Of a stretch of 64,000 bases of DNA, positions 1 to 64,000 are shown in pieces (the first letter of the stretch is position 1; every line of letters starts with the position of its first letter). The stretch comes from Ptychodera flava (taxonomy: Eukaryota; Hemichordata; Enteropneusta; Ptychoderidae). The notes below the pieces were generated by a model. That model worked only from the letters and a program-made list of their open reading frames with translations. It ran no database searches and had not been told where the DNA came from. The translations under genes were made by a program, and so were the position numbers. The stretch lies in contig NC_091933.1 of the NCBI RefSeq assembly GCF_041260155.1, forward strand, positions 28,583,433-28,647,432, given 5' to 3'.

Positions 1-1500
1 TTTATAGTTATGCATGAGTGTTTATCTTTCTTTGTGTTATAGTTTATTCACATCTTGTATTGACTGCACTCCTATTTTCTAAAGTATTTTATCTGTCAGT
101 CTGTTTCTATTTAGCCAAAGACCATAGTGCTGCCACAAACATTTTTTGTGTGCGCTGCATATACAGCTGTAGTGGCTCACTGCTGGTGCTTCATTGTAGC
201 TTTTACAGTCCAAACAAACTAGCGTTGTCTTGCAGATTCTCCCTCTTTCCTAACGTATCTTTGTTAAAATTCTATCAAAAAATAACGTCATATTCAAATA
301 ATAGAAATCGTGTTTACGTTTTCCATGTTGGGCTACGCTGCGCCCGAGATCAGAGAAAAACGCTCATGGGATACGCACTATAAACCCACGATAAAATGCT
401 TGGACTCTTTGAGGGTCAACTCAATCCGTGAACGTAAAAATGCAAGTTTGATCATCGTAAATCCAGTTTGTTTAGCGTGAATGTAAATTCTTTTATCCTC
501 TACGGTCATCGGTTCGAAAATAAGCAAGATGGATAGGCTATGATTATATAGTCTGAGAAAACAACATCAGCCCGTGTGGTCAACATGAACTTCCGGCCGC
601 AGCCGGTCATCACTCATCAGACAGCCATAACGTCGCGCCCAACATCTACGGCTGTAAAGTGAGGCTTGCACTGCACTGCAAGCGATTTTTGTTTTTGCAA
701 TAAGACAGATCCGTCCTTTCGTCGTAGCCCCGAATAATACAATGCTGGATATCGCTGATGTGAAAGTATCGGGGAAAGTATTCACGTTCATGTAGACTCG
801 ACTGCAACGTAACTACTTTGCCGTAAGCAACAACGCATAAGCTTACACAAACACAGGCGGCAGCGGAAAACTTTGCACATATGTCGTCGAGACATCATAG
901 CCGTTTATCGAAAAATCACAATTCTGCGAGTGTTGTGCGATTCTTACAACTCAAATCCTGGATTTCAGGCCACAGCTTTGTGATCGGCATATTATTATTT
1001 CAGGCGTCCTACAAAGGTTTCTAAATCGCTAAAAGTTGCTGGATGTGTTTTCTCGATAGAAATGACGGTCAAAGTAAATACCTGATGAGTGAGAAAAGTC
1101 TGCATTCGAACATGAACATGTTGAATTTACCTGACACTTGCAATTGTTTGAAAAAATATACATATGTACTACTTACGTCTTCCGTCGAGTCCAGTGTATG
1201 AGTTCACGAGAAGTTCACTCGGTCCATTTGTAAGTCACACGCCAAGTTCCCGTTCTCGTTTAAAATATCGCTGCGTGACGTTGCATTCATTGCGTTCTTA
1301 GTCACGTGAGGAGCTCCTGGAAATGGCGGCCGATTTCAAAATTCCGCGAAGATACCAAAACGTTATTCAACGAATCCGTCGCCAGTAGGGGACAAATGAA
1401 TGTAAATGCAGGTAATGTGGCTTAATGGGGGTGATTTAAAATATATTGTAGAAGATTAGGACAATATGCCAGGGAAAAATGAATGCTAAAGTTCCAGCTT
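1..1500. other. No recognisable gene; possible first-exon signals near 1170-1390
   Basis: I recognise no protein family here. Two weak gene-start hints sit together. A consensus donor GTAAGT lies on the minus strand at 1171-1176. A plus-strand ATG at 1323 in the context GAAATGGCGG opens 21 codons rich in basic residues, ending at a TAG at 1388. Either could belong to a first exon, but no partner exon was found, and AAATGGCGG is also common in the repeats of this window. Confidence 0.25.
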
Positions 1501-1580
1501 TAGGGGCTTTACTTAAGCCTAACCCTATAACCCTACACCTAACCCTAACCCTAACTTAAGCCTAACCCTAACCCTAACCA
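1501..1580. repeat. Interstitial telomere-like (CCCTAA)n array
   Basis: Repeated CCTAACCCTAACC units with a few spacers. They match the complementary strand of the TTAGGG telomere repeat used by most animals outside arthropods and nematodes. The array is short and degenerate, so it is interstitial, not a chromosome end. Confidence 0.8.
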
Positions 1581-1589
1581 TCGGAAATA

Positions 1590-1752
1590 CGTATCAACAA
1601 ACAAACAAACAAATAAATAAACAAACAAATAAGTAAACTGCTCTTTATTGACAAATATTAACAAAACAGCTTTTCGCTGTTATTTTATTAAAAATAACAA
1701 ATAAACAAACACAAACACATACACACAAACAAACAGACACAAATAAACAACA
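1590..1752. repeat. AAAC/AAAT-rich simple repeats
   Basis: Two blocks of ACAAACAAATAAATA-type tetranucleotide repeats flank about 50 bp of AT-rich sequence. This could be a retroelement tail, but no element body is recognisable next to it. Confidence 0.6.
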
Positions 1753-2002
1753 AGCACGAGTCCCCTGTGGTTATACGTCGTGATTCCGGCATGGGTTCAA
1801 TTGCACTGCACCTCTCCATGTTCTCCATGTTGGGTTGCCCGATAGTGTCTTTCGATGGACCCTCTGAATCATATTTTTTTCACGGACTCGTGAAGCAAAT
1901 TTGAAAGAAAATAGAGTTGTTTCCTTCCGACGCCATGCTGCATATCTGCTTTGATCAAATTTGGGGGACAGCGAGACGCGGTGATCGCGCACGGTTTATT
2001 TG

Positions 2003-3363
2003 CATTTAATTTGTTGCAACATTTCTGTCAATCACTCACTTTGTGTCATAAGTTTCAGAAACTATCGCTCGCCTGAAAATTAGCAACGTAGTAAGTTCAT
2101 AGGCACAGCTGACATGATAACGTGCCTCTGAGCTACTATGCCAATTTGTCAGACTATACCCAGAGAATCCGAAACTTTCCACACACCAGATATGAACTGA
2201 ATGGCCTCGCGTGCACATTTTGTAAAGTACTTCTTGGGTATTGGCTTTTATGAAGAAGGAAAATGTGTCAATAGATGACAAAATTTGTTCCCGAATTTCT
2301 CAAAATCATCTGTGCCGCGCCGTGTAGCAGCAAAATGAGTTCGTGACCTTTGAAGTACGCGTTTCAAAAAATAAATACCCATGGGAACCTGCTCACCACG
2401 CCACGCAACTCATGTACAGCTGACTATGGTGCACTTGTCAGGCGATGGTCGATGATTCTGGTTATTGCCTATATTGTCAAGTTCAATGCCTAATTTACGG
2501 AAACACGAACTCTGTCTAGTGTATTCGAAGCTCTGCGTACAGGTTGTGCACACGGCCTCTACCACGTGGTGTCCTGTGGACAGTGTGGTACAAGCCGTCG
2601 GCCTACCACCGTACCGCCGGGAAACGCAGACCTATTGTACGCAGGAGCTAGCCTACTGCTGCTGATTTAACATCAATGCCAACATGGAAATCTCATGAAA
2701 AATTTGTCATTGTGTTTCTGTAGCTAATACAATCTTGAAAAGCAACTTAAAAGACACAGACTGTCAATACGTCGCCATAATATTATGCTGATCTCAGCGG
2801 AACCATGCCGGAATATGAATCGCTGACCCCGGTCGCTGACACACACACAAGATTGAAAAGTGTCACTCTACATCTCATTCTCAGAGAAAAATGCATTGAT
2901 CAACCCGATAATCTAGCTTTTGGTTCGCTATGTCCAGAGTAACCCACACGATTCTTAAAGTCAAACGTCGACACGACGACATCAACAGTCAAAACTCAAG
3001 ATTAGCGATCAGCGCGGCCGAGTGACTGAATTCAGAAATCACTTTGTGTAAAATGTTTTAGTATAGCGCCCTCAAACATACTTATTTAGCCTCCCCATAG
3101 ACTTATACAGGCCACAAATTTTCTTTTACTCATAACTTGATAAATTCGCAAAGCACAACCACCAAAAACTAATCAGTTCTTGCAAATTTGAAGAACAAAT
3201 TGTGTGCGAAATGTGATCGGAATCTGCCAAGCCGTTTTTGAGATATCGTGCTAACAGACAGACACACACACACACAGAAACGCCTAAACCATAACCTCGC
3301 TGCGCGCATGCGCACGCGAGGTAAAAATGAGCGATTGACAGAAATGTTGCAACAAATTTAATG
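2003..3363. mobile_element. TIR element, ~1.36 kb, non-autonomous
   Basis: A 36-bp segment at 2003-2038 (core TTTGTTGCAACATTTCTGTC) is repeated in inverted orientation at 3328-3363 with only a few changes. The interior has no transposase-like reading frame. Near the right end is a module ending TTTTTGAGATATCGTG, followed by a GACAGACACACA microsatellite and a GC-rich near-palindrome at 3294-3320. A similar module closes the ~150-bp-repeat elements at 19704 and 28142. The target duplication is not clear. Confidence 0.6.
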
Positions 3364-3912
3364 TCAAGCGGGCACTCATCTCGTCTAGTTGTCGCCTAAG
3401 CTCAGTCGCGGAGAGTGCTTTCGCAAACATTTTACTATTATTGTTTGCGTATTATAACTCATCACAATCCAATGCTTAATGTTATTATGAATTGGATCGA
3501 CTCTCTACGCATTTTTTTAATTGTTATGAGTTTGCTATATACGCATTTTTTTACGTAAATGCGAACACTGTTACAGTGAATTATCTTACCGATGTTTTTT
3601 TTAACAAAGGCGAATGTGTTTTTATTAGAATACTGTCGGTATTTTGAATTTTCCATCCTGATTTTGGGAAATGAGGAATGAAACGAAGAGACTGCAGGTG
3701 ATTTAAGACTAAATGTTAAATCTTCAATGCAAATAAAACCATAAGTGTGTCATAAATAATACAAAGAAAACATAATCATGTTTGTTTGTTTTGTTGTATG
3801 TGAGCCACGTCTCAGACACACAACAAAAGTACTGTTTCAGTCTCAGCTAAATGTCACCTCAGATGCCACCAGAGAATACCATTTCCGCTCCAAAATTTCA
3901 TTTTTCGCCTTG
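3364..3912. other. AT-rich stretch without recognisable features
   Basis: No conserved reading frame, TIR or tandem repeat was seen. Confidence 0.4.
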
Positions 3913-3935
3913 CGAGAGGGGGACAGCCCCTCTCG
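3913..3935. repeat. GC-rich hairpin shared with two other repeats
   Basis: CGAGAGGGG and CCCCTCTCG arms enclose a short loop and are followed by CGCTCTCCCC. The same hairpin and following motif recur at 31323-31352 and 38763-38792 inside Harbinger-like elements. This stretch is probably a remnant of that repeat family. Confidence 0.5.
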
Positions 3936-4077
3936 CGCTCTCCCCCCTCGTTCGCTACGCTCACTCGCCATTCGGTCGCTTCGCTCCCACCCCGGGGCTC
4001 CCACGCAGTCCACCCGTCTACTTTCTTGAATTACCCGGCTACTTTTAAATATAAGGACAACACTGTAGCCTACTGGG

Positions 4078-4178
4078 TAGTTTGTATAAGTGTAGTTTAT
4101 GCTACGCTCCGACATTCTCTTCCGTAGCCTACGGAAGAGAACGTCGGAGCGTAGGAATAACTACACTTATATAAACTA
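4078..4178. repeat. 101-bp near-perfect palindrome
   Basis: Two arms of about 50 bp run from TAGTTTGTATAAGTGTAG to its complement ending AAACTA. The symmetry centre is C4128, in CTTCCGTAG-C-CTACGGAAG. There are only a few arm mismatches. It would extrude as a long hairpin. The likeliest source is a foldback MITE. Confidence 0.8.
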
Positions 4179-4203
4179 AACAGTAAACATCATGCCTGTG
4201 TCT

Positions 4204-4384
4204 GCGACCTAACCCTAACCGTAACCCTAACCCCTAACGCTAACTAACCCTAAGTTATGCCGTTACGATTTTCCCACCCTTGGCCTAACCTCCAGGGTTG
4301 AGAGCGAAGTGGGCCTAAGACTTTTTACCAGAGAAAACCTAACCTCTAACCCTAAACCTAACCCCTAACCCTAACCGTAACCGC
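4204..4384. repeat. Degenerate telomere-like repeats
   Basis: Two clusters of CCTAACCCTAACCGTAACCC-type units (about 4206-4255 and 4338-4382) are separated by unrelated sequence. This is the same motif as at 1501-1580, with more substitutions. Confidence 0.7.
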
Positions 4385-5132
4385 AGATCGCAGTTTTAAA
4401 AACTCGCATGTCGCATGTCGTGACCGGTCTTCCATAGCTCTGAGAATAACTTGATTTGTTGAGAAGATTTTATATATACTGGTAGTGACGTTGGCAGCCA
4501 GCGTGGGCGGAAAACTAGCTTGCCAGTCTCGTGAACTTCGAATCGTCGATCAAAATCACATCTTTTCGGTGTCTTTCTCATACCAATTCAGCGACATTGA
4601 AGTTTTTCATACATAAACTAAATGTATTGTTGGAATCAAGTATACTATTTGAACGGGCTTTCTTCGGCAAGGTGCCAGTGGCCGTCACAACATTTCTTTT
4701 TGACGCCAAAGATGACCTAAGATGACTTCCATACTAATCAAACCAATCACGCTGCTCGTAACAAAGGCAAACACCATAGGCGCGTCCATCAGCCAATCAC
4801 ACTATTTAACAAATAAAGATCGGGTTCAAAAGCCACAAATGGGTATCCAGAAACTGTTTTATGTTTGTGCAGTTCCAAGTGCGGAAAGGGGTCGTCGCGA
4901 AACTGCTAATCGTACGTGTGCCGTCTAACAGCTGCTAGCTGGAAGTGCGATCCCGAAGTAATAGGTCTGTAAAAATAATCTAATTCCGTTAAAAGTAGCC
5001 GGGAAAAAATGCAAAACAGGCGGGTTATTTACCCGGCACCCGACTTCTAAGGACAACACTGGGTTTCTTTTTCGACTGGGTGGATTTTCTTCGATTTGAT
5101 TTTTTGTCAATTGTTTACCCGTGGTCGGCAAT
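4385..5132. other. No gene; small shared repeat module
   Basis: The module TAAGGACAACACTG, preceded by TTACCCGGC, occurs at 4031-4065 and again at about 5021-5061. An inverted TTAAAAGTAGCCGGG is present at 4989. These look like ends of one repeat family. No coding signal was recognised. Confidence 0.4.
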
Positions 5133-5328
5133 ATGGCCGCCCAGGAGGACAAGCCGTTTCGGAATCTGACGTGCAAGCATGCTGTCAGGTGTACTAATGT
5201 TGAAGGTGTTCCCGTAGAGAGCTATGTTGAAGAGACTGCAAAGAGAGTCGGAAGTGAAAAATGTTATTGCTGTATCTGGAATGAATAAGTCCGTTGTTGT
5301 GTTTTTAGCAACACTCGGTATATGTTGA
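5133..5328 (+). pseudogene. Frameshifted N-terminal fragment of a LINE ORF1 (Tx1/L1-like)
   Basis: An ATG at 5133 opens a frame reading VEGVPVESYVEETAKRVGSE at residues 24-43, then stops at 5286. Shifting frame at about 5254 restores the expected continuation NVIAVSGMNKSVVVFL before a stop at 5326. The order 'VP-(V/L)E-x5-VG...N-x5-(S/A)xMNK(S/A)VVVF' resembles the N-terminal region of Tx1-type (L1-related) LINE ORF1 proteins as I know them. It is therefore a decayed copy with one frameshift and no downstream domains. The family assignment is from memory of the motif; the frame break is seen directly. Confidence 0.5.
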
Positions 5329-5386
5329 AAGGGGACCAAGTCATCTGGACCTCTGTCCGTTTCGACCCCAATAGTAATTACTGGTT

Positions 5387-5767
5387 GAGGTCACCTCGAC
5401 CCCGGTACCCAAGTCACTTCGACCTCGTCCTACTTTTCATGTTATATGACAACATTTTACTGAATATATAATGCAATTTTGCCAGCGAGAATTGATGGTG
5501 TTTCTGCGAGAGAACTGTTTGCTTCGAAACGATAATTTGGCTGTTTGATTCGAAAAATGCAGGCACCACGGCTAGCGCCTACGCGTCCGCGAAGGCGATT
5601 TGCCGTGTACGCCCATGGATGTTTTTGGTACATGGTGTGTTCCTGGCGTTACTAGCTTCTTCAAAGTACTATGAACATAGTTTAAACTAACGACATGCTT
5701 TCGAGATAATAATACAAATGTGTTTGAGGAGTGTAGGTGACTAAGGTGGAGGGGTCGACGTGACCTC
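5387..5767. mobile_element. MITE with GAGGTCAC TIRs
   Basis: The left end GAGGTCACCTCGACCCC pairs with the right end read in reverse as GAGGTCACGTCGACCCC. The match continues imperfectly for about 30 bp (ACC..AGTCAC). The element is 381 bp with no coding frame. It lies immediately downstream of the LINE ORF1 remnant and may have interrupted it. No convincing target duplication was seen. Confidence 0.55.
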
Positions 5768-6814
5768 TTTTCATTCCTGATGAAGTTTTAGAGGAATATT
5801 TATGGAAACTTGTATAGATCGTAAGAAAACAACGATGATATCGATGATACTGAAAATGTTCAGAAGACGATACTTGTGTTGATGAGAATTCTGGTTATAT
5901 TGATGTTGTTGAAATAAAATGTAAATGAAGATGTTGATGAGCATATGAATACACCTGAAATTGACACCTCAACTGACCTCAACGTCAACTCGCTTTGTCC
6001 TCAACAATGAGGCACAATCAGAGTCCGCTCACAAAGTCACATCTGTTTAGGGAAAGACCTCTGCCTAGTAAAAACAGTCAACCAACTAAAGTCAAAGAGA
6101 ACAATAAAAGTGTTAATTCTGCTGCAGACGTTCATGCCGATGAAGACAGGGTAGAACCCCTGCTTCTCCTTCTTACTCTTCGCTCCTTTCAACTCCGGTG
6201 TTTTTGTTGTTTTTTTTGATCCGCTTTCATCGTCATCGTCTTCACTTGCTCAGTCTCAGTCCTTAGATTTTCCTGAAACTCCATTTTCAGATGTAATATT
6301 GATGAGTCTCAGGATTCGTTTGTTTCTCGGGTCCCAGTCTTCAAGAAAAATTTCTCGAAGTCAGTCTATTTGGTCTGGAGTGAAAACGTCAAATTCGTTT
6401 GCTCAGCTGTTCTCAGCGAAGTTTCTGATCGTGTCTGATTTGTAAGAGTTTCAGGAAGAGTTGCACATCAAGTCGTCTAGTTTACTTGAGGTTTTAGAAA
6501 AAAATCAAGGCTCCAAAAATATAATATGATAGAAAAATGTCAAGATTATTGTTCAGATTTCAAAGTTAAGTTATATTAGATTTTTCAAAAACCTTAAATG
6601 GCTTCTCCTGCTGACCTTGGGGTCTGGTCCATTTGAAATGTTTTGTATAGCAAGCATGACGTCACCTTAGACATTAACCAGCTTATCAACCATTAGTGAT
6701 GCAGCTGAGATGCAGCGATTTAAATGGTAGTAGAGAATGAAATAGAAAGTGTTCAAAGCCGTGTAGAGAGGACTGGCTGTGTTAGCTAGCCACCTTACCT
6801 TTTTATATACTCCT
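5768..6814. other. No recognised gene; possible continuation of the decayed LINE
   Basis: A 74-codon open stretch (5995-6219) and serine-rich translations follow on the plus strand, but I recognise no domain. The segment could be the rest of the ORF1 pseudogene. Confidence 0.25.
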
Positions 6815-6945
6815 AGTATATTGGACGATCCGGCCGGTCGGCCGGCCACCTATGTCATACACAACTCATACACGTACGTACACCCCTGGTATATTGGACG
6901 CCCCGGCCGGCCGCCTGTGTCATACACAATTCATTTACGTATAGC
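6815..6945. repeat. Short tandem duplication with CCGGCCGG core
   Basis: Two copies of GTATATTGGACG, then CCGGCCGG, then TGTCATACACAA lie about 75 bp apart. The first copy carries an extra TCGGCCGGC. No function is evident. Confidence 0.6.
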
Positions 6946-7410
6946 GATTTTATCGACTGCTGCTTCACAGAAAGGAAGCTCGACCCGGATGAAATACTAA
7001 CTAGGATATAGTGATATCAATGTTTCATAATTACGATTTATTATTTTTAATCATTACGAAACTAATATCATATTTTTAGACAATTAATGTCCAGTTCGCC
7101 TGTGCCCGGCCCATAGACATGTGTAGATGCAGGTATCTAGATCTATACACCGTCACACGTTTATGGGCCGCGTAGGCGCAGAGCGGGCTTGCAGTCAACA
7201 AGTACATGAAGTAACGGCTGGTTATAATCGACGAAATCGGCAAACGGCGAAATAGCGAAATGAAGAAATAAAGAAACTGAAATGATATAGAATGAAATAA
7301 ATCCGACAAACAGCAAAACAGACTGTCGATTCGATGTATTACTCGCGCCACTCGCTCCACATTGTCCTGCTATTACAGCGCCCTTTTGTGAGTAAGGTAA
7401 GGGGAAGAAC
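6946..7410. other. No gene; GCGAAA-rich tract
   Basis: A GCGAAA-type tract at about 7225-7285 is mirrored by TTTCGC-type repeats at 8335-8375, on the far side of the TIR element at 7411-8312. It may be an outer inverted repeat. Confidence 0.3.
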
Positions 7411-7738
7411 TTTAAGGGAGGGAGGGCCAGCATTTTTTTCAATAGTGACCCTTCAAAAGTGTTGGTGACCTCCTCTATTATCATGCACAACAAACAGAGA
7501 CCCTCCACCTACATGTCACAGTCAACATCAATAATATTTAGACCCTTTCTGTTGTGGCCATCTCGGATTTTAACCTTAAAATTGACCTAATTTGTATAAA
7601 AATTGATCAATCAAATTCTGTACATTAAATTTGTAGACCATATGGCAAGGTTGCTACATTGCAAATACCAAAGTGTTAAGCCATGTCCATGTCACTTTTG
7701 AGAAGATTTTTAAAAGTAGTAATTTTCAGAATGTTCTA

Positions 7739-7751
7739 TGACCTTTGACCT
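7739..7751 (-). promoter_or_regulatory. Perfect DR1 nuclear-receptor motif
   Basis: The minus strand reads AGGTCAAAGGTCA, two AGGTCA half-sites one base apart. This is the consensus for HNF4 and RXR heterodimers. It lies in a transposon about 0.8 kb upstream of the acyltransferase start. Binding is untested. Confidence 0.5.
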
Positions 7752-8016
7752 GCCCTACACTTCTGCAGCAATGCTATGGCTATATTTTTCCTATATACAG
7801 TCCGACAGGGCTAGTGTCTATTGAACAATGGCTGGCACGGAAATGCGCAACTAAATTTTTGGGTTGCTGGTGATCTTTGATCCTCATATCATCATTTGCC
7901 TCATTAATTATACACATATAATTAAAGGCTGGCCAATAGAGCTGGAGATCTGATTTTTGATGGACAGGGATGATTGAGTGAGCTAAGTTTTCAGCCAAAT
8001 AGCCACGTGACCAGAA

Positions 8017-8029
8017 TGACCTTTGACCT
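8017..8029 (-). promoter_or_regulatory. Second perfect DR1 motif
   Basis: An identical 13-bp motif in the same orientation, 278 bp from the first and about 0.5 kb upstream of the acyltransferase coding start. Confidence 0.5.
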
Positions 8030-8488
8030 CGATTCCATACATATATCTATAGTAGAGCAGATTATAAATCAGTAACTTCAAGAGCCACAGCCTTCATGTT
8101 TGGCGGGATGAGGCACCTAATGGCGTCATATCCTAAACCTCATTAATTATACATCAAATAAAATATTGCTGATGTTAGCTGTGACAGGAGGGGATGGATC
8201 ATTGTTTGTTGCGCATACAATTTAGGGAGGGTCACTTTTTTCTTGCAAGCACTTTTTAAGGGTCACTATTTTACGCGCAGGGTCATTTTGAAAAACACCG
8301 GCCCTCCCTCCCGGTAATTTCTATTCAGTCCCTTATTTCGCTTTTTCGCCTTTTCGCTGTTTCGCGATTTCATGCATTATAATTAGCCTGAAGTAACTGT
8401 GTTCTCGACGCTACGTGTCTCGGAAAATATCTCCACTGCACGATGTACTCTGCCATATTATTTAGTAAAATAATATGGTGCGATATGA

Positions 8489-8499
8489 TCTTTTTCAGG
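8489..8499 (+). other. Probable 3' splice site of a 5' UTR intron
   Basis: TCTTTTTCAG directly precedes GTTGACAG, 21 bp upstream of the preferred ATG of the acyltransferase. A pyrimidine tract plus CAG fits an acceptor. The matching donor upstream was not identified. Confidence 0.45.
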
Positions 8500-8519
8500 T
8501 TGACAGAATCAGTGAAGCC

Positions 8520-10052
8520 ATGGATGCCTTTTATTTGCAATTATTCATCGTCACATTCAGCGTATGCATGGCATTGGTCCTTTCCCTAGTTCTGTTGGAC
8601 AGATTCAACATATCATTAATATGGGACATAGCTTCTCAAAAGTCTTCACAACCCATTAGGAAACTGGGTCCTTTTGAAAGCTACATTTACGACTTAAACA
8701 AACAAGGTATGGAAATAATCTGCTACATAGCATTTGTACAGTCCCGCCTACCGTTAACTGTTGATTTGGTGAGGGCAGCAGCAAAAGTTCTACAGAGGAG
8801 ACATCCACTGTTGAGGATGAGAGTTAGGGAAGATGGAAGGGATCCCTGCTTCATTCAGATGGAAGAAGCTGCGGTAGATGTTGCCGAAGTTGAAGCTGCA
8901 AACTGGGAAGACGTCCATGCGATGCAGATGAAAACAGATTTTAATCTGTTGACAGGACCATTGTGGCGAATACGTTTGCTTGGAGCAGATCACGACGATC
9001 AGCAAGAAAGTGGTATAGACAGAAACATTCTGGCACTCTCTTTCATCCACTGCATAGCCGATGGAAATTGTATAATGAGGCTCCTAAACGAACTGATGGA
9101 CATCTTTACTCAATTATCCAACGGTGATGTTGTTGATCAAACAAGCTGGCCTCTACTGCCACCAGTGGAAGATTTTTTTCAACAAAGCAAACTTACACTA
9201 TCGGAGAAGATTCTGACCTATTGTCGTTCCAGAATTGGGAGTTTGCTAAAGTCGAAGAGGAAAGAAGTAAATCAATACATTCAATGTTTTCCGGCATATA
9301 TTGGAAAAAATCCCACTGTTGTCAAGGAGACAAGAGCTCTTTCAATAGGACTGACTAAAGAAGAGTTGCAGAAATTGAGAGAAAACTGCAGAAAATATGG
9401 AGCTACCATAAATGGTGCTACAACGGCAGCAGCTTCCATTGCTGTTTGCAAAATCATGCAGGGAGGCAGACTTACCCGTAATCAGCAAATTCACACATGC
9501 TTCATGGTGAACATGAGAAATTTCTGCAAACCTCCCCTGGAACAAGACAAATCCTTTGGTTTCTACTGTTCCATGTTGAAACTGGATGTTGCAGTCCCGA
9601 AGAACGCTGATTCGAGGCGTGAATTCTGGAAGTTAGCCGCAAAATGCACCGAGCAGACAAAACGAAAACTGACAGAAAGCAGCAAAGAGGCACTAAGAGT
9701 TTTTAAAATGATATCTGTCATAAAGAATGTCTTGAGGATGACCGCCCTCGATTATTGCCGTGATGCAATCGCAGACCAATATAGTGGTGGTCGATCTGAC
9801 GATATTTTCACCATGTCTAACTTGGGAAACTGCTCGTATCTTACAAAGGACATAGGTCGCGACTTCGAGTTAGTGAGAAAAGTGTCTGCAACTGGTGGCT
9901 TTGTATATCAGCCTACATTTGGTCATTACATAGCTACACTTCATGGTAAGATGTTTTGGAGTCTTGCATACCATACAAACGTGTGTACCAAAACCCAAGC
10001 CCAGGAGTATGCTAATGCAATTGAGGAGGTCCTAGCTATGATAATTGAATAA
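8520..10052 (+). CDS. Membrane-anchored condensation-type acyltransferase, 510 aa
   Basis: Single-exon reading frame for a CoA-dependent-acyltransferase-fold protein of the alcohol-acetyltransferase / PapA-like / condensation-domain group, which transfers acyl groups to hydroxyls or amines. A hydrophobic segment at residues 8-28 predicts an N-terminal membrane anchor. RHPLLR (94-99) and FNLLTGPLWR (141-150) are typical of the fold. The catalytic HxxxDG is HCIADG (177-182), with the first His of the usual HHxxxDG replaced by Ile and the catalytic His kept. GATINGATTAAA (294-305) and SNLG (433-436) match later core motifs. I chose ATG 8520 because its context (GAAGCCATGG) is strong and a splice-acceptor-like TCTTTTTCAG ends at 8498. 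The in-frame ATG at 8475 lies upstream of that acceptor, so a 5' non-coding exon is likely. Intact, with no frameshift. The substrate cannot be read from sequence. Confidence 0.85.
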   Translation: MDAFYLQLFIVTFSVCMALVLSLVLLDRFNISLIWDIASQKSSQPIRKLGPFESYIYDLNKQGMEIICYIAFVQSRLPLTVDLVRAAAKVLQRRHPLLRMRVREDGRDPCFIQMEEAAVDVAEVEAANWEDVHAMQMKTDFNLLTGPLWRIRLLGADHDDQQESGIDRNILALSFIHCIADGNCIMRLLNELMDIFTQLSNGDVVDQTSWPLLPPVEDFFQQSKLTLSEKILTYCRSRIGSLLKSKRKEVNQYIQCFPAYIGKNPTVVKETRALSIGLTKEELQKLRENCRKYGATINGATTAAASIAVCKIMQGGRLTRNQQIHTCFMVNMRNFCKPPLEQDKSFGFYCSMLKLDVAVPKNADSRREFWKLAAKCTEQTKRKLTESSKEALRVFKMISVIKNVLRMTALDYCRDAIADQYSGGRSDDIFTMSNLGNCSYLTKDIGRDFELVRKVSATGGFVYQPTFGHYIATLHGKMFWSLAYHTNVCTKTQAQEYANAIEEVLAMIIE

Positions 10053-10219
10053 GAATTGGAATTCTTTTAATCTGGAGAGAATTGCGACATGTATTCAGTG
10101 ATATATCCTAGGGTCATGTAAAATTCACACTTCTCTACTATGCTATTAAATTCAACTACGCCACGGGTAGACAGGGATGTATTGTTAGATAAGTTGACCT
10201 CCTGTATTTAAAATTTGCA

Positions 10220-10225
10220 AATAAA
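10220..10225 (+). terminator. AATAAA poly(A) signal of the acyltransferase gene
   Basis: AATAAA lies 168 bp after the stop codon in AT-rich sequence, which would give a short 3' UTR. Confidence 0.6.
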
Positions 10226-10463
10226 ATCTTGAGTGGTCATGTGACCTAGGCCGCCATATTGGATAAAAAAAAATACCAATTTAATCTTTAAAAATTCTTC
10301 TCCAGAACCAACGCATGGTAACCGCTTGGGCCCCCTAACGCTGCTTCCAGAATTAATATTTAATATGCTATTACGTTACAAACATGTATACGCACAGTAC
10401 TACTGTTTGGCAAACGATACTATTATTGGGTGATATAAATTCTTACCTTATTAATGGACTTAA

Positions 10464-10570
10464 AAGGTATACTGTCACCTGTTACAATTTTGCCACAGTT
10501 ACCATGGAAAGAGAAAATCTAACCAATCACAGATTTTAAGCGGTTTAAGCGGTTTTAAGCGGTTATTTTC
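10464..10570 (+). mobile_element. Truncated TTAA-target MITE (AGGTATAC family)
   Basis: Starts after TTAA with AGGTATACTGTCACCTG, as in the complete copy at 11186. It runs through the conserved CTAACCAATCACAG and then decays into repeats of TTTTAAGCGG. The right TIR is missing. Confidence 0.75.
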
Positions 10571-11181
10571 TAATTTTGGTTACTCTAATATTTTACTCGT
10601 CGGCATTTTGCATGTCAACGACACCTTTAATTTAAGAAAGTTACGTGAATTTACACATGTAACTATTGTAAGAAAAGTATAGAAACCAAGAATTGTAAGG
10701 ACTAGAGAGATTGGACATAGGAGAAGTGAAGAAGTAATAAACCACGTTATCTTTGATACCCGTCACCTTTGTTGTTTGTCTCTGGTTTCTGCAAAAGTTC
10801 CCTCATGGGCGATCCCGTACAAAACTTTGATGTAGTTTACACCAAAGTTACTAGTTGCTGTTGATTCCCTACTGTACCACCCTCTACTTAGTGACTTATA
10901 ACGAGGGACGTAACAATAGCTAGTTTTCTGTTGGAAAAATTGTTTGTACTGCTGTGCATAGTGATTCAACATTTTCAAAGAAATTCCAAAATCAAGCTTC
11001 TTGTACACACACACACACTTCTTACATCCCACTTCAAGTAAAGGATATGTCATTATAAACATCAATGTACAGATATAGCTAGTTCTGTGGGGGAAACTCT
11101 TAATAGTTTGCCCCATAAACTCCCACGTATTTTGAAAATAAATGATATTTTAGATTTGATGATGTCCCATATCTTGTCTTC
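10571..11181. other. Intergenic, nothing recognised
   Basis: Between two MITEs of the same family. Contains a short CA run near 11006. No gene signal. Confidence 0.4.
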
Positions 11182-11185
11182 TTAA

Positions 11186-11370
11186 AGGTATACTGTCACC
11201 TGTTCCAATTTTGCCACAGTTACTATGGAAAGACAAAATCTAACCAATCACAGATTTTAAGCGGGTGGCCTCTTTTAAAAAACAGCGCCCTCACATGGGC
11301 ATTTTGAATACCAAGAAACGCCCCTTTGACCATATATGGGCATATTTAGATTGCAGGTGACTGTATACCT
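11186..11370 (+). mobile_element. Complete 185-bp TTAA-target MITE (AGGTATAC family)
   Basis: TIRs AGGTATACTGTCACCTG and, in reverse, AGGTATACAGTCACCTG are flanked on both sides by TTAA (11182-11185 and 11371-11374). TTAA duplications are the hallmark of piggyBac transposition. The body contains CCAATCACAGATTTTAAGCG and a CATATATGGGCATATTTAG segment shared with the copies at 45821 and 53642. Non-coding. Confidence 0.85.
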
Positions 11371-12666
11371 TTAAGGTTGCGCAAAAAATTGTGACCCTCC
11401 ATGGAATGCATACGCAAATTTTCGTGACCTTTCAAAAATGACTGGGCAAAAAATGGTGACCCCCTCCAGCAATGTCAGTCCAGTCACATAAGTCAAGCCA
11501 ACGGTCCAACACAGTATATGGTTACTGGGAATATATGCTGTGCTGGTTGTGCCGTCGCTGTGTCAAGTGTGATGTTCAGTGATTTTTTCAAGTACTACAT
11601 TGAGGAAGAAGCTCAGCCCTGTTGAGATACCCAAATGGATGTATTCATAATATTGCTATCTCGTTAATTTTCTTACACTTTACACGACATTGTCTGAGGA
11701 ACCTATGCAGAGTCGTTTGCTGTTGTTATTGTTGTTGTTGTTGTTGTAATGAATGCAATAGCTGTACAAGCATGGAGCCACGAAGGGCCCATTGCAATAG
11801 AAGCATGTCACAAAGTACTCAATGAAACACTCCAAAGACTTGTTGAAAATGCTTTATTGCCTTTTCGTAATAGTTTTCGTAATGGTTTTCTGTCAGGATA
11901 AAATTTGGTCAAAACTGAAATGACAAACAAACCACAAAACGTAATAAGGAAAAAGTTGCTGTGTTTTTGCATTCTATACGTTGAGAAAAAATTAAACATC
12001 CCACTCAGATCATATCGATCATACGCTCTGTAATGTCAACAAATTGTATGACAGATATTAAATTAATATCATTACAAATAGTCTGAAAGTTATTTACAGA
12101 TCTTGAACCCGGATGAAGTAGTTGATGAACTCAGTCCCACTTACAGTGAAAAGATACAAAATCATTGATGACAAAATATCAACTAGCATGTACCGGACAT
12201 ATAACTTTTGAGATCAAGTAATGCTAATGTAAGGAAGATTATGTTGGGTTGATTCAAAGGATAAGCACAAGTGGGATACACATAATGAACAATACCATGC
12301 ATGTCTTGAAAAAACCCTAAACAAACAAATCTTTAGTTCGTGGGTCTTGCACCAAAATGTTTGTCTAAAATGTCTATTTCAGTGTAAATCACAAGGTTTG
12401 TGCTCAAGGGAATCAAAACATTTGCTTCGATGCTGAAGATTTGATGTAAAATGACATCATGACAGTAAACACCATGTATTCCTGTCCTGGTCTGTACAGT
12501 TCCACTAATTTAAAATTGCCCCCTACTTTGAACTTAGAGTGTGATGTTGGGTTCCAGAATATCCCATAAAGGGTCTACCATATGCTAAATAATCAGTCTT
12601 CAGAAATCAAAGTCACACTCAAAGGTATTTGCTGTTCATTGATCCAGAGAAGTTCTCAGATTTCTA

Positions 12667-12744
12667 CAAGTTCATCATAAATTCCATATGTTCATCACAA
12701 AATCCAAGTTCATCATGAATTTCCAAGTTCATATTAAAACTCCA
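12667..12744. repeat. Short minisatellite, AAGTTCATCATNAATTCC-like
   Basis: About four degenerate units of roughly 20-25 bp built on AGTTCATCA...AATTCC. Confidence 0.6.
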
Positions 12745-15147
12745 TGGAAAAGGAAAGCTCGAGAAAAACACCATGGATAAGATAAAAATGCAGGAGTTTG
12801 TAAAAAGTGAAAACGTGAAAATTGACTAATATATTTCATGTGTCAACCAGCAAAATGAGAAAAAATTTGCAAGAGTGGTCACAAACTTTGGTCATTGGGT
12901 AGCAACTGCCTGCTTCAGGATCCTGAAGGAAACACGCCTGAGAGAAACACGGGTCAGACAGCGCCCTCTGTGACGAGAATCTTAAGGATTAAACGCTTTA
13001 GATGCACTGTAATTTTCTCAGTGCACACACACACACACATATACTCTGTCATGATTACTGGCCACTAATTTCAAAAGTTCATCGATGATATTCTTAACTT
13101 AGAAACACTGATTTGCTCCAACGGGCTGTCACTATGGACATTTCTCTGATGATATCTGTGCACAGAGAAACTCCTTTGTGATGTGAAGAGAATCTGCAGT
13201 CAAAAACACACTTGGTGTATCAGAAACATTCTGGAGTTTTCAATGAAGAACACACTTCACATCTCAAGACCATTTTCTAGTGCATTGGTCCAACCTTCCT
13301 ATTGGCAGCAAATGCAATTATACTACTGTAGAGTTGAAAGAGGGAGATACTCCTGTTTCCCTCATATAACTTGCTAAACAGAAGAAACCAGACTTACAGC
13401 TACAAAGTATTAAATAACAATCAAGATCTGACTTATAAAACTACTTTACACGTCTCATTCATTACACTTTAAAATTCATCAAAAACTAACTACATTTTTC
13501 CCTTTACAGTTCTAAAGGACCTGGTATGCTTTGGATATTTTTAAGAAATTTCACAGCATGAAAATTAAGGCCTACATAGAACAATTGTATTTCCACAAAT
13601 AAAATCATTTTTTTTTAACATTATCCACAATTTCTGGCATTGTGTAAAACTTGACACACAGCATTGGTCACTGCAAAGAAGTGGTCAGTGGTACACCTTA
13701 AAATCTTAACATCCCTGCCTTCTGTAATTTATCTTATTTCACATTACTTTGACATGATTTTTTATTGCAAGGCGAGGGAGAAGGAAGGTCAGTAAAAGAA
13801 AGGGGGAGGGGCAGGAAGGCGAAAATGAGCATAAACATGCCTCATAAGCTCAGTCATATGGAAACATTGACACCAAAGATATAAATTTTCTCCAGAAACA
13901 CCAAACCAACCTTCAAAGATATTTCATTACATGTGAATACTCTGTCAGTGACTGCAAGTGCTTATATATTATTCTTCTCTATGAACTATTTCCTTAAGCA
14001 ATTCTATTGATAATATTTTACAGTTTTACAATATATACACTAAATGCTAATAGTAAAACACAGCAATTAACTCATCTGCTTGGTTTGAGAAATTCTTATC
14101 TGGAGTCAATATCATAGCATAATACACTGTCGTTAATATTCATCTATTAACTCACAAAAGGTCACTTTTATAAGCTGAAATGTTCCCTGGCATATTAAAT
14201 GTCATGAAACATCTCCCCTGACGATGACCTGAGCCCTACTTATATCCGGCTGCATCAAGGTTTTCACCATACGTCAACTGAGTGTTCACAAGGTACTCAG
14301 AAGCCAGAATAAAAAAACCCTGAATTTCCTCGAGCAATATGCTTTCACCGTTAAATGTATTAATTTGTCATGAGAAATGGATTAAGGATTTGTGTCGTCA
14401 ACATATACTTCCTGTTTTGTTATTGTCGTAATCCTTAATAGCTGAATGACAGAAGAGGGGCATATATTGGTGATTTACAGAGGAATTCGGCTCAATGGCA
14501 CGTTGACACCAGCTCAGTGGGCAGAAGCAACACCCACCTTGTCCTTCTTTAAATCTTCAGCAATCCTTAATCACCACAAACTCTAAACTTTAAAACATTT
14601 TGCGTATTTCAAACGAAACAATGTCCTGTGCTTCCTTGTATTGAACGACAGAGAAATACAACTCCTCACTGGTAGAAGCCTGCCCTCTACAGACAATATT
14701 TGGACAGCATGGCCTCTTTTGCCATTCTAACCACAATTTTAAAGATCGAATCAATTCCAGCATATTTTATTTAATTGAAAATTTAAAACTTGAAATGTCA
14801 TTAATTTTGAACCTTAACTGTATTTCTCTTCTAAATTCTATTGATAAAATTCACATGAAAGATGTATTTCCCATGCCTTTCACAGCAACACATAAAACGT
14901 CAGTTGAAATATTCAACTATGTGAAGTATCCTTTGTTCTGGTTAACATATACTGGACTGTGAACAGCTTATCATGTCTTTTTGTTCAGACTATCGTTTTG
15001 ACGATGCTATGTGTCTTTGATAGTAGATAACATCATAGGTGGTTGCTGAGGTTAGACTGTATTAAATTGCTGTTAATATTTGATCAGTAAAAATTAAGGT
15101 CAGGATGGCAGAAAGAGGTAACGCAATCTGAACATCTGATAGTTTAA

Positions 15148-15221
15148 CCCTTTCAGGCCTAACCCCCTATATATAGGGATAGCTCTGGTAAGTTACCAGA
15201 AAGTCAGGCCTTCTGAAAGGG
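15148..15221. mobile_element. 74-bp TTAA-flanked hairpin MITE
   Basis: TTAA CCCTTTCAG at the left mirrors CTGAAAGGG TTAA at the right. CCCTTT directly after TTAA is a common piggyBac-type end. The element is tiny, with an internal CTATATATAG palindrome. Confidence 0.7.
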
Positions 15222-15928
15222 TTAAATACTCTAATGTAAATGAAATATAACCCTGTCAAATACAATTAATACAAGAGTGTAATTGATTATATTATTTACA
15301 TATTAACAACTACTAATACACCACACGACAGGTATTTTCTCTTGGCTTGTAGAAGGTGGGTCTGGTAATCTTGAACTTGCTTTCAGTGACTGTAAAACTT
15401 TTCTAATTTGGGATAAGAAACAGTGAGTTGTATACTGAGCAGTGTTGTCTCCCAAAATGGAGTGACACTGGATAATATTTGAAGTTGCTTGGACATACTA
15501 TGAAGCACATTGACTATGCTGTCTTAAACAAAATTCAAAACAGGGCTTGACATGAATTGTATGCATTTTTAACGAAATATGATTCCTGAGATGTAGATAT
15601 CACAATTCTGTCATCTCTACCATGTTTGATTCAAATTGTGCATGTCACTTTTGTTCATGCTAGGCTCAATGAAACATAAAACTTTTCTTTTTCGACATCA
15701 AGAATGAAAAATCGCACACGCAGATTTTGCATTTACAGAAGCAAATACTTTGATGTCTGTAAATTTCAAAATGGCTGCCATACAATGTGTTAATGCAATT
15801 GAGAAAAACTTAAAGTTTTGATTTTCACAAAAGTCCATTTCTTCATAGGTTTCAAAAAGAGTTCACTCAGACCCTCCACCACACAGGAAGCGTCAAAGTT
15901 TGAGCTTTCAAAATTCCATCACAGCCAA

Positions 15929-16013
15929 CCTTTTCACTACCATGGGATGTCCAAATCTGTTGTTATCAATGGTGAGTGTAGACCTGTCTACTGAGAATTG
16001 GGGGTGAACAGGT
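15929..16013 (+). repeat. Dispersed repeat, copy 1 of 2
   Basis: CCTTTTCACTACCATGG, then GTTATCAATGGTGAGTGTAG, then GGGGTGAACAGG. The same order of motifs occurs on the minus strand at 33277-33364, where one edge reads TTAACCCTTTCACC, a piggyBac-like end. Confidence 0.6.
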
Positions 16014-16406
16014 TTAGCTGCTAGATACTAATTTCTGACCAAAGAATGTAATCAAGGCTGTCTGCGGCACTCTTGCTCCTGTGAGTATGGTATGATATTT
16101 TTCTAAAAAGCAATTTGATGTTGCAGTTGCACGCCTTCCCAGAGGGATGTTGCCTTGGCTATACTGATGCCCCTCTTTTGATAAAAAAAAACACAAAAAG
16201 ATTTTGTGTATAAAATTCCATTGCATACTTTGGATCAGATTCTTGGCAAGAAAAAAAGCAAGAGAAAACATTCAAACACAAACAATAAGTACACAATAAC
16301 ACCTCTCCATGAAATAAGCTGTAAAAATGTCAAAATTAAACCATGTGCACACACAGAATGAAGTAAAAAAATGATTGAAAACTTTAGAAATTTGGACTTA
16401 TGATCT

Positions 16407-16594
16407 CTAGATTGGTTTTATACCGACGAGTTTTCTAAATTGTTCAAAGAGAAAGAGACTGATGACAGTGTGTGGGCCGATTCTCACCCAGTTGGGAATG
16501 AAACCTTTGTACAGTCCAAGCGGGCCTTCCGATTTTAACGTCTTGAAAAAACAGTCGAAGGAATTCTTGTATTTGTATTCTCCCTTGGTGACGC
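16407..16594 (-). CDS. Carrier exon 6 and stop
   Basis: Acceptor CTCATACAG. The exon encodes GVTKGEYKYKNSFDCFFKT, then GLYKGFIPNWVRIGPHT and helix 6 with FEQFRKLVG, ending IKPI and TAG at 16407-16409. Confidence 0.92.
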
Positions 16595-19500
16595 CTGTAT
16601 GAGTGGAAGGGAAAGAAAAAGAGAGATACCTCTGAGTAATGATGTGGATATTGATGCAACAGATGGCATCGGGTAAAATGGATCCTGTGATTTTTTTATT
16701 AAATGTCTACACTGGTGACAGACACACCCTGAAGGCAGATTATCTCAATTCTTTCGCGTTTCATGTGAAATGATGAAACACGGGTAGTAGGATTTGAGCA
16801 ATTATCGCAAAGTTCAGAAAGGAATTCATTGAATTATAGAGTTCAGCGGAGCTAGAATACAGCTACATGTAGTAGGTGCTCTGTTGTTTACAAAGATATG
16901 CAATATCATGTGGTGCATCATCTCACCTCATCTCAGATGGGACAAAAATTACACCACTGACTGGGCACACATGTAAGTGTAAATCACGGAGATTTGATGT
17001 TTTACATTCTTGGTTTGACCTTTTATCATATCACGCTAAACAATACAAGTGTAGATGTATTCCCCCCAGTGGCTTCCTGCTTGTGTTGTGTAAACTGACA
17101 TTTAAGGTAATAGGATTCTTCCATGATTAGGTTTTTTGAAGGGATTTTCTTGGAATGAAATGAAATTCAGCATAAAATGAGGTAAAAATGACACACTTTC
17201 AAAACGAATAAGTAAACTAGAAAGATCATGATGCCTTCAGACCTAGCAAGTGCTTTTGATAAATTCTAGTTTATGTCATCAGTTTGGTGTTTGGTACATA
17301 ATTAGGCCTTATTCTAGAAAGGCTCTCATAAAATATCAAAAGGACACAAAAACTTCCTGTCAACATCTTATCCCCTGAGCCCATAGTTGAAAGGTCAAGG
17401 ATTAGTGTGCAATCAGAGAATTTTTTATAATTCAGGAAATACGTCACAAGATTAAAGAAAGTAAAATGGAAAATATTATCAAGTGAGAGATGGGGAATAA
17501 AGTGGTCAAGTATAATTGACAGTTTTGGCAATGCCAGGGAATTTGTAGATGTAGAAAACGTTGAGTGCCACAGTGCTGGATAATCAGATGCATAATCAGT
17601 AATATTTGTAGGGATGACGTCTTAAAATTCACTGATATAGCCAAAACTGATATAATAGGCCCATTGTGCTATCTTTGTACCTACAGTACATGTATCTACA
17701 TGTAATTCAAACCTTGCAACTCTTCGTTTTCCGTTTAATTTTAAAGCAATTGAAACAATTTTCTCTCTGTTTAAATCAGGCATCATACCGGTACACATAT
17801 ATAATGACATTACCCTCGTAATATGTCTACAGAGTGGAAACAAAGGTAAATGGTTTAAATGGAAATCCGTAAATACGGTTCTGTTTCTCCCTGTAAAGGC
17901 CTCCTGGTTTGCACTCTGACTTCAATTTCTAACACAGAAAACAGTCAGGGTTAACCCTTTGAGCGCCAAAGTCAGTTTTTGTCTCCTTTACAAAATACTC
18001 ACTCCAGTCACATTTTTATGGACTTTTGCTAAAATTTTGATAAAAAATTGTAGCCATTGAAATTTGATGTCTATTTGCTTCAAAATTATCAAAACAAATA
18101 CAGAAAAATTCACAAAAATTGGTAAAATGTTGCACTAAAATTTTGGTGGGAAAATTTACAGCACTCAAAGGGTTAATCTGTAGGTAAAATTTGAAAACTC
18201 ACAAAACTGTGGTAGAAAATAGCTTAACTTCATGAATTTGACAGAGAAAGTTTTGCAGATAATCTTGTATGGCAAGTACAAAACCAAGGGACTCACCTTT
18301 GATTTGTTGACTCATTATCCTAGTTTTGACCACGTCAACTGGAGACGTTGTGCAGGCCGTCATGAAACCGGCGAAGAATGAACAAACAATGTGTAAGACT
18401 GGTCCTTCCTTCATCACACCGGCATTCAAAAGGAAGTGCTTTGAGTGGTCGTATGACGGAATCTGCAAGCGGAACCCACAGGCAAAATAGGAAAAAAACA
18501 ACTTATCAATCACATGATCACCCACCTGATCACTCATGTCTGAGATGAAAAGCGAACATTTTTTTGCTGGTAAACCACCCTTGCTACAAGTATAAAAGTC
18601 CGTCTGTGGGACAGGATGGAGGGTGTCCATCCAGGTATAAACTGCACTGAACCATAGACGCTTGTTTTCTCAAGGGTCAATGACTGAACATGAGAAACTT
18701 GGGATGAAATAGCAAGCTGATGGATATAATGGAAAACACGCTGGCATGTAAAGAGAAATAAAATGATTAGTGTATGTCTGTAATGGAGGAGAGTTCTTGT
18801 TCAATGTACATGTGTGACAGACATCATCTACAGTATTGCTGATGAATGGATGTTGACTGATATTGTTCCTGACTTTAACCAATGAAGACTAAACATAACT
18901 GAAAGATGTCATAAAATACTCTGATAATGTGTTTTGAAAAACTCAAAGTGACAAATCAAGCCAAGGTCCTTCTACGATATGCTTCGCTTGAATCTGGCCA
19001 TCTGATTGGCTGGAGCTAGGGTTTATATTTTCAGACCTGCACAACATTTGGAAGCTCACGCATGTTTTAAAATTGTTGCTTGAGAGCTCAACATGCCATC
19101 ATGTCAACTGTGCATGCATGCGTGTGCATTGCTCGCACTGACAAGTTCTTTTAGAGTTTGTGCTGACGCTCCTGACCTGAACCCTCATCCCAACCTGAGC
19201 TGAACCCTCATCCAAACTTCCCACCTAAATAACAACATTGTCCACTAGTATTTAACTTTATCATATTATTGTGAGGTTATAATCGGTGTGCTCTGATATT
19301 TGGTTTTGGATATACACTGTAAGACCTCTGGGGTCCACAACCCTATACCCTTGCTTGCTGTTTATAACCTCTAAATATCAACCAAACACTAGTAATTTAG
19401 CACAAGGCTCAAAAGAGAAAGACAAACTTTTGCTCAAACTTTCCTGAAGGAAACTTTGATTCATTTTCTTTCAAATAACATACAAATTTTTGTTCTGTGG

Positions 19501-22500
19501 AAATAAATGAACTTAAATTTATGAAATCAAAAAAGAGCATCATCCCTGTATGAACTTGACGGGGAAAAGCAAAATTTTAGATTTGGCAAAAATGAGTTGG
19601 TGAAAAGACCTCTTACCCCATGAGCTTTAAAATGAGCCCCAGTGGAGATAAACCAAAAAAGAATTGTAACAGTTTGAGAGTCTGAATATCTAATGCTCAA
19701 ATAACAAGTCATCGTTGATGACACAGTCCCCGCTTGTCCATTTTTTTATAATCTTTGGTGTCTAGGTAGCTGTGGTCTAGGTAGCTGTGGAATGACATTG
19801 ATGTAACGGGTGCATCAGGCCTGTGACTTGCATAATAAAATAATCTGAGGAACGTTCAATAAAATTGACCCATCTCTGCCGGTAATGACCATTGAAGGAA
19901 CTTTTGATTACATCACACATAACGATGCTTCACTGCCTCTAATGTCATGATGGCACATACTATACACATGGTTTGGTGGAATTTTAGAAATGGTATGGGA
20001 TTGGGTATGTTGTTGTAATCAGCCATTTTGGATCATATAATGAAACAAATTAATGTGCACAAGAATGCAGCCATATCACGTTTAAACAAAATCAGTCCAT
20101 CGAAGGACAGTGACCTATGTTTATGTTTCAAAGACATAAAAAAATCACACCAAAATTGAAATCAAATGGCTGTCTATTGACCATATGGATTATAGCACAA
20201 AATTAGTAGACATGCATATGTATGCCATAGTACCAAGTCTCAACAACATTGGATAAGGAATATTTGCATATGATTAAGCCTCAAAGACATGAAGAAATCC
20301 AAAAATGACCATCTGGCAGCGATATTGGGGAAAAATGACAATCTGGCAACCATATTGGAACATGTCACGAAGTACATTGACATGTATATGTATACATGTA
20401 TATGTATGCCATAGTGCATGATCTTTGTGACAAGTTTGGACAAAATCGGTGTAATGACCTTTGAATTAAGCTTCAAAGACATGCAAAATTCCAACAAAAT
20501 GGCAGTTCTGCAGCCATATTGGCTCCTATCGCAAGGTTAATTGATACATGCATATGTATGCCATAGTGCTTTGCCTTTGTGCCATGTTTGAACAGAATCG
20601 GTTCAAGGATGTTTGAGTTATGGTTCAAAGACATGAAAAAATTGCAAACAAAATGGCCGCCTCACGCCCATATTGGATCGTATCACAATATAATGCAACA
20701 TGCAGATGTAGGCCATAGTGTTATGCCTTTGTGCCAAGTTTGAACAGAATCGGTTCAAGGATGTTTGAGTTAATGGTTCAAAGACACAAAAAATTGCAAA
20801 CAAAATGGCCGTCTCACGCCCATTTTGGATCGTATCGCGAAAATTTGACGTGCATATGTAGGCCATAGTGTTATGCCTTTGTGCCAAGTTTGAACAGAAT
20901 CTGTTCAAGGATGTCTGAGTTATGGTTCAAAGACATGAAAAATTGCTAACAAAATGGCCGCCTCACGCCCATATTGGATTGTATCGCAATATAATTCGAC
21001 ATGCATATGTAGGTCATAGTGTTATGCCTTTGTGCCAAGTTTGAACAGAATCGGTTCAAGGATGTTTGAGTTATGGTTCAAAGACATGAAAAATTGCTAA
21101 CAAAATGGCCGCCTCACGCCCATATTGGATCGTATCGCAATATAAATCGATGTGCATCTGTAGGTCAAAGTGCTATGCCTTTGTGCCATGTTTAAACAAA
21201 ATTGGTTCTGCAGTGTCTGAGAAACGGCTCCCGACGGATGGACGGACTGACGGATGGACGGGACCCAATCTATAAGTCCCCGCTGGACTTCGTCCGCAGG
21301 GACTAACAATACAATGATTGCCTCTACGCATACTCTATGCATCTCTGCTTTAAAGTTACAATTTCCACATCACCTGTGTTGCTGTTAGAATTGCCGCTCT
21401 CTGGATCGTTGGACTGGCACCCCGGTAAAGACCTCGCAAACCTTCATGCTGGAATATGTCCTTGAACCCATGGAGTGTGTTCTTGTAGCGGCGACTTTGC
21501 CCTGATTGAAGCTTGCCTTCGGCTTGCATTCGAACTTTAATAAGATCTGTCGGAGTTGCAATGGAACTTCCAATTGCACCTGCACAATTGGGAACAAGTA
21601 AATCATCCATTGAAATTGTCGCTACCTTATTTTGTCTTGTGCTGAGGGGTCAAGCTGCATCATATTGAAATGCATTGTGGGTAAAAAGTTGACTTCTCAA
21701 CACGGCAAGAGTTTGGGATACTGTAGTGATCTGATAAATCAATTTTAACATAAATGTAACATAAGTCTTTTCATGGCAATAAGTTCTGTTTGGTTGTGAA
21801 ACTAGCTAAACTCATGTATCTTTTCATCTTGTTGTGTAACAGTACAATGCCTTTATTATTGACTGCAAAAATATTTATTTTGATTTTCCTGTGAAAAAAG
21901 CAGTCCATATATCTGTACTTTGTAATGATGACAACTTATTTGCTATGTGGAACTGACCACAGAAAATTTACTCAATTGAATTGGAGGTAGAATTTGAGTT
22001 TGAAGATACACTATGCTTGTATTTTCACAAAATAAAATTCCAGACTGTTCTCTGTTCTGTCAAAGATTAAGAAGAAGTGATTCACAACAGAGTGAAGAAG
22101 TTAGTGCACTATGGGTCTTGTTTTACACAGGAACATGGTCCTAAATTAGAATACATGATGTTTGGCAACTTTTTATATGAATAGTGGGTTGAGTATTCCA
22201 CACGCGGTTTCTTCAACAAAGTTGTAAAAAGTGGAAAAATCTTTATTTTTTCAACATTTAAGGGAGAAATAGACTCAGTTTTAGATTACAAGAACAAACT
22301 ACAGTTGAGGCATGCCCCTTATCAAGACAATATGTCAAGTGATTACCGCTACATTTTTTGGATGATTTTCAACATTGCAGTATGCAGCAAAACATTAACA
22401 CCCGATACTTTCACAGAGTCTAGACAGAACGAGCCTCTCTCTCTATATAAACAGCCCACGTACCCACTCCCTCCTCACAGTAAAGGCAGTCATCTTGAAT

Positions 22501-25500
22501 AAATATCATGTTATATGGTGAAGAAGAAAGATACAATGTATTGTTTCCATGGGTACACTGTTGTTATTCACATGCATGTATCTATGGTTACCTGACATTG
22601 CACCTGCTGCCACTTTCTTCCAGAGGACTGTGTGGGCTGGGTCCGTGGCTCCTAGCCACACTTTGATTGGTTCATAGGCCCCAAGTCTTATAGTACTGTA
22701 GGTGCCTTCTCGTATGAGAGAAGGGACAACTCTAATGGACAAGTGAACGTAATTGATAATAAATTGTTAATTTGAGCAAGTTTATTCTGGATTGTAGAAA
22801 CATCTTTCTATTTGATGTGTGCCTTTCTGGAGAGAGTGTAATAGAATGTGTGTTGTGAGAATCTGACAGAGAAAGGACCAAACATTGCAACCAAAGTGTA
22901 ATTAATCTATCAGATATCGTCAACACAATAAGGGTTGAGTGTACTTCACGGTTCAAGGTTGTTGAAAAGTGAGCAGTAGATAAGTACATGCTGCTGTTCT
23001 TGATTATCTAGGAATCACTACCAATTTTTCCTGAATTTCCAGTACATGCATTCCGGTACAAGTACCCTTTGTGGGGTTCCACTATCTACTCATGAGAAAA
23101 TCGTAGCAATCATACACAAATGTGATTCAAGGATGAATATGGCAGCATGTATTGGGGAAGAGCTTTGCGGTTTTCTGTGTGTTGCTATATCGGCACATGA
23201 CCTTGAGGATTTGTCAGGAAGGTTATAAGACCCTGGCTGATATTCAATACATGTATGTGGTAATGTGATGCGCACAGTTTTAATAAGTTGCATGCAGTGC
23301 CTGTATCTGTTGTTGTGAGTGTGTCTCACACAGTTCAAGTGAGAATTCAAACGACTCCTCAGATTACAAAAAAAGAGACATCACATTTCAAACAGAATTA
23401 TGTCGAACGTTGATCATGCAAGCTTGATCAGTGTTCGATATTATACACAATATATTGACTGGCCATGTGGGCAACAGCATACGTCTGTATCCCGAGGGAC
23501 TGTCAGTCACGCCCAAAAACAGATTGTTTCCCGAGGACGTAGGCCGAGGGAAACAGTCTGTTTTTGGGGGTGACCCATAGACCCGAGGGGTTAAAGACGT
23601 ATGCTGTTGCCCCAATGGCCAGTCAATATGTGTTTTGTAACACACCTCCTCCGTAGCCATGCATAAGAACGTACTATACACAAAACTTGTCGCATGTAGG
23701 CCTACAATGTAATATGTTGGAGTGATTCAGTAAGAAAATGTTTTTCCCAAAAGAATCAGCAAAACGTTCAATACACCTTTGATTATTATAGTTTTTGTCC
23801 GTATTGAGTCCTTGTTGGAAACCAAAAGCATTCAATTCTTCTTCAGAGAGTAGGATAAACCAAGAAATTTCTCGACTATAGTTTCAATCGGCCGCAGACA
23901 ACATCTTTGTTTACATTCCGGTCCGCGTTCGCGTCAATGTCGTTTTTGACGTCAGCGGGCATCATTTTTTGGAACTGATGCCTGGCAGACAACAGTTCAA
24001 ACATATGATGCCTGATGACGTCGTTTACGTAAATCAGCACAAAAATAATGCATCCCACGTGACTATTAATCAGTGAATTAGAATACAGACTGCGGATGAG
24101 GTGTGTTACAAAACTGTTTGAAATGTGATGTCTCTTTTTTTGTATCCAACAATACACATACACTGTATATTCATACCCAAAGTACTGGGATAGTCCAAAT
24201 GCTGAGAACGAAATTGTCAGGGAAAGTATCAGAATATTACGCTGAGAGAGAAGAGGAAATTCCGTGATTTGAGAAAAATAACTTACCCTTTATAGAGTCC
24301 TCCGATACCTTCATCCTTGACAATTCTGATACCTCCTTTTATGAAGCCATCATAGTATCGGTTTTTCAGTATAGCAACGCCTCTCTTGGTGGCAAGTTCT
24401 CCTTCAAGCTGCATGCGAATTTTGATCACATCGATGGGGTTGGTGACTGAAACGGAATGATTTGTGGATATGAAAAAGCATTTGTAATGCAGCATTACCT
24501 GTACCATACATGTACATTTATCACAAATACATCCACAAGCTGCTACACATCCGTGAACCCAGAATTATTTTTTACACTTGTCACAAGAGGAATCCCAGGA
24601 TTGTACTTGTTGTCACCTGCATCAACATTTTCTGAATTCATGATGATTTCCCTTCACATGAATTAGGAGAAATGTATTGGAAGCAAGTTACGTTAAAACA
24701 AACAAACAAGCTATAATCAACCTGTTTGTAGGACAAACTCCGAGAAAAGCAAGGTGGGGTTCAGTGATTTTCGATGCGGAAGCTCCTCATCATTGTCAAG
24801 GATTCAGTCTAAGATCACATTTCTATGTGCTTTGGGTTTTGAAAGAAAAGCTAAAAGCTAAAATTGTTTGTTTTTGATTCAGTGTTTTTTCCTGAGACCA
24901 TATTTTATCTGTTTTTAATAACATTCTCCTGTTAGTTAAGATGTGTATATGGTTTTAAATTGTATCATATCAGTGTTGGAGTTTGAAATTGAAAAAAAAT
25001 AAATGAATAAACAAACAAATAAATAGATAAATAAGTCATGAGACAATAATTTTCATTTAGTGGGGTGTTATAGAGATTATATAAATGCAAGGAAGTTTCT
25101 TGAAGTGAATGGAAATGTCACTTCCTGTTGCAAACTTTTTCTTCGGTACAACATGTAAGACATTATTTCAGTGAGGACTCAAACTCTTTTTTAAATCTGT
25201 AAGCATGGCTGAATTTCTCGAGATGGGTATGCAAATCGGGAGAAAAACTGGCGGGATGGAAGTGATGACGTGTCTCATTCTCCCACTAACCCAAATTTAC
25301 ACGACTTTGTCAAATATTTAATACTCCTGCACAAATCCAACCTTGTGAGTATAACGTACAATTTTTTTTGCTGATAAAGTGGAATGTATCTGTCATTATT
25401 TACCAGTGAAATTTACAGGGAAACTTCTGAAATATTTACAACTTCTAAAAATGCTGAGACGGAGGCTTAAATCTACTTACTGTCTTCGGAATCATAGGAG

Positions 25501-28500
25501 GTTATCAAATAACAGAAACGGGAAAAGAAGGTGCTATCCCTCCTTCATTCTGTGTATCAGTCATACTTAATGCACTTTGTGAAACTAATCTCCTTGTAAG
25601 AAAGAAGTTCAGCCTGTCCAGATCAAATCAGGGATATGTCTTTCATGCATTTAGGACAGAACAATATAATCCCCTGCTAGGATCCACGTTTGAAGCAAAG
25701 ATCAGTGACGGACAATGATCCGTATCATACAAATTTAACAAATGCACTGGTAGCCAAATACATAATCGTAGCTCCAAGAGATTTACAAACAGAAGTGGGC
25801 TCTGTAGTCGTGACACTTCATAAGTTTGCGACAGTTTTTTCATTTTATTCTGTGTATTACATAGAGTTTATCGTCCTGCAGTGACATTTTCTTCTGTAAT
25901 TCACGGGATGGCAAAGTGTCCTAGTAACACCCACCTGGAGTCCAATTGCCACTGAAAAATGTTCCAGAACATACAATATTTTTTTACGTCACGAAATTAA
26001 GTGAAGAAAAATGTGAAAAGTTCAATATATTTCCTTATATTTAAATAACAGCAGTGACTGACAAACAATATATACATGACTTCTATCATACTACATGTAC
26101 AGTACCAGTACGGCATGATTAACCTCTGTTGTTTGAAGAGCTAGAGAGCAGGATATTAGAGCCTTGAGTGCTCTAGTCTTGCATCTCAAATGCCATCTTT
26201 CAGCCTTCGTCCATACTCCAGGACGAAGCTTGAGGCTGAAAGACGACGTCAAGATGCTTGACTAGGAGTGCTCCTGATATGTTGAAATAAATCTTGCTAT
26301 ATGATAAACCATTGAGCAAACCAAATCATAAAATCTGTAAGGCCCTGTTTTCAATCTCAGGGGATTGTTTTCATATATCACAAAGTATCAAGGTAAACAA
26401 CTATACATGTGTAGATGATACGTGCTGGATGTCCATTCACTGCAGTGCATGATCTCATGCCTTGAAATCAGATTCATATTAATATAACGATTTTTCAGGG
26501 ATTTCTAACTTTTTCAACCAATGCGGCATTGTATAATTTTCAAAGCTCTCAGAATGATTTGTGACTGGAAAAGTTTGCTGTCGACATAGTTACTCTTCAT
26601 TTATTTTTTCAGCAAACAGTGAAAAAACGATAACCCAAAATATATGGGCCTGTCTGTAGGAAAACAGTAAAACGTGCAGAGGTTGGTGTACATGTACATG
26701 TACCTTGTTCATGACCCAGTTTCCTCATACGCTGTACATACTATCTTTACTCTATTTGACAATTTTATAAACATTGACTGTATTTCTGGGAAGCAAACAT
26801 TGACTGATACATGCTTTGATGCACGTACCGTGTTGGGGTTGTTTACTTATGGTGTCCAATCCATGCCAAAATTACTACTTTGATTTTACAACTTGACATG
26901 CAACTCCGTTTTCTATTTCACTACTCAACATGCTATTCCACTACTCCGTATCCTATTCCACAACTGTGTATGCTATTCCATTTTCTATTTCACAATTCAA
27001 CATGCTCTGTCGAATTTCATTTCACAACACAACATGCCATTGCAAATCCTATTTCACTACTCAACATGCTATTCCACTACTCCGTATCCTATTCCACAAC
27101 TGCGTATGCTATTCCATTTTCTATTTCACAATTCAACATGCTCTTTCGAATTTCATTTCACAACACAACATGCCATTGCAAATCCTATTTCACTACTCAA
27201 CATGCTATTCCACTACTCCGTATCCTATTCCACAACTGCGTATGCTATTCCATTTTCTATTTCACAATTCAACATGCTCTTTCGAATTTCATTTCACAAC
27301 ACAACATGCCATTGCAAATCCTATTTCACTACTCAACATGCTATTCCACTACTCCGTATCCTATTCCACAACTGCGTATGCTATTCCATTTTCTATTTCA
27401 CAATTCAACATGCTCTTTCGAATTTCATTTCACAACACAACATGCCATTGCAAATCCTATTTCACAACTCAACATGCTCTTTCGAATTTCATTTGACAAC
27501 ACATCATGCCATTGCAAATCCTATTTCACAATCCCATTCTAAACCTAGCTCTGCGGAGCAGGGCATTGTTACTGACTATCGAACAAGATTCAAAATGGCG
27601 GACGCGAAATGGTCCCCTCGCACAGAGAGAGAAATGCGAACTTTGCACAAGTCTAAAAACGCAGCTTAACAAATTGTGTATGTAAACAAGATGAGCGTGC
27701 TCGAAAACTAGGAATGATCACGATTTTAAATTAAAAATTGGCTGTTTTTGGAAAGGAAACTGCGCGCTGCAATCAGCAGTTTTGTCTATGGTGCACCGTG
27801 CATGGGAGGCTTATCGTGAAAGACCGAGATTTACTATATGGCGTCTGATACGGATATGGTCCCATCGCAAAGATGAAAGTGGGCTTTGTGTAAGTTCAAA
27901 AGCACAGCTTAGCTCATCGTGCATCTAGACAAGTTGAGCGTGCTCAAAATAGGAGATCGATCACGATTTTGGGTGAAAAAAACCGATTGTTTTCGGTGGA
28001 GAAACTGCGCGTTGCAACCAGTGGTTGGTTTTGCCTATGCGGTCAGCAGGGCTGTGGTGGGAGGCCTTTAGCCGGCAAGGGGTGGACCATTGGGGAGTGG
28101 ACAAATTTTCGAAAAAAAAATTCCCCACAACATTTCAATAAACAAGTCATCGTTGATGACACAGTCCCCACTTGTTAATGGGTACTTTGATTACATGTCC
28201 TAAGAGGATAGAGTCCTCTTCATTAATTGAGACATGCCCAAGTTTTGGCTAAGGACACGAAAAAATTGTAACAAAATGGCTGCCATGCAGCCATATTGGA
28301 TCATATCAAGAAACAAATTGACAAACATATGTATGACATAGTTTAATGTCCTTGTACCAACTTTGAATAAATCGGTTAAGATATGCCTTAGAGTATTATG
28401 GCCCTCGACAGGAAAAAATCGTAATAAAATGGCCGCAAGGCAGCCATATTGGATCGTATCACATAACAAATTGACATGCATATGTATGACATTAGTCAAT

Positions 28501-31500
28501 CTCCTTGTACCAACTTTGAATAAAATCCGTTGAAACATGTCTGAGTTATTGCTCTGTACATGAAAATATCGTAATAAAATGGCTGCCTAGCGGCCATACT
28601 GGATCGTATCACATAACAAATTGACGTACATATGTAAGACATAGGTCAATGTCCTTGTACCAACTTTGAATAAAATCGGTTGAGATTTGCCTGAGTTATG
28701 CCTCTGCATATGAAAAATCGTAATAAAATGGCCACACAGCAGCCATATTGGATTGTATCACAAAACAAATTGACATGCATATCTATGACATTGGTCAATG
28801 TCCTTGTACCAACTTTGAATAAAATCAGTTAAAACATGTCTGAGTTATGGCACTGTATATGAAAAATCGTAATAAAATGGCCGCCTGGCGGCCATATTGG
28901 ATCGTATCACAAAACAAATCGACATGCATATCTATGACATTGGTCAATGTCCTTTTACCAACTTGGAATAAAATCGGTTGAAACATGTCTGAGTTATGGC
29001 TCTGTACATGAAAAAATCGTAATAAAATGGCCGCCTGGCGGCCATATTGGATCGTATCACAAAACAAAATGACGTGCATATCTATGACATTGGTCAATGT
29101 CCTTGTACCAACTTTGAATAAAATCGGTTGCAACATGTCTGAGATCTGGCTCTGTACATGAAAAAATCGTAATAAAATGGCCGCCTGGCGGCCATATTGG
29201 ATCGTATCACAAAACAAATGACGTGCATATCTATGACATTGGTCAATGTCCTTGTACCAAATTGGAATAAAATCGGTTGAAACATGTCTGAGTTATGGCT
29301 CTGTACATGAAAAAATCGTAATAAAATGGCCGCCTGGCGGCCATATTGGATCGTATCACAAAACAAAATGATGTGCATATCTATGACATTGGTCAATGTC
29401 ATTGTACCAACTTTGAATAAAATCGGTTGAAACATGTCTGAGTTATGGCTCTGTACATGAAAAATCGTAATAAAATGGCCGCCTGGCGACCATATTGGAT
29501 CGTATCACAAAACAAATCAACGTGCATCTGTATGACATATGAAGTAATCCTTGTACCAAGTTTGAATGAAATCGCTTCTTGCATCTCTGAGATATCTGCG
29601 TGAACGGACGGACGGACGCACGGACGGACGCAGCACGGACGCACACACGCACGCACGCACGCACGCACGGACGCACACACGCACGGACATGACCAAACCT
29701 ATAAGTCCCCCCGGACGGTGTCCGTGGGGACTAAAAAAATAAGCCAAAGAAACTTGAGAAAAATTGATGACGCACTTAGGTAAAAGGGAAAAAAATCCGT
29801 CAAAAGTTACTTTCTGAAACACATTTTATTTTAGTCTGCATCAGATATACTATGATTCTTTGGCCAAGAGGGGGGGGGGGGGAGGGGAGATCTGAAGGGT
29901 ATAATCGTGGCCAGTAAATGAAGTAACTTTTTATTTTATAACTTTTTGTTCTTTTTATCATATTTTTTCTTTCACTGAAGTTTGGCATCGTAAAGTAATT
30001 CGAGATATAAGATAATATAAAAATCATATCTGTGATATCGATTGTTAACAACTGTATTGTGGGTCTTTACACTATGATTAATTAACAAGAATTCAACAAT
30101 TTAGGCAGCTTGCATCGGTACATAAAATGGGAAATATTCACCAACCATATGACAAACAATCAGTTTCCCACCACAGCCCTGCTGACCGCCATAGGCAAAA
30201 CCAACCACTGGTTGCAACGCGCAGTTTCTCCACCGAAAACAATCGGTTTTTTTCACCCAAAATCGTGATCGATCTCCTATTTTGAGCACGCCTGTCTAGA
30301 TGCACGATGAGCTAAGCTGTGCTTTTGAACTTACACAAAGCCCACTTTCATCTCTCTATGCGATGGGACCATATCCGTATCAGACGCCATATAGTAAGGG
30401 GAGAACCATTTGATTTCTAGGGGGGATATGGAGGATTTTGAGGAAAAAAAATTGTCACCAGGTGAGAGAGAAGAAAAAAATTGATCCTGTCATGGCCTGA
30501 GAAAAAAAATTGTCATAACAGACAGAAGAGAAAAAAAAATTGTCACAATGCACCAGAAATAAGCAAAATTTGGAAACCTTATTCTCATGTATTCTTTGCC
30601 GGCGCGCCGCCATAGGCGGCGCAAATGTTTTACCACAAGCAATTCTTATGTTTCTTTTCCCAGCACTTATGATATAAGCATGCACTACATAGGTCTACTT
30701 TACACCTCAGTACACTCAATGTTTTCCTTCCCTTTTCTAACCCAAGAAATCATATTTCAGGATTTCTGTTGCAATATCTCAATGGCATTGGCACTATAAG
30801 GGGACTATTTGACTTCTGTAAATTGTGAAAATTTAAAACACAAGACAGGAGTCAATAAACTAAGTGTTAAAACAAAATATTATTTTCTCAATATAAATTT
30901 GTCAGAAAGATGTACCTTGACAATAAAAAATTGAGGAACAACAAATATAATGAAATACAATGTGTGAGCCTTGTTTTTCTGACCACAAACACCGGATCGC
31001 AAACATACCATATTCAGGTTTTCATTAGAAGCTGGCAGCTGGAGAAATGACAAAAGGAGATCACAGATTTTCTGTTCCTGTATATTCATTTGTCTTCAGT
31101 CTCTGGCAAACAGAACTGTTTTTCACAAATTGTATTGTCATTGTTTGGTTGTTGAATATTGTGACTCAAAAACTGATCATGCATAAAATGTAAAAAAATA
31201 TTGCAGTGTTCAATGTCATTTTCAAACAGTTTTACTGAGTGCAAAATAAACGAGTGCAAAATAAACTGAAACTCCTCTCAGATTGCACTATTAAACACAT
31301 CAATTTCTCAAAATTTCCAATACGAGAGGGGAAACCCCCTCTCGTGCTCTGCCCCTTGATTCTAACAGTTTCACTTAGTAAAAAAATTAGAAAACACCTC
31401 TCAGATTGCACCAGACTGCACCATTGCACACATCAACATCTAAAAATTTCCATGCAAGATAGGGGAAAGCCCCTGTGACACTTTCCCCGGGGCCCCTAAG

Positions 31501-34500
31501 CCTCTTTCATGTTCTCCCGTGTACGGTACTTTAAATTCTGCCCGGTCAGATATCCTAGTGAAAACCCTGTCATAATATCCATCCAAATTAAACAATATAC
31601 TATATGATTAGATACTGCGTGATCTTTTATATCTTTATTTTATTGTGACTTTGAATTTCATTTTGATGTGTTCACCTTTTTGAACCATCATGAGATAATT
31701 ATGATAGTCTAGCAGGGTACATCAGGATTTGAAAGGTCTTTAAAAAAAGACTTTACTGTGCTGTATTTTGTAAATTTTACAATTTCGTGTATTGGTATTT
31801 AACTTTTCTAAGTGGGGGGATCAGTCAAAATTTCAGAGTTAGAGAGGGAGGTTACTCAAATTCATCATGGTTGGCGAGGGGGGGTCACTCGAAATTTCGG
31901 AGTTTCAGGCCGTAAATAATGACAGCTCCCTTATATACAATGCATTACAAACTTGATGACCAATAAAAAAAAATTGCACTGCTTCTCCATTTGAAAAAAA
32001 AAATGATGCAGGTCTGACAGTAGAAAAAAGAAATTGCTGTCACTCTGACAGGAAAAAAAAATTGCTCCCATACCCACTTCCTCCATACCCCCCCCCCAGA
32101 AATCAAATGGTTCTCCCCTAAATCTCGGTCTTTCACGATAAGCCTCCCACGCACGGTGCACCATAGACAAAACTGCTGATTGCAGCGCGTGATCAATCCT
32201 AGTTTTTGAGCACGCTCATCTTGTTTAGATACACAATTTGTTAAGCTGCGTTTTTAGACTTGCGCAAAGTTCGCATTTCTCTCTCTGTGCGAGGGGACCA
32301 TTTCGCGTCCGCCATTTTGAATCTTGTTCGATAGCCAGTAGCAATGCCCTGCTCCGCAGAGCTAGGTTTAGAATGGGATTGTGAAATAGGATTTGGAATG
32401 GCATGATGTGTTGTCAAATGAAATTCGAAAGAGCATGTTGAGTTGTGAAATAGGATTTGGAATGCCATGATGTGTTGTCAAATGAAATTCGAAAGAGCAT
32501 GTTGAGTTGTGAAAGGATTTGGAATCAAATCAGGCAGTTGTGGAATAGGATACGGAGTAGTGGAATAGCATGTCGAGTAGTGAAATAGGATTTGCAATGG
32601 CATGTTGTGTTGTGAAATGAAATTCGAAAGAGCATGTTGAATTGTGAAATAGAAAATGGAATAGCATACGCAGTTGTGGAATAGGATACGGAGTAGTGGA
32701 ATAGCATGTTGAGTAGTGAAATAGGATTTGCAATGGCATGTTGTTTTTGTGAAATGAAATTCGAAGAGCATGTTGAATTGTGAAATAGAAATGGAATAGC
32801 CTACACAGTTGTGGAATAGGATACGGAGTAGTGGAATAGCATGTTGAGTAGTGAAATAGAAAACGGAGTTGCATGTCAAGTTGTAAAATCAAAGTAGTAA
32901 TTTTGGCATGGATTGGACACCATGGTTGTTTACTCACCGGATTTTTGAACATGCAAAATCCTTTTTCTGCCAAGATCATTCATATACCAGTAGTCTACAA
33001 AGAACCTTCAACCCCTTCAATGAACAAGTTTTACTAAAAAGGTTTTGCTGTTTAGCAAATTTTGACCTTTATGCGAAGAAATGTGGGTGGAAAAGCTAAA
33101 TTAGATTTCCCTTCTCAGGGCAAGTCACTAAAAATTGACATATGCATTAAGATGACTGTGACAGACACCACCACAACAACACACGGTTGTAACATTATCA
33201 GGTCAATTGTACAGTATGTGACATTTTTGTCTGTGAAGATAAAGTCTGGGAAAAAAATAACAGGTCTTCAAGTGCTCCTGTTCACCCCATTCCCTGTAAA
33301 CAGGTCTACACTCACCATTTATAACAATGGGTTTGGGCCAAACCATGATGGTGAAAGGGTTAAAATGTGCTATTTGGGAAATGTTACGCTTTACTGGTTT
33401 TAACTTGAATAACAACAGATGAACCTGACAGGAAAAGTGTTAAAGAGATTACAATGACATGGCGTTCTATGTCAGACAGGAAATGCTCTGTGAAGTTTTC
33501 CCTGACAAAAGGGGTGTAGCTGTTACATTTCAATGTTTCTTTTGTTTTTTCATTATACTAGCATATTAACACTGCCATTGCTGACGATTCATTTGTCATT
33601 CTTGTCATTCAGGATATGCAGTCTGACGAGTCACATAATGACTGACACACAGTTAAAACTAAATGACCAATGAGGCTCTACACCCAAAGCACAGTCCCGC
33701 TATCAGTGGATAGAGGGACTGTGCCAAAAGCAAGCATTACAACTGGAAATTTTATTGTTGGTATGGTTTAATTTTGTTTGTAAGCCTTTGTCCTTTGCCC
33801 ATGTACTCTCTTTACCTTATTCTATCTCTTCCTACATATTTTATTCTTTAATTGAAATGGCATGGTGTTTCTCTTATTCATGAGTGAGGACAGTTGTAGC
33901 AGGATTTCTCCAAGGGATCAATCAATCAATCAATCAACAAAATCAATCAATTGGCCGATCACTATCTTACCAGTTCATGATGGCATACAAGGTGGGGGTG
34001 AGGTGGTGGTTGGGTGGGTATGCAGTCTAACCTGATAAAACTAACTTTTTTCAGTAACAACAGGCCGCATCTCTGCATGTCTGTTGGCATGTCTGTGATA
34101 TTTTTTTTCTTTCGTAGAAATTGTGAACTGGCATACCAATTTAAATCTCCATTGTAATAAATCACTGTTCTCTTGCTTTAAATCTATAGGAAAAAGTACA
34201 TGTAGCATGCCATATGTTTGTTTTTGTACACTCTATGATTGTACTTACATGCAAGGCGCAAGTTCACCTTCTGTCTTTGTGATACAATGCCTCTAGCCAG
34301 GCTTTTCTAATCATTCCGAATCATGTAGTATTAGACTGTGTGCCTGAATGAAAAAGTAAACTTTTCACTGTGTTTGGGCACTATCTTTCCCAATATGAGA
34401 CAAAATCATGTTCTTATAATGTCAATTTAATGTGGTTGAACAGAATCTTGTGTCCTGCAGGTAGAAAGCTTTCTCAAAATATCTGAACGTAATCCCATAT

Positions 34501-37500
34501 GTATATGTGCATGCATGCGTCATCAATTCTGAGATTCCTGTATCAGTGGTACATTGTATGCAATAAATTTATGGAAGTCTGTACAAACAAGAGTATGGCC
34601 ATATTGAAACGGCCATGCATGTACATATATACAAGTTCAAAGATGGATGAATGTAGGATAAAATTTAGGGTAACCATAAAATGTGGCTGACTATTAGCAC
34701 CATAGGAAAATCTGAAAGTCCGGCAAAATTCTTCCAACACCTTCAGGCACACACAACCAGTGCAGGGAATTCTTGGGGAATGACAAGAAGACATTAGCAG
34801 GTAACTTTGGAAAGTTGCCTGCCCTGACATTGCATACTGTATGCCCAATACACCTTGACTCTGATCTAAGCGAACCAAAATCTGTTATAATATTCCACCT
34901 GTTAAATTGCTCCTAACGAGATAAAAATTTATCTGCCCTGCGCAGGTGGGTAGGTAGTTATTTGCTATTCTGACCTAGCATTACCACATTCCTAAATTTT
35001 GGAAAAACAGCTTGACACTGACACACAATGTCGTCCCTCTCAAACCCTCATCTAAAGCTGAAACAACACAGCGCTGGCTAAGTTAATGTACAATAAATGT
35101 CAGCCTGCAGTACCAAACACACAATACCATCCTTCCGCATGTATATTGAAACAAACCTGTGACCTCAACATTTAGCCAACCACAAAGACACTGAGACAGG
35201 TGCAGCCAACGAACAATGCACTTTTAAAAAGGTCCTTACTATGTTAAGATATATTGTGCATGACAAATAATGTGAACTGACTAATTTTAAGTCAAGAGGG
35301 TAATGAATTAGCTGTTCATAATTTGCCCTCCCACAGAAAATTTTTTGACTTGCCCTCCCACACTCAAACTTCATTTTTACCTACTCCCCACTTATTTTTG
35401 CCTGTTTCCCTTCCCCACTGTGAAGTTTTGAAGCTCCCTCGCCCTGTGGCGAAAAAAACTTGCCAATTTTCCCTGCCCTGGAAACAATTCCCCTCAAAAA
35501 GTTTTTCGCCAAGCCCTGTCCCCAGGAAAATCAACCTATATCCGCCCTGCCCTACAAAAAAACTAAAATTTGCTCCCCTACCACCTAAAAACATGTCCCC
35601 TGCCCTAGCAAAATTAAATTTTCCCCTGCCCTCAAAAATTGCTCCTGGAATAGCATTTTCGATGAATAGCTCCGTTGGCTGCACCTGCTGAGAGCAGCAT
35701 CAAACATGTTATTACATCAACTGACAATAGGTTATCACAGTGAAAAGAACCCGTCTGATTGTCAATCAATTTCATTGATAACAAGGCCTTGACATTATCA
35801 GCAATTCTATTCAATATTTAAAGCCTTAGGAACTTAAACAGTAACAACAATAACCTATTTTGTTGCGTACATACTCTGATAGCAAAACATGGCTGCATGG
35901 GTTCTGCACTGTGTTCTCCATCTAACAATGGATTTTGACAAGATAGGGGAACTACAACTTTACATCCAGAGATATTCAACATTAAAAAATCAACCCTCTT
36001 TCAGTATGATTTGTTCAAACTAGATAAGATTGCTGATTTTTATTTGCTATTATTTATAAATGCTGTGCGTTTAGGGCCTAGCAGGCACATTTTTTCCTAA
36101 TGATGAACTTTCACTGAGAAATGCTATCCATTTTATTCTGTTATCCAATGCATAAATGTGAAGAGGACCTAGCTGCTTCTTCTTTGTCTTATTCTTTCTC
36201 AAAATGAAAGATAGTATTGTCAATTTTTATCGAACATTATCTCACAGAACTTCACACCCTTGATAAGATCATTTAGATTGGAACTTAGAATTTAGATATT
36301 GGACTTTTACCTGTTTTCATCAAAAAGTGTATTGTGTTATTTTGCAATGTGTTTGCTACGATTTGGGAAGATAGGTAAATTTGGGAACCACCGTAGTATT
36401 CGCATTTCCCCATCCATATAGCATTGATCATGAAATAATGGTAAAATAAGGTAATTGCCAAACCCTCTCAGGCTCAATTTCATGTCTTTATCATCCACAT
36501 TTGTCCCCTATTGTTGTCCGAGGTGGCCCCTCCGACAGACAGGATTACACTGACTGCTGTATTGGCTGTTTGTGTTTAAATATGTTAAGGGCAGTACCCC
36601 AGTTGTTTTACTTGTACACTTCAGACATTGGTTGTCAATGATATACCATTAAAATAAAATTGAAGGGGCAACATATACGATATTGGTGCTTCAAAAATCA
36701 GTTACCTTTACCCAAACGGCAAAAATATCAATCACTGTACCGTGTTGGTGGACCTGGATTCAAGCAAATTGCAAGGTGACAGGAATTAGTGTCTTGTCCC
36801 TGAAATTATATCTATCCCCAACAATTGACCAAAGAATGTAAAAAAAAACAATTTTCATACAGATAGACTGACAGGTATGAAAATTGAGGTTGAGACAGCG
36901 GCCTTGACATGAAAGATGAAGTTACCCTACATTTTACAAACTACATTTGACTGGAAACTGACTTTTGTGTCTTCAATTTCAGACTTTATTTTTCGGGATA
37001 CATAGTTTGTGGGAGACACATGTAGCAAGACAATCTGTAAGGAGCCAATAAGTGACTCACAGGTGTGTATTGAGTACCGGTAATATGCCTGCAAGAGCTG
37101 AGAGTATTTAATTGATCAGAATCTGCCCTGCTCTGCTCACATAAGGGCAATTCTCATGCATACACACTTCTGAAAACGTAATCGTATTCCTAAAAATTTG
37201 ACATAACATTGTGTAAAACCACTCTTTTGATCAAGTCAGCCTGAAAAATATTGTTCATAGTTTCTTGATTTTTGCGTTGGTCCGCTAAGCGGAAATCATG
37301 CTCTGTTGATTTTTTGCCATATTCAGCAAGGCCATGACACTATGCGGTCACGGGCGGGCATCAGCTCAGCTCACTTTGTAGTATGACCCTGTGATTGCAA
37401 TAGAAAATGATTGCATTCGCAGGGCCGTACACGAGCCTAGCCTAGCCAGCTGCCTAGCGCCTGTAAATGCACCATAGTTTTGTTCTCGGCCAGCCGCCAG

Positions 37501-38223
37501 GGCCAGCCTGCGCCTTGCATGCCTTGGGTACAAGACAACTACTACACTACACAAAACTCTCCGTGCCTTCCCTGGGTACAGATTTCACTAACACAGGTGA
37601 TGTACTTGAAAGTAAATCGTTTATTATATTTTGACGGGCAAAATGAAAAGAAATGGCTGGGGCGAGCCAGCTCTCTTTAGCATTCCAAGATTAGAAATAT
37701 ATCTACATATATATGGTACTCTGACACACATGGACCTCAACAAAGTCTATTAGGAGTATGGGTGCACGGCGACCCAATTAGGGTAGCAGTCAATTTCCAC
37801 ACAGTAATTTATGCACTACTGATAGATATAGTTGACGGTATCAAAACTGATTTCTCATTTTTTTCTAATCGTACAAAAATTCCGCTAAGAAAAGTGACTA
37901 TACTCAAGCCACGGTTACTAGTTAAACCACAGTTTGTGGAATGAACATGGTTAAAAACCGTGCTGATCGAAACAAACGTTTTCAAGGGTCTCTCGTGTGG
38001 CATGTTATGGTCCCGTTACACGTTCGTTCATGATTGATCATTGAATGTGTTGGTCGAAGGACGACAGGACAGTCGGGACCTCATTGTAAAGCCTGCGAGT
38101 CACGCAAGCCCTAGTTTTCAATTCCTGTCCCGGTACAAGTAAACACTTACCGAAGGCAGCACACATGCAGCTTGTACCGGCAAGGAAGAACCGGACACCG
38201 TCACTTTCCCTGTTGGCAGCCAT
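16407..38223 (-). CDS. Mitochondrial carrier (SLC25/uncoupling-protein type, ucpB-like), six exons, 310 aa
   Basis: Inner-mitochondrial-membrane solute carrier. The exons 38151-38223, 24287-24446, 22592-22731, 21374-21579, 18297-18462 and 16407-16594 have GT-AG junctions in matching phase. They total 933 nt, i.e. 310 codons plus TAG, a normal length for this six-helix family. All three repeats keep the P-x-[DE]-x-x-[KR] matrix gate: PIDVIK 28-33, PTDLIK 134-139, PVDVVK 234-239. The cytoplasmic gate is also complete: YEPIK 97-101, YDHSK 197-201, FEQFR 298-302. The sequence groups with proteins labelled 'mitochondrial substrate carrier family protein ucpB-like' in marine invertebrates, close to UCP4/UCP5 and SLC25A30. 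Transported substrate and any proton-leak activity cannot be inferred. Intron 1 (13.7 kb) and the other introns are loaded with transposons, but every exon is intact. Confidence 0.93.
17955..18172. mobile_element. 218-bp TTAA-target MITE (CCCTTTGAG family)
   Basis: TTAA at 17951-17954 is followed by CCCTTTGAGCGC. The right end reads, in reverse, CCCTTTGAGTGC and is followed by TTAA at 18173-18176. It sits in the last intron of the carrier gene, 124 bp from exon 5. Non-coding, piggyBac-like. Confidence 0.82.
18297..18462 (-). CDS. Carrier exon 5
   Basis: Acceptor CGCTTGCAG. The exon encodes IPSYDHSKHFLL and the third signature TSPVDVVKTR, and ends QQIK with donor GTGAGT. Confidence 0.92.
19704..21306 (+). 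mobile_element. Pearl/Helentron-like element of ~150-bp tandem repeats, copy 1
   Basis: The left end ACAAGTCATCGTTGATGACA continues CAGTCCCCGCTTGT, includes the hairpin GTCATC-GTT-GATGAC, and is shared with the copy at 28142. It is followed by a leader and tandem units of about 150 bp with AAAATGGCCGCCTCACGCCC (unit starts near 20649, 20801, 20950 and 21101, with more decayed ones before). After these come a GACGGATGGACGG microsatellite and the terminal hairpin AAGTCCCCGCTGGAC...GTCCGCAGGGACT, ending CTAA. Left arm, core repeats, tetranucleotide microsatellite and terminal hairpin are the plan of molluscan pearl and Helentron-derived (HINE) elements. The right end is 67 bp from carrier exon 4. 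Confidence 0.7.
21374..21579 (-). CDS. Carrier exon 4
   Basis: Acceptor TTGTGCAG. The exon encodes GAIGSSIATPTDLIKVRMQ and the second repeat to ILTATQ, ending in phase 0 with donor GTGATG (weaker than the others). Confidence 0.92.
21655..21845 (+). repeat. Dispersed repeat, copy A
   Basis: ATATTGAAATGCATTG...GGGTA, then GACTTCTC, then CAAGAGTTTG, AAGTTCTGTTT and ATCTTTTCA recur in the same order at 51783-51945. It is a decayed interspersed repeat of unknown type, located in carrier intron 3. Confidence 0.6.
22592..22731 (-). CDS. Carrier exon 3
   Basis: Acceptor CCATTAG completes Gly78. The exon reads VVPSLIREGTYSTIRLGAYE (79-98) through helix 2 to AAGAMS, with donor GTAACC. Confidence 0.92.
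23365..24144. mobile_element. 780-bp TIR element with perfect 31-bp ends
   Basis: The segments 23365-23395 and 24114-24144 are exact inverted repeats (outer sequence TACAAAAAAAGAGACATCAC). A further inner match, TTTTGTAACACACCTC, continues the right TIR directly. In the left arm it is displaced to 23633, which shows that a palindromic insert (23396-23632) split the left TIR. It lies in carrier intron 2. No transposase frame. Confidence 0.75.
23396..23632. mobile_element. Palindromic insert nested in the left TIR
   Basis: Arms from 23451 (ATTGACTGGCCATGTGGGCA) to 23630 are complementary over about 80 bp with few mismatches. Shared blocks include CAACAGCATACGTCT and CCCAAAAACAGA-TGTTTCCC. A loop of about 15 bp is left, so this is a foldback-type hairpin. 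Confidence 0.75.
24287..24446 (-). CDS. Carrier exon 2
   Basis: Acceptor TTTCAG, then TCACCAACCCC. The split codon gives Val25, followed by TNPIDVIKIRMQ. The exon ends LYKG at donor GTAAGT. It holds the first carrier signature and the matrix helix with DEGIGGLYKG. Confidence 0.92.
24833..25045 (+). mobile_element. 5'-truncated LINE 3' end, copy B
   Basis: Starts at GTTTTGAAAGAAAAGCTAAAAG (last codons ...KEKLKAKIVCF, then stop). The 3' UTR then shares TGTATATGGTTTTAAATTG, TATCATATCAGTGTTGGAGT and an AAATAAATGAATAAAC tail with the longer copy at 57931. Same strand. It lies in carrier intron 1, about 390 bp upstream of exon 2 in gene orientation. Confidence 0.75.
25046..26151. other. Intron 1 sequence, nothing recognised
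   Basis: No conserved frame, TIR or tandem array was seen. Confidence 0.4.
26152..26281. repeat. ~130-bp imperfect palindrome
   Basis: Arms pair around the loop ATACTCCA: TTTCAGCCTTCGTCC / GGACGAAG..GGCTGAAAG, extending through GCATCT and CTAGTC out to ATATTAG. This is a foldback hairpin in carrier intron 1. Confidence 0.75.
26837..26847 (+). repeat. Left target-site duplication of the foldback element
   Basis: GGTTGTTTACT, repeated directly at 32924-32934. Depending on where the terminus is placed (a T at 26848 has no partner), the duplication is 10 or 11 bp. Confidence 0.8.
26849..28062 (+). repeat. Left arm of the foldback element
   Basis: An outer ~70-bp unique end is followed by the 136-bp tandem array to about 27540, then a ~520-bp inner part containing AAAATGGCGGACGCGAAATG and two related GAGCGTGCTCAAAA segments. 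Homology with the right arm stops at GCTGTGGTGGGA. Confidence 0.82.
26921..27540 (+). repeat. 136-bp tandem repeat, ~4.5 copies
   Basis: CTACTCAACATGCTATTCCA recurs at 26921, 27057, 27193 and 27329, exactly 136 bp apart, with a final partial, rearranged unit. Copies are almost identical, so the array is young or homogenised. The plus strand is poor in G and lacks stop codons in all three frames for about 600 bp. Confidence 0.92.
28063..28141 (+). repeat. Fragment resembling a Harbinger-like end
   Basis: AAGGGGTGGACCATTGGGGA, then a TTCGAAAAAAAAATT tract, resembles the TIR and A-rich subterminal segment of the element at 30398. It may be a truncated relative at the edge of the foldback core. 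Confidence 0.35.
28142..29734 (+). mobile_element. Pearl/Helentron-like element of ~150-bp tandem repeats, copy 2
   Basis: Has the same left end as copy 1 (ACAAGTCATCGTTGATGACA, then CAGTCCCCACTTGT). About nine units follow at near-constant spacing (AAAATGG at 28273, 28426, 28576, 28725, 28874, 29024, 29174, 29323 and 29472; 149-153 bp). Most units contain the palindrome ATGGCCGCC-T-GGCGGCCAT. Then comes an ACGG/ACGC microsatellite (29599-29690) and the end hairpin AGTCCCC-C-CGGAC..GTCCG-T-GGGGACT, then CTAA-type end at 29734. Inserted in the core of the foldback element. No Rep/helicase frame. Confidence 0.72.
29599..29690 (+). repeat. ACGG/ACGC tetranucleotide microsatellite
   Basis: Runs of GACGGACGGACG then GCACGCACGCACG, located between the tandem core and the terminal hairpin, as in pearl-type elements. 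Confidence 0.85.
29735..30166. other. Unmatched remainder of the foldback core
   Basis: AT-rich sequence with a 13-base G run near 29869. No coding frame; not shared by the two arms. Confidence 0.5.
30398..32118. mobile_element. PIF/Harbinger-like non-autonomous element, 1,721 bp
   Basis: TIRs begin GGGGAGAACCATTTGATTTC at both ends and continue imperfectly (G-run, then TATGGAGG) to about 40 bp. TAA lies on both sides (30395-30397 and 32119-32121). The undamaged opposite arm of the foldback element reads GCCATATAGTAAATCTCGG, with a single TAA, so the empty site is known. A 3-bp TWA duplication is characteristic of PIF/Harbinger. Subterminal blocks repeat GAAAAAAAATTG at both ends. There is no transposase or Myb-like frame. 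Confidence 0.88.
31240..31932 (+). repeat. Internal repeat related to the element at 38580-39362
   Basis: Shares CTCAGATTGCAC, ACACATCAATTTCTCAAAAT, the GAGAGGGGAAACCCCCTCTC hairpin, CATGCAAGATAGG, AGCAGGGTACA, CAGGATTTGAAAGGTC and an end reading AATGACAGCTCCC with the second copy. The two Harbinger-like elements are thus relatives, or one is nested in the other. Confidence 0.7.
32924..32934 (+). repeat. Right target-site duplication of the foldback element
   Basis: GGTTGTTTACT directly after the terminal CCAT, identical to 26837-26847. Confidence 0.8.
33277..33364 (-). repeat. Dispersed repeat, copy 2 (see 15929)
   Basis: Read on the minus strand: TTAACCCTTTCACCATCATG, then GTTATAAATGGTGAGTGTAG and GGGGTGAACAGG. 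Confidence 0.6.
33691..33724. repeat. Strong stem-loop GCACAGTCCC...GGGACTGTGC
   Basis: Arms GCACAGTCCC and GGGACTGTGC enclose a second stem CTATC/GATAG with loop AGTG. A looser version occurs at about 41416-41448 (CACAGTCCCTTTTATCCACG, then AGGGACAGTG). Confidence 0.7.
35197..35687. mobile_element. Possible MITE with 15-bp inverted ends and C-rich tandem interior
   Basis: CAGGTGCAGCCAACG at 35197-35211 is exactly inverted at 35673-35687. The interior from about 35330 is a degenerate repeat of CCCTGCCCT + AAAATT segments. It gives long open frames on both strands with G/F-rich, low-complexity translations and is not credible as protein. Confidence 0.5.
35688..38144. other. 5' part of carrier intron 1, nothing recognised
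   Basis: AT-rich, no TIR pair or tandem array noticed, no recognisable exon on either strand. Confidence 0.4.
38151..38223 (-). CDS. Carrier exon 1
   Basis: 24 codons plus one base, beginning MAANRESDGVRFFLAG, with donor GTAAGT at 38145-38150. The ATG lies in ACAAGATGGCTGCC, which also matches the YY1 motif. The first half of transmembrane helix 1 is encoded here. Confidence 0.9.
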
Positions 38224-38234
38224 CTTGTGTCGAT

Positions 38235-38289
38235 TGACCTCCCTATGACCTTATGCATATTACCGGTGCGCAATTAACAGGTCAAGGTT
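38235..38289 (-). promoter_or_regulatory. Cluster of AGGTCA half-sites incl. perfect DR5, upstream of carrier ATG
   Basis: On the minus strand 38235-38251 reads AGGTCATAGGGAGGTCA, two perfect half-sites spaced by 5, the classic retinoic-acid response element layout. The distal half is preceded by TA, giving a TAAGGTCA ERR-like site. A third half-site, AGGTCAAGG, lies on the plus strand at 38279. The DR5 ends 11 bp upstream of the start codon, so it is in the promoter or 5' UTR. Function is inferred. Confidence 0.45.
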
Positions 38290-38579
38290 GAACGTCACAT
38301 CAACGCAACTCACCCGGCAGATGCATAATGGCAGGTCATGTCACAAACGTGCAGTTACACCTCACAAGTGGCCCAATATTCAAATAGCGTTCCGGTGATC
38401 ATGACTTATGCAATTGACTAATCAGATCTGGGGTGGGGATCACTGAAGTAACTGACGTGCATTTTTTTCGTGTTTGAGAATATGAACAACTATGTTTTCA
38501 GATTTTCTGTGGAATTCAGTAGGTCTATATTTTCACAAATTTTATACTTTTTATCTATAGACCTGCATTGTGAATATTA

Positions 38580-39362
38580 GGGGGCTGTCATGATTTACGG
38601 CCTGGGGGTCGGAGGAATTCGAATGTGGGTGGGGTCACGCAAAATTGAAAACATCAAAATGTGGAGAGGAAGGAGGGGGTACTCAATTTTTTGTGCAAAA
38701 GAGATTTAAAAACATCTCAGATTGCGCCATTACACACATCAATTTCTCAACATTTCGATACCAGAGGGGGAACCCCCTCTCGTGCTCTCCCCATTAGGGT
38801 GTTCTAACAGTTTTACTCGATAAAAAAAATTAAGAACAAATTGCACCTGACTGCACCATTGCACACATCAATTTCTCAAAATTTTCCATGCAAGATAGGA
38901 CTTTTCCCCTCAGCCTCCTCCCCCTCCGTACTTTCGAATTCTGCCCAGTCAGATATAGGCCTTAGTCATGATACCCATTCAAATTAAACAATACTAGTAC
39001 TATCTATGATAGCTTGATACTGGTTCACTGGTTGTAGCGTGAGCTTTAATAGGCCCATCTGTATTTTGTTGTCACTTTATATTTCGTTTTGTTGGCTTCA
39101 CCTATTTCGACCGTCATGAGATAACCAACGATAATCCAGCAGGGTACACCAGGATTTGAAAGGTCTTTACTATTGCTGTACATGTTTTTTGTAAATTTTA
39201 CAAATATTGGTATTTAACTTTTCCAAGTGGGGGCAGGGGTCAGTCAAAATTTCTGAGTTAGGGGGGTATTCAAATTCATCACGGTTGGCGGGGTATTTAC
39301 TCGAAATTTCGGAGTTTCCCATGAAATTCACCGACCCCTGGCAGTAAACAATGACGGTTCCC
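38580..39362 (+). mobile_element. Harbinger-like TIR element, 783 bp
   Basis: The left end GGGGGCTGTCATGATTTACG, then GCCTGGGGGTCGG, matches the reversed right end (GGGAACCGTCATTGTTTAC, then TGCCAGGGGTCGG) over about 36 bp. Flanks are TTA on the left and TTG on the right, an imperfect 3-bp duplication. The interior is homologous to 31240-31932. It lies just upstream of the carrier gene. Confidence 0.7.
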
Positions 39363-39889
39363 TTGCATTTTTTTTCAAAATCTCTATGGCTTTACAAAAA
39401 GGATAATCATTTTTGCTTTCCTGACCCCCCCCCCCAAGTTTGACCTCTCTTCCCAAGACCTAATTTTCAGCTCCTTATCCGCTTCAGAAGACTACAATAT
39501 TTTGCGGGGTATAGCATAGGAGTATACTCGATAAATAATAAACTTCTTCATTTCAATACACTCAAAAGAGAGTGAGCAGATCTCTGCGATGTCTATTACG
39601 GAGTCAGTAACTGGCCACGGCTATACTTTTCTTAAATCCAGGGGTGGCCACTTTTTGCATAAATGTTTTTATGGCCTTCCTGAACAATACATGTATTGCT
39701 ATTTCAAAATGCACCTAGACTAGATGTACGCAGTTTGGGCATTTCGCTTGCAAGTGAACGAATTGATAGGCTGCTCTAGATATAGGTGTCCGAAGGCACA
39801 CATTATAATTACGTCAAAGTACTCTGCAAAGATCGAAAACGACGTGTCTCGGTATAACTGCTAGCGACAGCCGGTAGGAATGGAATGAG

Positions 39890-40670
39890 ACGAAGATGCT
39901 GCCGATGATACCGATGATGATGATTTAGCGGTGGTGATGATAACAGCGATGGTGGCGGTCTTAATGATGATGTTTATGATGTGGTGATGTGCAACGATGG
40001 TGGCGGTGTTAAAGATTACTGTGATTTGATGATGTTGCTGTGTTAATGATGATGTTTATGATGGGGTCATGGCAACCATGGTGGTGGTGTTAATGATGAT
40101 TATGACGTGGTGATGACAACGATGGTGGCGGTGTTAATGACAATGATAATGATAAGGTGATGACAACGATGGTGGCGGTGTTAAGGCCCAAAAAATAAAT
40201 TGTGCTGTTCCGATAACATGGTTTTCAAAAATGGGAAGGTAGGTCGGCAGGAATTGTTTTTCTAAAATATTTTTAAATGTGCATTTTTCAGGGGTTCAGG
40301 GCGGTCAAACACTGGCCACATTTCCAGAAAAATGTATCATACATATAAAAAGAAAAAAAAATCATAAGCAAAATTCAAATGCCAAGTAACGAACGCGTGA
40401 TTTTACGGGCTTTTCTTTCTTTTTTTTCACTTACGTGTTTACGTAACTCTCAAAAGTTTGGGGTCGGTAGGTAAAAAATCAGGCAGGTCGGGTTATCGGA
40501 ACAGCACAATGTTTTTTGTTTGGCGTAGTGGGGATGTTTATGATGTGGTGATGACAACGATGGTGGCGGTATTAATGATGATTATGATGTCGTGATGTGG
40601 CGGTGTTAATGATGATGATTATGATGTGGTGATGTGCAACGATGGTGGCGGTGATAAAGACGATGATGTA
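39890..40670 (+). repeat. GATGATG-type minisatellite interrupted by a MITE
   Basis: About 40-50-bp units built on GTGATGACAACGATGGTGGC, GGTGTTAATGATGAT and TATGATGTG occur at 39890-40182 and resume at 40531-40670. Unit boundaries are irregular. Confidence 0.75.
40185..40524. mobile_element. ~335-bp MITE inserted in the minisatellite
   Basis: TIR core TTGTGCTGTTCCGATAAC is present at both ends in inverted orientation, with A-rich outer ends starting GGCCC / CGCC. Flanks are TAA on the left and TAG on the right, a possible decayed 3-bp duplication. The minisatellite is continuous if the insert is removed. Confidence 0.65.
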
Positions 40671-41149
40671 ATGAAAGAAAGTTTTCTTAATCATGGTGAT
40701 GAAAGCGCTGCTGTCAAGACCAGAAAGCGTGACCACATAATGAGTATTGACAAAAGTGCAGATGATGCTAAATTATGAAGTAACAGATGGCCAAAATAGA
40801 CAGAGCTGTATGTTGAATGGACAAAAGTTCATCACGAGGTCAAGGAAAGTTGAAGGTCAAATTTTAGAGAACGGCTTAGAGAGGGTCACATTTTATGATA
40901 AAAGCTGTGCCAAGATTCCTTCCGGCCATCCCTCGTGATAACAGACGAATCTTTCTCATACCGACTTTTTCCACGAAGGTTTTCACTAATACTCCATCTT
41001 ATAACCGTATGTAAGATGATCTTGTACAGCGAAATCTGCTGCTGCATTTGAAAAGATCTGACACAAATTATTTATTAATTTTCGTTTACCCCGCAGAACT
41101 ATATGAACAATGTCATTGCCGACGATGAACAAGAAACATCATCACCACC
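40671..41149. other. Nothing recognised
   Basis: Unique-looking sequence; no supported exon. Confidence 0.4.
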
Positions 41150-41214
41150 ACCAACAACAACAACAAAACAACACCAACAACAACAACAGCAGCAACAGCA
41201 GCAACAGCAACATC
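41150..41214 (+). repeat. CAA/CAG trinucleotide run
   Basis: ACAACAACAAC then AGCAGCAACAGCAGC units. One frame would encode polyglutamine inside a 63-codon frame, but no domain or splice context supports a gene. Confidence 0.8.
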
Positions 41215-41448
41215 GCATTCTTGTTCTCCTTTCGCATGAGAGAAGGTTTTGTGTCCATTCAACATACAGCGCATTTGCGCTGGAAAGTTTTTAGTAACTA
41301 GAAGTCATGAAAGGTCCTGACTTTGATATTGTTACCAATATTCTCATCTTCTACTTGTTTAAAGCTATTACAGCTAACTTGATGGGACTGACCAGTTTGA
41401 TTTCGTCGGTTTCGTCACAGTCCCTTTTATCCACGAGGGACAGTGGTT

Positions 41449-44346
41449 ACGTCGACTTGTTTTTCGCGGCGAAGATCGGACGATACATGTCAGCGAGCGG
41501 CGGCTGCAGAATGTGCGCATCTCATGTCACAGTACCAGAAAAGGCGGAGTCACCGGGACAACAAATTGGAGAGACAATGTGATTTTTTGGAGAGCGGGTG
41601 AAAATGCAAACAAGTTACCCATATGTAAAGAGATAAATAGTCCCCTAATGTCAGATATCTTACAAGGGACAAACACACCTCGTAAATCCTCACACACTGA
41701 TGACGTTGATGAAAATTGATATTTGACTGGTTACCTTACTTTGAACATAAAATGATTTGTTGACGAAGTTTCTGATTTCAGGCTAATGACATCACAAAAA
41801 GTACAAATCTAATATCATACGGGACCGATATAACACCGTCCTTTCATTCAAGTTTAAAAAAAAGATAAAAAACGAAATTAGAGTATCCATAAGCTTAGAG
41901 TATCCATAGTTGCGTTTAGTGAGATTTATGAATAAAAAAGTAAAATGATGGAAACAGCTTGCAGTTTATTACTTCATCCGAGAGTCTCTCGAAGAAAGCA
42001 TAAGACAATATTATACTTACAATTCTTTTGCATCATCCCTCGATTTTAGACGCTAGCAGGGTTAGCTTTCACATCCGAGTATCGTACTCCCTAATTACTG
42101 TCATTTTTTAAATTTGTCGTAATGATACGTGTTAACTCATATTTGGAAAGTCGAGCAGATGTTTGGGCCTTCATCACAGCTTTGCCATAGCCTGGAGTAG
42201 GTAGTTTAGTTTCAAAAATAGAAAAATGTTACTATCATGTAAAGTATGCAAAATTGACTCTGTGAATGTGAATGTAGGGGACCTTCTCTAAGGTCTCGGA
42301 TTGGACTGGACAAAGGTCTTGTGAAAAGCATGTATAACTTGCAAAGCAACGGGAGTTGTATATTGATGGCTTGAATTTATTCCTAAAGCCCCGCTGGCAG
42401 TTCACGAACGGATAAACTTAAAAATTAATTTTTCTTAGGTTGTTGTGGTGGTGGTAAGTTTATTGCAGTCGGCAAGCAAGGGCACGCGAAGAATTCTTCC
42501 ATTTGATTGTCGGGCATGCGTAGTAATTGCCTCATCGAAGTGTCGTCCGCAAATTGTCGTCTGCGCGCCGTTTTCAAATTAGTTTTTCGTCAGCTGCATG
42601 ACCATAGCCACACTAACATTTGTATCCCGCTTAACGTCAATCAAAATTTGGAGTTAATTCAGAAGATTTTTCCGGCCAATTGTACAATTTATGTTTCGAC
42701 TTATGGAAAATTTCATCTTCTAGCATGGAAAGTGACACTTAAGCTGCCACCTTGCGGTGTGTACTCGTTGAAAACGGTGAGTCTCATCAAAATTAGACAG
42801 GTAGGCCCCCATATAGTCCTCTTGCTGTCATATCATTGTCTACACAGTGGTTTAAATGTCAACGACTTTGAGACTCAATGATTGGTTGCTCTCATGGGCT
42901 TTGACCGACACAAGAAGAAGCAAAGTCATCAATGGTCATTTTTACTGGTATCGTAATTCCACCCGAAAGGTAACGTTTCATAGTTGGTATGACGGCACAA
43001 AATTGAACGCTGTTTTGCTGCCACTTTCATAAATATGCTTTGGGCTATAGTTATGATTGGCGATAGCCAATTCAGAAAAAATATAATTCAAGAAGATTAA
43101 AAACAGGGGATATGTGGATTCGAGGAAAGAGCCATTGCAAATTTCAGTAGGATAGCCATCATTGAATTAACAAAACGTTTCTTCTACTTGACAATACAGA
43201 TATCCTGAAAGATAGGCCCAAACACTTATTTGCGCCGTATGTAACATGTAAGTAAAGATCACATTCTATTAGTATGGTAGTGGTAGATCTCACTACACAG
43301 GATGGCAAATAGTTGCTAATACTGATAATTTTTAATAGAAAGGTGCACTTTTGCACGTGCAAATTTTTGACATTGAGGTTAAACACCTTTCTAGATAATG
43401 TTGGTTCTTGTATTCCATATACATGTACTTCAAAATCTAAGAGGTTTTATTTTATCGGTAATAATTCACTTAGAAATGTACCCTTGCTCATGGTTACTCT
43501 ACCCGACGTGTCTTGCTGGTACGTTCCTTGTTGACTTTGTCAATTTTTCCTGACAGTGATAATCTGATGACAGCGTCTACAGATTAGTAACTTACCGTAG
43601 CTTGCTTTTGTCGCATGCGGCAATCAAACGCATCAGATAAGACGCTTCACAGTGATAAAACTTAGCGTAAGGTTGTCAAAGGACAAATACATGAAACAGT
43701 GAAGGATAAAAACAAATCTTTACAAAACCAGTGCTAAGATGAGACAAAAACACCAAAGGTTTGTAGTGTAAATCTTTGTTGGCGATACATATCATAGTCA
43801 AAAGTATTAAAATAAAATAAAGACTACAAGAAAAAACATATGATAAGACAAAGACACCCCTACCCCAACCCCTGGAAACGGACATGTAAACAAACCCCTA
43901 CGCAAAAACTCTGGTTTTAAAATTTCCCTATAGTCTAAAGATTTACCGCAAAGCTCCTCATCTTTGAACAAAGTTACGAATAACGAAGTACGAGCATAGG
44001 GGCATAATTTTCAGCCGTCGTAGTCCATGCTTATATACATGAACGGGCATCTTGTGTAAAATCTCCCAGATTTCAACAAAAGTTGCCAACTTTAGAGGTG
44101 TTAAACTTTCCTAAACCTGTGAAACTCATTTCAGAACACCACGCCGTGTTTATTTTTCGATTAACCACGAACATTTACGCCCCAATTTTATTGGTTATTG
44201 TCATATGCAGGTTACTTTATCTATGTTCATGTGTATATTACTCAGACATGTTTCCAAGCAACCGTTGCTTAGCAATGCGGCTCTTCGTTATTACCTTATA
44301 ATTCTGATATATTAGCTCTAGCCGGTATGACGAGGTCAGCATCTGC
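41449..44346. other. ~2.9 kb without recognised gene or element
   Basis: A 124-codon plus-strand frame at 42507-42881 shows no known motif and no supporting splice or initiation context. Confidence 0.35.
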
Positions 44347-44353
44347 ATTCCAG

Positions 44354-45058
44354 CACAGAGTAATATCATAGACAGAGTGGCAACACTTGCATGTCTTTTG
44401 TTCCATGGTCGTCTCGGTAGACTATTGGCTTTTCATATTAAAATGAGCTTCAAAGGTGTTAAACTTTTTGGAGGCTTGGTTTGTGGTTGATAATTACACG
44501 AGATTATGCGAAACATACGACGAGATGGCATCGTACTGCCAGTCGCGTAGCAACCATAGTTACTTTGTGAGCTCTCAGGCCAGAAACACTGCCTCACGCC
44601 AATCAAAACATAACACGCCAGCAGTTTCATAAACATGTCCTTCCTTGACGCACGTGTAAAAGACGGTGTGACTGACCGTAAACCATTGAGTAAAACCAGA
44701 CAGTATCGATAAAAGACTTTCAAATTTGGTTCAAACACACTCATTATATATTCATGAAAATATGAGAGGAATTTTTAAAACGGTAAAACCCACTTTCCTG
44801 AAGCTCAAAACACTCGCGTTTTCGCCAGCACATCAATTCCGATCAGCACCACACGACAACTACAACACAAGCTTTGTCGAACATACTTTCGCTTAACAAT
44901 TGGTGAAAATCCGAAAATTACCGAAGGGTGCATGGTCGGCACTCTTCGGAAAAGAGAGCCAAGAGCTTCGTGAGGCGAGGCAAACATGGATTGCTTACGT
45001 AACCGCTTCACGCCTTAAACAATAGCTGTTGCCACTCTGTCTATGATATTACTCTGTG
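44354..45058. mobile_element. 705-bp DNA transposon with perfect 32-bp TIRs and 7-bp direct repeat
   Basis: TIRs starting CACAGAGTAATATCATAGAC are identical over 32 bp (44354-44385 and 45027-45058). ATTCCAG directly flanks both ends (44347-44353 and 45059-45065). A 7-8 bp duplication suggests the hAT or P superfamily. The perfect TIRs imply recent insertion. Non-autonomous: no transposase frame in 705 bp. Confidence 0.88.
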
Positions 45059-45065
45059 ATTCCAG

Positions 45066-45816
45066 TAATCCCACCATAAGCTCATCGCCTGACACCAAGA
45101 ATCTAATTTTAAACTCTCCGAGAAGCAGTAAACTTGCATAAAACTGAGAAGTCCTCGGATATAAAATTTGGCAGACGACAGTGATAAACTTGGTAAAATC
45201 AACCTTCACGAGCAGTCTATATATTTAATAATTTTTGCCAAATTCAAAATTCAAGATTGAATCACAGACGTTTCTTGGGTAAATACGTGTGGTTTTTGGT
45301 AACCAGATCTGTGAGATAACTTTAAAGTGTTTCCACATTTTCCAAGATGAAGCATTAATGCAACAATGTTGTCATTTGCCGTGGATCACAGCAAGTATAA
45401 ACCAAAATCCAAGTTACCCGCCAACCTTCATTATTTCTAGAGGCATGTTGCAGAAAAATGTAAGCTTACGTCTTTTTCATTTTGGTCTAATTTACCACCT
45501 GTGATTCCTGCAGTAACATGAAAATAAATTGCCCTAACTTCCTATCGAGCTGATAGCGTTGAGGGTCAGAAAAACTTCCTGGGGAAATCACAGCTGTGAC
45601 GTCATGCCATATTATGAAAGAGTCTTCGAGCCCTGATAGAGGTTTTCCAATGGCAATGGTAGATACAAGATAAAGATAGTATTATAAGATGAGCTCTATT
45701 GATTCTATGTAGGCAAATTAAAATTCCCGCAAAACATAAAACCAAATCTACAGAACGATAACAGATGAATACAATATAAAAGAGTAAAATAACCACCCAT
45801 TTATAGGTCGATACAA
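45066..45816. other. Nothing recognised
   Basis: No supported exon or repeat. Confidence 0.4.
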
Positions 45817-45820
45817 TTAA

Positions 45821-46005
45821 ATGTATACAGTCACTTGTAATCTAAATATGCCCATATATGGTCGAAGGGGCGTTCCTTGTATTCAAAATGCCCACGTGAG
45901 GGCGCTGTTTTTAAAAAAGCGGCCACCCGCTTAAAATCTGTGATTGGTTAGATTTTCTCTTTCCATGGTAACTGTGGCAAAATTGGAACAGGTGACAATG
46001 TACCT
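45821..46005 (-). mobile_element. Complete 185-bp TTAA-target MITE (AGGTATAC family)
   Basis: Same family as 11186, opposite orientation and same length, with TTAA on both sides (45817-45820 and 46006-46009). The TIRs have diverged (ATGTATACAGTCACTTG versus AGGTACATTGTCACCTG). Confidence 0.85.
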
Positions 46006-46009
46006 TTAA

Positions 46010-46220
46010 CATGATTGGAACTAATTTGGGTAATTGGATCTTCATATTTTTCAAATTTCTCAAAAGTGTTAGGTGCCCTATAGCTGAATGTTGCAATATT
46101 ACAAATTACTCCTAAAAACAAGTGTATAACTTAAAAAAGAAAAGCAGATGAGCTCACATTTGCAGATTAAACCGACATTACTTCACCATCCAATTATCCC
46201 AAATTAGTTCCAATCGTGTT
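46010..46220. mobile_element. ~210-bp MITE abutting the TTAA MITE
   Basis: ATTGGAACTAATTTGGG then TAATTGGAT at 46014 is inverted at about 46188-46215 with one indel. It directly follows the right TTAA of the previous element, so the two were inserted side by side or one targets the other's flank. Confidence 0.7.
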
Positions 46221-47403
46221 TTAAATTAAAATGAAACTAATAGAATGACCAACACAGATAATCAGCAAAAATAACGTGTAAAACGATCATTTCTTAATAA
46301 AAAAACTCAACCATGAACTTTTTTAATGTGAGAGGAATTTTTGATATGTTGAAAGGACATAAATTCAAATACGTGGCACCATAAACATTTCGGGAAGCAG
46401 GAATAGTTTCAGATGCCAGGCAAGTCCACCCTCAAAAAGATCAATGAAAGTGACACATATTTGAACAATGGAAATTGATTGCTAATTCACAAATCCTTAT
46501 AACGTTGTCAGGTGTACATTCTAGTAAATTAACCCAATATTGCCATACTTTATCTCAAATCATAATACATACAATCCATTTTATAGAGCTTGATAGCACA
46601 AAGCTGTATCACACGCATTTGACCCTTTGAACTATAAACGTCATCCCACGACATCCGGAGAAAAACATCAACTCCCTCACCTATCACCAGTAAAGTGGGT
46701 ACTTGCCCAATTCGTTCACTTTCTTTCTTCGTATAGAATCCTTCCTTGTTCATTATTTCTTCCTTGACGGAAATGAAAGAATACAATAACCTTTTTACGC
46801 CAATAAATTGCAACGTTTCAACTACGGAGAGCAGACGCCATGCCAATGAGCTACCCAGGAAACAACTCAGCCTTCTGATTGTGCCCAGTCACTTTCATTT
46901 ACTTTGATCTAACTTTGTACGTCATATGCCCCCAAGCCATGGCAGAGTCAAGGCTTTTTGATCGAGCCTTTCGTGATTAAAAGTGTACGCTCTGTACCAT
47001 ATTGTGTGTATATGGTCACGTAATGTGTATATGTATTATACAATCTATTTGCACACAATTTTGTCACAATTTGATCTCTGATACAAAATTCACTGAAAGT
47101 CTTTTCAAAACGTATTCCAGTTCTCTCTCATTGGAACTTGTATTATGCAAAATTATCATTATACAATTGGGAAGCGTGTCGATGACTTTCTAAGCGGGTT
47201 CTAATACGGAAAGTTCTCTTTTCAGCGAAGAAACACACTGTCACATGAAATGTGCATTATATTTTACTAGATTAAGTTACGGAAGAAATAGATATACTTT
47301 GAACTTTCAGCAGTCAAGCTTACAGCAGTGATTTATCGTGAAAATTTCAAATGGAGCTCTGAAATGAAAATGGAAATGGAAAATGATTCTTGGAGGCGAC
47401 TTA
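46221..47403. other. Nothing recognised
   Basis: A 98-codon minus-strand frame (46550-46846) has no recognisable motif. Confidence 0.4.
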
Positions 47404-47602
47404 GGGACTGGTCAGTTTCTTCGGCGGGGGGGGGCGGTGGATTCATGGGGGGTCACCCTGTTTTTGACTTTGGTGATGGGGGTGGGGGTCACCATGTTTT
47501 TGAAATGCCCAATAGGGGGTAGTGTGTTTTTGAATTTTGACACAGGCTCATCATTGCCTAAAATGCATCGCGTCAACCACAAATTTCATCATTCAGTTGC
47601 AT

Positions 47603-47905
47603 TTTTCGGCTCGCCCTTCGGGCGTGTAACTTTAATAATCAGAGATACTTTTCAGCACGCCCGACTTTAACATATCAGGCACACATATATCAGAGATATC
47701 TGTATGTTCAATATTTTTCAGTGTGCTCTTCAAGCGCATTACTTTAATTTATCAGACATTTTCAGCACGCCTTCCGGTGCATGACTTTAATATGCAAGAA
47801 ATATATATCAGAGATATCAGGATGTTTCATATTTTTCGGTGCGCCCTTCGGGCGCCATACTTTAATAAATCAGAGATATATGTCAGAGATATCTTGATGT
47901 TTGCT
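47603..47905 (+). repeat. Degenerate tandem repeat with GCGCCCTTCGGGCGC core
   Basis: About five units of 45-75 bp starting TTTTCGGTGCGCCCTTCGGG, then TACTTTAAT and ATCAGAGATAT. The core is self-complementary in the best copies. Confidence 0.7.
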
Positions 47906-48602
47906 AAGTGAAAGTGTACCATTATGAAATCTACAGTTCATATGGAAAGCATGACAAATTCCTGATACTTTTCTGTTGTCTCTATGAGAATTCAGTGTGA
48001 GAAAGCAACATGCACAAATATTTCACAGTATATATATTTAATGCAGTGACTTATTCAAGAGATAGAAAAATGACAAGATATCTTTCGTTCTCATTGATGC
48101 AACTATTTTCCTTTGTGTCTCAGGTTTTCTCTAAAAAGATGCTTTTTTATGACTAAAATAACAGTTAAAAAAAGGCAGTTTTCGTCATTATTAGCTGTGC
48201 TTTTATGGTTTCAATGTTACAAGAAAGGGTCCTCTCAGGCACTGCACACATCAGATTTGGCTAAAATAGCTCTCTATGGCTTCTCAGGAGATTTAATAGG
48301 ATGGCTGGATTCATGGGGGGGGGGGGGGTCACCCTGTTTTTTACTTTGGTGATAGGGGGTCACCCATCAAAGTTTTGGATTTACTGCTTTTTCCTCTCTG
48401 ATATCAATGATAGACATCCATTTCTGTACAACAGTTCAGGACATCTGGTTAAGCATAGAAAGTGTGAAATACATACACAGCTCATTCAAAATGTACTATA
48501 TTCAAACTTTAAAATTGACTCTTTGAAATTCCTATCTTTCAACTGACATGTCAACAATTTCATTAAAATACAAAATGACTGTTGAAAATAAATATCTATA
48601 AA

Positions 48603-48614
48603 ATATATATATAT

Positions 48615-48690
<76 letters not shown>
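48603..48690. repeat. (TA)n tract with CA tail
   Basis: About 75 bp of alternating TA followed by ACACACAC. Confidence 0.95.
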
Positions 48691-48693
<3 letters not shown>

Positions 48694-48872
48694 ATTTATA
48701 TCCACCTTTTGTTTTACCATTGTCGCGCGGAGGGGGGTGGTCACCCTGTTTTCGAAATTTGGAATAGGAGGGTCACCCTGTTTACAAAATTTGGAATAGG
48801 GGGGTCAGTCACTTTTTGACGTCGGCAAAAAATAATCCACCGCCCCCAAGGCCGAAGAAACTGACAAGCCCC

Positions 48873-51800
48873 TCATATTTCCTGTCACGCGATTCTTGTG
48901 TTAAAATCAATTGTGAAATTGTGCAGTTTAGTTTCCTGGTGTCGTTGCTTTTGAAAAATATGTATGTTATTTGTGGTTACCCGCTCAATATTTATGTGCC
49001 ATAGAAGCTCTGAAAAGCCCCGAAAGCTCTGTTTCGCATGGCTAGGCAGTTAAAGGCGTATACACGCTTTCTTTCGAAGTTCCGATAGAAATAGTATAGC
49101 ATCTACAGAGACCGGCCTCTGCGTCTGGGTGAAAGTATCACCTTTCACCTGATATGACTTCTTATGCCTCTCGTTTAACTAATTCCATCTCTACAAATCA
49201 CCAGAAGCCGAAACTTGGTCGTGTGTACTTAGAAGTACAAGTTATTCTATTAGATGTAACAAAATGTCAACTGAAATCATCAAACCATCTTTCTATGTCG
49301 TCAGCGTAGCCCATCAAATACCCAGCAATCGTCCATTCTTAGACTTCTTTTTCTTAGTGTTTGGTTTATGCAGACCGTATGGTAACATGTAGTGTGCATG
49401 ACTATGAGTGCCTCATCTCCCCAGAGTTCAGGATAAGGAATATATGATTTCCCCTCTCAACAGCTAATTCTTTGTTCGCTTCCATTCCCGATGGAATTGT
49501 AAGCAGATGCCACAGATTTAGCTTACATCGTGTTTCAAGCTACAATATGAACTGAACATTCATTCGAGATTTTTCGACCGACAAGAGCATCAAACTATTT
49601 CAATTCACCTGTAGAACTACTGGAGTAGGCGATCATAAATGACCCATTTACCCTGCGAAGAAAACTGGCTACCCTATACGAACCTTAACAATAGAGGCTG
49701 CGAGAGCAAATATCAATCCACATCTACCTCCATCAGGTGGATTCAATACAGCAAATATCAACCGATTTCTCCATCGTGACTGTTGATATTGGTTCGGGTC
49801 AAATATGCCACGGCCCATTAGCAAAAACAAAAACATCAATCACGTCCACTTTCATTGCCACAAATCATGTTCAGACGGGATCAGGCAGGATTTACGCGCA
49901 ATACTTAAAATAGCATACCTGAACAACGGAAGGCCACATCAATCTAACGGTAGAAGTCAGTTTTCGTTTGATGGCGCCGTTCAAGGTGAATAAATATATA
50001 ATTGGCCTCTAATATAATGTCTAAGTGTACAACAGCTTAGCATGATCCCAGTATTTTTCAGTCTCACCCGTACAATTGGAAAACAATGTCACTTTGATAC
50101 CACACACAATACATCCTCAGTGTCAATCCAAAGAGTGGTTTCGGAGTTTAGCTCATTCTATTCAACGCATGCAAAAGCATCATGTGAATATTGAAGTCAC
50201 ACCGTCTTGTCTCATTCTGTAAAGAGGGGAATCGGGGGGTGTTTTCGGCTGTAGCCAGTTAAATGTTACCGTCATTCCGTCAGTCTTTTCATAAAAGTAC
50301 CAATGTAAGGTGTCGGTGCAAAAGCGGTGAGACGTGTGCCATTTTCGAGATAAATGTTACAGACACGTCTATCAAAGCTCCCACACCATCGGCATGTGGG
50401 TATATTACCCACAGAGTTGGGGTTATAAAGAATCCTAGAGTGACAGGGACATAAAATAAGCTTCCTGGCAGCAAAATATATCGCGGGTACGTTGTTCAGA
50501 AATACTTAAGAGCATGATGCAATTTTTGTTCTTGCTTAAAAATACACGAAAGAGACCGCTTTATTTGATGACAGAGAATATGCTTTTTTTTAAAACGAAA
50601 TAAAATCAGAAGATGGAGAACTACTTTACTTTAATCATTTTACAGTTACGTTTAATGCGGGACTTAATTAACTATAATAATCTTGATAATTAACAAGCTA
50701 TTTTACAGTCATTTTGCAAAGTGGTATTCTTTAAAATTACACATTATTTTTAAAAATGATAAAATATTTCAGTGTTGGCTTTATAACATTGGCTATGTCT
50801 GATTACCAGGGATATACAAGTTTCTCGTAGGCCCAGGGTGACCATAGCTGTCAATTTTACAGACAATATCTTCCATTAAAAACAACATAAGTCTGTTTGC
50901 AGTTTCTTACATTTCTCTTCCAGATGGATGAAATCTAGTTTTGATCATGGTCATAACATTAACTTGATTACTAAAGTTCAAATTTTAAGCCTTTCATCGC
51001 ATTCTTTTTTACTGTCTAGGTTTTAAATACTTGTTTTCAAGTAGGTTCGGTGATGTTTTGGTATCCCTGGGATATGACAGCTAATTGTAATTTCTATGTT
51101 TTTTTCCAGTACTTTCGTCATGTCTGTTAAAATATACTTTCTTGTGCTATTCCTAAGATCATATGCTGAAATGTTTGTCATTCGGCTTGCGAAAAGAGCG
51201 TGCACGTAAAATGTCAAATCAAATGTAAATCAAATCTGAACCAGATCACCTGTCAACAAACAACACTGCATTGTACACATTTCGTTGCGTTAACAAATGT
51301 ATTACTCCTTATGTCAGCATATGTAGGGGAGAAGAACGAGAAAATATACTCATTCTATATGAAATTATGCAATGTTATCAAAAGTTACAGCTTTTATGCC
51401 TTTTAAAATGTTTTGCCGTCATAGGCGAGGTTCTACGTCGACGCGAAAAGTGTACAAAATCCATTATCTCCCAAAAGAGGTTGGCATGGAAAGCTGATAT
51501 ATCACAAGTGTTTCAATGTCAGTCGACATTAATGGCAATAAATGATATATTTACAATAATTTCAATTTATCATATTATGGTTTTTTGGTGCACAGAATTG
51601 ACACTATTACAGTTTTAAATACTAAAAATTTAGCAAAGCCCATCAAGGTTGTCAAAGATATTTGGAATTTGTGTTACTTATGTTTGATTGATGTTGTCTT
51701 TCAGAAAATACAAATATCAAATATCGTTTGAATTGCGGACTTAATTCCCGCTACCGTAAATAGATTTTGTCTTCTGCTGGGGGAACTACATGATATTGAA

Positions 51801-52745
51801 ATGCATTGCGGGTAGAAAGCCGACTTCTCTCCACAACAAGAGTTTGAGCTAGTTATAGTTTTTGTGGCAAAAAGTTCTGTTTTGTCGTGACTAGAGCTAA
51901 AACAATGCATCTTTTCAACTTTTAAGGCGTTGTTGGTATAAAATTCCTGCATGACCTAAAACTCTACTCTAGCTTCTACAATCTTATGTGTTTTACATGG
52001 AAATCCTCCATATTGAAAATATGGTCGCCCAGACTTTTATGACTCACTTAGATGGCAAAATCGTAATTCAGGTACCGAGAAGTGCATGATAAAGATATGT
52101 ACAGAGTCCTCTAGCACGGCGACATCGGAAGAAGTGCCAATGAAGCGATATTTGTAGTAATCGCGGTATTTTACAATGTAATTTATCTCGCTACAAAAAG
52201 AGAAAAGGGTTAACAAGCAAACTGTAATAGAAGACAATTAAACATAAAAAGTACAAAACTGTTCGATTTTGATCTCTAGACCTTACAATCCGACCGTAAA
52301 AACGCATTCAAATATCTTTAACGAGACGTAATAATTCGGCATAAATATGTATCCGATTCTAATCAGAATTTTGCAAATAGCATAAATAACATTTGCATTT
52401 AGTCCTGTAAATCACCAGAGAAGAGTCGCATAGTAGATATCTGAATTTATTGGATGCAGCTAAAAAGCGCCATTTTAAGGTAATAAATGCCTCGATACAG
52501 AACGTTCTAAACTTTTGCTCAAACCTGATCTTAGGATATTATCATCGTCAGCAGAATAAATCTGGAGTATCTGGAGTCACCTTGCTAAGTTTTAGTCTAG
52601 CGGAACAAATACTTAAAACTTACGGATATTTCAAATTCAAGAATGGCAACTGTATTGATGTAACACATCGGAAATGAAACTAATGCATCACGACTATACA
52701 ATAGAAGTTTATACATAGATACATAGATACATACACACATATATT
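48873..52745. other. ~3.9 kb with no recognised gene
   Basis: Only a decayed interspersed repeat (51783-51945, partner of 21655) was identified. The 115-codon frame at 51271-51618 has no known motif. Confidence 0.4.
51783..51945 (+). repeat. Dispersed repeat, copy B
   Basis: Shares ATATTGAAATGCATTG, GACTTCTC, ACAAGAGTTTG and AAGTTCTGTTTTGT with 21655-21845. Confidence 0.6.
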
Positions 52746-52748
52746 TAT

Positions 52749-52754
52749 TATATT

Positions 52755-52808
<54 letters not shown>

Positions 52809-52819
52809 TAGATAGATAA

Positions 52820-52854
<35 letters not shown>

Positions 52855-52868
52855 TAGATATAGATATA
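52749..52868. repeat. (TA)n followed by (GATA)n
   Basis: About 50 bp of TA, then GATAGATAAATAGATAGATA units. Confidence 0.95.
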
Positions 52869-53637
52869 TATTCAACGCCTGGTCAGTGGTTTTATCCACC
52901 TATTCTATACATCGTATTAACTCATTCTCAGAAGTAAATTTTACTTCTGTGGTTAATGATACCCAACGGACTTGAAAGAGATGCACATGGATTGACGACA
53001 ATTATCTTGTCAGATCATTGTTGTAAAGTGTTGTTGGAGGATTAGAAAGAACCTGACACACAAGACACAAAGGACTAACAAGTAAAGAATAAAGTGATTT
53101 TTATTTGCCGTTATTCTGTATAACATTGTTCCATATTATTGGCCATCATTCTCTATTGATACTTGAACACTTACATCCTGTGAAAGCGGTAATTCTTTAA
53201 ATTTACACGAGATAATATGATGATACGCTTGTGTGTTCATACATATGAAAATGTCCGTCCAATGCTGTTAACGTAAATTATCTAATTATGCAAAGCTAAA
53301 CTGATTAATTTTCCTCTGGTCAAAGCGGCTTCAAGAAAGTACATCTTTCTTTTAAGTTTCAATGAATTGTGAACAGGCTAATCGTCGTGGGCAATCTTCG
53401 CATGGAGGAAAATAAAAACAAAACAAAACACAAATAATTGTGTACGCAAGAGCGCTTGCAACCGACTACGCATTAATTCTGTAAGAAATAGTTTTGGATT
53501 CGGTGTTAATCTTTCAAGTAATGTACATATTTGAAGTGCAGATATCACCATCGTCATTCACAATATCGCCATCTTGATGATCGTCGCCACCACTACCTCC
53601 ACCACCATCGCCGCCAAGTCAAATTTAATGACCATTT
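52869..53637. other. Nothing recognised
   Basis: A short ACC/ATC-rich tract near 53590. No gene. Confidence 0.4.
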
Positions 53638-53641
53638 TTAA

Positions 53642-53824
53642 AGGTATACAGTCACCTGTAATCTAAATATGCCCATATATGGTCAAAGGGGCGTTCCTTG
53701 ATTTTCAAAATGTCCATGTGTGGGAGCTTTTTTTAAAAAGCGGCCACCCGCTTAAAATCTGTGATTGGGTAGATTTTCTCTCCGTGGTAACTGTGGCAAA
53801 ATTTGAACAGGTGACAGTAAACCT
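53642..53824 (-). mobile_element. Complete 183-bp TTAA-target MITE (AGGTATAC family)
   Basis: Starts AGGTATACAGTCACCTG after TTAA (53638-53641). Ends, read in reverse, AGGTTTACTGTCACCTG and is followed by TTAA (53825-53828). Same orientation as the copy at 45821. Confidence 0.85.
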
Positions 53825-54216
53825 TTAAGCAATAGCCACCAGACAAGACTTGTTGCTGCCATGTAAGGCCTCTCCAGGAAACATATTAAGAGTCATAGCA
53901 ACAACGGCAGGGTTAATACTTCGTTAGTTTTGTTCTCATGATTAGTGATATCAACAGTCAAACATGGATTGTACATTGTGGAACACGAAAAGTGCGAATT
54001 CTAGTAACAAATGTAGGAGCGAAAGAGATTTACTTCCTGTAGTACAGGCAAGTAAAATCTCTTCTGCTCATATTTTACTTTATGAATAGGCCTTCGAGAA
54101 AGCAATGGCATTTAGCGACGTTATGAACAATAGTGAAATAAATTAAAACATCAAAAAGGCATATAAACACCACTTGGGGTAATTGGAGAAATTGTAAGGG
54201 AACAATCGCATATTAA

Positions 54217-54566
54217 GGTAGAATGCCCCTCGGGGACAGATATTTGGACTCTCAAACTTTTACCATTCTTTTCTGATCTACGACTTTTGGGGTCCATTTT
54301 AAAGCTGTTGGTGTAAGAAAACTTTTCATCGTCTTAGTGTTTCGAAAATCGAAAATCTTATTTTTCTCCATAGAGTTAACAAAGGGATGGCGGCCATTTT
54401 GAATTTCAAGCATGGGTAAATCTATGGTAATTTGTTTCTCCAGAAACGAAATTTGCACGGTGACCCCCGATTTTTATTCTTGATTTTGAAAGAGAATGGT
54501 TGAAAGATTCTTTTAGGAAATTTTGAGCAACAGTTTAAGCATTTCACTTTTGAGGTGCATACTACC
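54217..54566. mobile_element. 350-bp TTAA-target MITE (GGTAGNATGC family)
   Basis: TTAA GGTAGAATGCCCCTC at the left mirrors, in reverse, GGTAGTATGCACCTC, with TTAA at 54567-54570. It lies 265 bp downstream of the prokineticin-like exon and contains a minus-strand AATAAA (54473-54478) that could serve that gene. Confidence 0.78.
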
Positions 54567-54830
54567 TTAATGAAGTAAATATTAAATGGTTATCGATGTT
54601 CTACAGGAACTTGATCGACAGGTTCGACGGCATTTCAAGAACATTAAGCACAAGCCCTCGTTTTTTGCAATTGTTGTTCATGTATACAAATAAGAAAAGT
54701 ATGGGCTGCCTTCCACCAGTGCTCGGCTCTGCGTCCTATGCTTGATGTTGGGTCCAAATTCGTCCAAATTTTTGATTCCAAATGTGTTGTTTATAAGCAA
54801 TTGGCCTGAAAGATTCCATTATACGCTGAT

Positions 54831-55064
54831 TTACAAGCAGTTCCCAAGCGCCGGTCCCATCAGAGCGGTCTCGCAGTATAGCTCCGGTGAACAGGGACAG
54901 AGGTGACCCTGCCTCTGAAATCCACGTGGCCAGGGTGTACTGTGGATATTACACGGTTTTGTAAACCTTCCAAGAGGCTTGCAGACACGGAATGGACCGG
55001 CACGACTTCTCGCACAACATGCCGGCTTGTTCAAGTTATCGCAATCGAGGTCTGATGTACACGT
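54831..55064 (-). CDS. Terminal exon of a prokineticin/AVIT-like secreted peptide
   Basis: 77 codons plus TAA, directly after a good acceptor (CTTTTTTCAACAG), entering in phase 0. The translation begins TCTSDLDCDN and has exactly ten cysteines. Spacing is C-x5-C-x7-CC-x10-C-x9-C-x17-C-x-C-x5-C-x11-C. This matches the prokineticin/astakine (AVIT, colipase-like) fold, including KPLGR after Cys5 (residues 29-33) and CPCSPELYC (56-64), where the family has C-P-C-x-P-x-L-x-C. The family acts as extracellular cytokine-like ligands, on G-protein-coupled receptors in vertebrates. The exon for the signal peptide and N-terminal AVIT segment should lie at higher coordinates but was not found, so receptor activity cannot be judged. 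Colipase and Dickkopf C-terminal domains share the fold, but spacing and CPC favour prokineticin. No defect is seen. Confidence 0.8.
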   Translation of the reverse strand, partial: TCTSDLDCDNLNKPACCARSRAGPFRVCKPLGRFTKPCNIHSTPWPRGFQRQGHLCPCSPELYCETALMGPALGNCL

Positions 55065-57604
55065 CTGTTGAAAAAAGAAGAATACTTGAATTTTAGCTTC
55101 AAAATATTCGTACAGTAACGATGGATATTGTATTAAAATGTCGGCCGTCTAGCTAGTTGGCATAGAGCACTTCGTTTGAGGAAATATCAAATTCAACTTT
55201 GGATGTACTTGTTTATGAAGTTTACGCGGAAAGTCACGTCTGGCTCTTCAGAAACTTGTCATACTCAAGGGACAGTGTGTAGTGCTAACGGTAAGGATTA
55301 TGGGATTAGTTTCCCCGATTATGAACAGAATGGCTGAATGTTAGTCAGTTTTCTGCCCCCACAGTGGGCGTTGGTGCCCCAGAACTCGTTGGCGACCATA
55401 GTTTGTGACTCAGCTGTTGGGGGTGCTCCGTTCCATCGCCGGCCTGGGGAGTTATCAATGGGATTTGGTTGCCATTTTCCGGAGCTCCTTCAGGTACAAG
55501 GCAAAATAAAAGGAGATCTTTGATAGTTAACTTTCTTTTCCAATGGTATGAAACCCCTGTCCGAAAAATAAAAGATATACATTGAGCTAATTTGTGTGTG
55601 AGGACTTTCAGAGAACGCCCAAGTACATTAATTGGTGGACCTGAAAAAAGTGTTGGGTGCGGTTTTTGAAAATGAACAAACAAACAAACAAACAAACACA
55701 TTTCTAACCCAGGGCGATGCGGAGGGGTAGCCCTTTCCATAGATGACATAACTCTTCAATATTTCAAATCGTAATCACATTGAGTCTAAACACTTAATAA
55801 TGTTAAAACGATCTAGCGAGTGAATTCAATTGTTTCCGAAAACGTAAGAAGTGTTTATGGATAGCTTGAACGAAGATAATGCCGCTTGAGGTTAGCAAAC
55901 TCAGTTGATTAGAGAAGCGCATTGTTGTTTATCTACATTACTTTTTTAAATTTTGCATTTCCTTAAAGTCATTCTTGATATCGTAATAAGCTAAAACAGT
56001 AGTTTAACAAATTAGTATATATTCGAACAAGCCAAAGGACATAACACGTAGGGCAAACAGTGATATGACTTTTTCTATTAGTCTGAAATTCAAGCTAATA
56101 AGCTAAGTGACCTCTTCACAAAGGGGCTGTAAGACATTTTCTCGTTATAACAGACAACGCAAAGAACAGAGAGTTGTTCCTCAAACTCAGTGTCACCCGA
56201 ATACATTACCCTGAGACCCCTCAGCGCCAACTTCAAGTGAAAGCCGTTCGTGAAAGAAAGATTGCAAGCTACTTTTTGTGGGAGGGGTTTTCACATCATA
56301 ATTTCGCTCGGGACGTGCAGGCGGCTCAGTGGGATATTTTCAAAAATCTGATGGGCGAGTAAGGAGTATTAGTGCTTGTTTTCGGGGGTTGCCTGATTGG
56401 AAGGGTAATATATGTGACAAAGAGAGATGCTTGGGATCTTTTGTAGTAGGGAGAGGAAAGTGGGACTTTTGAGACGTGAGAAGTGAAGCGGGTAGGTTTC
56501 ATGCTGGGAGCATTGGAAAGATAAGCTAGTGCTCAAATTTCAAATCGAAGACTGAGGGTTGTTGCGAACATGCAGCTTTCACTTCTCTAAACTTAGTTTT
56601 TGTTCAAAAAAACGTGAGAATAGCATATTAAAATGTAAGGCTACTTCAAGTTGCAATTTCTCGAATCGTCTGGTTAGCTCAGACGGAACCAAGCATTAGA
56701 AAATTTAATTAATAGTTTTCATGTGTTCATAATTTATAACAACGCGGTAATGAACAAATATTACCTTATCCTGAGGGCTATAGCGCCAGTTTATAACCTG
56801 AAGGGGCCGTGACCGGAAATACATTGTTATTTGAGGGAAACAGCAATGCACTGCAATGGTATACTGTTCACAGGGCAAGTTCTCCACAGCGATCGCAGTG
56901 GTTTCAGTTTCTTAAAGAAAACCAAACTGAATGACACCCTTGGTTGTACGTGTATATTTGTTGTCAATGAGCTTTTCAAGTTTTCGGCTGTTCAAATGCA
57001 AAATATCGCTCTTTTTATCAGAGGCTCGTCGCCCATATTGCTCTTATCATCCCCACTGTTCAGAAGATGCGGACTACATTCCGCACATTGTCACGTGACC
57101 AGGGACTTTTTCCACGCACTATTTCCGTAGGCATTATACTTTGAAAAACACACTATGACGTCACCGTTGTTTAGAACCAGTAGGCACAAGACATATATTT
57201 GACGGCGAGTAGCGGCAAAGAATGAGCATGAGGGCGTGTCATGAAAGCATATTCTGTAGTACAATATGCAACTGAACTAAAGTACATCATGTGTTTACGG
57301 CTGTACAATATCTGTTTTGAATGTCTTTGTTTTTTTCGCGAATGACACTTACTGTGAAGTCACTTTCTTACACCGTTTCCCTGAAGCTGAAGAGCGTCTA
57401 TCAGAAAGCATGTTACCTGGTGTCGTTGAAAGTGAACGAAGTTTTAGAACCAATAGACCACTGTGGCAGAGGATATTCAGTGGCAGTTATACGCGACAGT
57501 CACTTTTTATAATATCCAAGCAGCAACACTGTCGCTTTAAAAATCTCTTACGGACCTTCACAAAATTAACCAGCGCGAGTTTTCTCATTGATACTTCATT
57601 GTCG
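55065..57604. other. No recognised gene; expected to hold or precede prokineticin exon 1
   Basis: An AAAC run lies at 55676-55700. No signal-peptide exon with a phase-0 donor was recognised on the minus strand. Confidence 0.35.
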
Positions 57605-57646
57605 TATATGGAACACCGATATCGATAGCCTAAGCGCTCAAATAAT
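57605..57646 (+). repeat. 42-bp direct repeat, copy 1
   Basis: TATATGGAACACCGATATCG then ATAGCCTAAGCGCTCAAATAAT. Repeated at 57889-57930 with two substitutions, 284 bp away, just before the LINE. Confidence 0.85.
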
Positions 57647-57741
57647 ACATACACTTTTCTCTCTGAACACCACTGTACATTAGAAATTTCGTCGCATTTC
57701 TTATATAATTTCTTGGAAATAAACACAATCTTAATATCAGT

Positions 57742-57815
57742 GCCTTAGAACATTATCTCGTAATGGACTTTGGCGCTATATTTATGCTGTTGATTGATTG
57801 ATTGATTATTAATCA
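57742..57815 (+). mobile_element. 3' tail of an L2/CR1-type LINE or its SINE
   Basis: GGACTTTGGCGCTATATTTA then a (TTGA)n tail. This closely resembles the GGCGCTATATAAAT...TGATTGATTG 3' ends of L2-clade elements and of SINEs that use their machinery. Confidence 0.55.
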
Positions 57816-57822
57816 TACACAC

Positions 57823-57827
<5 letters not shown>

Positions 57828-57891
<64 letters not shown>

Positions 57892-57892
57892 A
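57828..57892. repeat. (TA)n tract
   Basis: About 65 bp of alternating TA between the LINE/SINE tail and the second copy of the 42-bp repeat. Confidence 0.95.
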
Positions 57893-57930
57893 TGGAACAC
57901 CGATGTCGATAGCCTTAGCGCTCAAATAAT
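57889..57930 (+). repeat. 42-bp direct repeat, copy 2
   Basis: TATATGGAACACCGATGTCG then ATAGCCTTAGCGCTCAAATAAT, immediately 5' of the truncated LINE. Confidence 0.85.
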
Positions 57931-58750
57931 CGTCTTTCATTGAAAAGATTGCCAATTGAGAGGGATTATAATATTGATGCTCACAACTTGAAGACTGTTT
58001 ATAGTTACAGTGACCTAGGCGTGATACTAGACACAAAGTTAACTTTTTCAACTCACGTTGTTTCCATTGTCACTGATGCTCGAAGACTACTTGGCATGTT
58101 AAAAAGGTTTGGCAAAAGGTTGTCGGTGGATGCATTGCTCGTGGTTTACAAAACGTTCATTAAAACTAAACTCGAGTATGCATCAGTTGTTTGGAACAGC
58201 ATTGACAAAGTGTACTCAGACAAACTAGAAGCTGTACAGCGTAACTTTGTTAAATATTTGTGTTATCTTGTAAAAGTAAGGTTTGATGATTATTCATATG
58301 ATGATCTGTGTGTTATGTTTAATTTGTCAATGCTGTCTAAAAGGCGCACTTATTTTGACCTTGTTTTTCTTCACAAATCAATTAATACCCTTCTTGATTG
58401 CCAACCAATTTTTAATTTACACATTCCTGGGCGATCAACTAAAAGGACATTTTATGAACCTGGTGGTAGAATTAAATTTACTAGCAATTCACTTTTTAAT
58501 CGCATTCCAAAGCTATATAATAGTTTTTATCAATGTCTGCCAATTTTTAATATTTCTGTTTCGAGTTTTAAAAGAAAAGCTAAAAGCGTTTGTTTTTGAT
58601 TTTTTACTTTGTCCTCGTTGTGCATGTCATTTGTTTTAACTAGCTTTCTTGTCCTGTAACATCATGTTATTTGTTTTTTTACTAAAATCCTCCTGTAAGT
58701 GCGGATGTATATGGTTTTTAACTGTATCATATCTGTGTTGGAGTTCGAAA

Positions 58751-58783
<33 letters not shown>
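57931..58783 (+). mobile_element. 5'-truncated non-LTR retrotransposon (Jockey/CR1-like), copy A
   Basis: About 219 codons of the reverse-transcriptase C-terminal region are open to a stop at 58597. Landmarks in order: SDLGVILDTKLTFSTHV (residues 24-40 of the frame from 57940), YKTFIKTKLEYASVVWN (70-86), LEAVQRNFVKYL (95-106), and CVMFNLSMLSKRR...DLVFLHKSIN. These are the conserved thumb/C-terminal motifs of Jockey/CR1-type LINEs. The 3' UTR contains TGTATATGGTTTTTAACTG and ends in (AAAT)n, typical of such tails. The fingers/palm and endonuclease are absent (5' truncation). Same family and strand as 24833-25045. Confidence 0.85.

Positions 58784-58835
<52 letters not shown>
58750..58835. repeat. 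(AAAT)n LINE tail followed by (TA)n
   Basis: About 35 bp of AAATAAAT merge into 50 bp of alternating TA, probably grown from the LINE tail. Confidence 0.9.
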
Positions 58836-58837
<2 letters not shown>

Positions 58838-58877
58838 TATGCGGGTCAGTTTTAAGAAAGAAAACAACACTACTGAA

Positions 58878-58932
58878 GTCATTCATTCTCTCGTTCATTC
58901 ATTCATTCATTCCTTCTCTCGTCCATTCATCA
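58878..58932. repeat. (CATT)n-like microsatellite
   Basis: TTCATTCATTCATTCATTCC plus diverged units. Confidence 0.85.
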
Positions 58933-60461
58933 AAACGTTCCTTCTCAAACCAATTCAAGGACATATGCATGATTTTATCCAACCAGTTGCCAAACGATAA
59001 CACCAGCAAGCACAGAAGACAAAAAGTAATAACCAAGCGATTTGAGTCATTCTATAGTCATGACTATTTGAAAGCTCTTTATAAAATGTCATCTTTAACG
59101 TGTTAAAAATTCGAGACAATGCAGGTGGCAAATTAATTCCCTGCTGGCAACGACTCACACTCAACTTACACTCAGACAAAAAGATTACGGCGACACCACT
59201 ATTGTGATACATATTCTCGCGTGACTTCGACATTATATGCGAAACACTCACTCAGAAAACACGTTGTTCCTCAGAACCTCCACAGTTCTGTAATATCGAT
59301 AGGAGTTCATTAACGGAAGATACCCGGCTAGAGCTACGACTCTCCTACTGAATATCCTAATCCTGACTATTTAACCTCCATTTTGATGAATTTTCCAATT
59401 TTTCGATTCGTTTGAGAAATTCAGTACTTCATTCTTCTGCCAGTATCATGCAGAAACGTTCCATGTTCAACATTATTTGAGTCTGTGTGTAATGTGCGAT
59501 GTTATTGTTGATAAATTCTAACTGGAAATCATCAACATCAACGATAATAGTTTGTATTTCAGCCTACAATAAGAGAGAAGAACAAGAAAATAAATCGAAC
59601 ACAAACAAACAGAGTACTAAAATGTTAATCAATGCCCTTTCACTTGTCAAGAACAGGTACAAAGGAGACAGTTCAACAGTACTGTAGTGGCTTTACTGTG
59701 ACCGTGTCTGAAGTACACATACAACAGATCGGCAAAAATCGACTCGGGAATCTTTCTGCCGTTATCTGGGAAGCCGTTCCTTCCTGGCGTCTTTTGAGAT
59801 GCCATATGATATATGATATACCAATACTTTTCAATCCAAAATATGTCAGATTTTATTGATATGATCAAAATGAGATACTGTAAGAAGATATCAAAGGTTC
59901 GGCGAGCAGACCTTGAACGCTTTCTGGGTCATATTGAGACTGTGGGTACATGTAGTGCAACTAACTTAATCCTAATCTCTATATGACACCAGAAAATCCA
60001 AGCAATAACTTCGATTCAAATATCAGATAATCACACCGTTGTTTGGAATGATGTCATAAATCTGCTGTTAAAATGCATCAGAGATACATAAGGTAGTTTT
60101 CTTACTCTGCCCGGACCAATCACTTTCCGGGATCCCTTGAACAATGTGAGGAAGTAATACATATAAGCCAATCAGTCAGAACGGTTACGCTTTAAACAAA
60201 TATTGTGAATACAACCAAAATGACGGCATTTATCACAATTTGACAATAGCTGCAATGGAGTACTTGCTATCATAACCGAATCTTATTTGTATCACAACGC
60301 TGGGTTTGAGAAATTTATTCACCGATATGAATTACAGATTGAAACTTCCATAGCAGGTGTCCAATATTTAAGTTCACGAAATTGTTCAACATCAGAAATT
60401 ATATCATACCAGTATTGATTGCGCAAATACAGCGATCTGATTGGTAGAGACGTGAAAAGAA
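58933..60461. other. No recognised gene
   Basis: A minus-strand frame near 58995-59063 encodes a short hydrophobic segment (MTQIAWLLLFVFCACWCY), signal-peptide-like. No donor in the required phase follows, so it is not joined to the prokineticin exon. Confidence 0.3.
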
Positions 60462-60488
60462 CCGTGGTATATTCGCGATATACCACGG
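60462..60488. repeat. 27-bp perfect palindrome
   Basis: CCGTGGTATAT, a 5-base TCGCG loop, then ATATACCACGG. ATCGTGGTATACCA recurs at 60681, inside the next palindrome. Confidence 0.85.
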
Positions 60489-60578
60489 CTTACATACGCG
60501 CGAGCTCTCGGCTTGAGCAAAAATCCGTTTTTGACGTTCCACGCTAGAATTTCAATATACTGTTATGATATAATATCA

Positions 60579-60713
60579 ATAAATCACACCCAGCAGCAGT
60601 ATAAAACTCGGTTTTGACCGATTCACTTCATATATGCACTCGCTATCGCTCGTGCATATATGTCGTGGACTGGTCAAAATATCGTGGTATACCATCGCTG
60701 GGTGTGCTTTATT
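60579..60713. repeat. 135-bp imperfect palindrome
   Basis: AATAAATCACACCCAGC pairs with GCTGGGTGTGCTTTATT. The inner arms CATATATGCAC / GTGCATATATG surround TCGCTATCGCTC. With the 60462 palindrome it may be a foldback MITE family. Confidence 0.75.
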
Positions 60714-62833
60714 GCTTGATTCCTTCGTCTTGAATCGATACCCTGAGAGTTATCACGCGCCATGAACACTATTACCACTCCCCCTCTGTGTTCATGGATA
60801 CCCTGTTTGATTTCAACTTAAAATCAAGGGTAAATTGAGATCACGACAACATAAGCTCTTTTTAAGTATTCTCAACTATCATTTTATCGAAGTAAAGATT
60901 TAAAATCACCTATTAACAAACTAAATATCACTGCTAACAAAGTCATAGGATACGAGAAGGGTAAACGTTGAATATTCTGTGACCTTCGCTAGTTGTAAAG
61001 TCGTTCACGTACTGCTTCTCAACCATATTCCATATCATGATTCCAATTTTCGATCACAATACGAAGAAATGAAAATGGACCTGCCAAAATACAACTGAAG
61101 TTATCTTTCCGTAGTCGCAAATCCACCAATCATTACGGTTTGCTTCCTACATGTAAAAAATTGAGACTTCAGTAAAATCGAACAACAAGTAATTTGAATG
61201 CACATATGAATTGGATAATACGAAAAAATAAACTAAACCTCTCTGGAGGTGGATTGCTTTGGAACTCAAGCGCATATTTTCAGTTGTCGCGGTTAGTTTT
61301 CGGTTCATGGAACTTGAAATGCACGACTAGCTAACACTGATAGACTAGATGGCTGACCAACAAGCGATGTATTGTGTTTACACGGAAGTTTCCGGATTTT
61401 CTGTCGATGTAATCAAAAAGTGCACACCCAACCCAAATGAACGTTCTCATGTACCAGAGAAGTCTTCGTACCATTAGATTACACGGTTTACGCGTTGCTA
61501 TAGCACACTCCCCCCCCAGTGCAGTTTGTAACATAGTGTAAGTAATACCTATCGTGGTGTGGTGTCTCACATCGATGGCTTGTAATCAATGGATGCACTT
61601 TCTCCGCAATGAGTGTTTGATGCTATAAACAATATCCCAGCTCTCCCTTTACTTATCAGCAGATAAATCTCCGAAGTATTTATCATTCATCATGTGCTTA
61701 CGAAGAGAGGATTATTCTAGTCGGATTGTACTAGAATCATGAATGTACTTTTTAGGCAGCTCAACTTTCCGTCTCTTTGACTGGCTGTCTCTTCTTTTAA
61801 CCACCGTTTTAGACAAACAATGCACCTAATATCTCTTTAACACTTTCGCTTTTACGTGTTTTCACCCACTTTTATCACTACCAAGGGAAATGTACCTGTT
61901 TACACCAAATATTTGTAATTCTTCAATGATTCTGAAATCTATGCCAGTGGATCGTTCATGAAAACACATATTTTAATATTATATATCACAGAATCGTTTT
62001 GGTATCCAAAACAGCCGCAGGTTACACACTTCTTCACTCTCAAACGTATTTTACTGAATATTTTATTTACGACAGCCGATGCTGGTTTATTTTCCATATC
62101 ATTAAGGTGAAGTTGTTTCGTACATCACTCTCCCGTCGTAACCTATGAGTGTCTTCCACGATTTTAAAAACCGCCTGTCAATGTAAATAAACGCATATTT
62201 CTAAATGGCGGTCCGTGTTTGTAATAGTGTCGTGCAGTGTACGCTCTATATTTTGCTAGAAATGTGACTGTAGGGCCATACTCCTATCACGTGTCATAAA
62301 AACCTCTATTCTTATGCATCTGTAGGGCAGTAGCTAAAAACATTCAGATTAAATTTTTGACCACTTTTTTTCTACTTTCAATTATGTTTTACAGTTCATC
62401 TTTCCCCGGGCATTATCTCTTTCTGTACCTCATGTAATTTCCTGTGAGTTTAAAACTGCATCTGAATAAGGTTTACCAAACACAGCTGTCTTGAACTTCC
62501 CTCACAGATCCAATGCAAAGGTTTTAAACATGATCTAGATTGGAACTGCGACTTTGAGTTAAGTGTACGGAGACCCTTACTCTTCACCGTAATTGAAGTA
62601 ATAACAGAAATCTCATAAATACATAAATATTCCACGGTTAAGAAGAATTTTAGCGAGTTGGCGCTAAATTCGAGGGCTAGATTGTACACCTGCGACAGAC
62701 AGAAGTTGTCAATGGCATTAAAGAGCGATATTCTCGACCTTTGTGACGACCACCGCTGAGGTTTATTTGGTCATGTAATGAAATGGGTTAATTACTTTCA
62801 TATGCTATCCCGTACCAATACAGATGCACCCTG
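60714..62833. other. ~2.1 kb with nothing recognised
   Basis: No conserved exon, TIR pair or tandem array noticed. Confidence 0.4.
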
Positions 62834-63053
62834 TTTGTCTGTCTGTCTGTCCGTCCGTCTGTCTGTGTGTCTGTCTGTCTGTCTGTGTCTGTATGTCTGT
62901 ATGTCTGTGCCTGTCTCAGTCTTTGCACGTCTCTGTCTGTGTCCGTCTCCGTCTGTATGTCTATCCCTGTCTCTGTCTGTCAGTCAGTCAGTCTGTCTCT
63001 GTCTGTCTGTCCGCTCTGTCTGTCTGTCTGTCTGTCTATCTGTCTTTCTCTCA
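62834..63053. repeat. (CTGT)n microsatellite with variants
   Basis: About 220 bp of GTCTGTCTGTCTGTC with CCGTC, ATGTC and CAGTC variants. The long open frames through it are repeat artefacts. Confidence 0.95.
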
Positions 63054-63879
63054 TATGTCGCTGTTAGGGTTAGCCTGGGTATCACTGTCGCATGTTTTAT
63101 TCTGCGTGACCTGATAGAATGATCGTCATCCTTTCTTTCCTGCCATTGGACACATCTATCGGCATTCATCGTAAATCCATGTAAAAGATGCACATCCACT
63201 ATGACACGCAATACATTCTGTATGATTCATATCACTGTTAATAAATGATGAATGGTTTTTGCAACCTATAGTTATTGTGAGAGGGTACGTTTAACCAGTG
63301 AACTGTAAATCATGAAAGGTGAAACAGAAATTTTATGTTTTCCATAACTACACTTATTTTCCCTTTGTTTGCAGCCATCAGGTCGATTTCCGTTATTTTC
63401 GTTCTTTTCTCATTGGGCTAGTCCAACGACAAAATATAGTCTTACCTTCACCAGATTGGTCGTTGATTTTTAAAAATGTAAACTAACCAAGTGACTAATT
63501 TAGAAAATTAACTCATTTATAGCATTCAGCGAATATTTCGTTGTGCAAAAACTTTCCATGTCTCTCCGGATCCATGGTGGAAGGGTAAATATATTCATAT
63601 TCGATTTCACGAGCTTGAAACTAATATAATTATCGCGTTTTAAACAAAGATGGAGAAGCGAAGGAGGTGGTCGTAATGCGGGATTAGAGACGATGAAAAG
63701 ATTAATTATGTATGTTTGACAAACAGCTGATCCGCGGTTCACGCGACTTGAAAATGTTGTCATGATAGTAGGCCTTGTACCATCGTTGAGTAAAATTTGC
63801 GAATAATAGTAACTTTTAGATCCAAGTACGTGTAGTAAATGAAAGAACATATTTCAAAAATAATTCAATAGGCACTTAC
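63054..63879. other. Probable first intron of the gene starting at 63975
   Basis: No second exon was recognised on the minus strand in this interval. Confidence 0.3.
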
Positions 63880-63975
63880 CACAAATTTAGGGAAACGCCG
63901 ATCTCTTTGCATCTCGTTCGATGTGTTTGGCACCTCACCGAATAGCTGTAAAGCCCTGTCGTTACTCGCTGCCAT
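63880..63975 (-). CDS. First coding exon of an unidentified gene
   Basis: ATG at 63973-63975 opens 32 codons beginning MAASNDRALQLFGEV and ending RRFPKFV, followed in phase 0 by a perfect donor GTAAGT (63874-63879). The composition looks like normal soluble protein, without a signal peptide or membrane segment. An upstream ATG at 63998-64000 starts a 12-codon frame in another phase that overlaps the start, a possible translational brake. Downstream exons should lie at lower coordinates, possibly beyond the prokineticin-like exon, but I could not identify any. The family is unknown. The alternative is a chance frame ahead of a cryptic donor. Confidence 0.55.
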
Positions 63976-64000
63976 CGAATTTGAAAAGATTGCAAAGCAT

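What the first reader, a model, noticed from the sequence alone, without database searches (positions are those of the whole stretch)
26837..32934. Nested foldback transposon with recoverable insertion history
A ~6.1-kb foldback element has 10-11 bp target duplications and ~1.2-kb arms carrying a 136-bp tandem repeat. Its core contains a second element (28142-29734, ~150-bp repeats). Its right arm contains a Harbinger-like element (30398-32118). The order of events follows from the sequence: the foldback arrived in the intron, then the Harbinger-like element hit the right arm, since the left arm keeps the single-TAA empty site. Arms built of tandem repeats with no transposase match FB/TU foldback elements. 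I know of no described family with this 136-bp unit.
Basis: partly seen in the sequence, partly recalled or inferred. Interest (0 to 1): 0.85.

Follow-up and report, generated by a model that had tools for sequence, protein, structure and literature searches.

The report
Foldback transposon in an acorn-worm intron
This is a jumping DNA element with two long mirror-image arms, sitting in an intron of an acorn-worm gene and carrying two other mobile elements inside it; it is a real and tidy new example of a known kind rather than a new kind.

Summary
A 6,075-bp foldback element (26849-32923) lies in intron 1 of a ucpB-like carrier gene of the hemichordate Ptychodera flava, flanked by an exact 11-bp duplication. 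Its arms are about 1.2 kb and 97.9% identical at ungapped columns. A PIF/Harbinger-type element (TAA duplication, 28-bp TIRs) sits in the right arm; the left arm keeps the empty site.

Three corrections. (1) The core element is on the minus strand and has the parts of a Helentron-derived HINE; a second copy lies at about 19703-21306. (2) The 136-bp unit is a higher-order repeat of a 19-bp motif: 23 copies in the left arm, 16 in the right, 1 in the rest of the window, spaced mainly 20 or 32 bp. That is the layout of candidate transposase-binding arrays. (3) The empty site shows only that the Harbinger-type element came after the two arms existed, not after arrival in the intron.

No transposase match was found among the 10 ORFs tested. 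An 11-bp TSD with repetitive long TIRs fits Mutator (MULE) foldbacks best and P/Galileo poorly. The genome was not held, so copy number, family limits and the autonomous partner are untested.

The parts
26837..26847 (+). Left target-site duplication GGTTGTTTACT (26848 is an extra T; the right copy is followed by C)
26849..28062 (+). Left arm of the foldback: 64-bp outer part, 136-bp array (26913-27478), inner part that contains a diverged ~243-bp direct duplication (167 of 240 aligned columns identical)
26913..27478 (+). 136-bp x 4.2 array, a higher-order repeat of a 19-bp motif (ATTYCACAACTCAACATGC) at 20- and 32-bp spacing; 23 motif copies in the arm
27831..27833 (-). Empty site for the Harbinger-type element: single TAA, read on the reverse strand
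28141..29734 (-). HINE-type (Helentron non-autonomous) element in the core: 5' subTIR AGTCCCCAC plus inverted repeat, GTCC/GTGC-rich microsatellite, 149-bp x 9.0 repeats, 3' subTIR, palindrome GTCATCAACGATGAC; no TSD seen
30164..32923 (-). Right arm of the foldback, interrupted by the Harbinger-type element; about one tandem unit shorter, lacking 42-bp and 5-bp stretches present in the left arm
30398..32118 (.). PIF/Harbinger-type element without recognised coding sequence, 28-bp TIRs GGGGAGAACCATTTGATTTC..., TSD TAA at 30395-30397 and 32119-32121; about 31254-31937 resembles an element at about 38583-39371
32432..32859 (-). 135/136-bp x 3.2 array of the right arm (16 motif copies in the arm)
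32924..32934 (+). Right target-site duplication GGTTGTTTACT

Best explanation
A non-autonomous foldback DNA transposon that moved by cut-and-paste, with a transposase supplied in trans, into intron 1 of a ucpB-like carrier gene, leaving an 11-bp (or 12-bp) target duplication. Each arm begins with a terminal sequence (ATGGTGTCCAATCC) followed by an array of a 19-bp motif, which I infer to be transposase-binding sites; the 136-bp unit is the amplification unit of that array. The trans-acting transposase is most likely of the Mutator (MULE) superfamily. A Harbinger-type element inserted in the right arm after the arms had become inverted copies, and a HINE occupies the core. Shown: anatomy, duplications, empty site, motif array, intron position. 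Inferred: trans mobilisation, motif function, MULE membership (about 0.6).
For: Exact 11-bp flanking duplication at the ends of outer inverted repeats whose first 100 bp are identical; 20 of 200,000 random pairs reach 11 bp. Arms 97.9% identical at ungapped columns and paired unit by unit: the outermost units L1 and R1 share a variant that the other units lack, and L2, L3, L4 and R2 are identical. Motif with up to 5 mismatches: 23 in the left arm, 16 in the right, 1 in the rest of the window on both strands; mean in 200 mononucleotide shuffles of the left arm 0.085, maximum 2. First motif 34 bp from each end. No Pfam match above cut-off in the 10 ORFs tested and no relative of one arm ORF (26884-27666) at E <= 0.001 among 581 candidates. 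MULE TSDs are 8-11 bp (PMC6446971, passages); Muta1, called a type-2 foldback, has a short terminal motif plus subterminal tandem repeats (PMC5225508, passages); Tetris has ~220-bp TIR repeats and was placed in Mutator on TSD length and earlier suggestions (PMC4079207, passages); Tm1 has arrays of a ~14-bp motif and a Phantom-like transposase (PMC3169594, passages).
Against: No transposase and no second copy were seen; one copy cannot define a family. The animal Mutator-type foldbacks in the passages read have duplications of 8-10 bp (Muta1 8-9, Tetris 8-10, Tm1 8-10), so 11 (or 12) is at or beyond the edge. The motif was taken from the arm itself, so its abundance there is descriptive, and it carries no binding evidence. 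The right arm departs from the regular spacing in 3 of 15 steps (31, 51 and 64 bp). The trans-mobilised reading assumes other copies that could not be looked for.
Confidence: 0.82

Rival explanations
1. A foldback mobilised by a P-superfamily (Galileo-like) transposase.
For: [quoted passage not shown]
Against: Galileo/P duplications are 7-8 bp (recalled); here an exact 11 bp.
Confidence: 0.1
2. The passengers are older than this insertion: the foldback already carried the HINE in its core and the Harbinger-type element in its right arm when it entered the intron.
For: The empty site in the left arm orders the Harbinger-type insertion only against arm formation; nothing in the window orders the HINE. 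Cores of Muta1 derivatives and of Tetris are variable (PMC5225508 and PMC4079207, passages).
Against: A longer element with two passengers would be expected to move less readily (general knowledge); no copy was available to test it.
Confidence: 0.3
3. Not a transposed unit: a local inverted duplication of a satellite-like array, with the flanking 11-mer coincidental.
For: The arms are tandem arrays, which can be duplicated by recombination; no second copy was seen.
Against: Flanking 11-mers abut the ends of the inverted repeat; 20 of 200,000 random pairs match that long. The arms also contain about 500 bp of non-array sequence in mirror order.
Confidence: 0.03
4. The Harbinger-type element was once in both arms and was precisely excised from the left one.
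For: Some Harbinger elements excise precisely (recalled).
Against: Insertion of one copy into one arm needs one event; insertion before arm copying plus excision needs more.
Confidence: 0.05

Closest known systems
Tetris, foldback of Drosophila virilis (PMC4079207, passages)
   Same: Apparently non-autonomous; TIRs with an outer flanking domain, ~220-bp tandem repeats and an inner domain; variable non-coding middle; no transposase copy found; suggested to belong to Mutator.
   Different: 136-bp unit built of a 19-bp motif; duplication 11 bp against 8-10; no sequence comparison was possible.
Muta1 and relatives, MULEs of Aedes aegypti (PMC5225508, passages)
   Same: Short terminal motif followed by a subterminal tandem array in a long TIR (described there as type-2 foldback).
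   Different: Muta1 codes for a transposase; its TIR is 145 bp with nine 12-bp repeats and an 8-9-bp TSD; here the arms are ~1.2 kb and no transposase was recognised.
Tm1, Mutator/Foldback family of root-knot nematodes (PMC3169594, passages)
   Same: Composite TIRs with variable numbers of a short motif, differing between the two ends; nested elements in some copies.
   Different: Motif of 13-15 bp, duplication mostly 9 bp, asymmetric terminal motifs outside the inverted repeat.
Cg_HINE / pearl elements of bivalves (PMC7492417, passages) - for the core element
   Same: subTIR and its inverted repeat, GTCC/GTCY-type microsatellite, central tandem repeats (about 160-168 bp in the examples seen; 149 bp here), 3' subTIR and palindrome.
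   Different: Hemichordate host; central repeat sequence not compared with the oyster ones; insertion site not proven here.

Membership tests
Foldback elements (structural class) | Very long terminal inverted repeats containing tandem arrays | tested here: met
   Arms ~1.2 kb, 97.9% identical at ungapped columns, 136-bp arrays
Foldback elements (structural class) | Target-site duplication at the outer ends | tested here: met
   11 bp exact
Foldback elements (structural class) | Several dispersed copies with the same ends | not testable with these tools
   No genome held; no other match of 60 bp or more in the 64-kb window
Mutator superfamily (MULE) | TSD of 8-11 bp | tested here: met
   11 bp, or 12 with one change; range from PMC6446971 passages. 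At the upper edge.
Mutator superfamily (MULE) | MULE transposase in an autonomous copy with the same ends | not testable with these tools
   None recognised in this copy; the genome was not available
P superfamily / Galileo | TSD of 7-8 bp (recalled) | tested here: not met
   11 bp exact
P superfamily / Galileo | THAP-containing transposase | not testable with these tools
   No autonomous copy available
HINE / Helentron (core element 28141-29734, minus strand) | subTIRs, inverted repeat next to the 5' subTIR, 3' palindrome | tested here: met
   AGTCCCCAC and complement, GGGGACTT, GTCATCAACGATGAC; the same plan in a second copy at about 19703-21306
HINE / Helentron (core element 28141-29734, minus strand) | Insertion between T residues in T-rich DNA without TSD | tested here: inconclusive
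   5' side is a run of T, the 3' end reads CTTGTT then TATTG; no duplication seen, but no empty site was available
HINE / Helentron (core element 28141-29734, minus strand) | Autonomous Helentron (Rep/helicase) with the same ends | not testable with these tools
   Genome not held
PIF/Harbinger (30398-32118) | 3-bp TWA duplication (recalled; 3-bp also in the listed abstract of PMC2213677) and TIRs | tested here: met
   TAA on both sides, empty site in the left arm, 28-bp TIRs
PIF/Harbinger (30398-32118) | Harbinger transposase or Myb-like gene | tested here: inconclusive
   No Pfam match above cut-off in the 6 sent of the 19 ORFs of 45 aa or more; fits a non-autonomous copy but does not prove membership

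The most novel reading that the evidence does not exclude
The arms are a phased multi-site docking array. A 19-bp transposase-binding motif starts 34 bp from each end and recurs at 20- and 32-bp steps, and 136 bp is about 13 turns of B-DNA (10.46 bp per turn), so each amplified unit keeps its sites on nearly one face of the helix. The foldback form would then be maintained because whole-turn units are the amplifications that keep the docking surface, in a transposase lineage that makes 11-12-bp duplications.
Probability: 0.12. Interest if true: 0.55.

Novelty: new member of a known kind. Interest (0 to 1): 0.32.

Why it matters
None of the papers listed by the foldback searches (titles and abstract starts; 20 of 26 listed, 16 of 17) presents a foldback element from a hemichordate in its title or abstract start, and the word foldback does not occur in the main text of the P. 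flava genome paper (PMC11175523). If the family exists in copies, the short-motif array with near-helical spacing is a testable statement of what repetitive foldback arms are for; the Galileo paper calls this untested for Foldback and Phantom elements (PMC3688188, passage). The element also shows a HINE-borne ~150-bp tandem array sitting inside another mobile element.

Tried and rejected
Own-genome search: none held. DNA patterns from the arms in viral contigs: 0 places for each of two patterns. Harbinger TIR 17-mer in viral contigs: 13 places. A HINE 3' pattern in viral contigs: 0. Blastn of HINE, Harbinger-type element and left arm against the 133 loci then held gave no alignment at E 1e-3. 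Protein search with one open frame of the left arm: none of 581 candidates at E <= 0.001; the array is open in all three + frames because its sequence lacks stops, which I do not read as coding. Rfam gathering scan of the window: 0. tRNA scan: 0. Paper search for Helentron/HINE gave the two papers used (20 of 43 listed); a Phantom/Mutator search listed 18.

Rejected: reading the ORFs of the arrays as genes; an assembly artefact, since the arms differ by substitutions and indels; the claim that the empty site dates the Harbinger-type element after the intron insertion.

Full report
HOST AND PLACE. A single-exon protein in the window (8475-10049) has P. flava proteins as its best named relatives: of 15 hits, 1 is the window's own (P0001), 5 are named P. 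flava, 2 are named from other hemichordates and 7 have no name; only the 7,990 candidates sharing most words were scored. The carrier exons match a protein named 'mitochondrial substrate carrier family protein ucpB-like [Ptychodera flava]', P0016, on a contig of the same length (47,311,355) as P0001. All 310 residues of P0016 map exactly in six blocks on the minus strand: 38152-38223, 24286-24447, 22590-22730, 21374-21577, 18295-18462 and 16410-16592. So 26849-32923 lies in intron 1. The genome itself was not held.

THE FOLDBACK. The element spans 26849-32923 (6,075 bp) between exact copies of GGTTGTTTACT; one further base differs. Exact matches of 11 bp or more arose in 20 of 200,000 random position pairs in the window, probably in simple repeats (my inference). 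The arms match at 1006 of 1028 ungapped columns, with 197 gap columns; the first 100 bp are identical. The arms pair unit by unit: L1 and R1 share a variant that the other units lack, while L2, L3, L4 and R2 are identical; R3 is rearranged, with 17-21 differences from the others. This says that the array existed before the two arms became copies of each other, or that they have been converted since. The inner arm contains an old direct duplication of about 243 bp (167 of 240 aligned columns identical).

THE 136-BP UNIT. It is a higher-order repeat. A 19-bp motif (ATTYCACAACTCAACATGC, up to 5 mismatches) occurs 23 times in the left arm and 16 in the right, and once in the rest of the window on both strands. 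Spacings in the left arm are 32 bp (14 of 22) and 20 bp (8 of 22); in the right arm 32 (7 of 15), 20 (5 of 15), and one each of 31, 51 and 64. The first copy lies 34 bp from each end, inside the 64-bp outer part. The motif came from the arm, so the numbers inside the arm are descriptive; the controls are the rest of the window and 200 shuffles of the left arm (mean 0.085, maximum 2). At 10.46 bp per turn, 20 bp is 1.91 turns, 32 bp 3.06 and 136 bp 13.0; the turn length was chosen after seeing the unit, so this is a hypothesis only.

THE CORE ELEMENT. On the minus strand, 28141-29734 reads: run of T, AGTCCCCAC, inverted repeat, microsatellite rich in GTCC and GTGC, nine ~149-bp repeats, AAGTGGGGACT, palindrome GTCATCAACGATGAC, CTTGTT. 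A second copy at about 19703-21306, in the intron between 18462 and 21374, has the same ends (34 of 35 bases in the block beginning AACAAGTCATC on the + strand) and repeats 73-75% alike. These parts, in this order, are those described for Cg_HINE and pearl elements in oysters (PMC7492417, passages) and for Helentron HINEs (PMC4067079, passages). No empty site and no autonomous Helentron could be looked for.

THE HARBINGER-TYPE ELEMENT. 30398-32118, TIRs of 28 bp at 96%, TAA on each side, empty site in the left arm. No Pfam match above cut-off in the 6 ORFs sent (one match, GP67, at E 0.22 and below its cut-off). Its right part (about 31254-31937) contains two stretches 79-81% alike to an element at about 38583-39371 that has different, imperfect ends; so the Harbinger-type element may carry part of yet another element.

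ORDER OF EVENTS. Shown: the arms became inverted copies before the Harbinger-type insertion in one of them (barring precise excision from the other). Not shown: whether that, or the HINE, came before or after the foldback reached this intron.

MECHANISM AND CLASS. Cut-and-paste movement in trans is inferred from TSD, inverted ends and lack of a recognised transposase. MULE TSDs are 8-11 bp (PMC6446971, passages); Muta1, Tetris and Tm1 share the plan of a terminal part plus tandem arrays in the TIRs (passages), with duplications of 8-10 bp. Galileo shows that arm repeats can be extra transposase sites (passages), but its duplication length (recalled) does not fit. I put MULE at about 0.6.

VERDICT. 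Real, clean and correctly bounded; a new member of a known kind, with a testable idea about phased arm repeats. Interest is limited because a single copy was seen and the parts are each of known type.

Noticed in passing
about 19703-21306 (-): Second HINE-type element with the same ends as the core element and 151-bp x 5.4 repeats, in another intron (18463-21373) of the same carrier gene.
   Followed up: yes
11181-11374, 45817-46009, 53638-53829, part at 10459-10543: Short ~200-bp repeat, the three longer copies 90-93% alike, with ends like TTAAAGGTATACTGTCACCTGT / ACAGGTGACTGTATACCTTTAA: looks like a MITE with TTAA-type ends (piggyBac- or Kolobok-like by recall).
   Followed up: partly
about 38583-39371: DNA-transposon-like element with imperfect inverted ends (GGGGGCTGTCATGATTTACGGCC...) related to the right part of the Harbinger-type element.
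   Followed up: partly
8475-10049 (+): Single-exon acyltransferase-like protein (Pfam Condensation, AATase); of 15 hits 5 are P. flava proteins at 52-61% identity, 2 other hemichordates, 7 unnamed, 1 the window's own.
   Followed up: partly
57919-58599 (+): 226-aa open frame that looks like the C-terminal part of a non-LTR retrotransposon reverse transcriptase (by recall); no Pfam match at E 0.1.
   Followed up: no
1514-1579, 4208-4253, 4335-4382: Interstitial telomere-like CCCTAA tracts.
   Followed up: no
54831-55148 (-): Open frame with a prokineticin-type domain (Pfam E 1.7e-6).
   Followed up: no
39904-40680: Degenerate GATGATG-rich minisatellite (units of about 37-81 bp).
   Followed up: no
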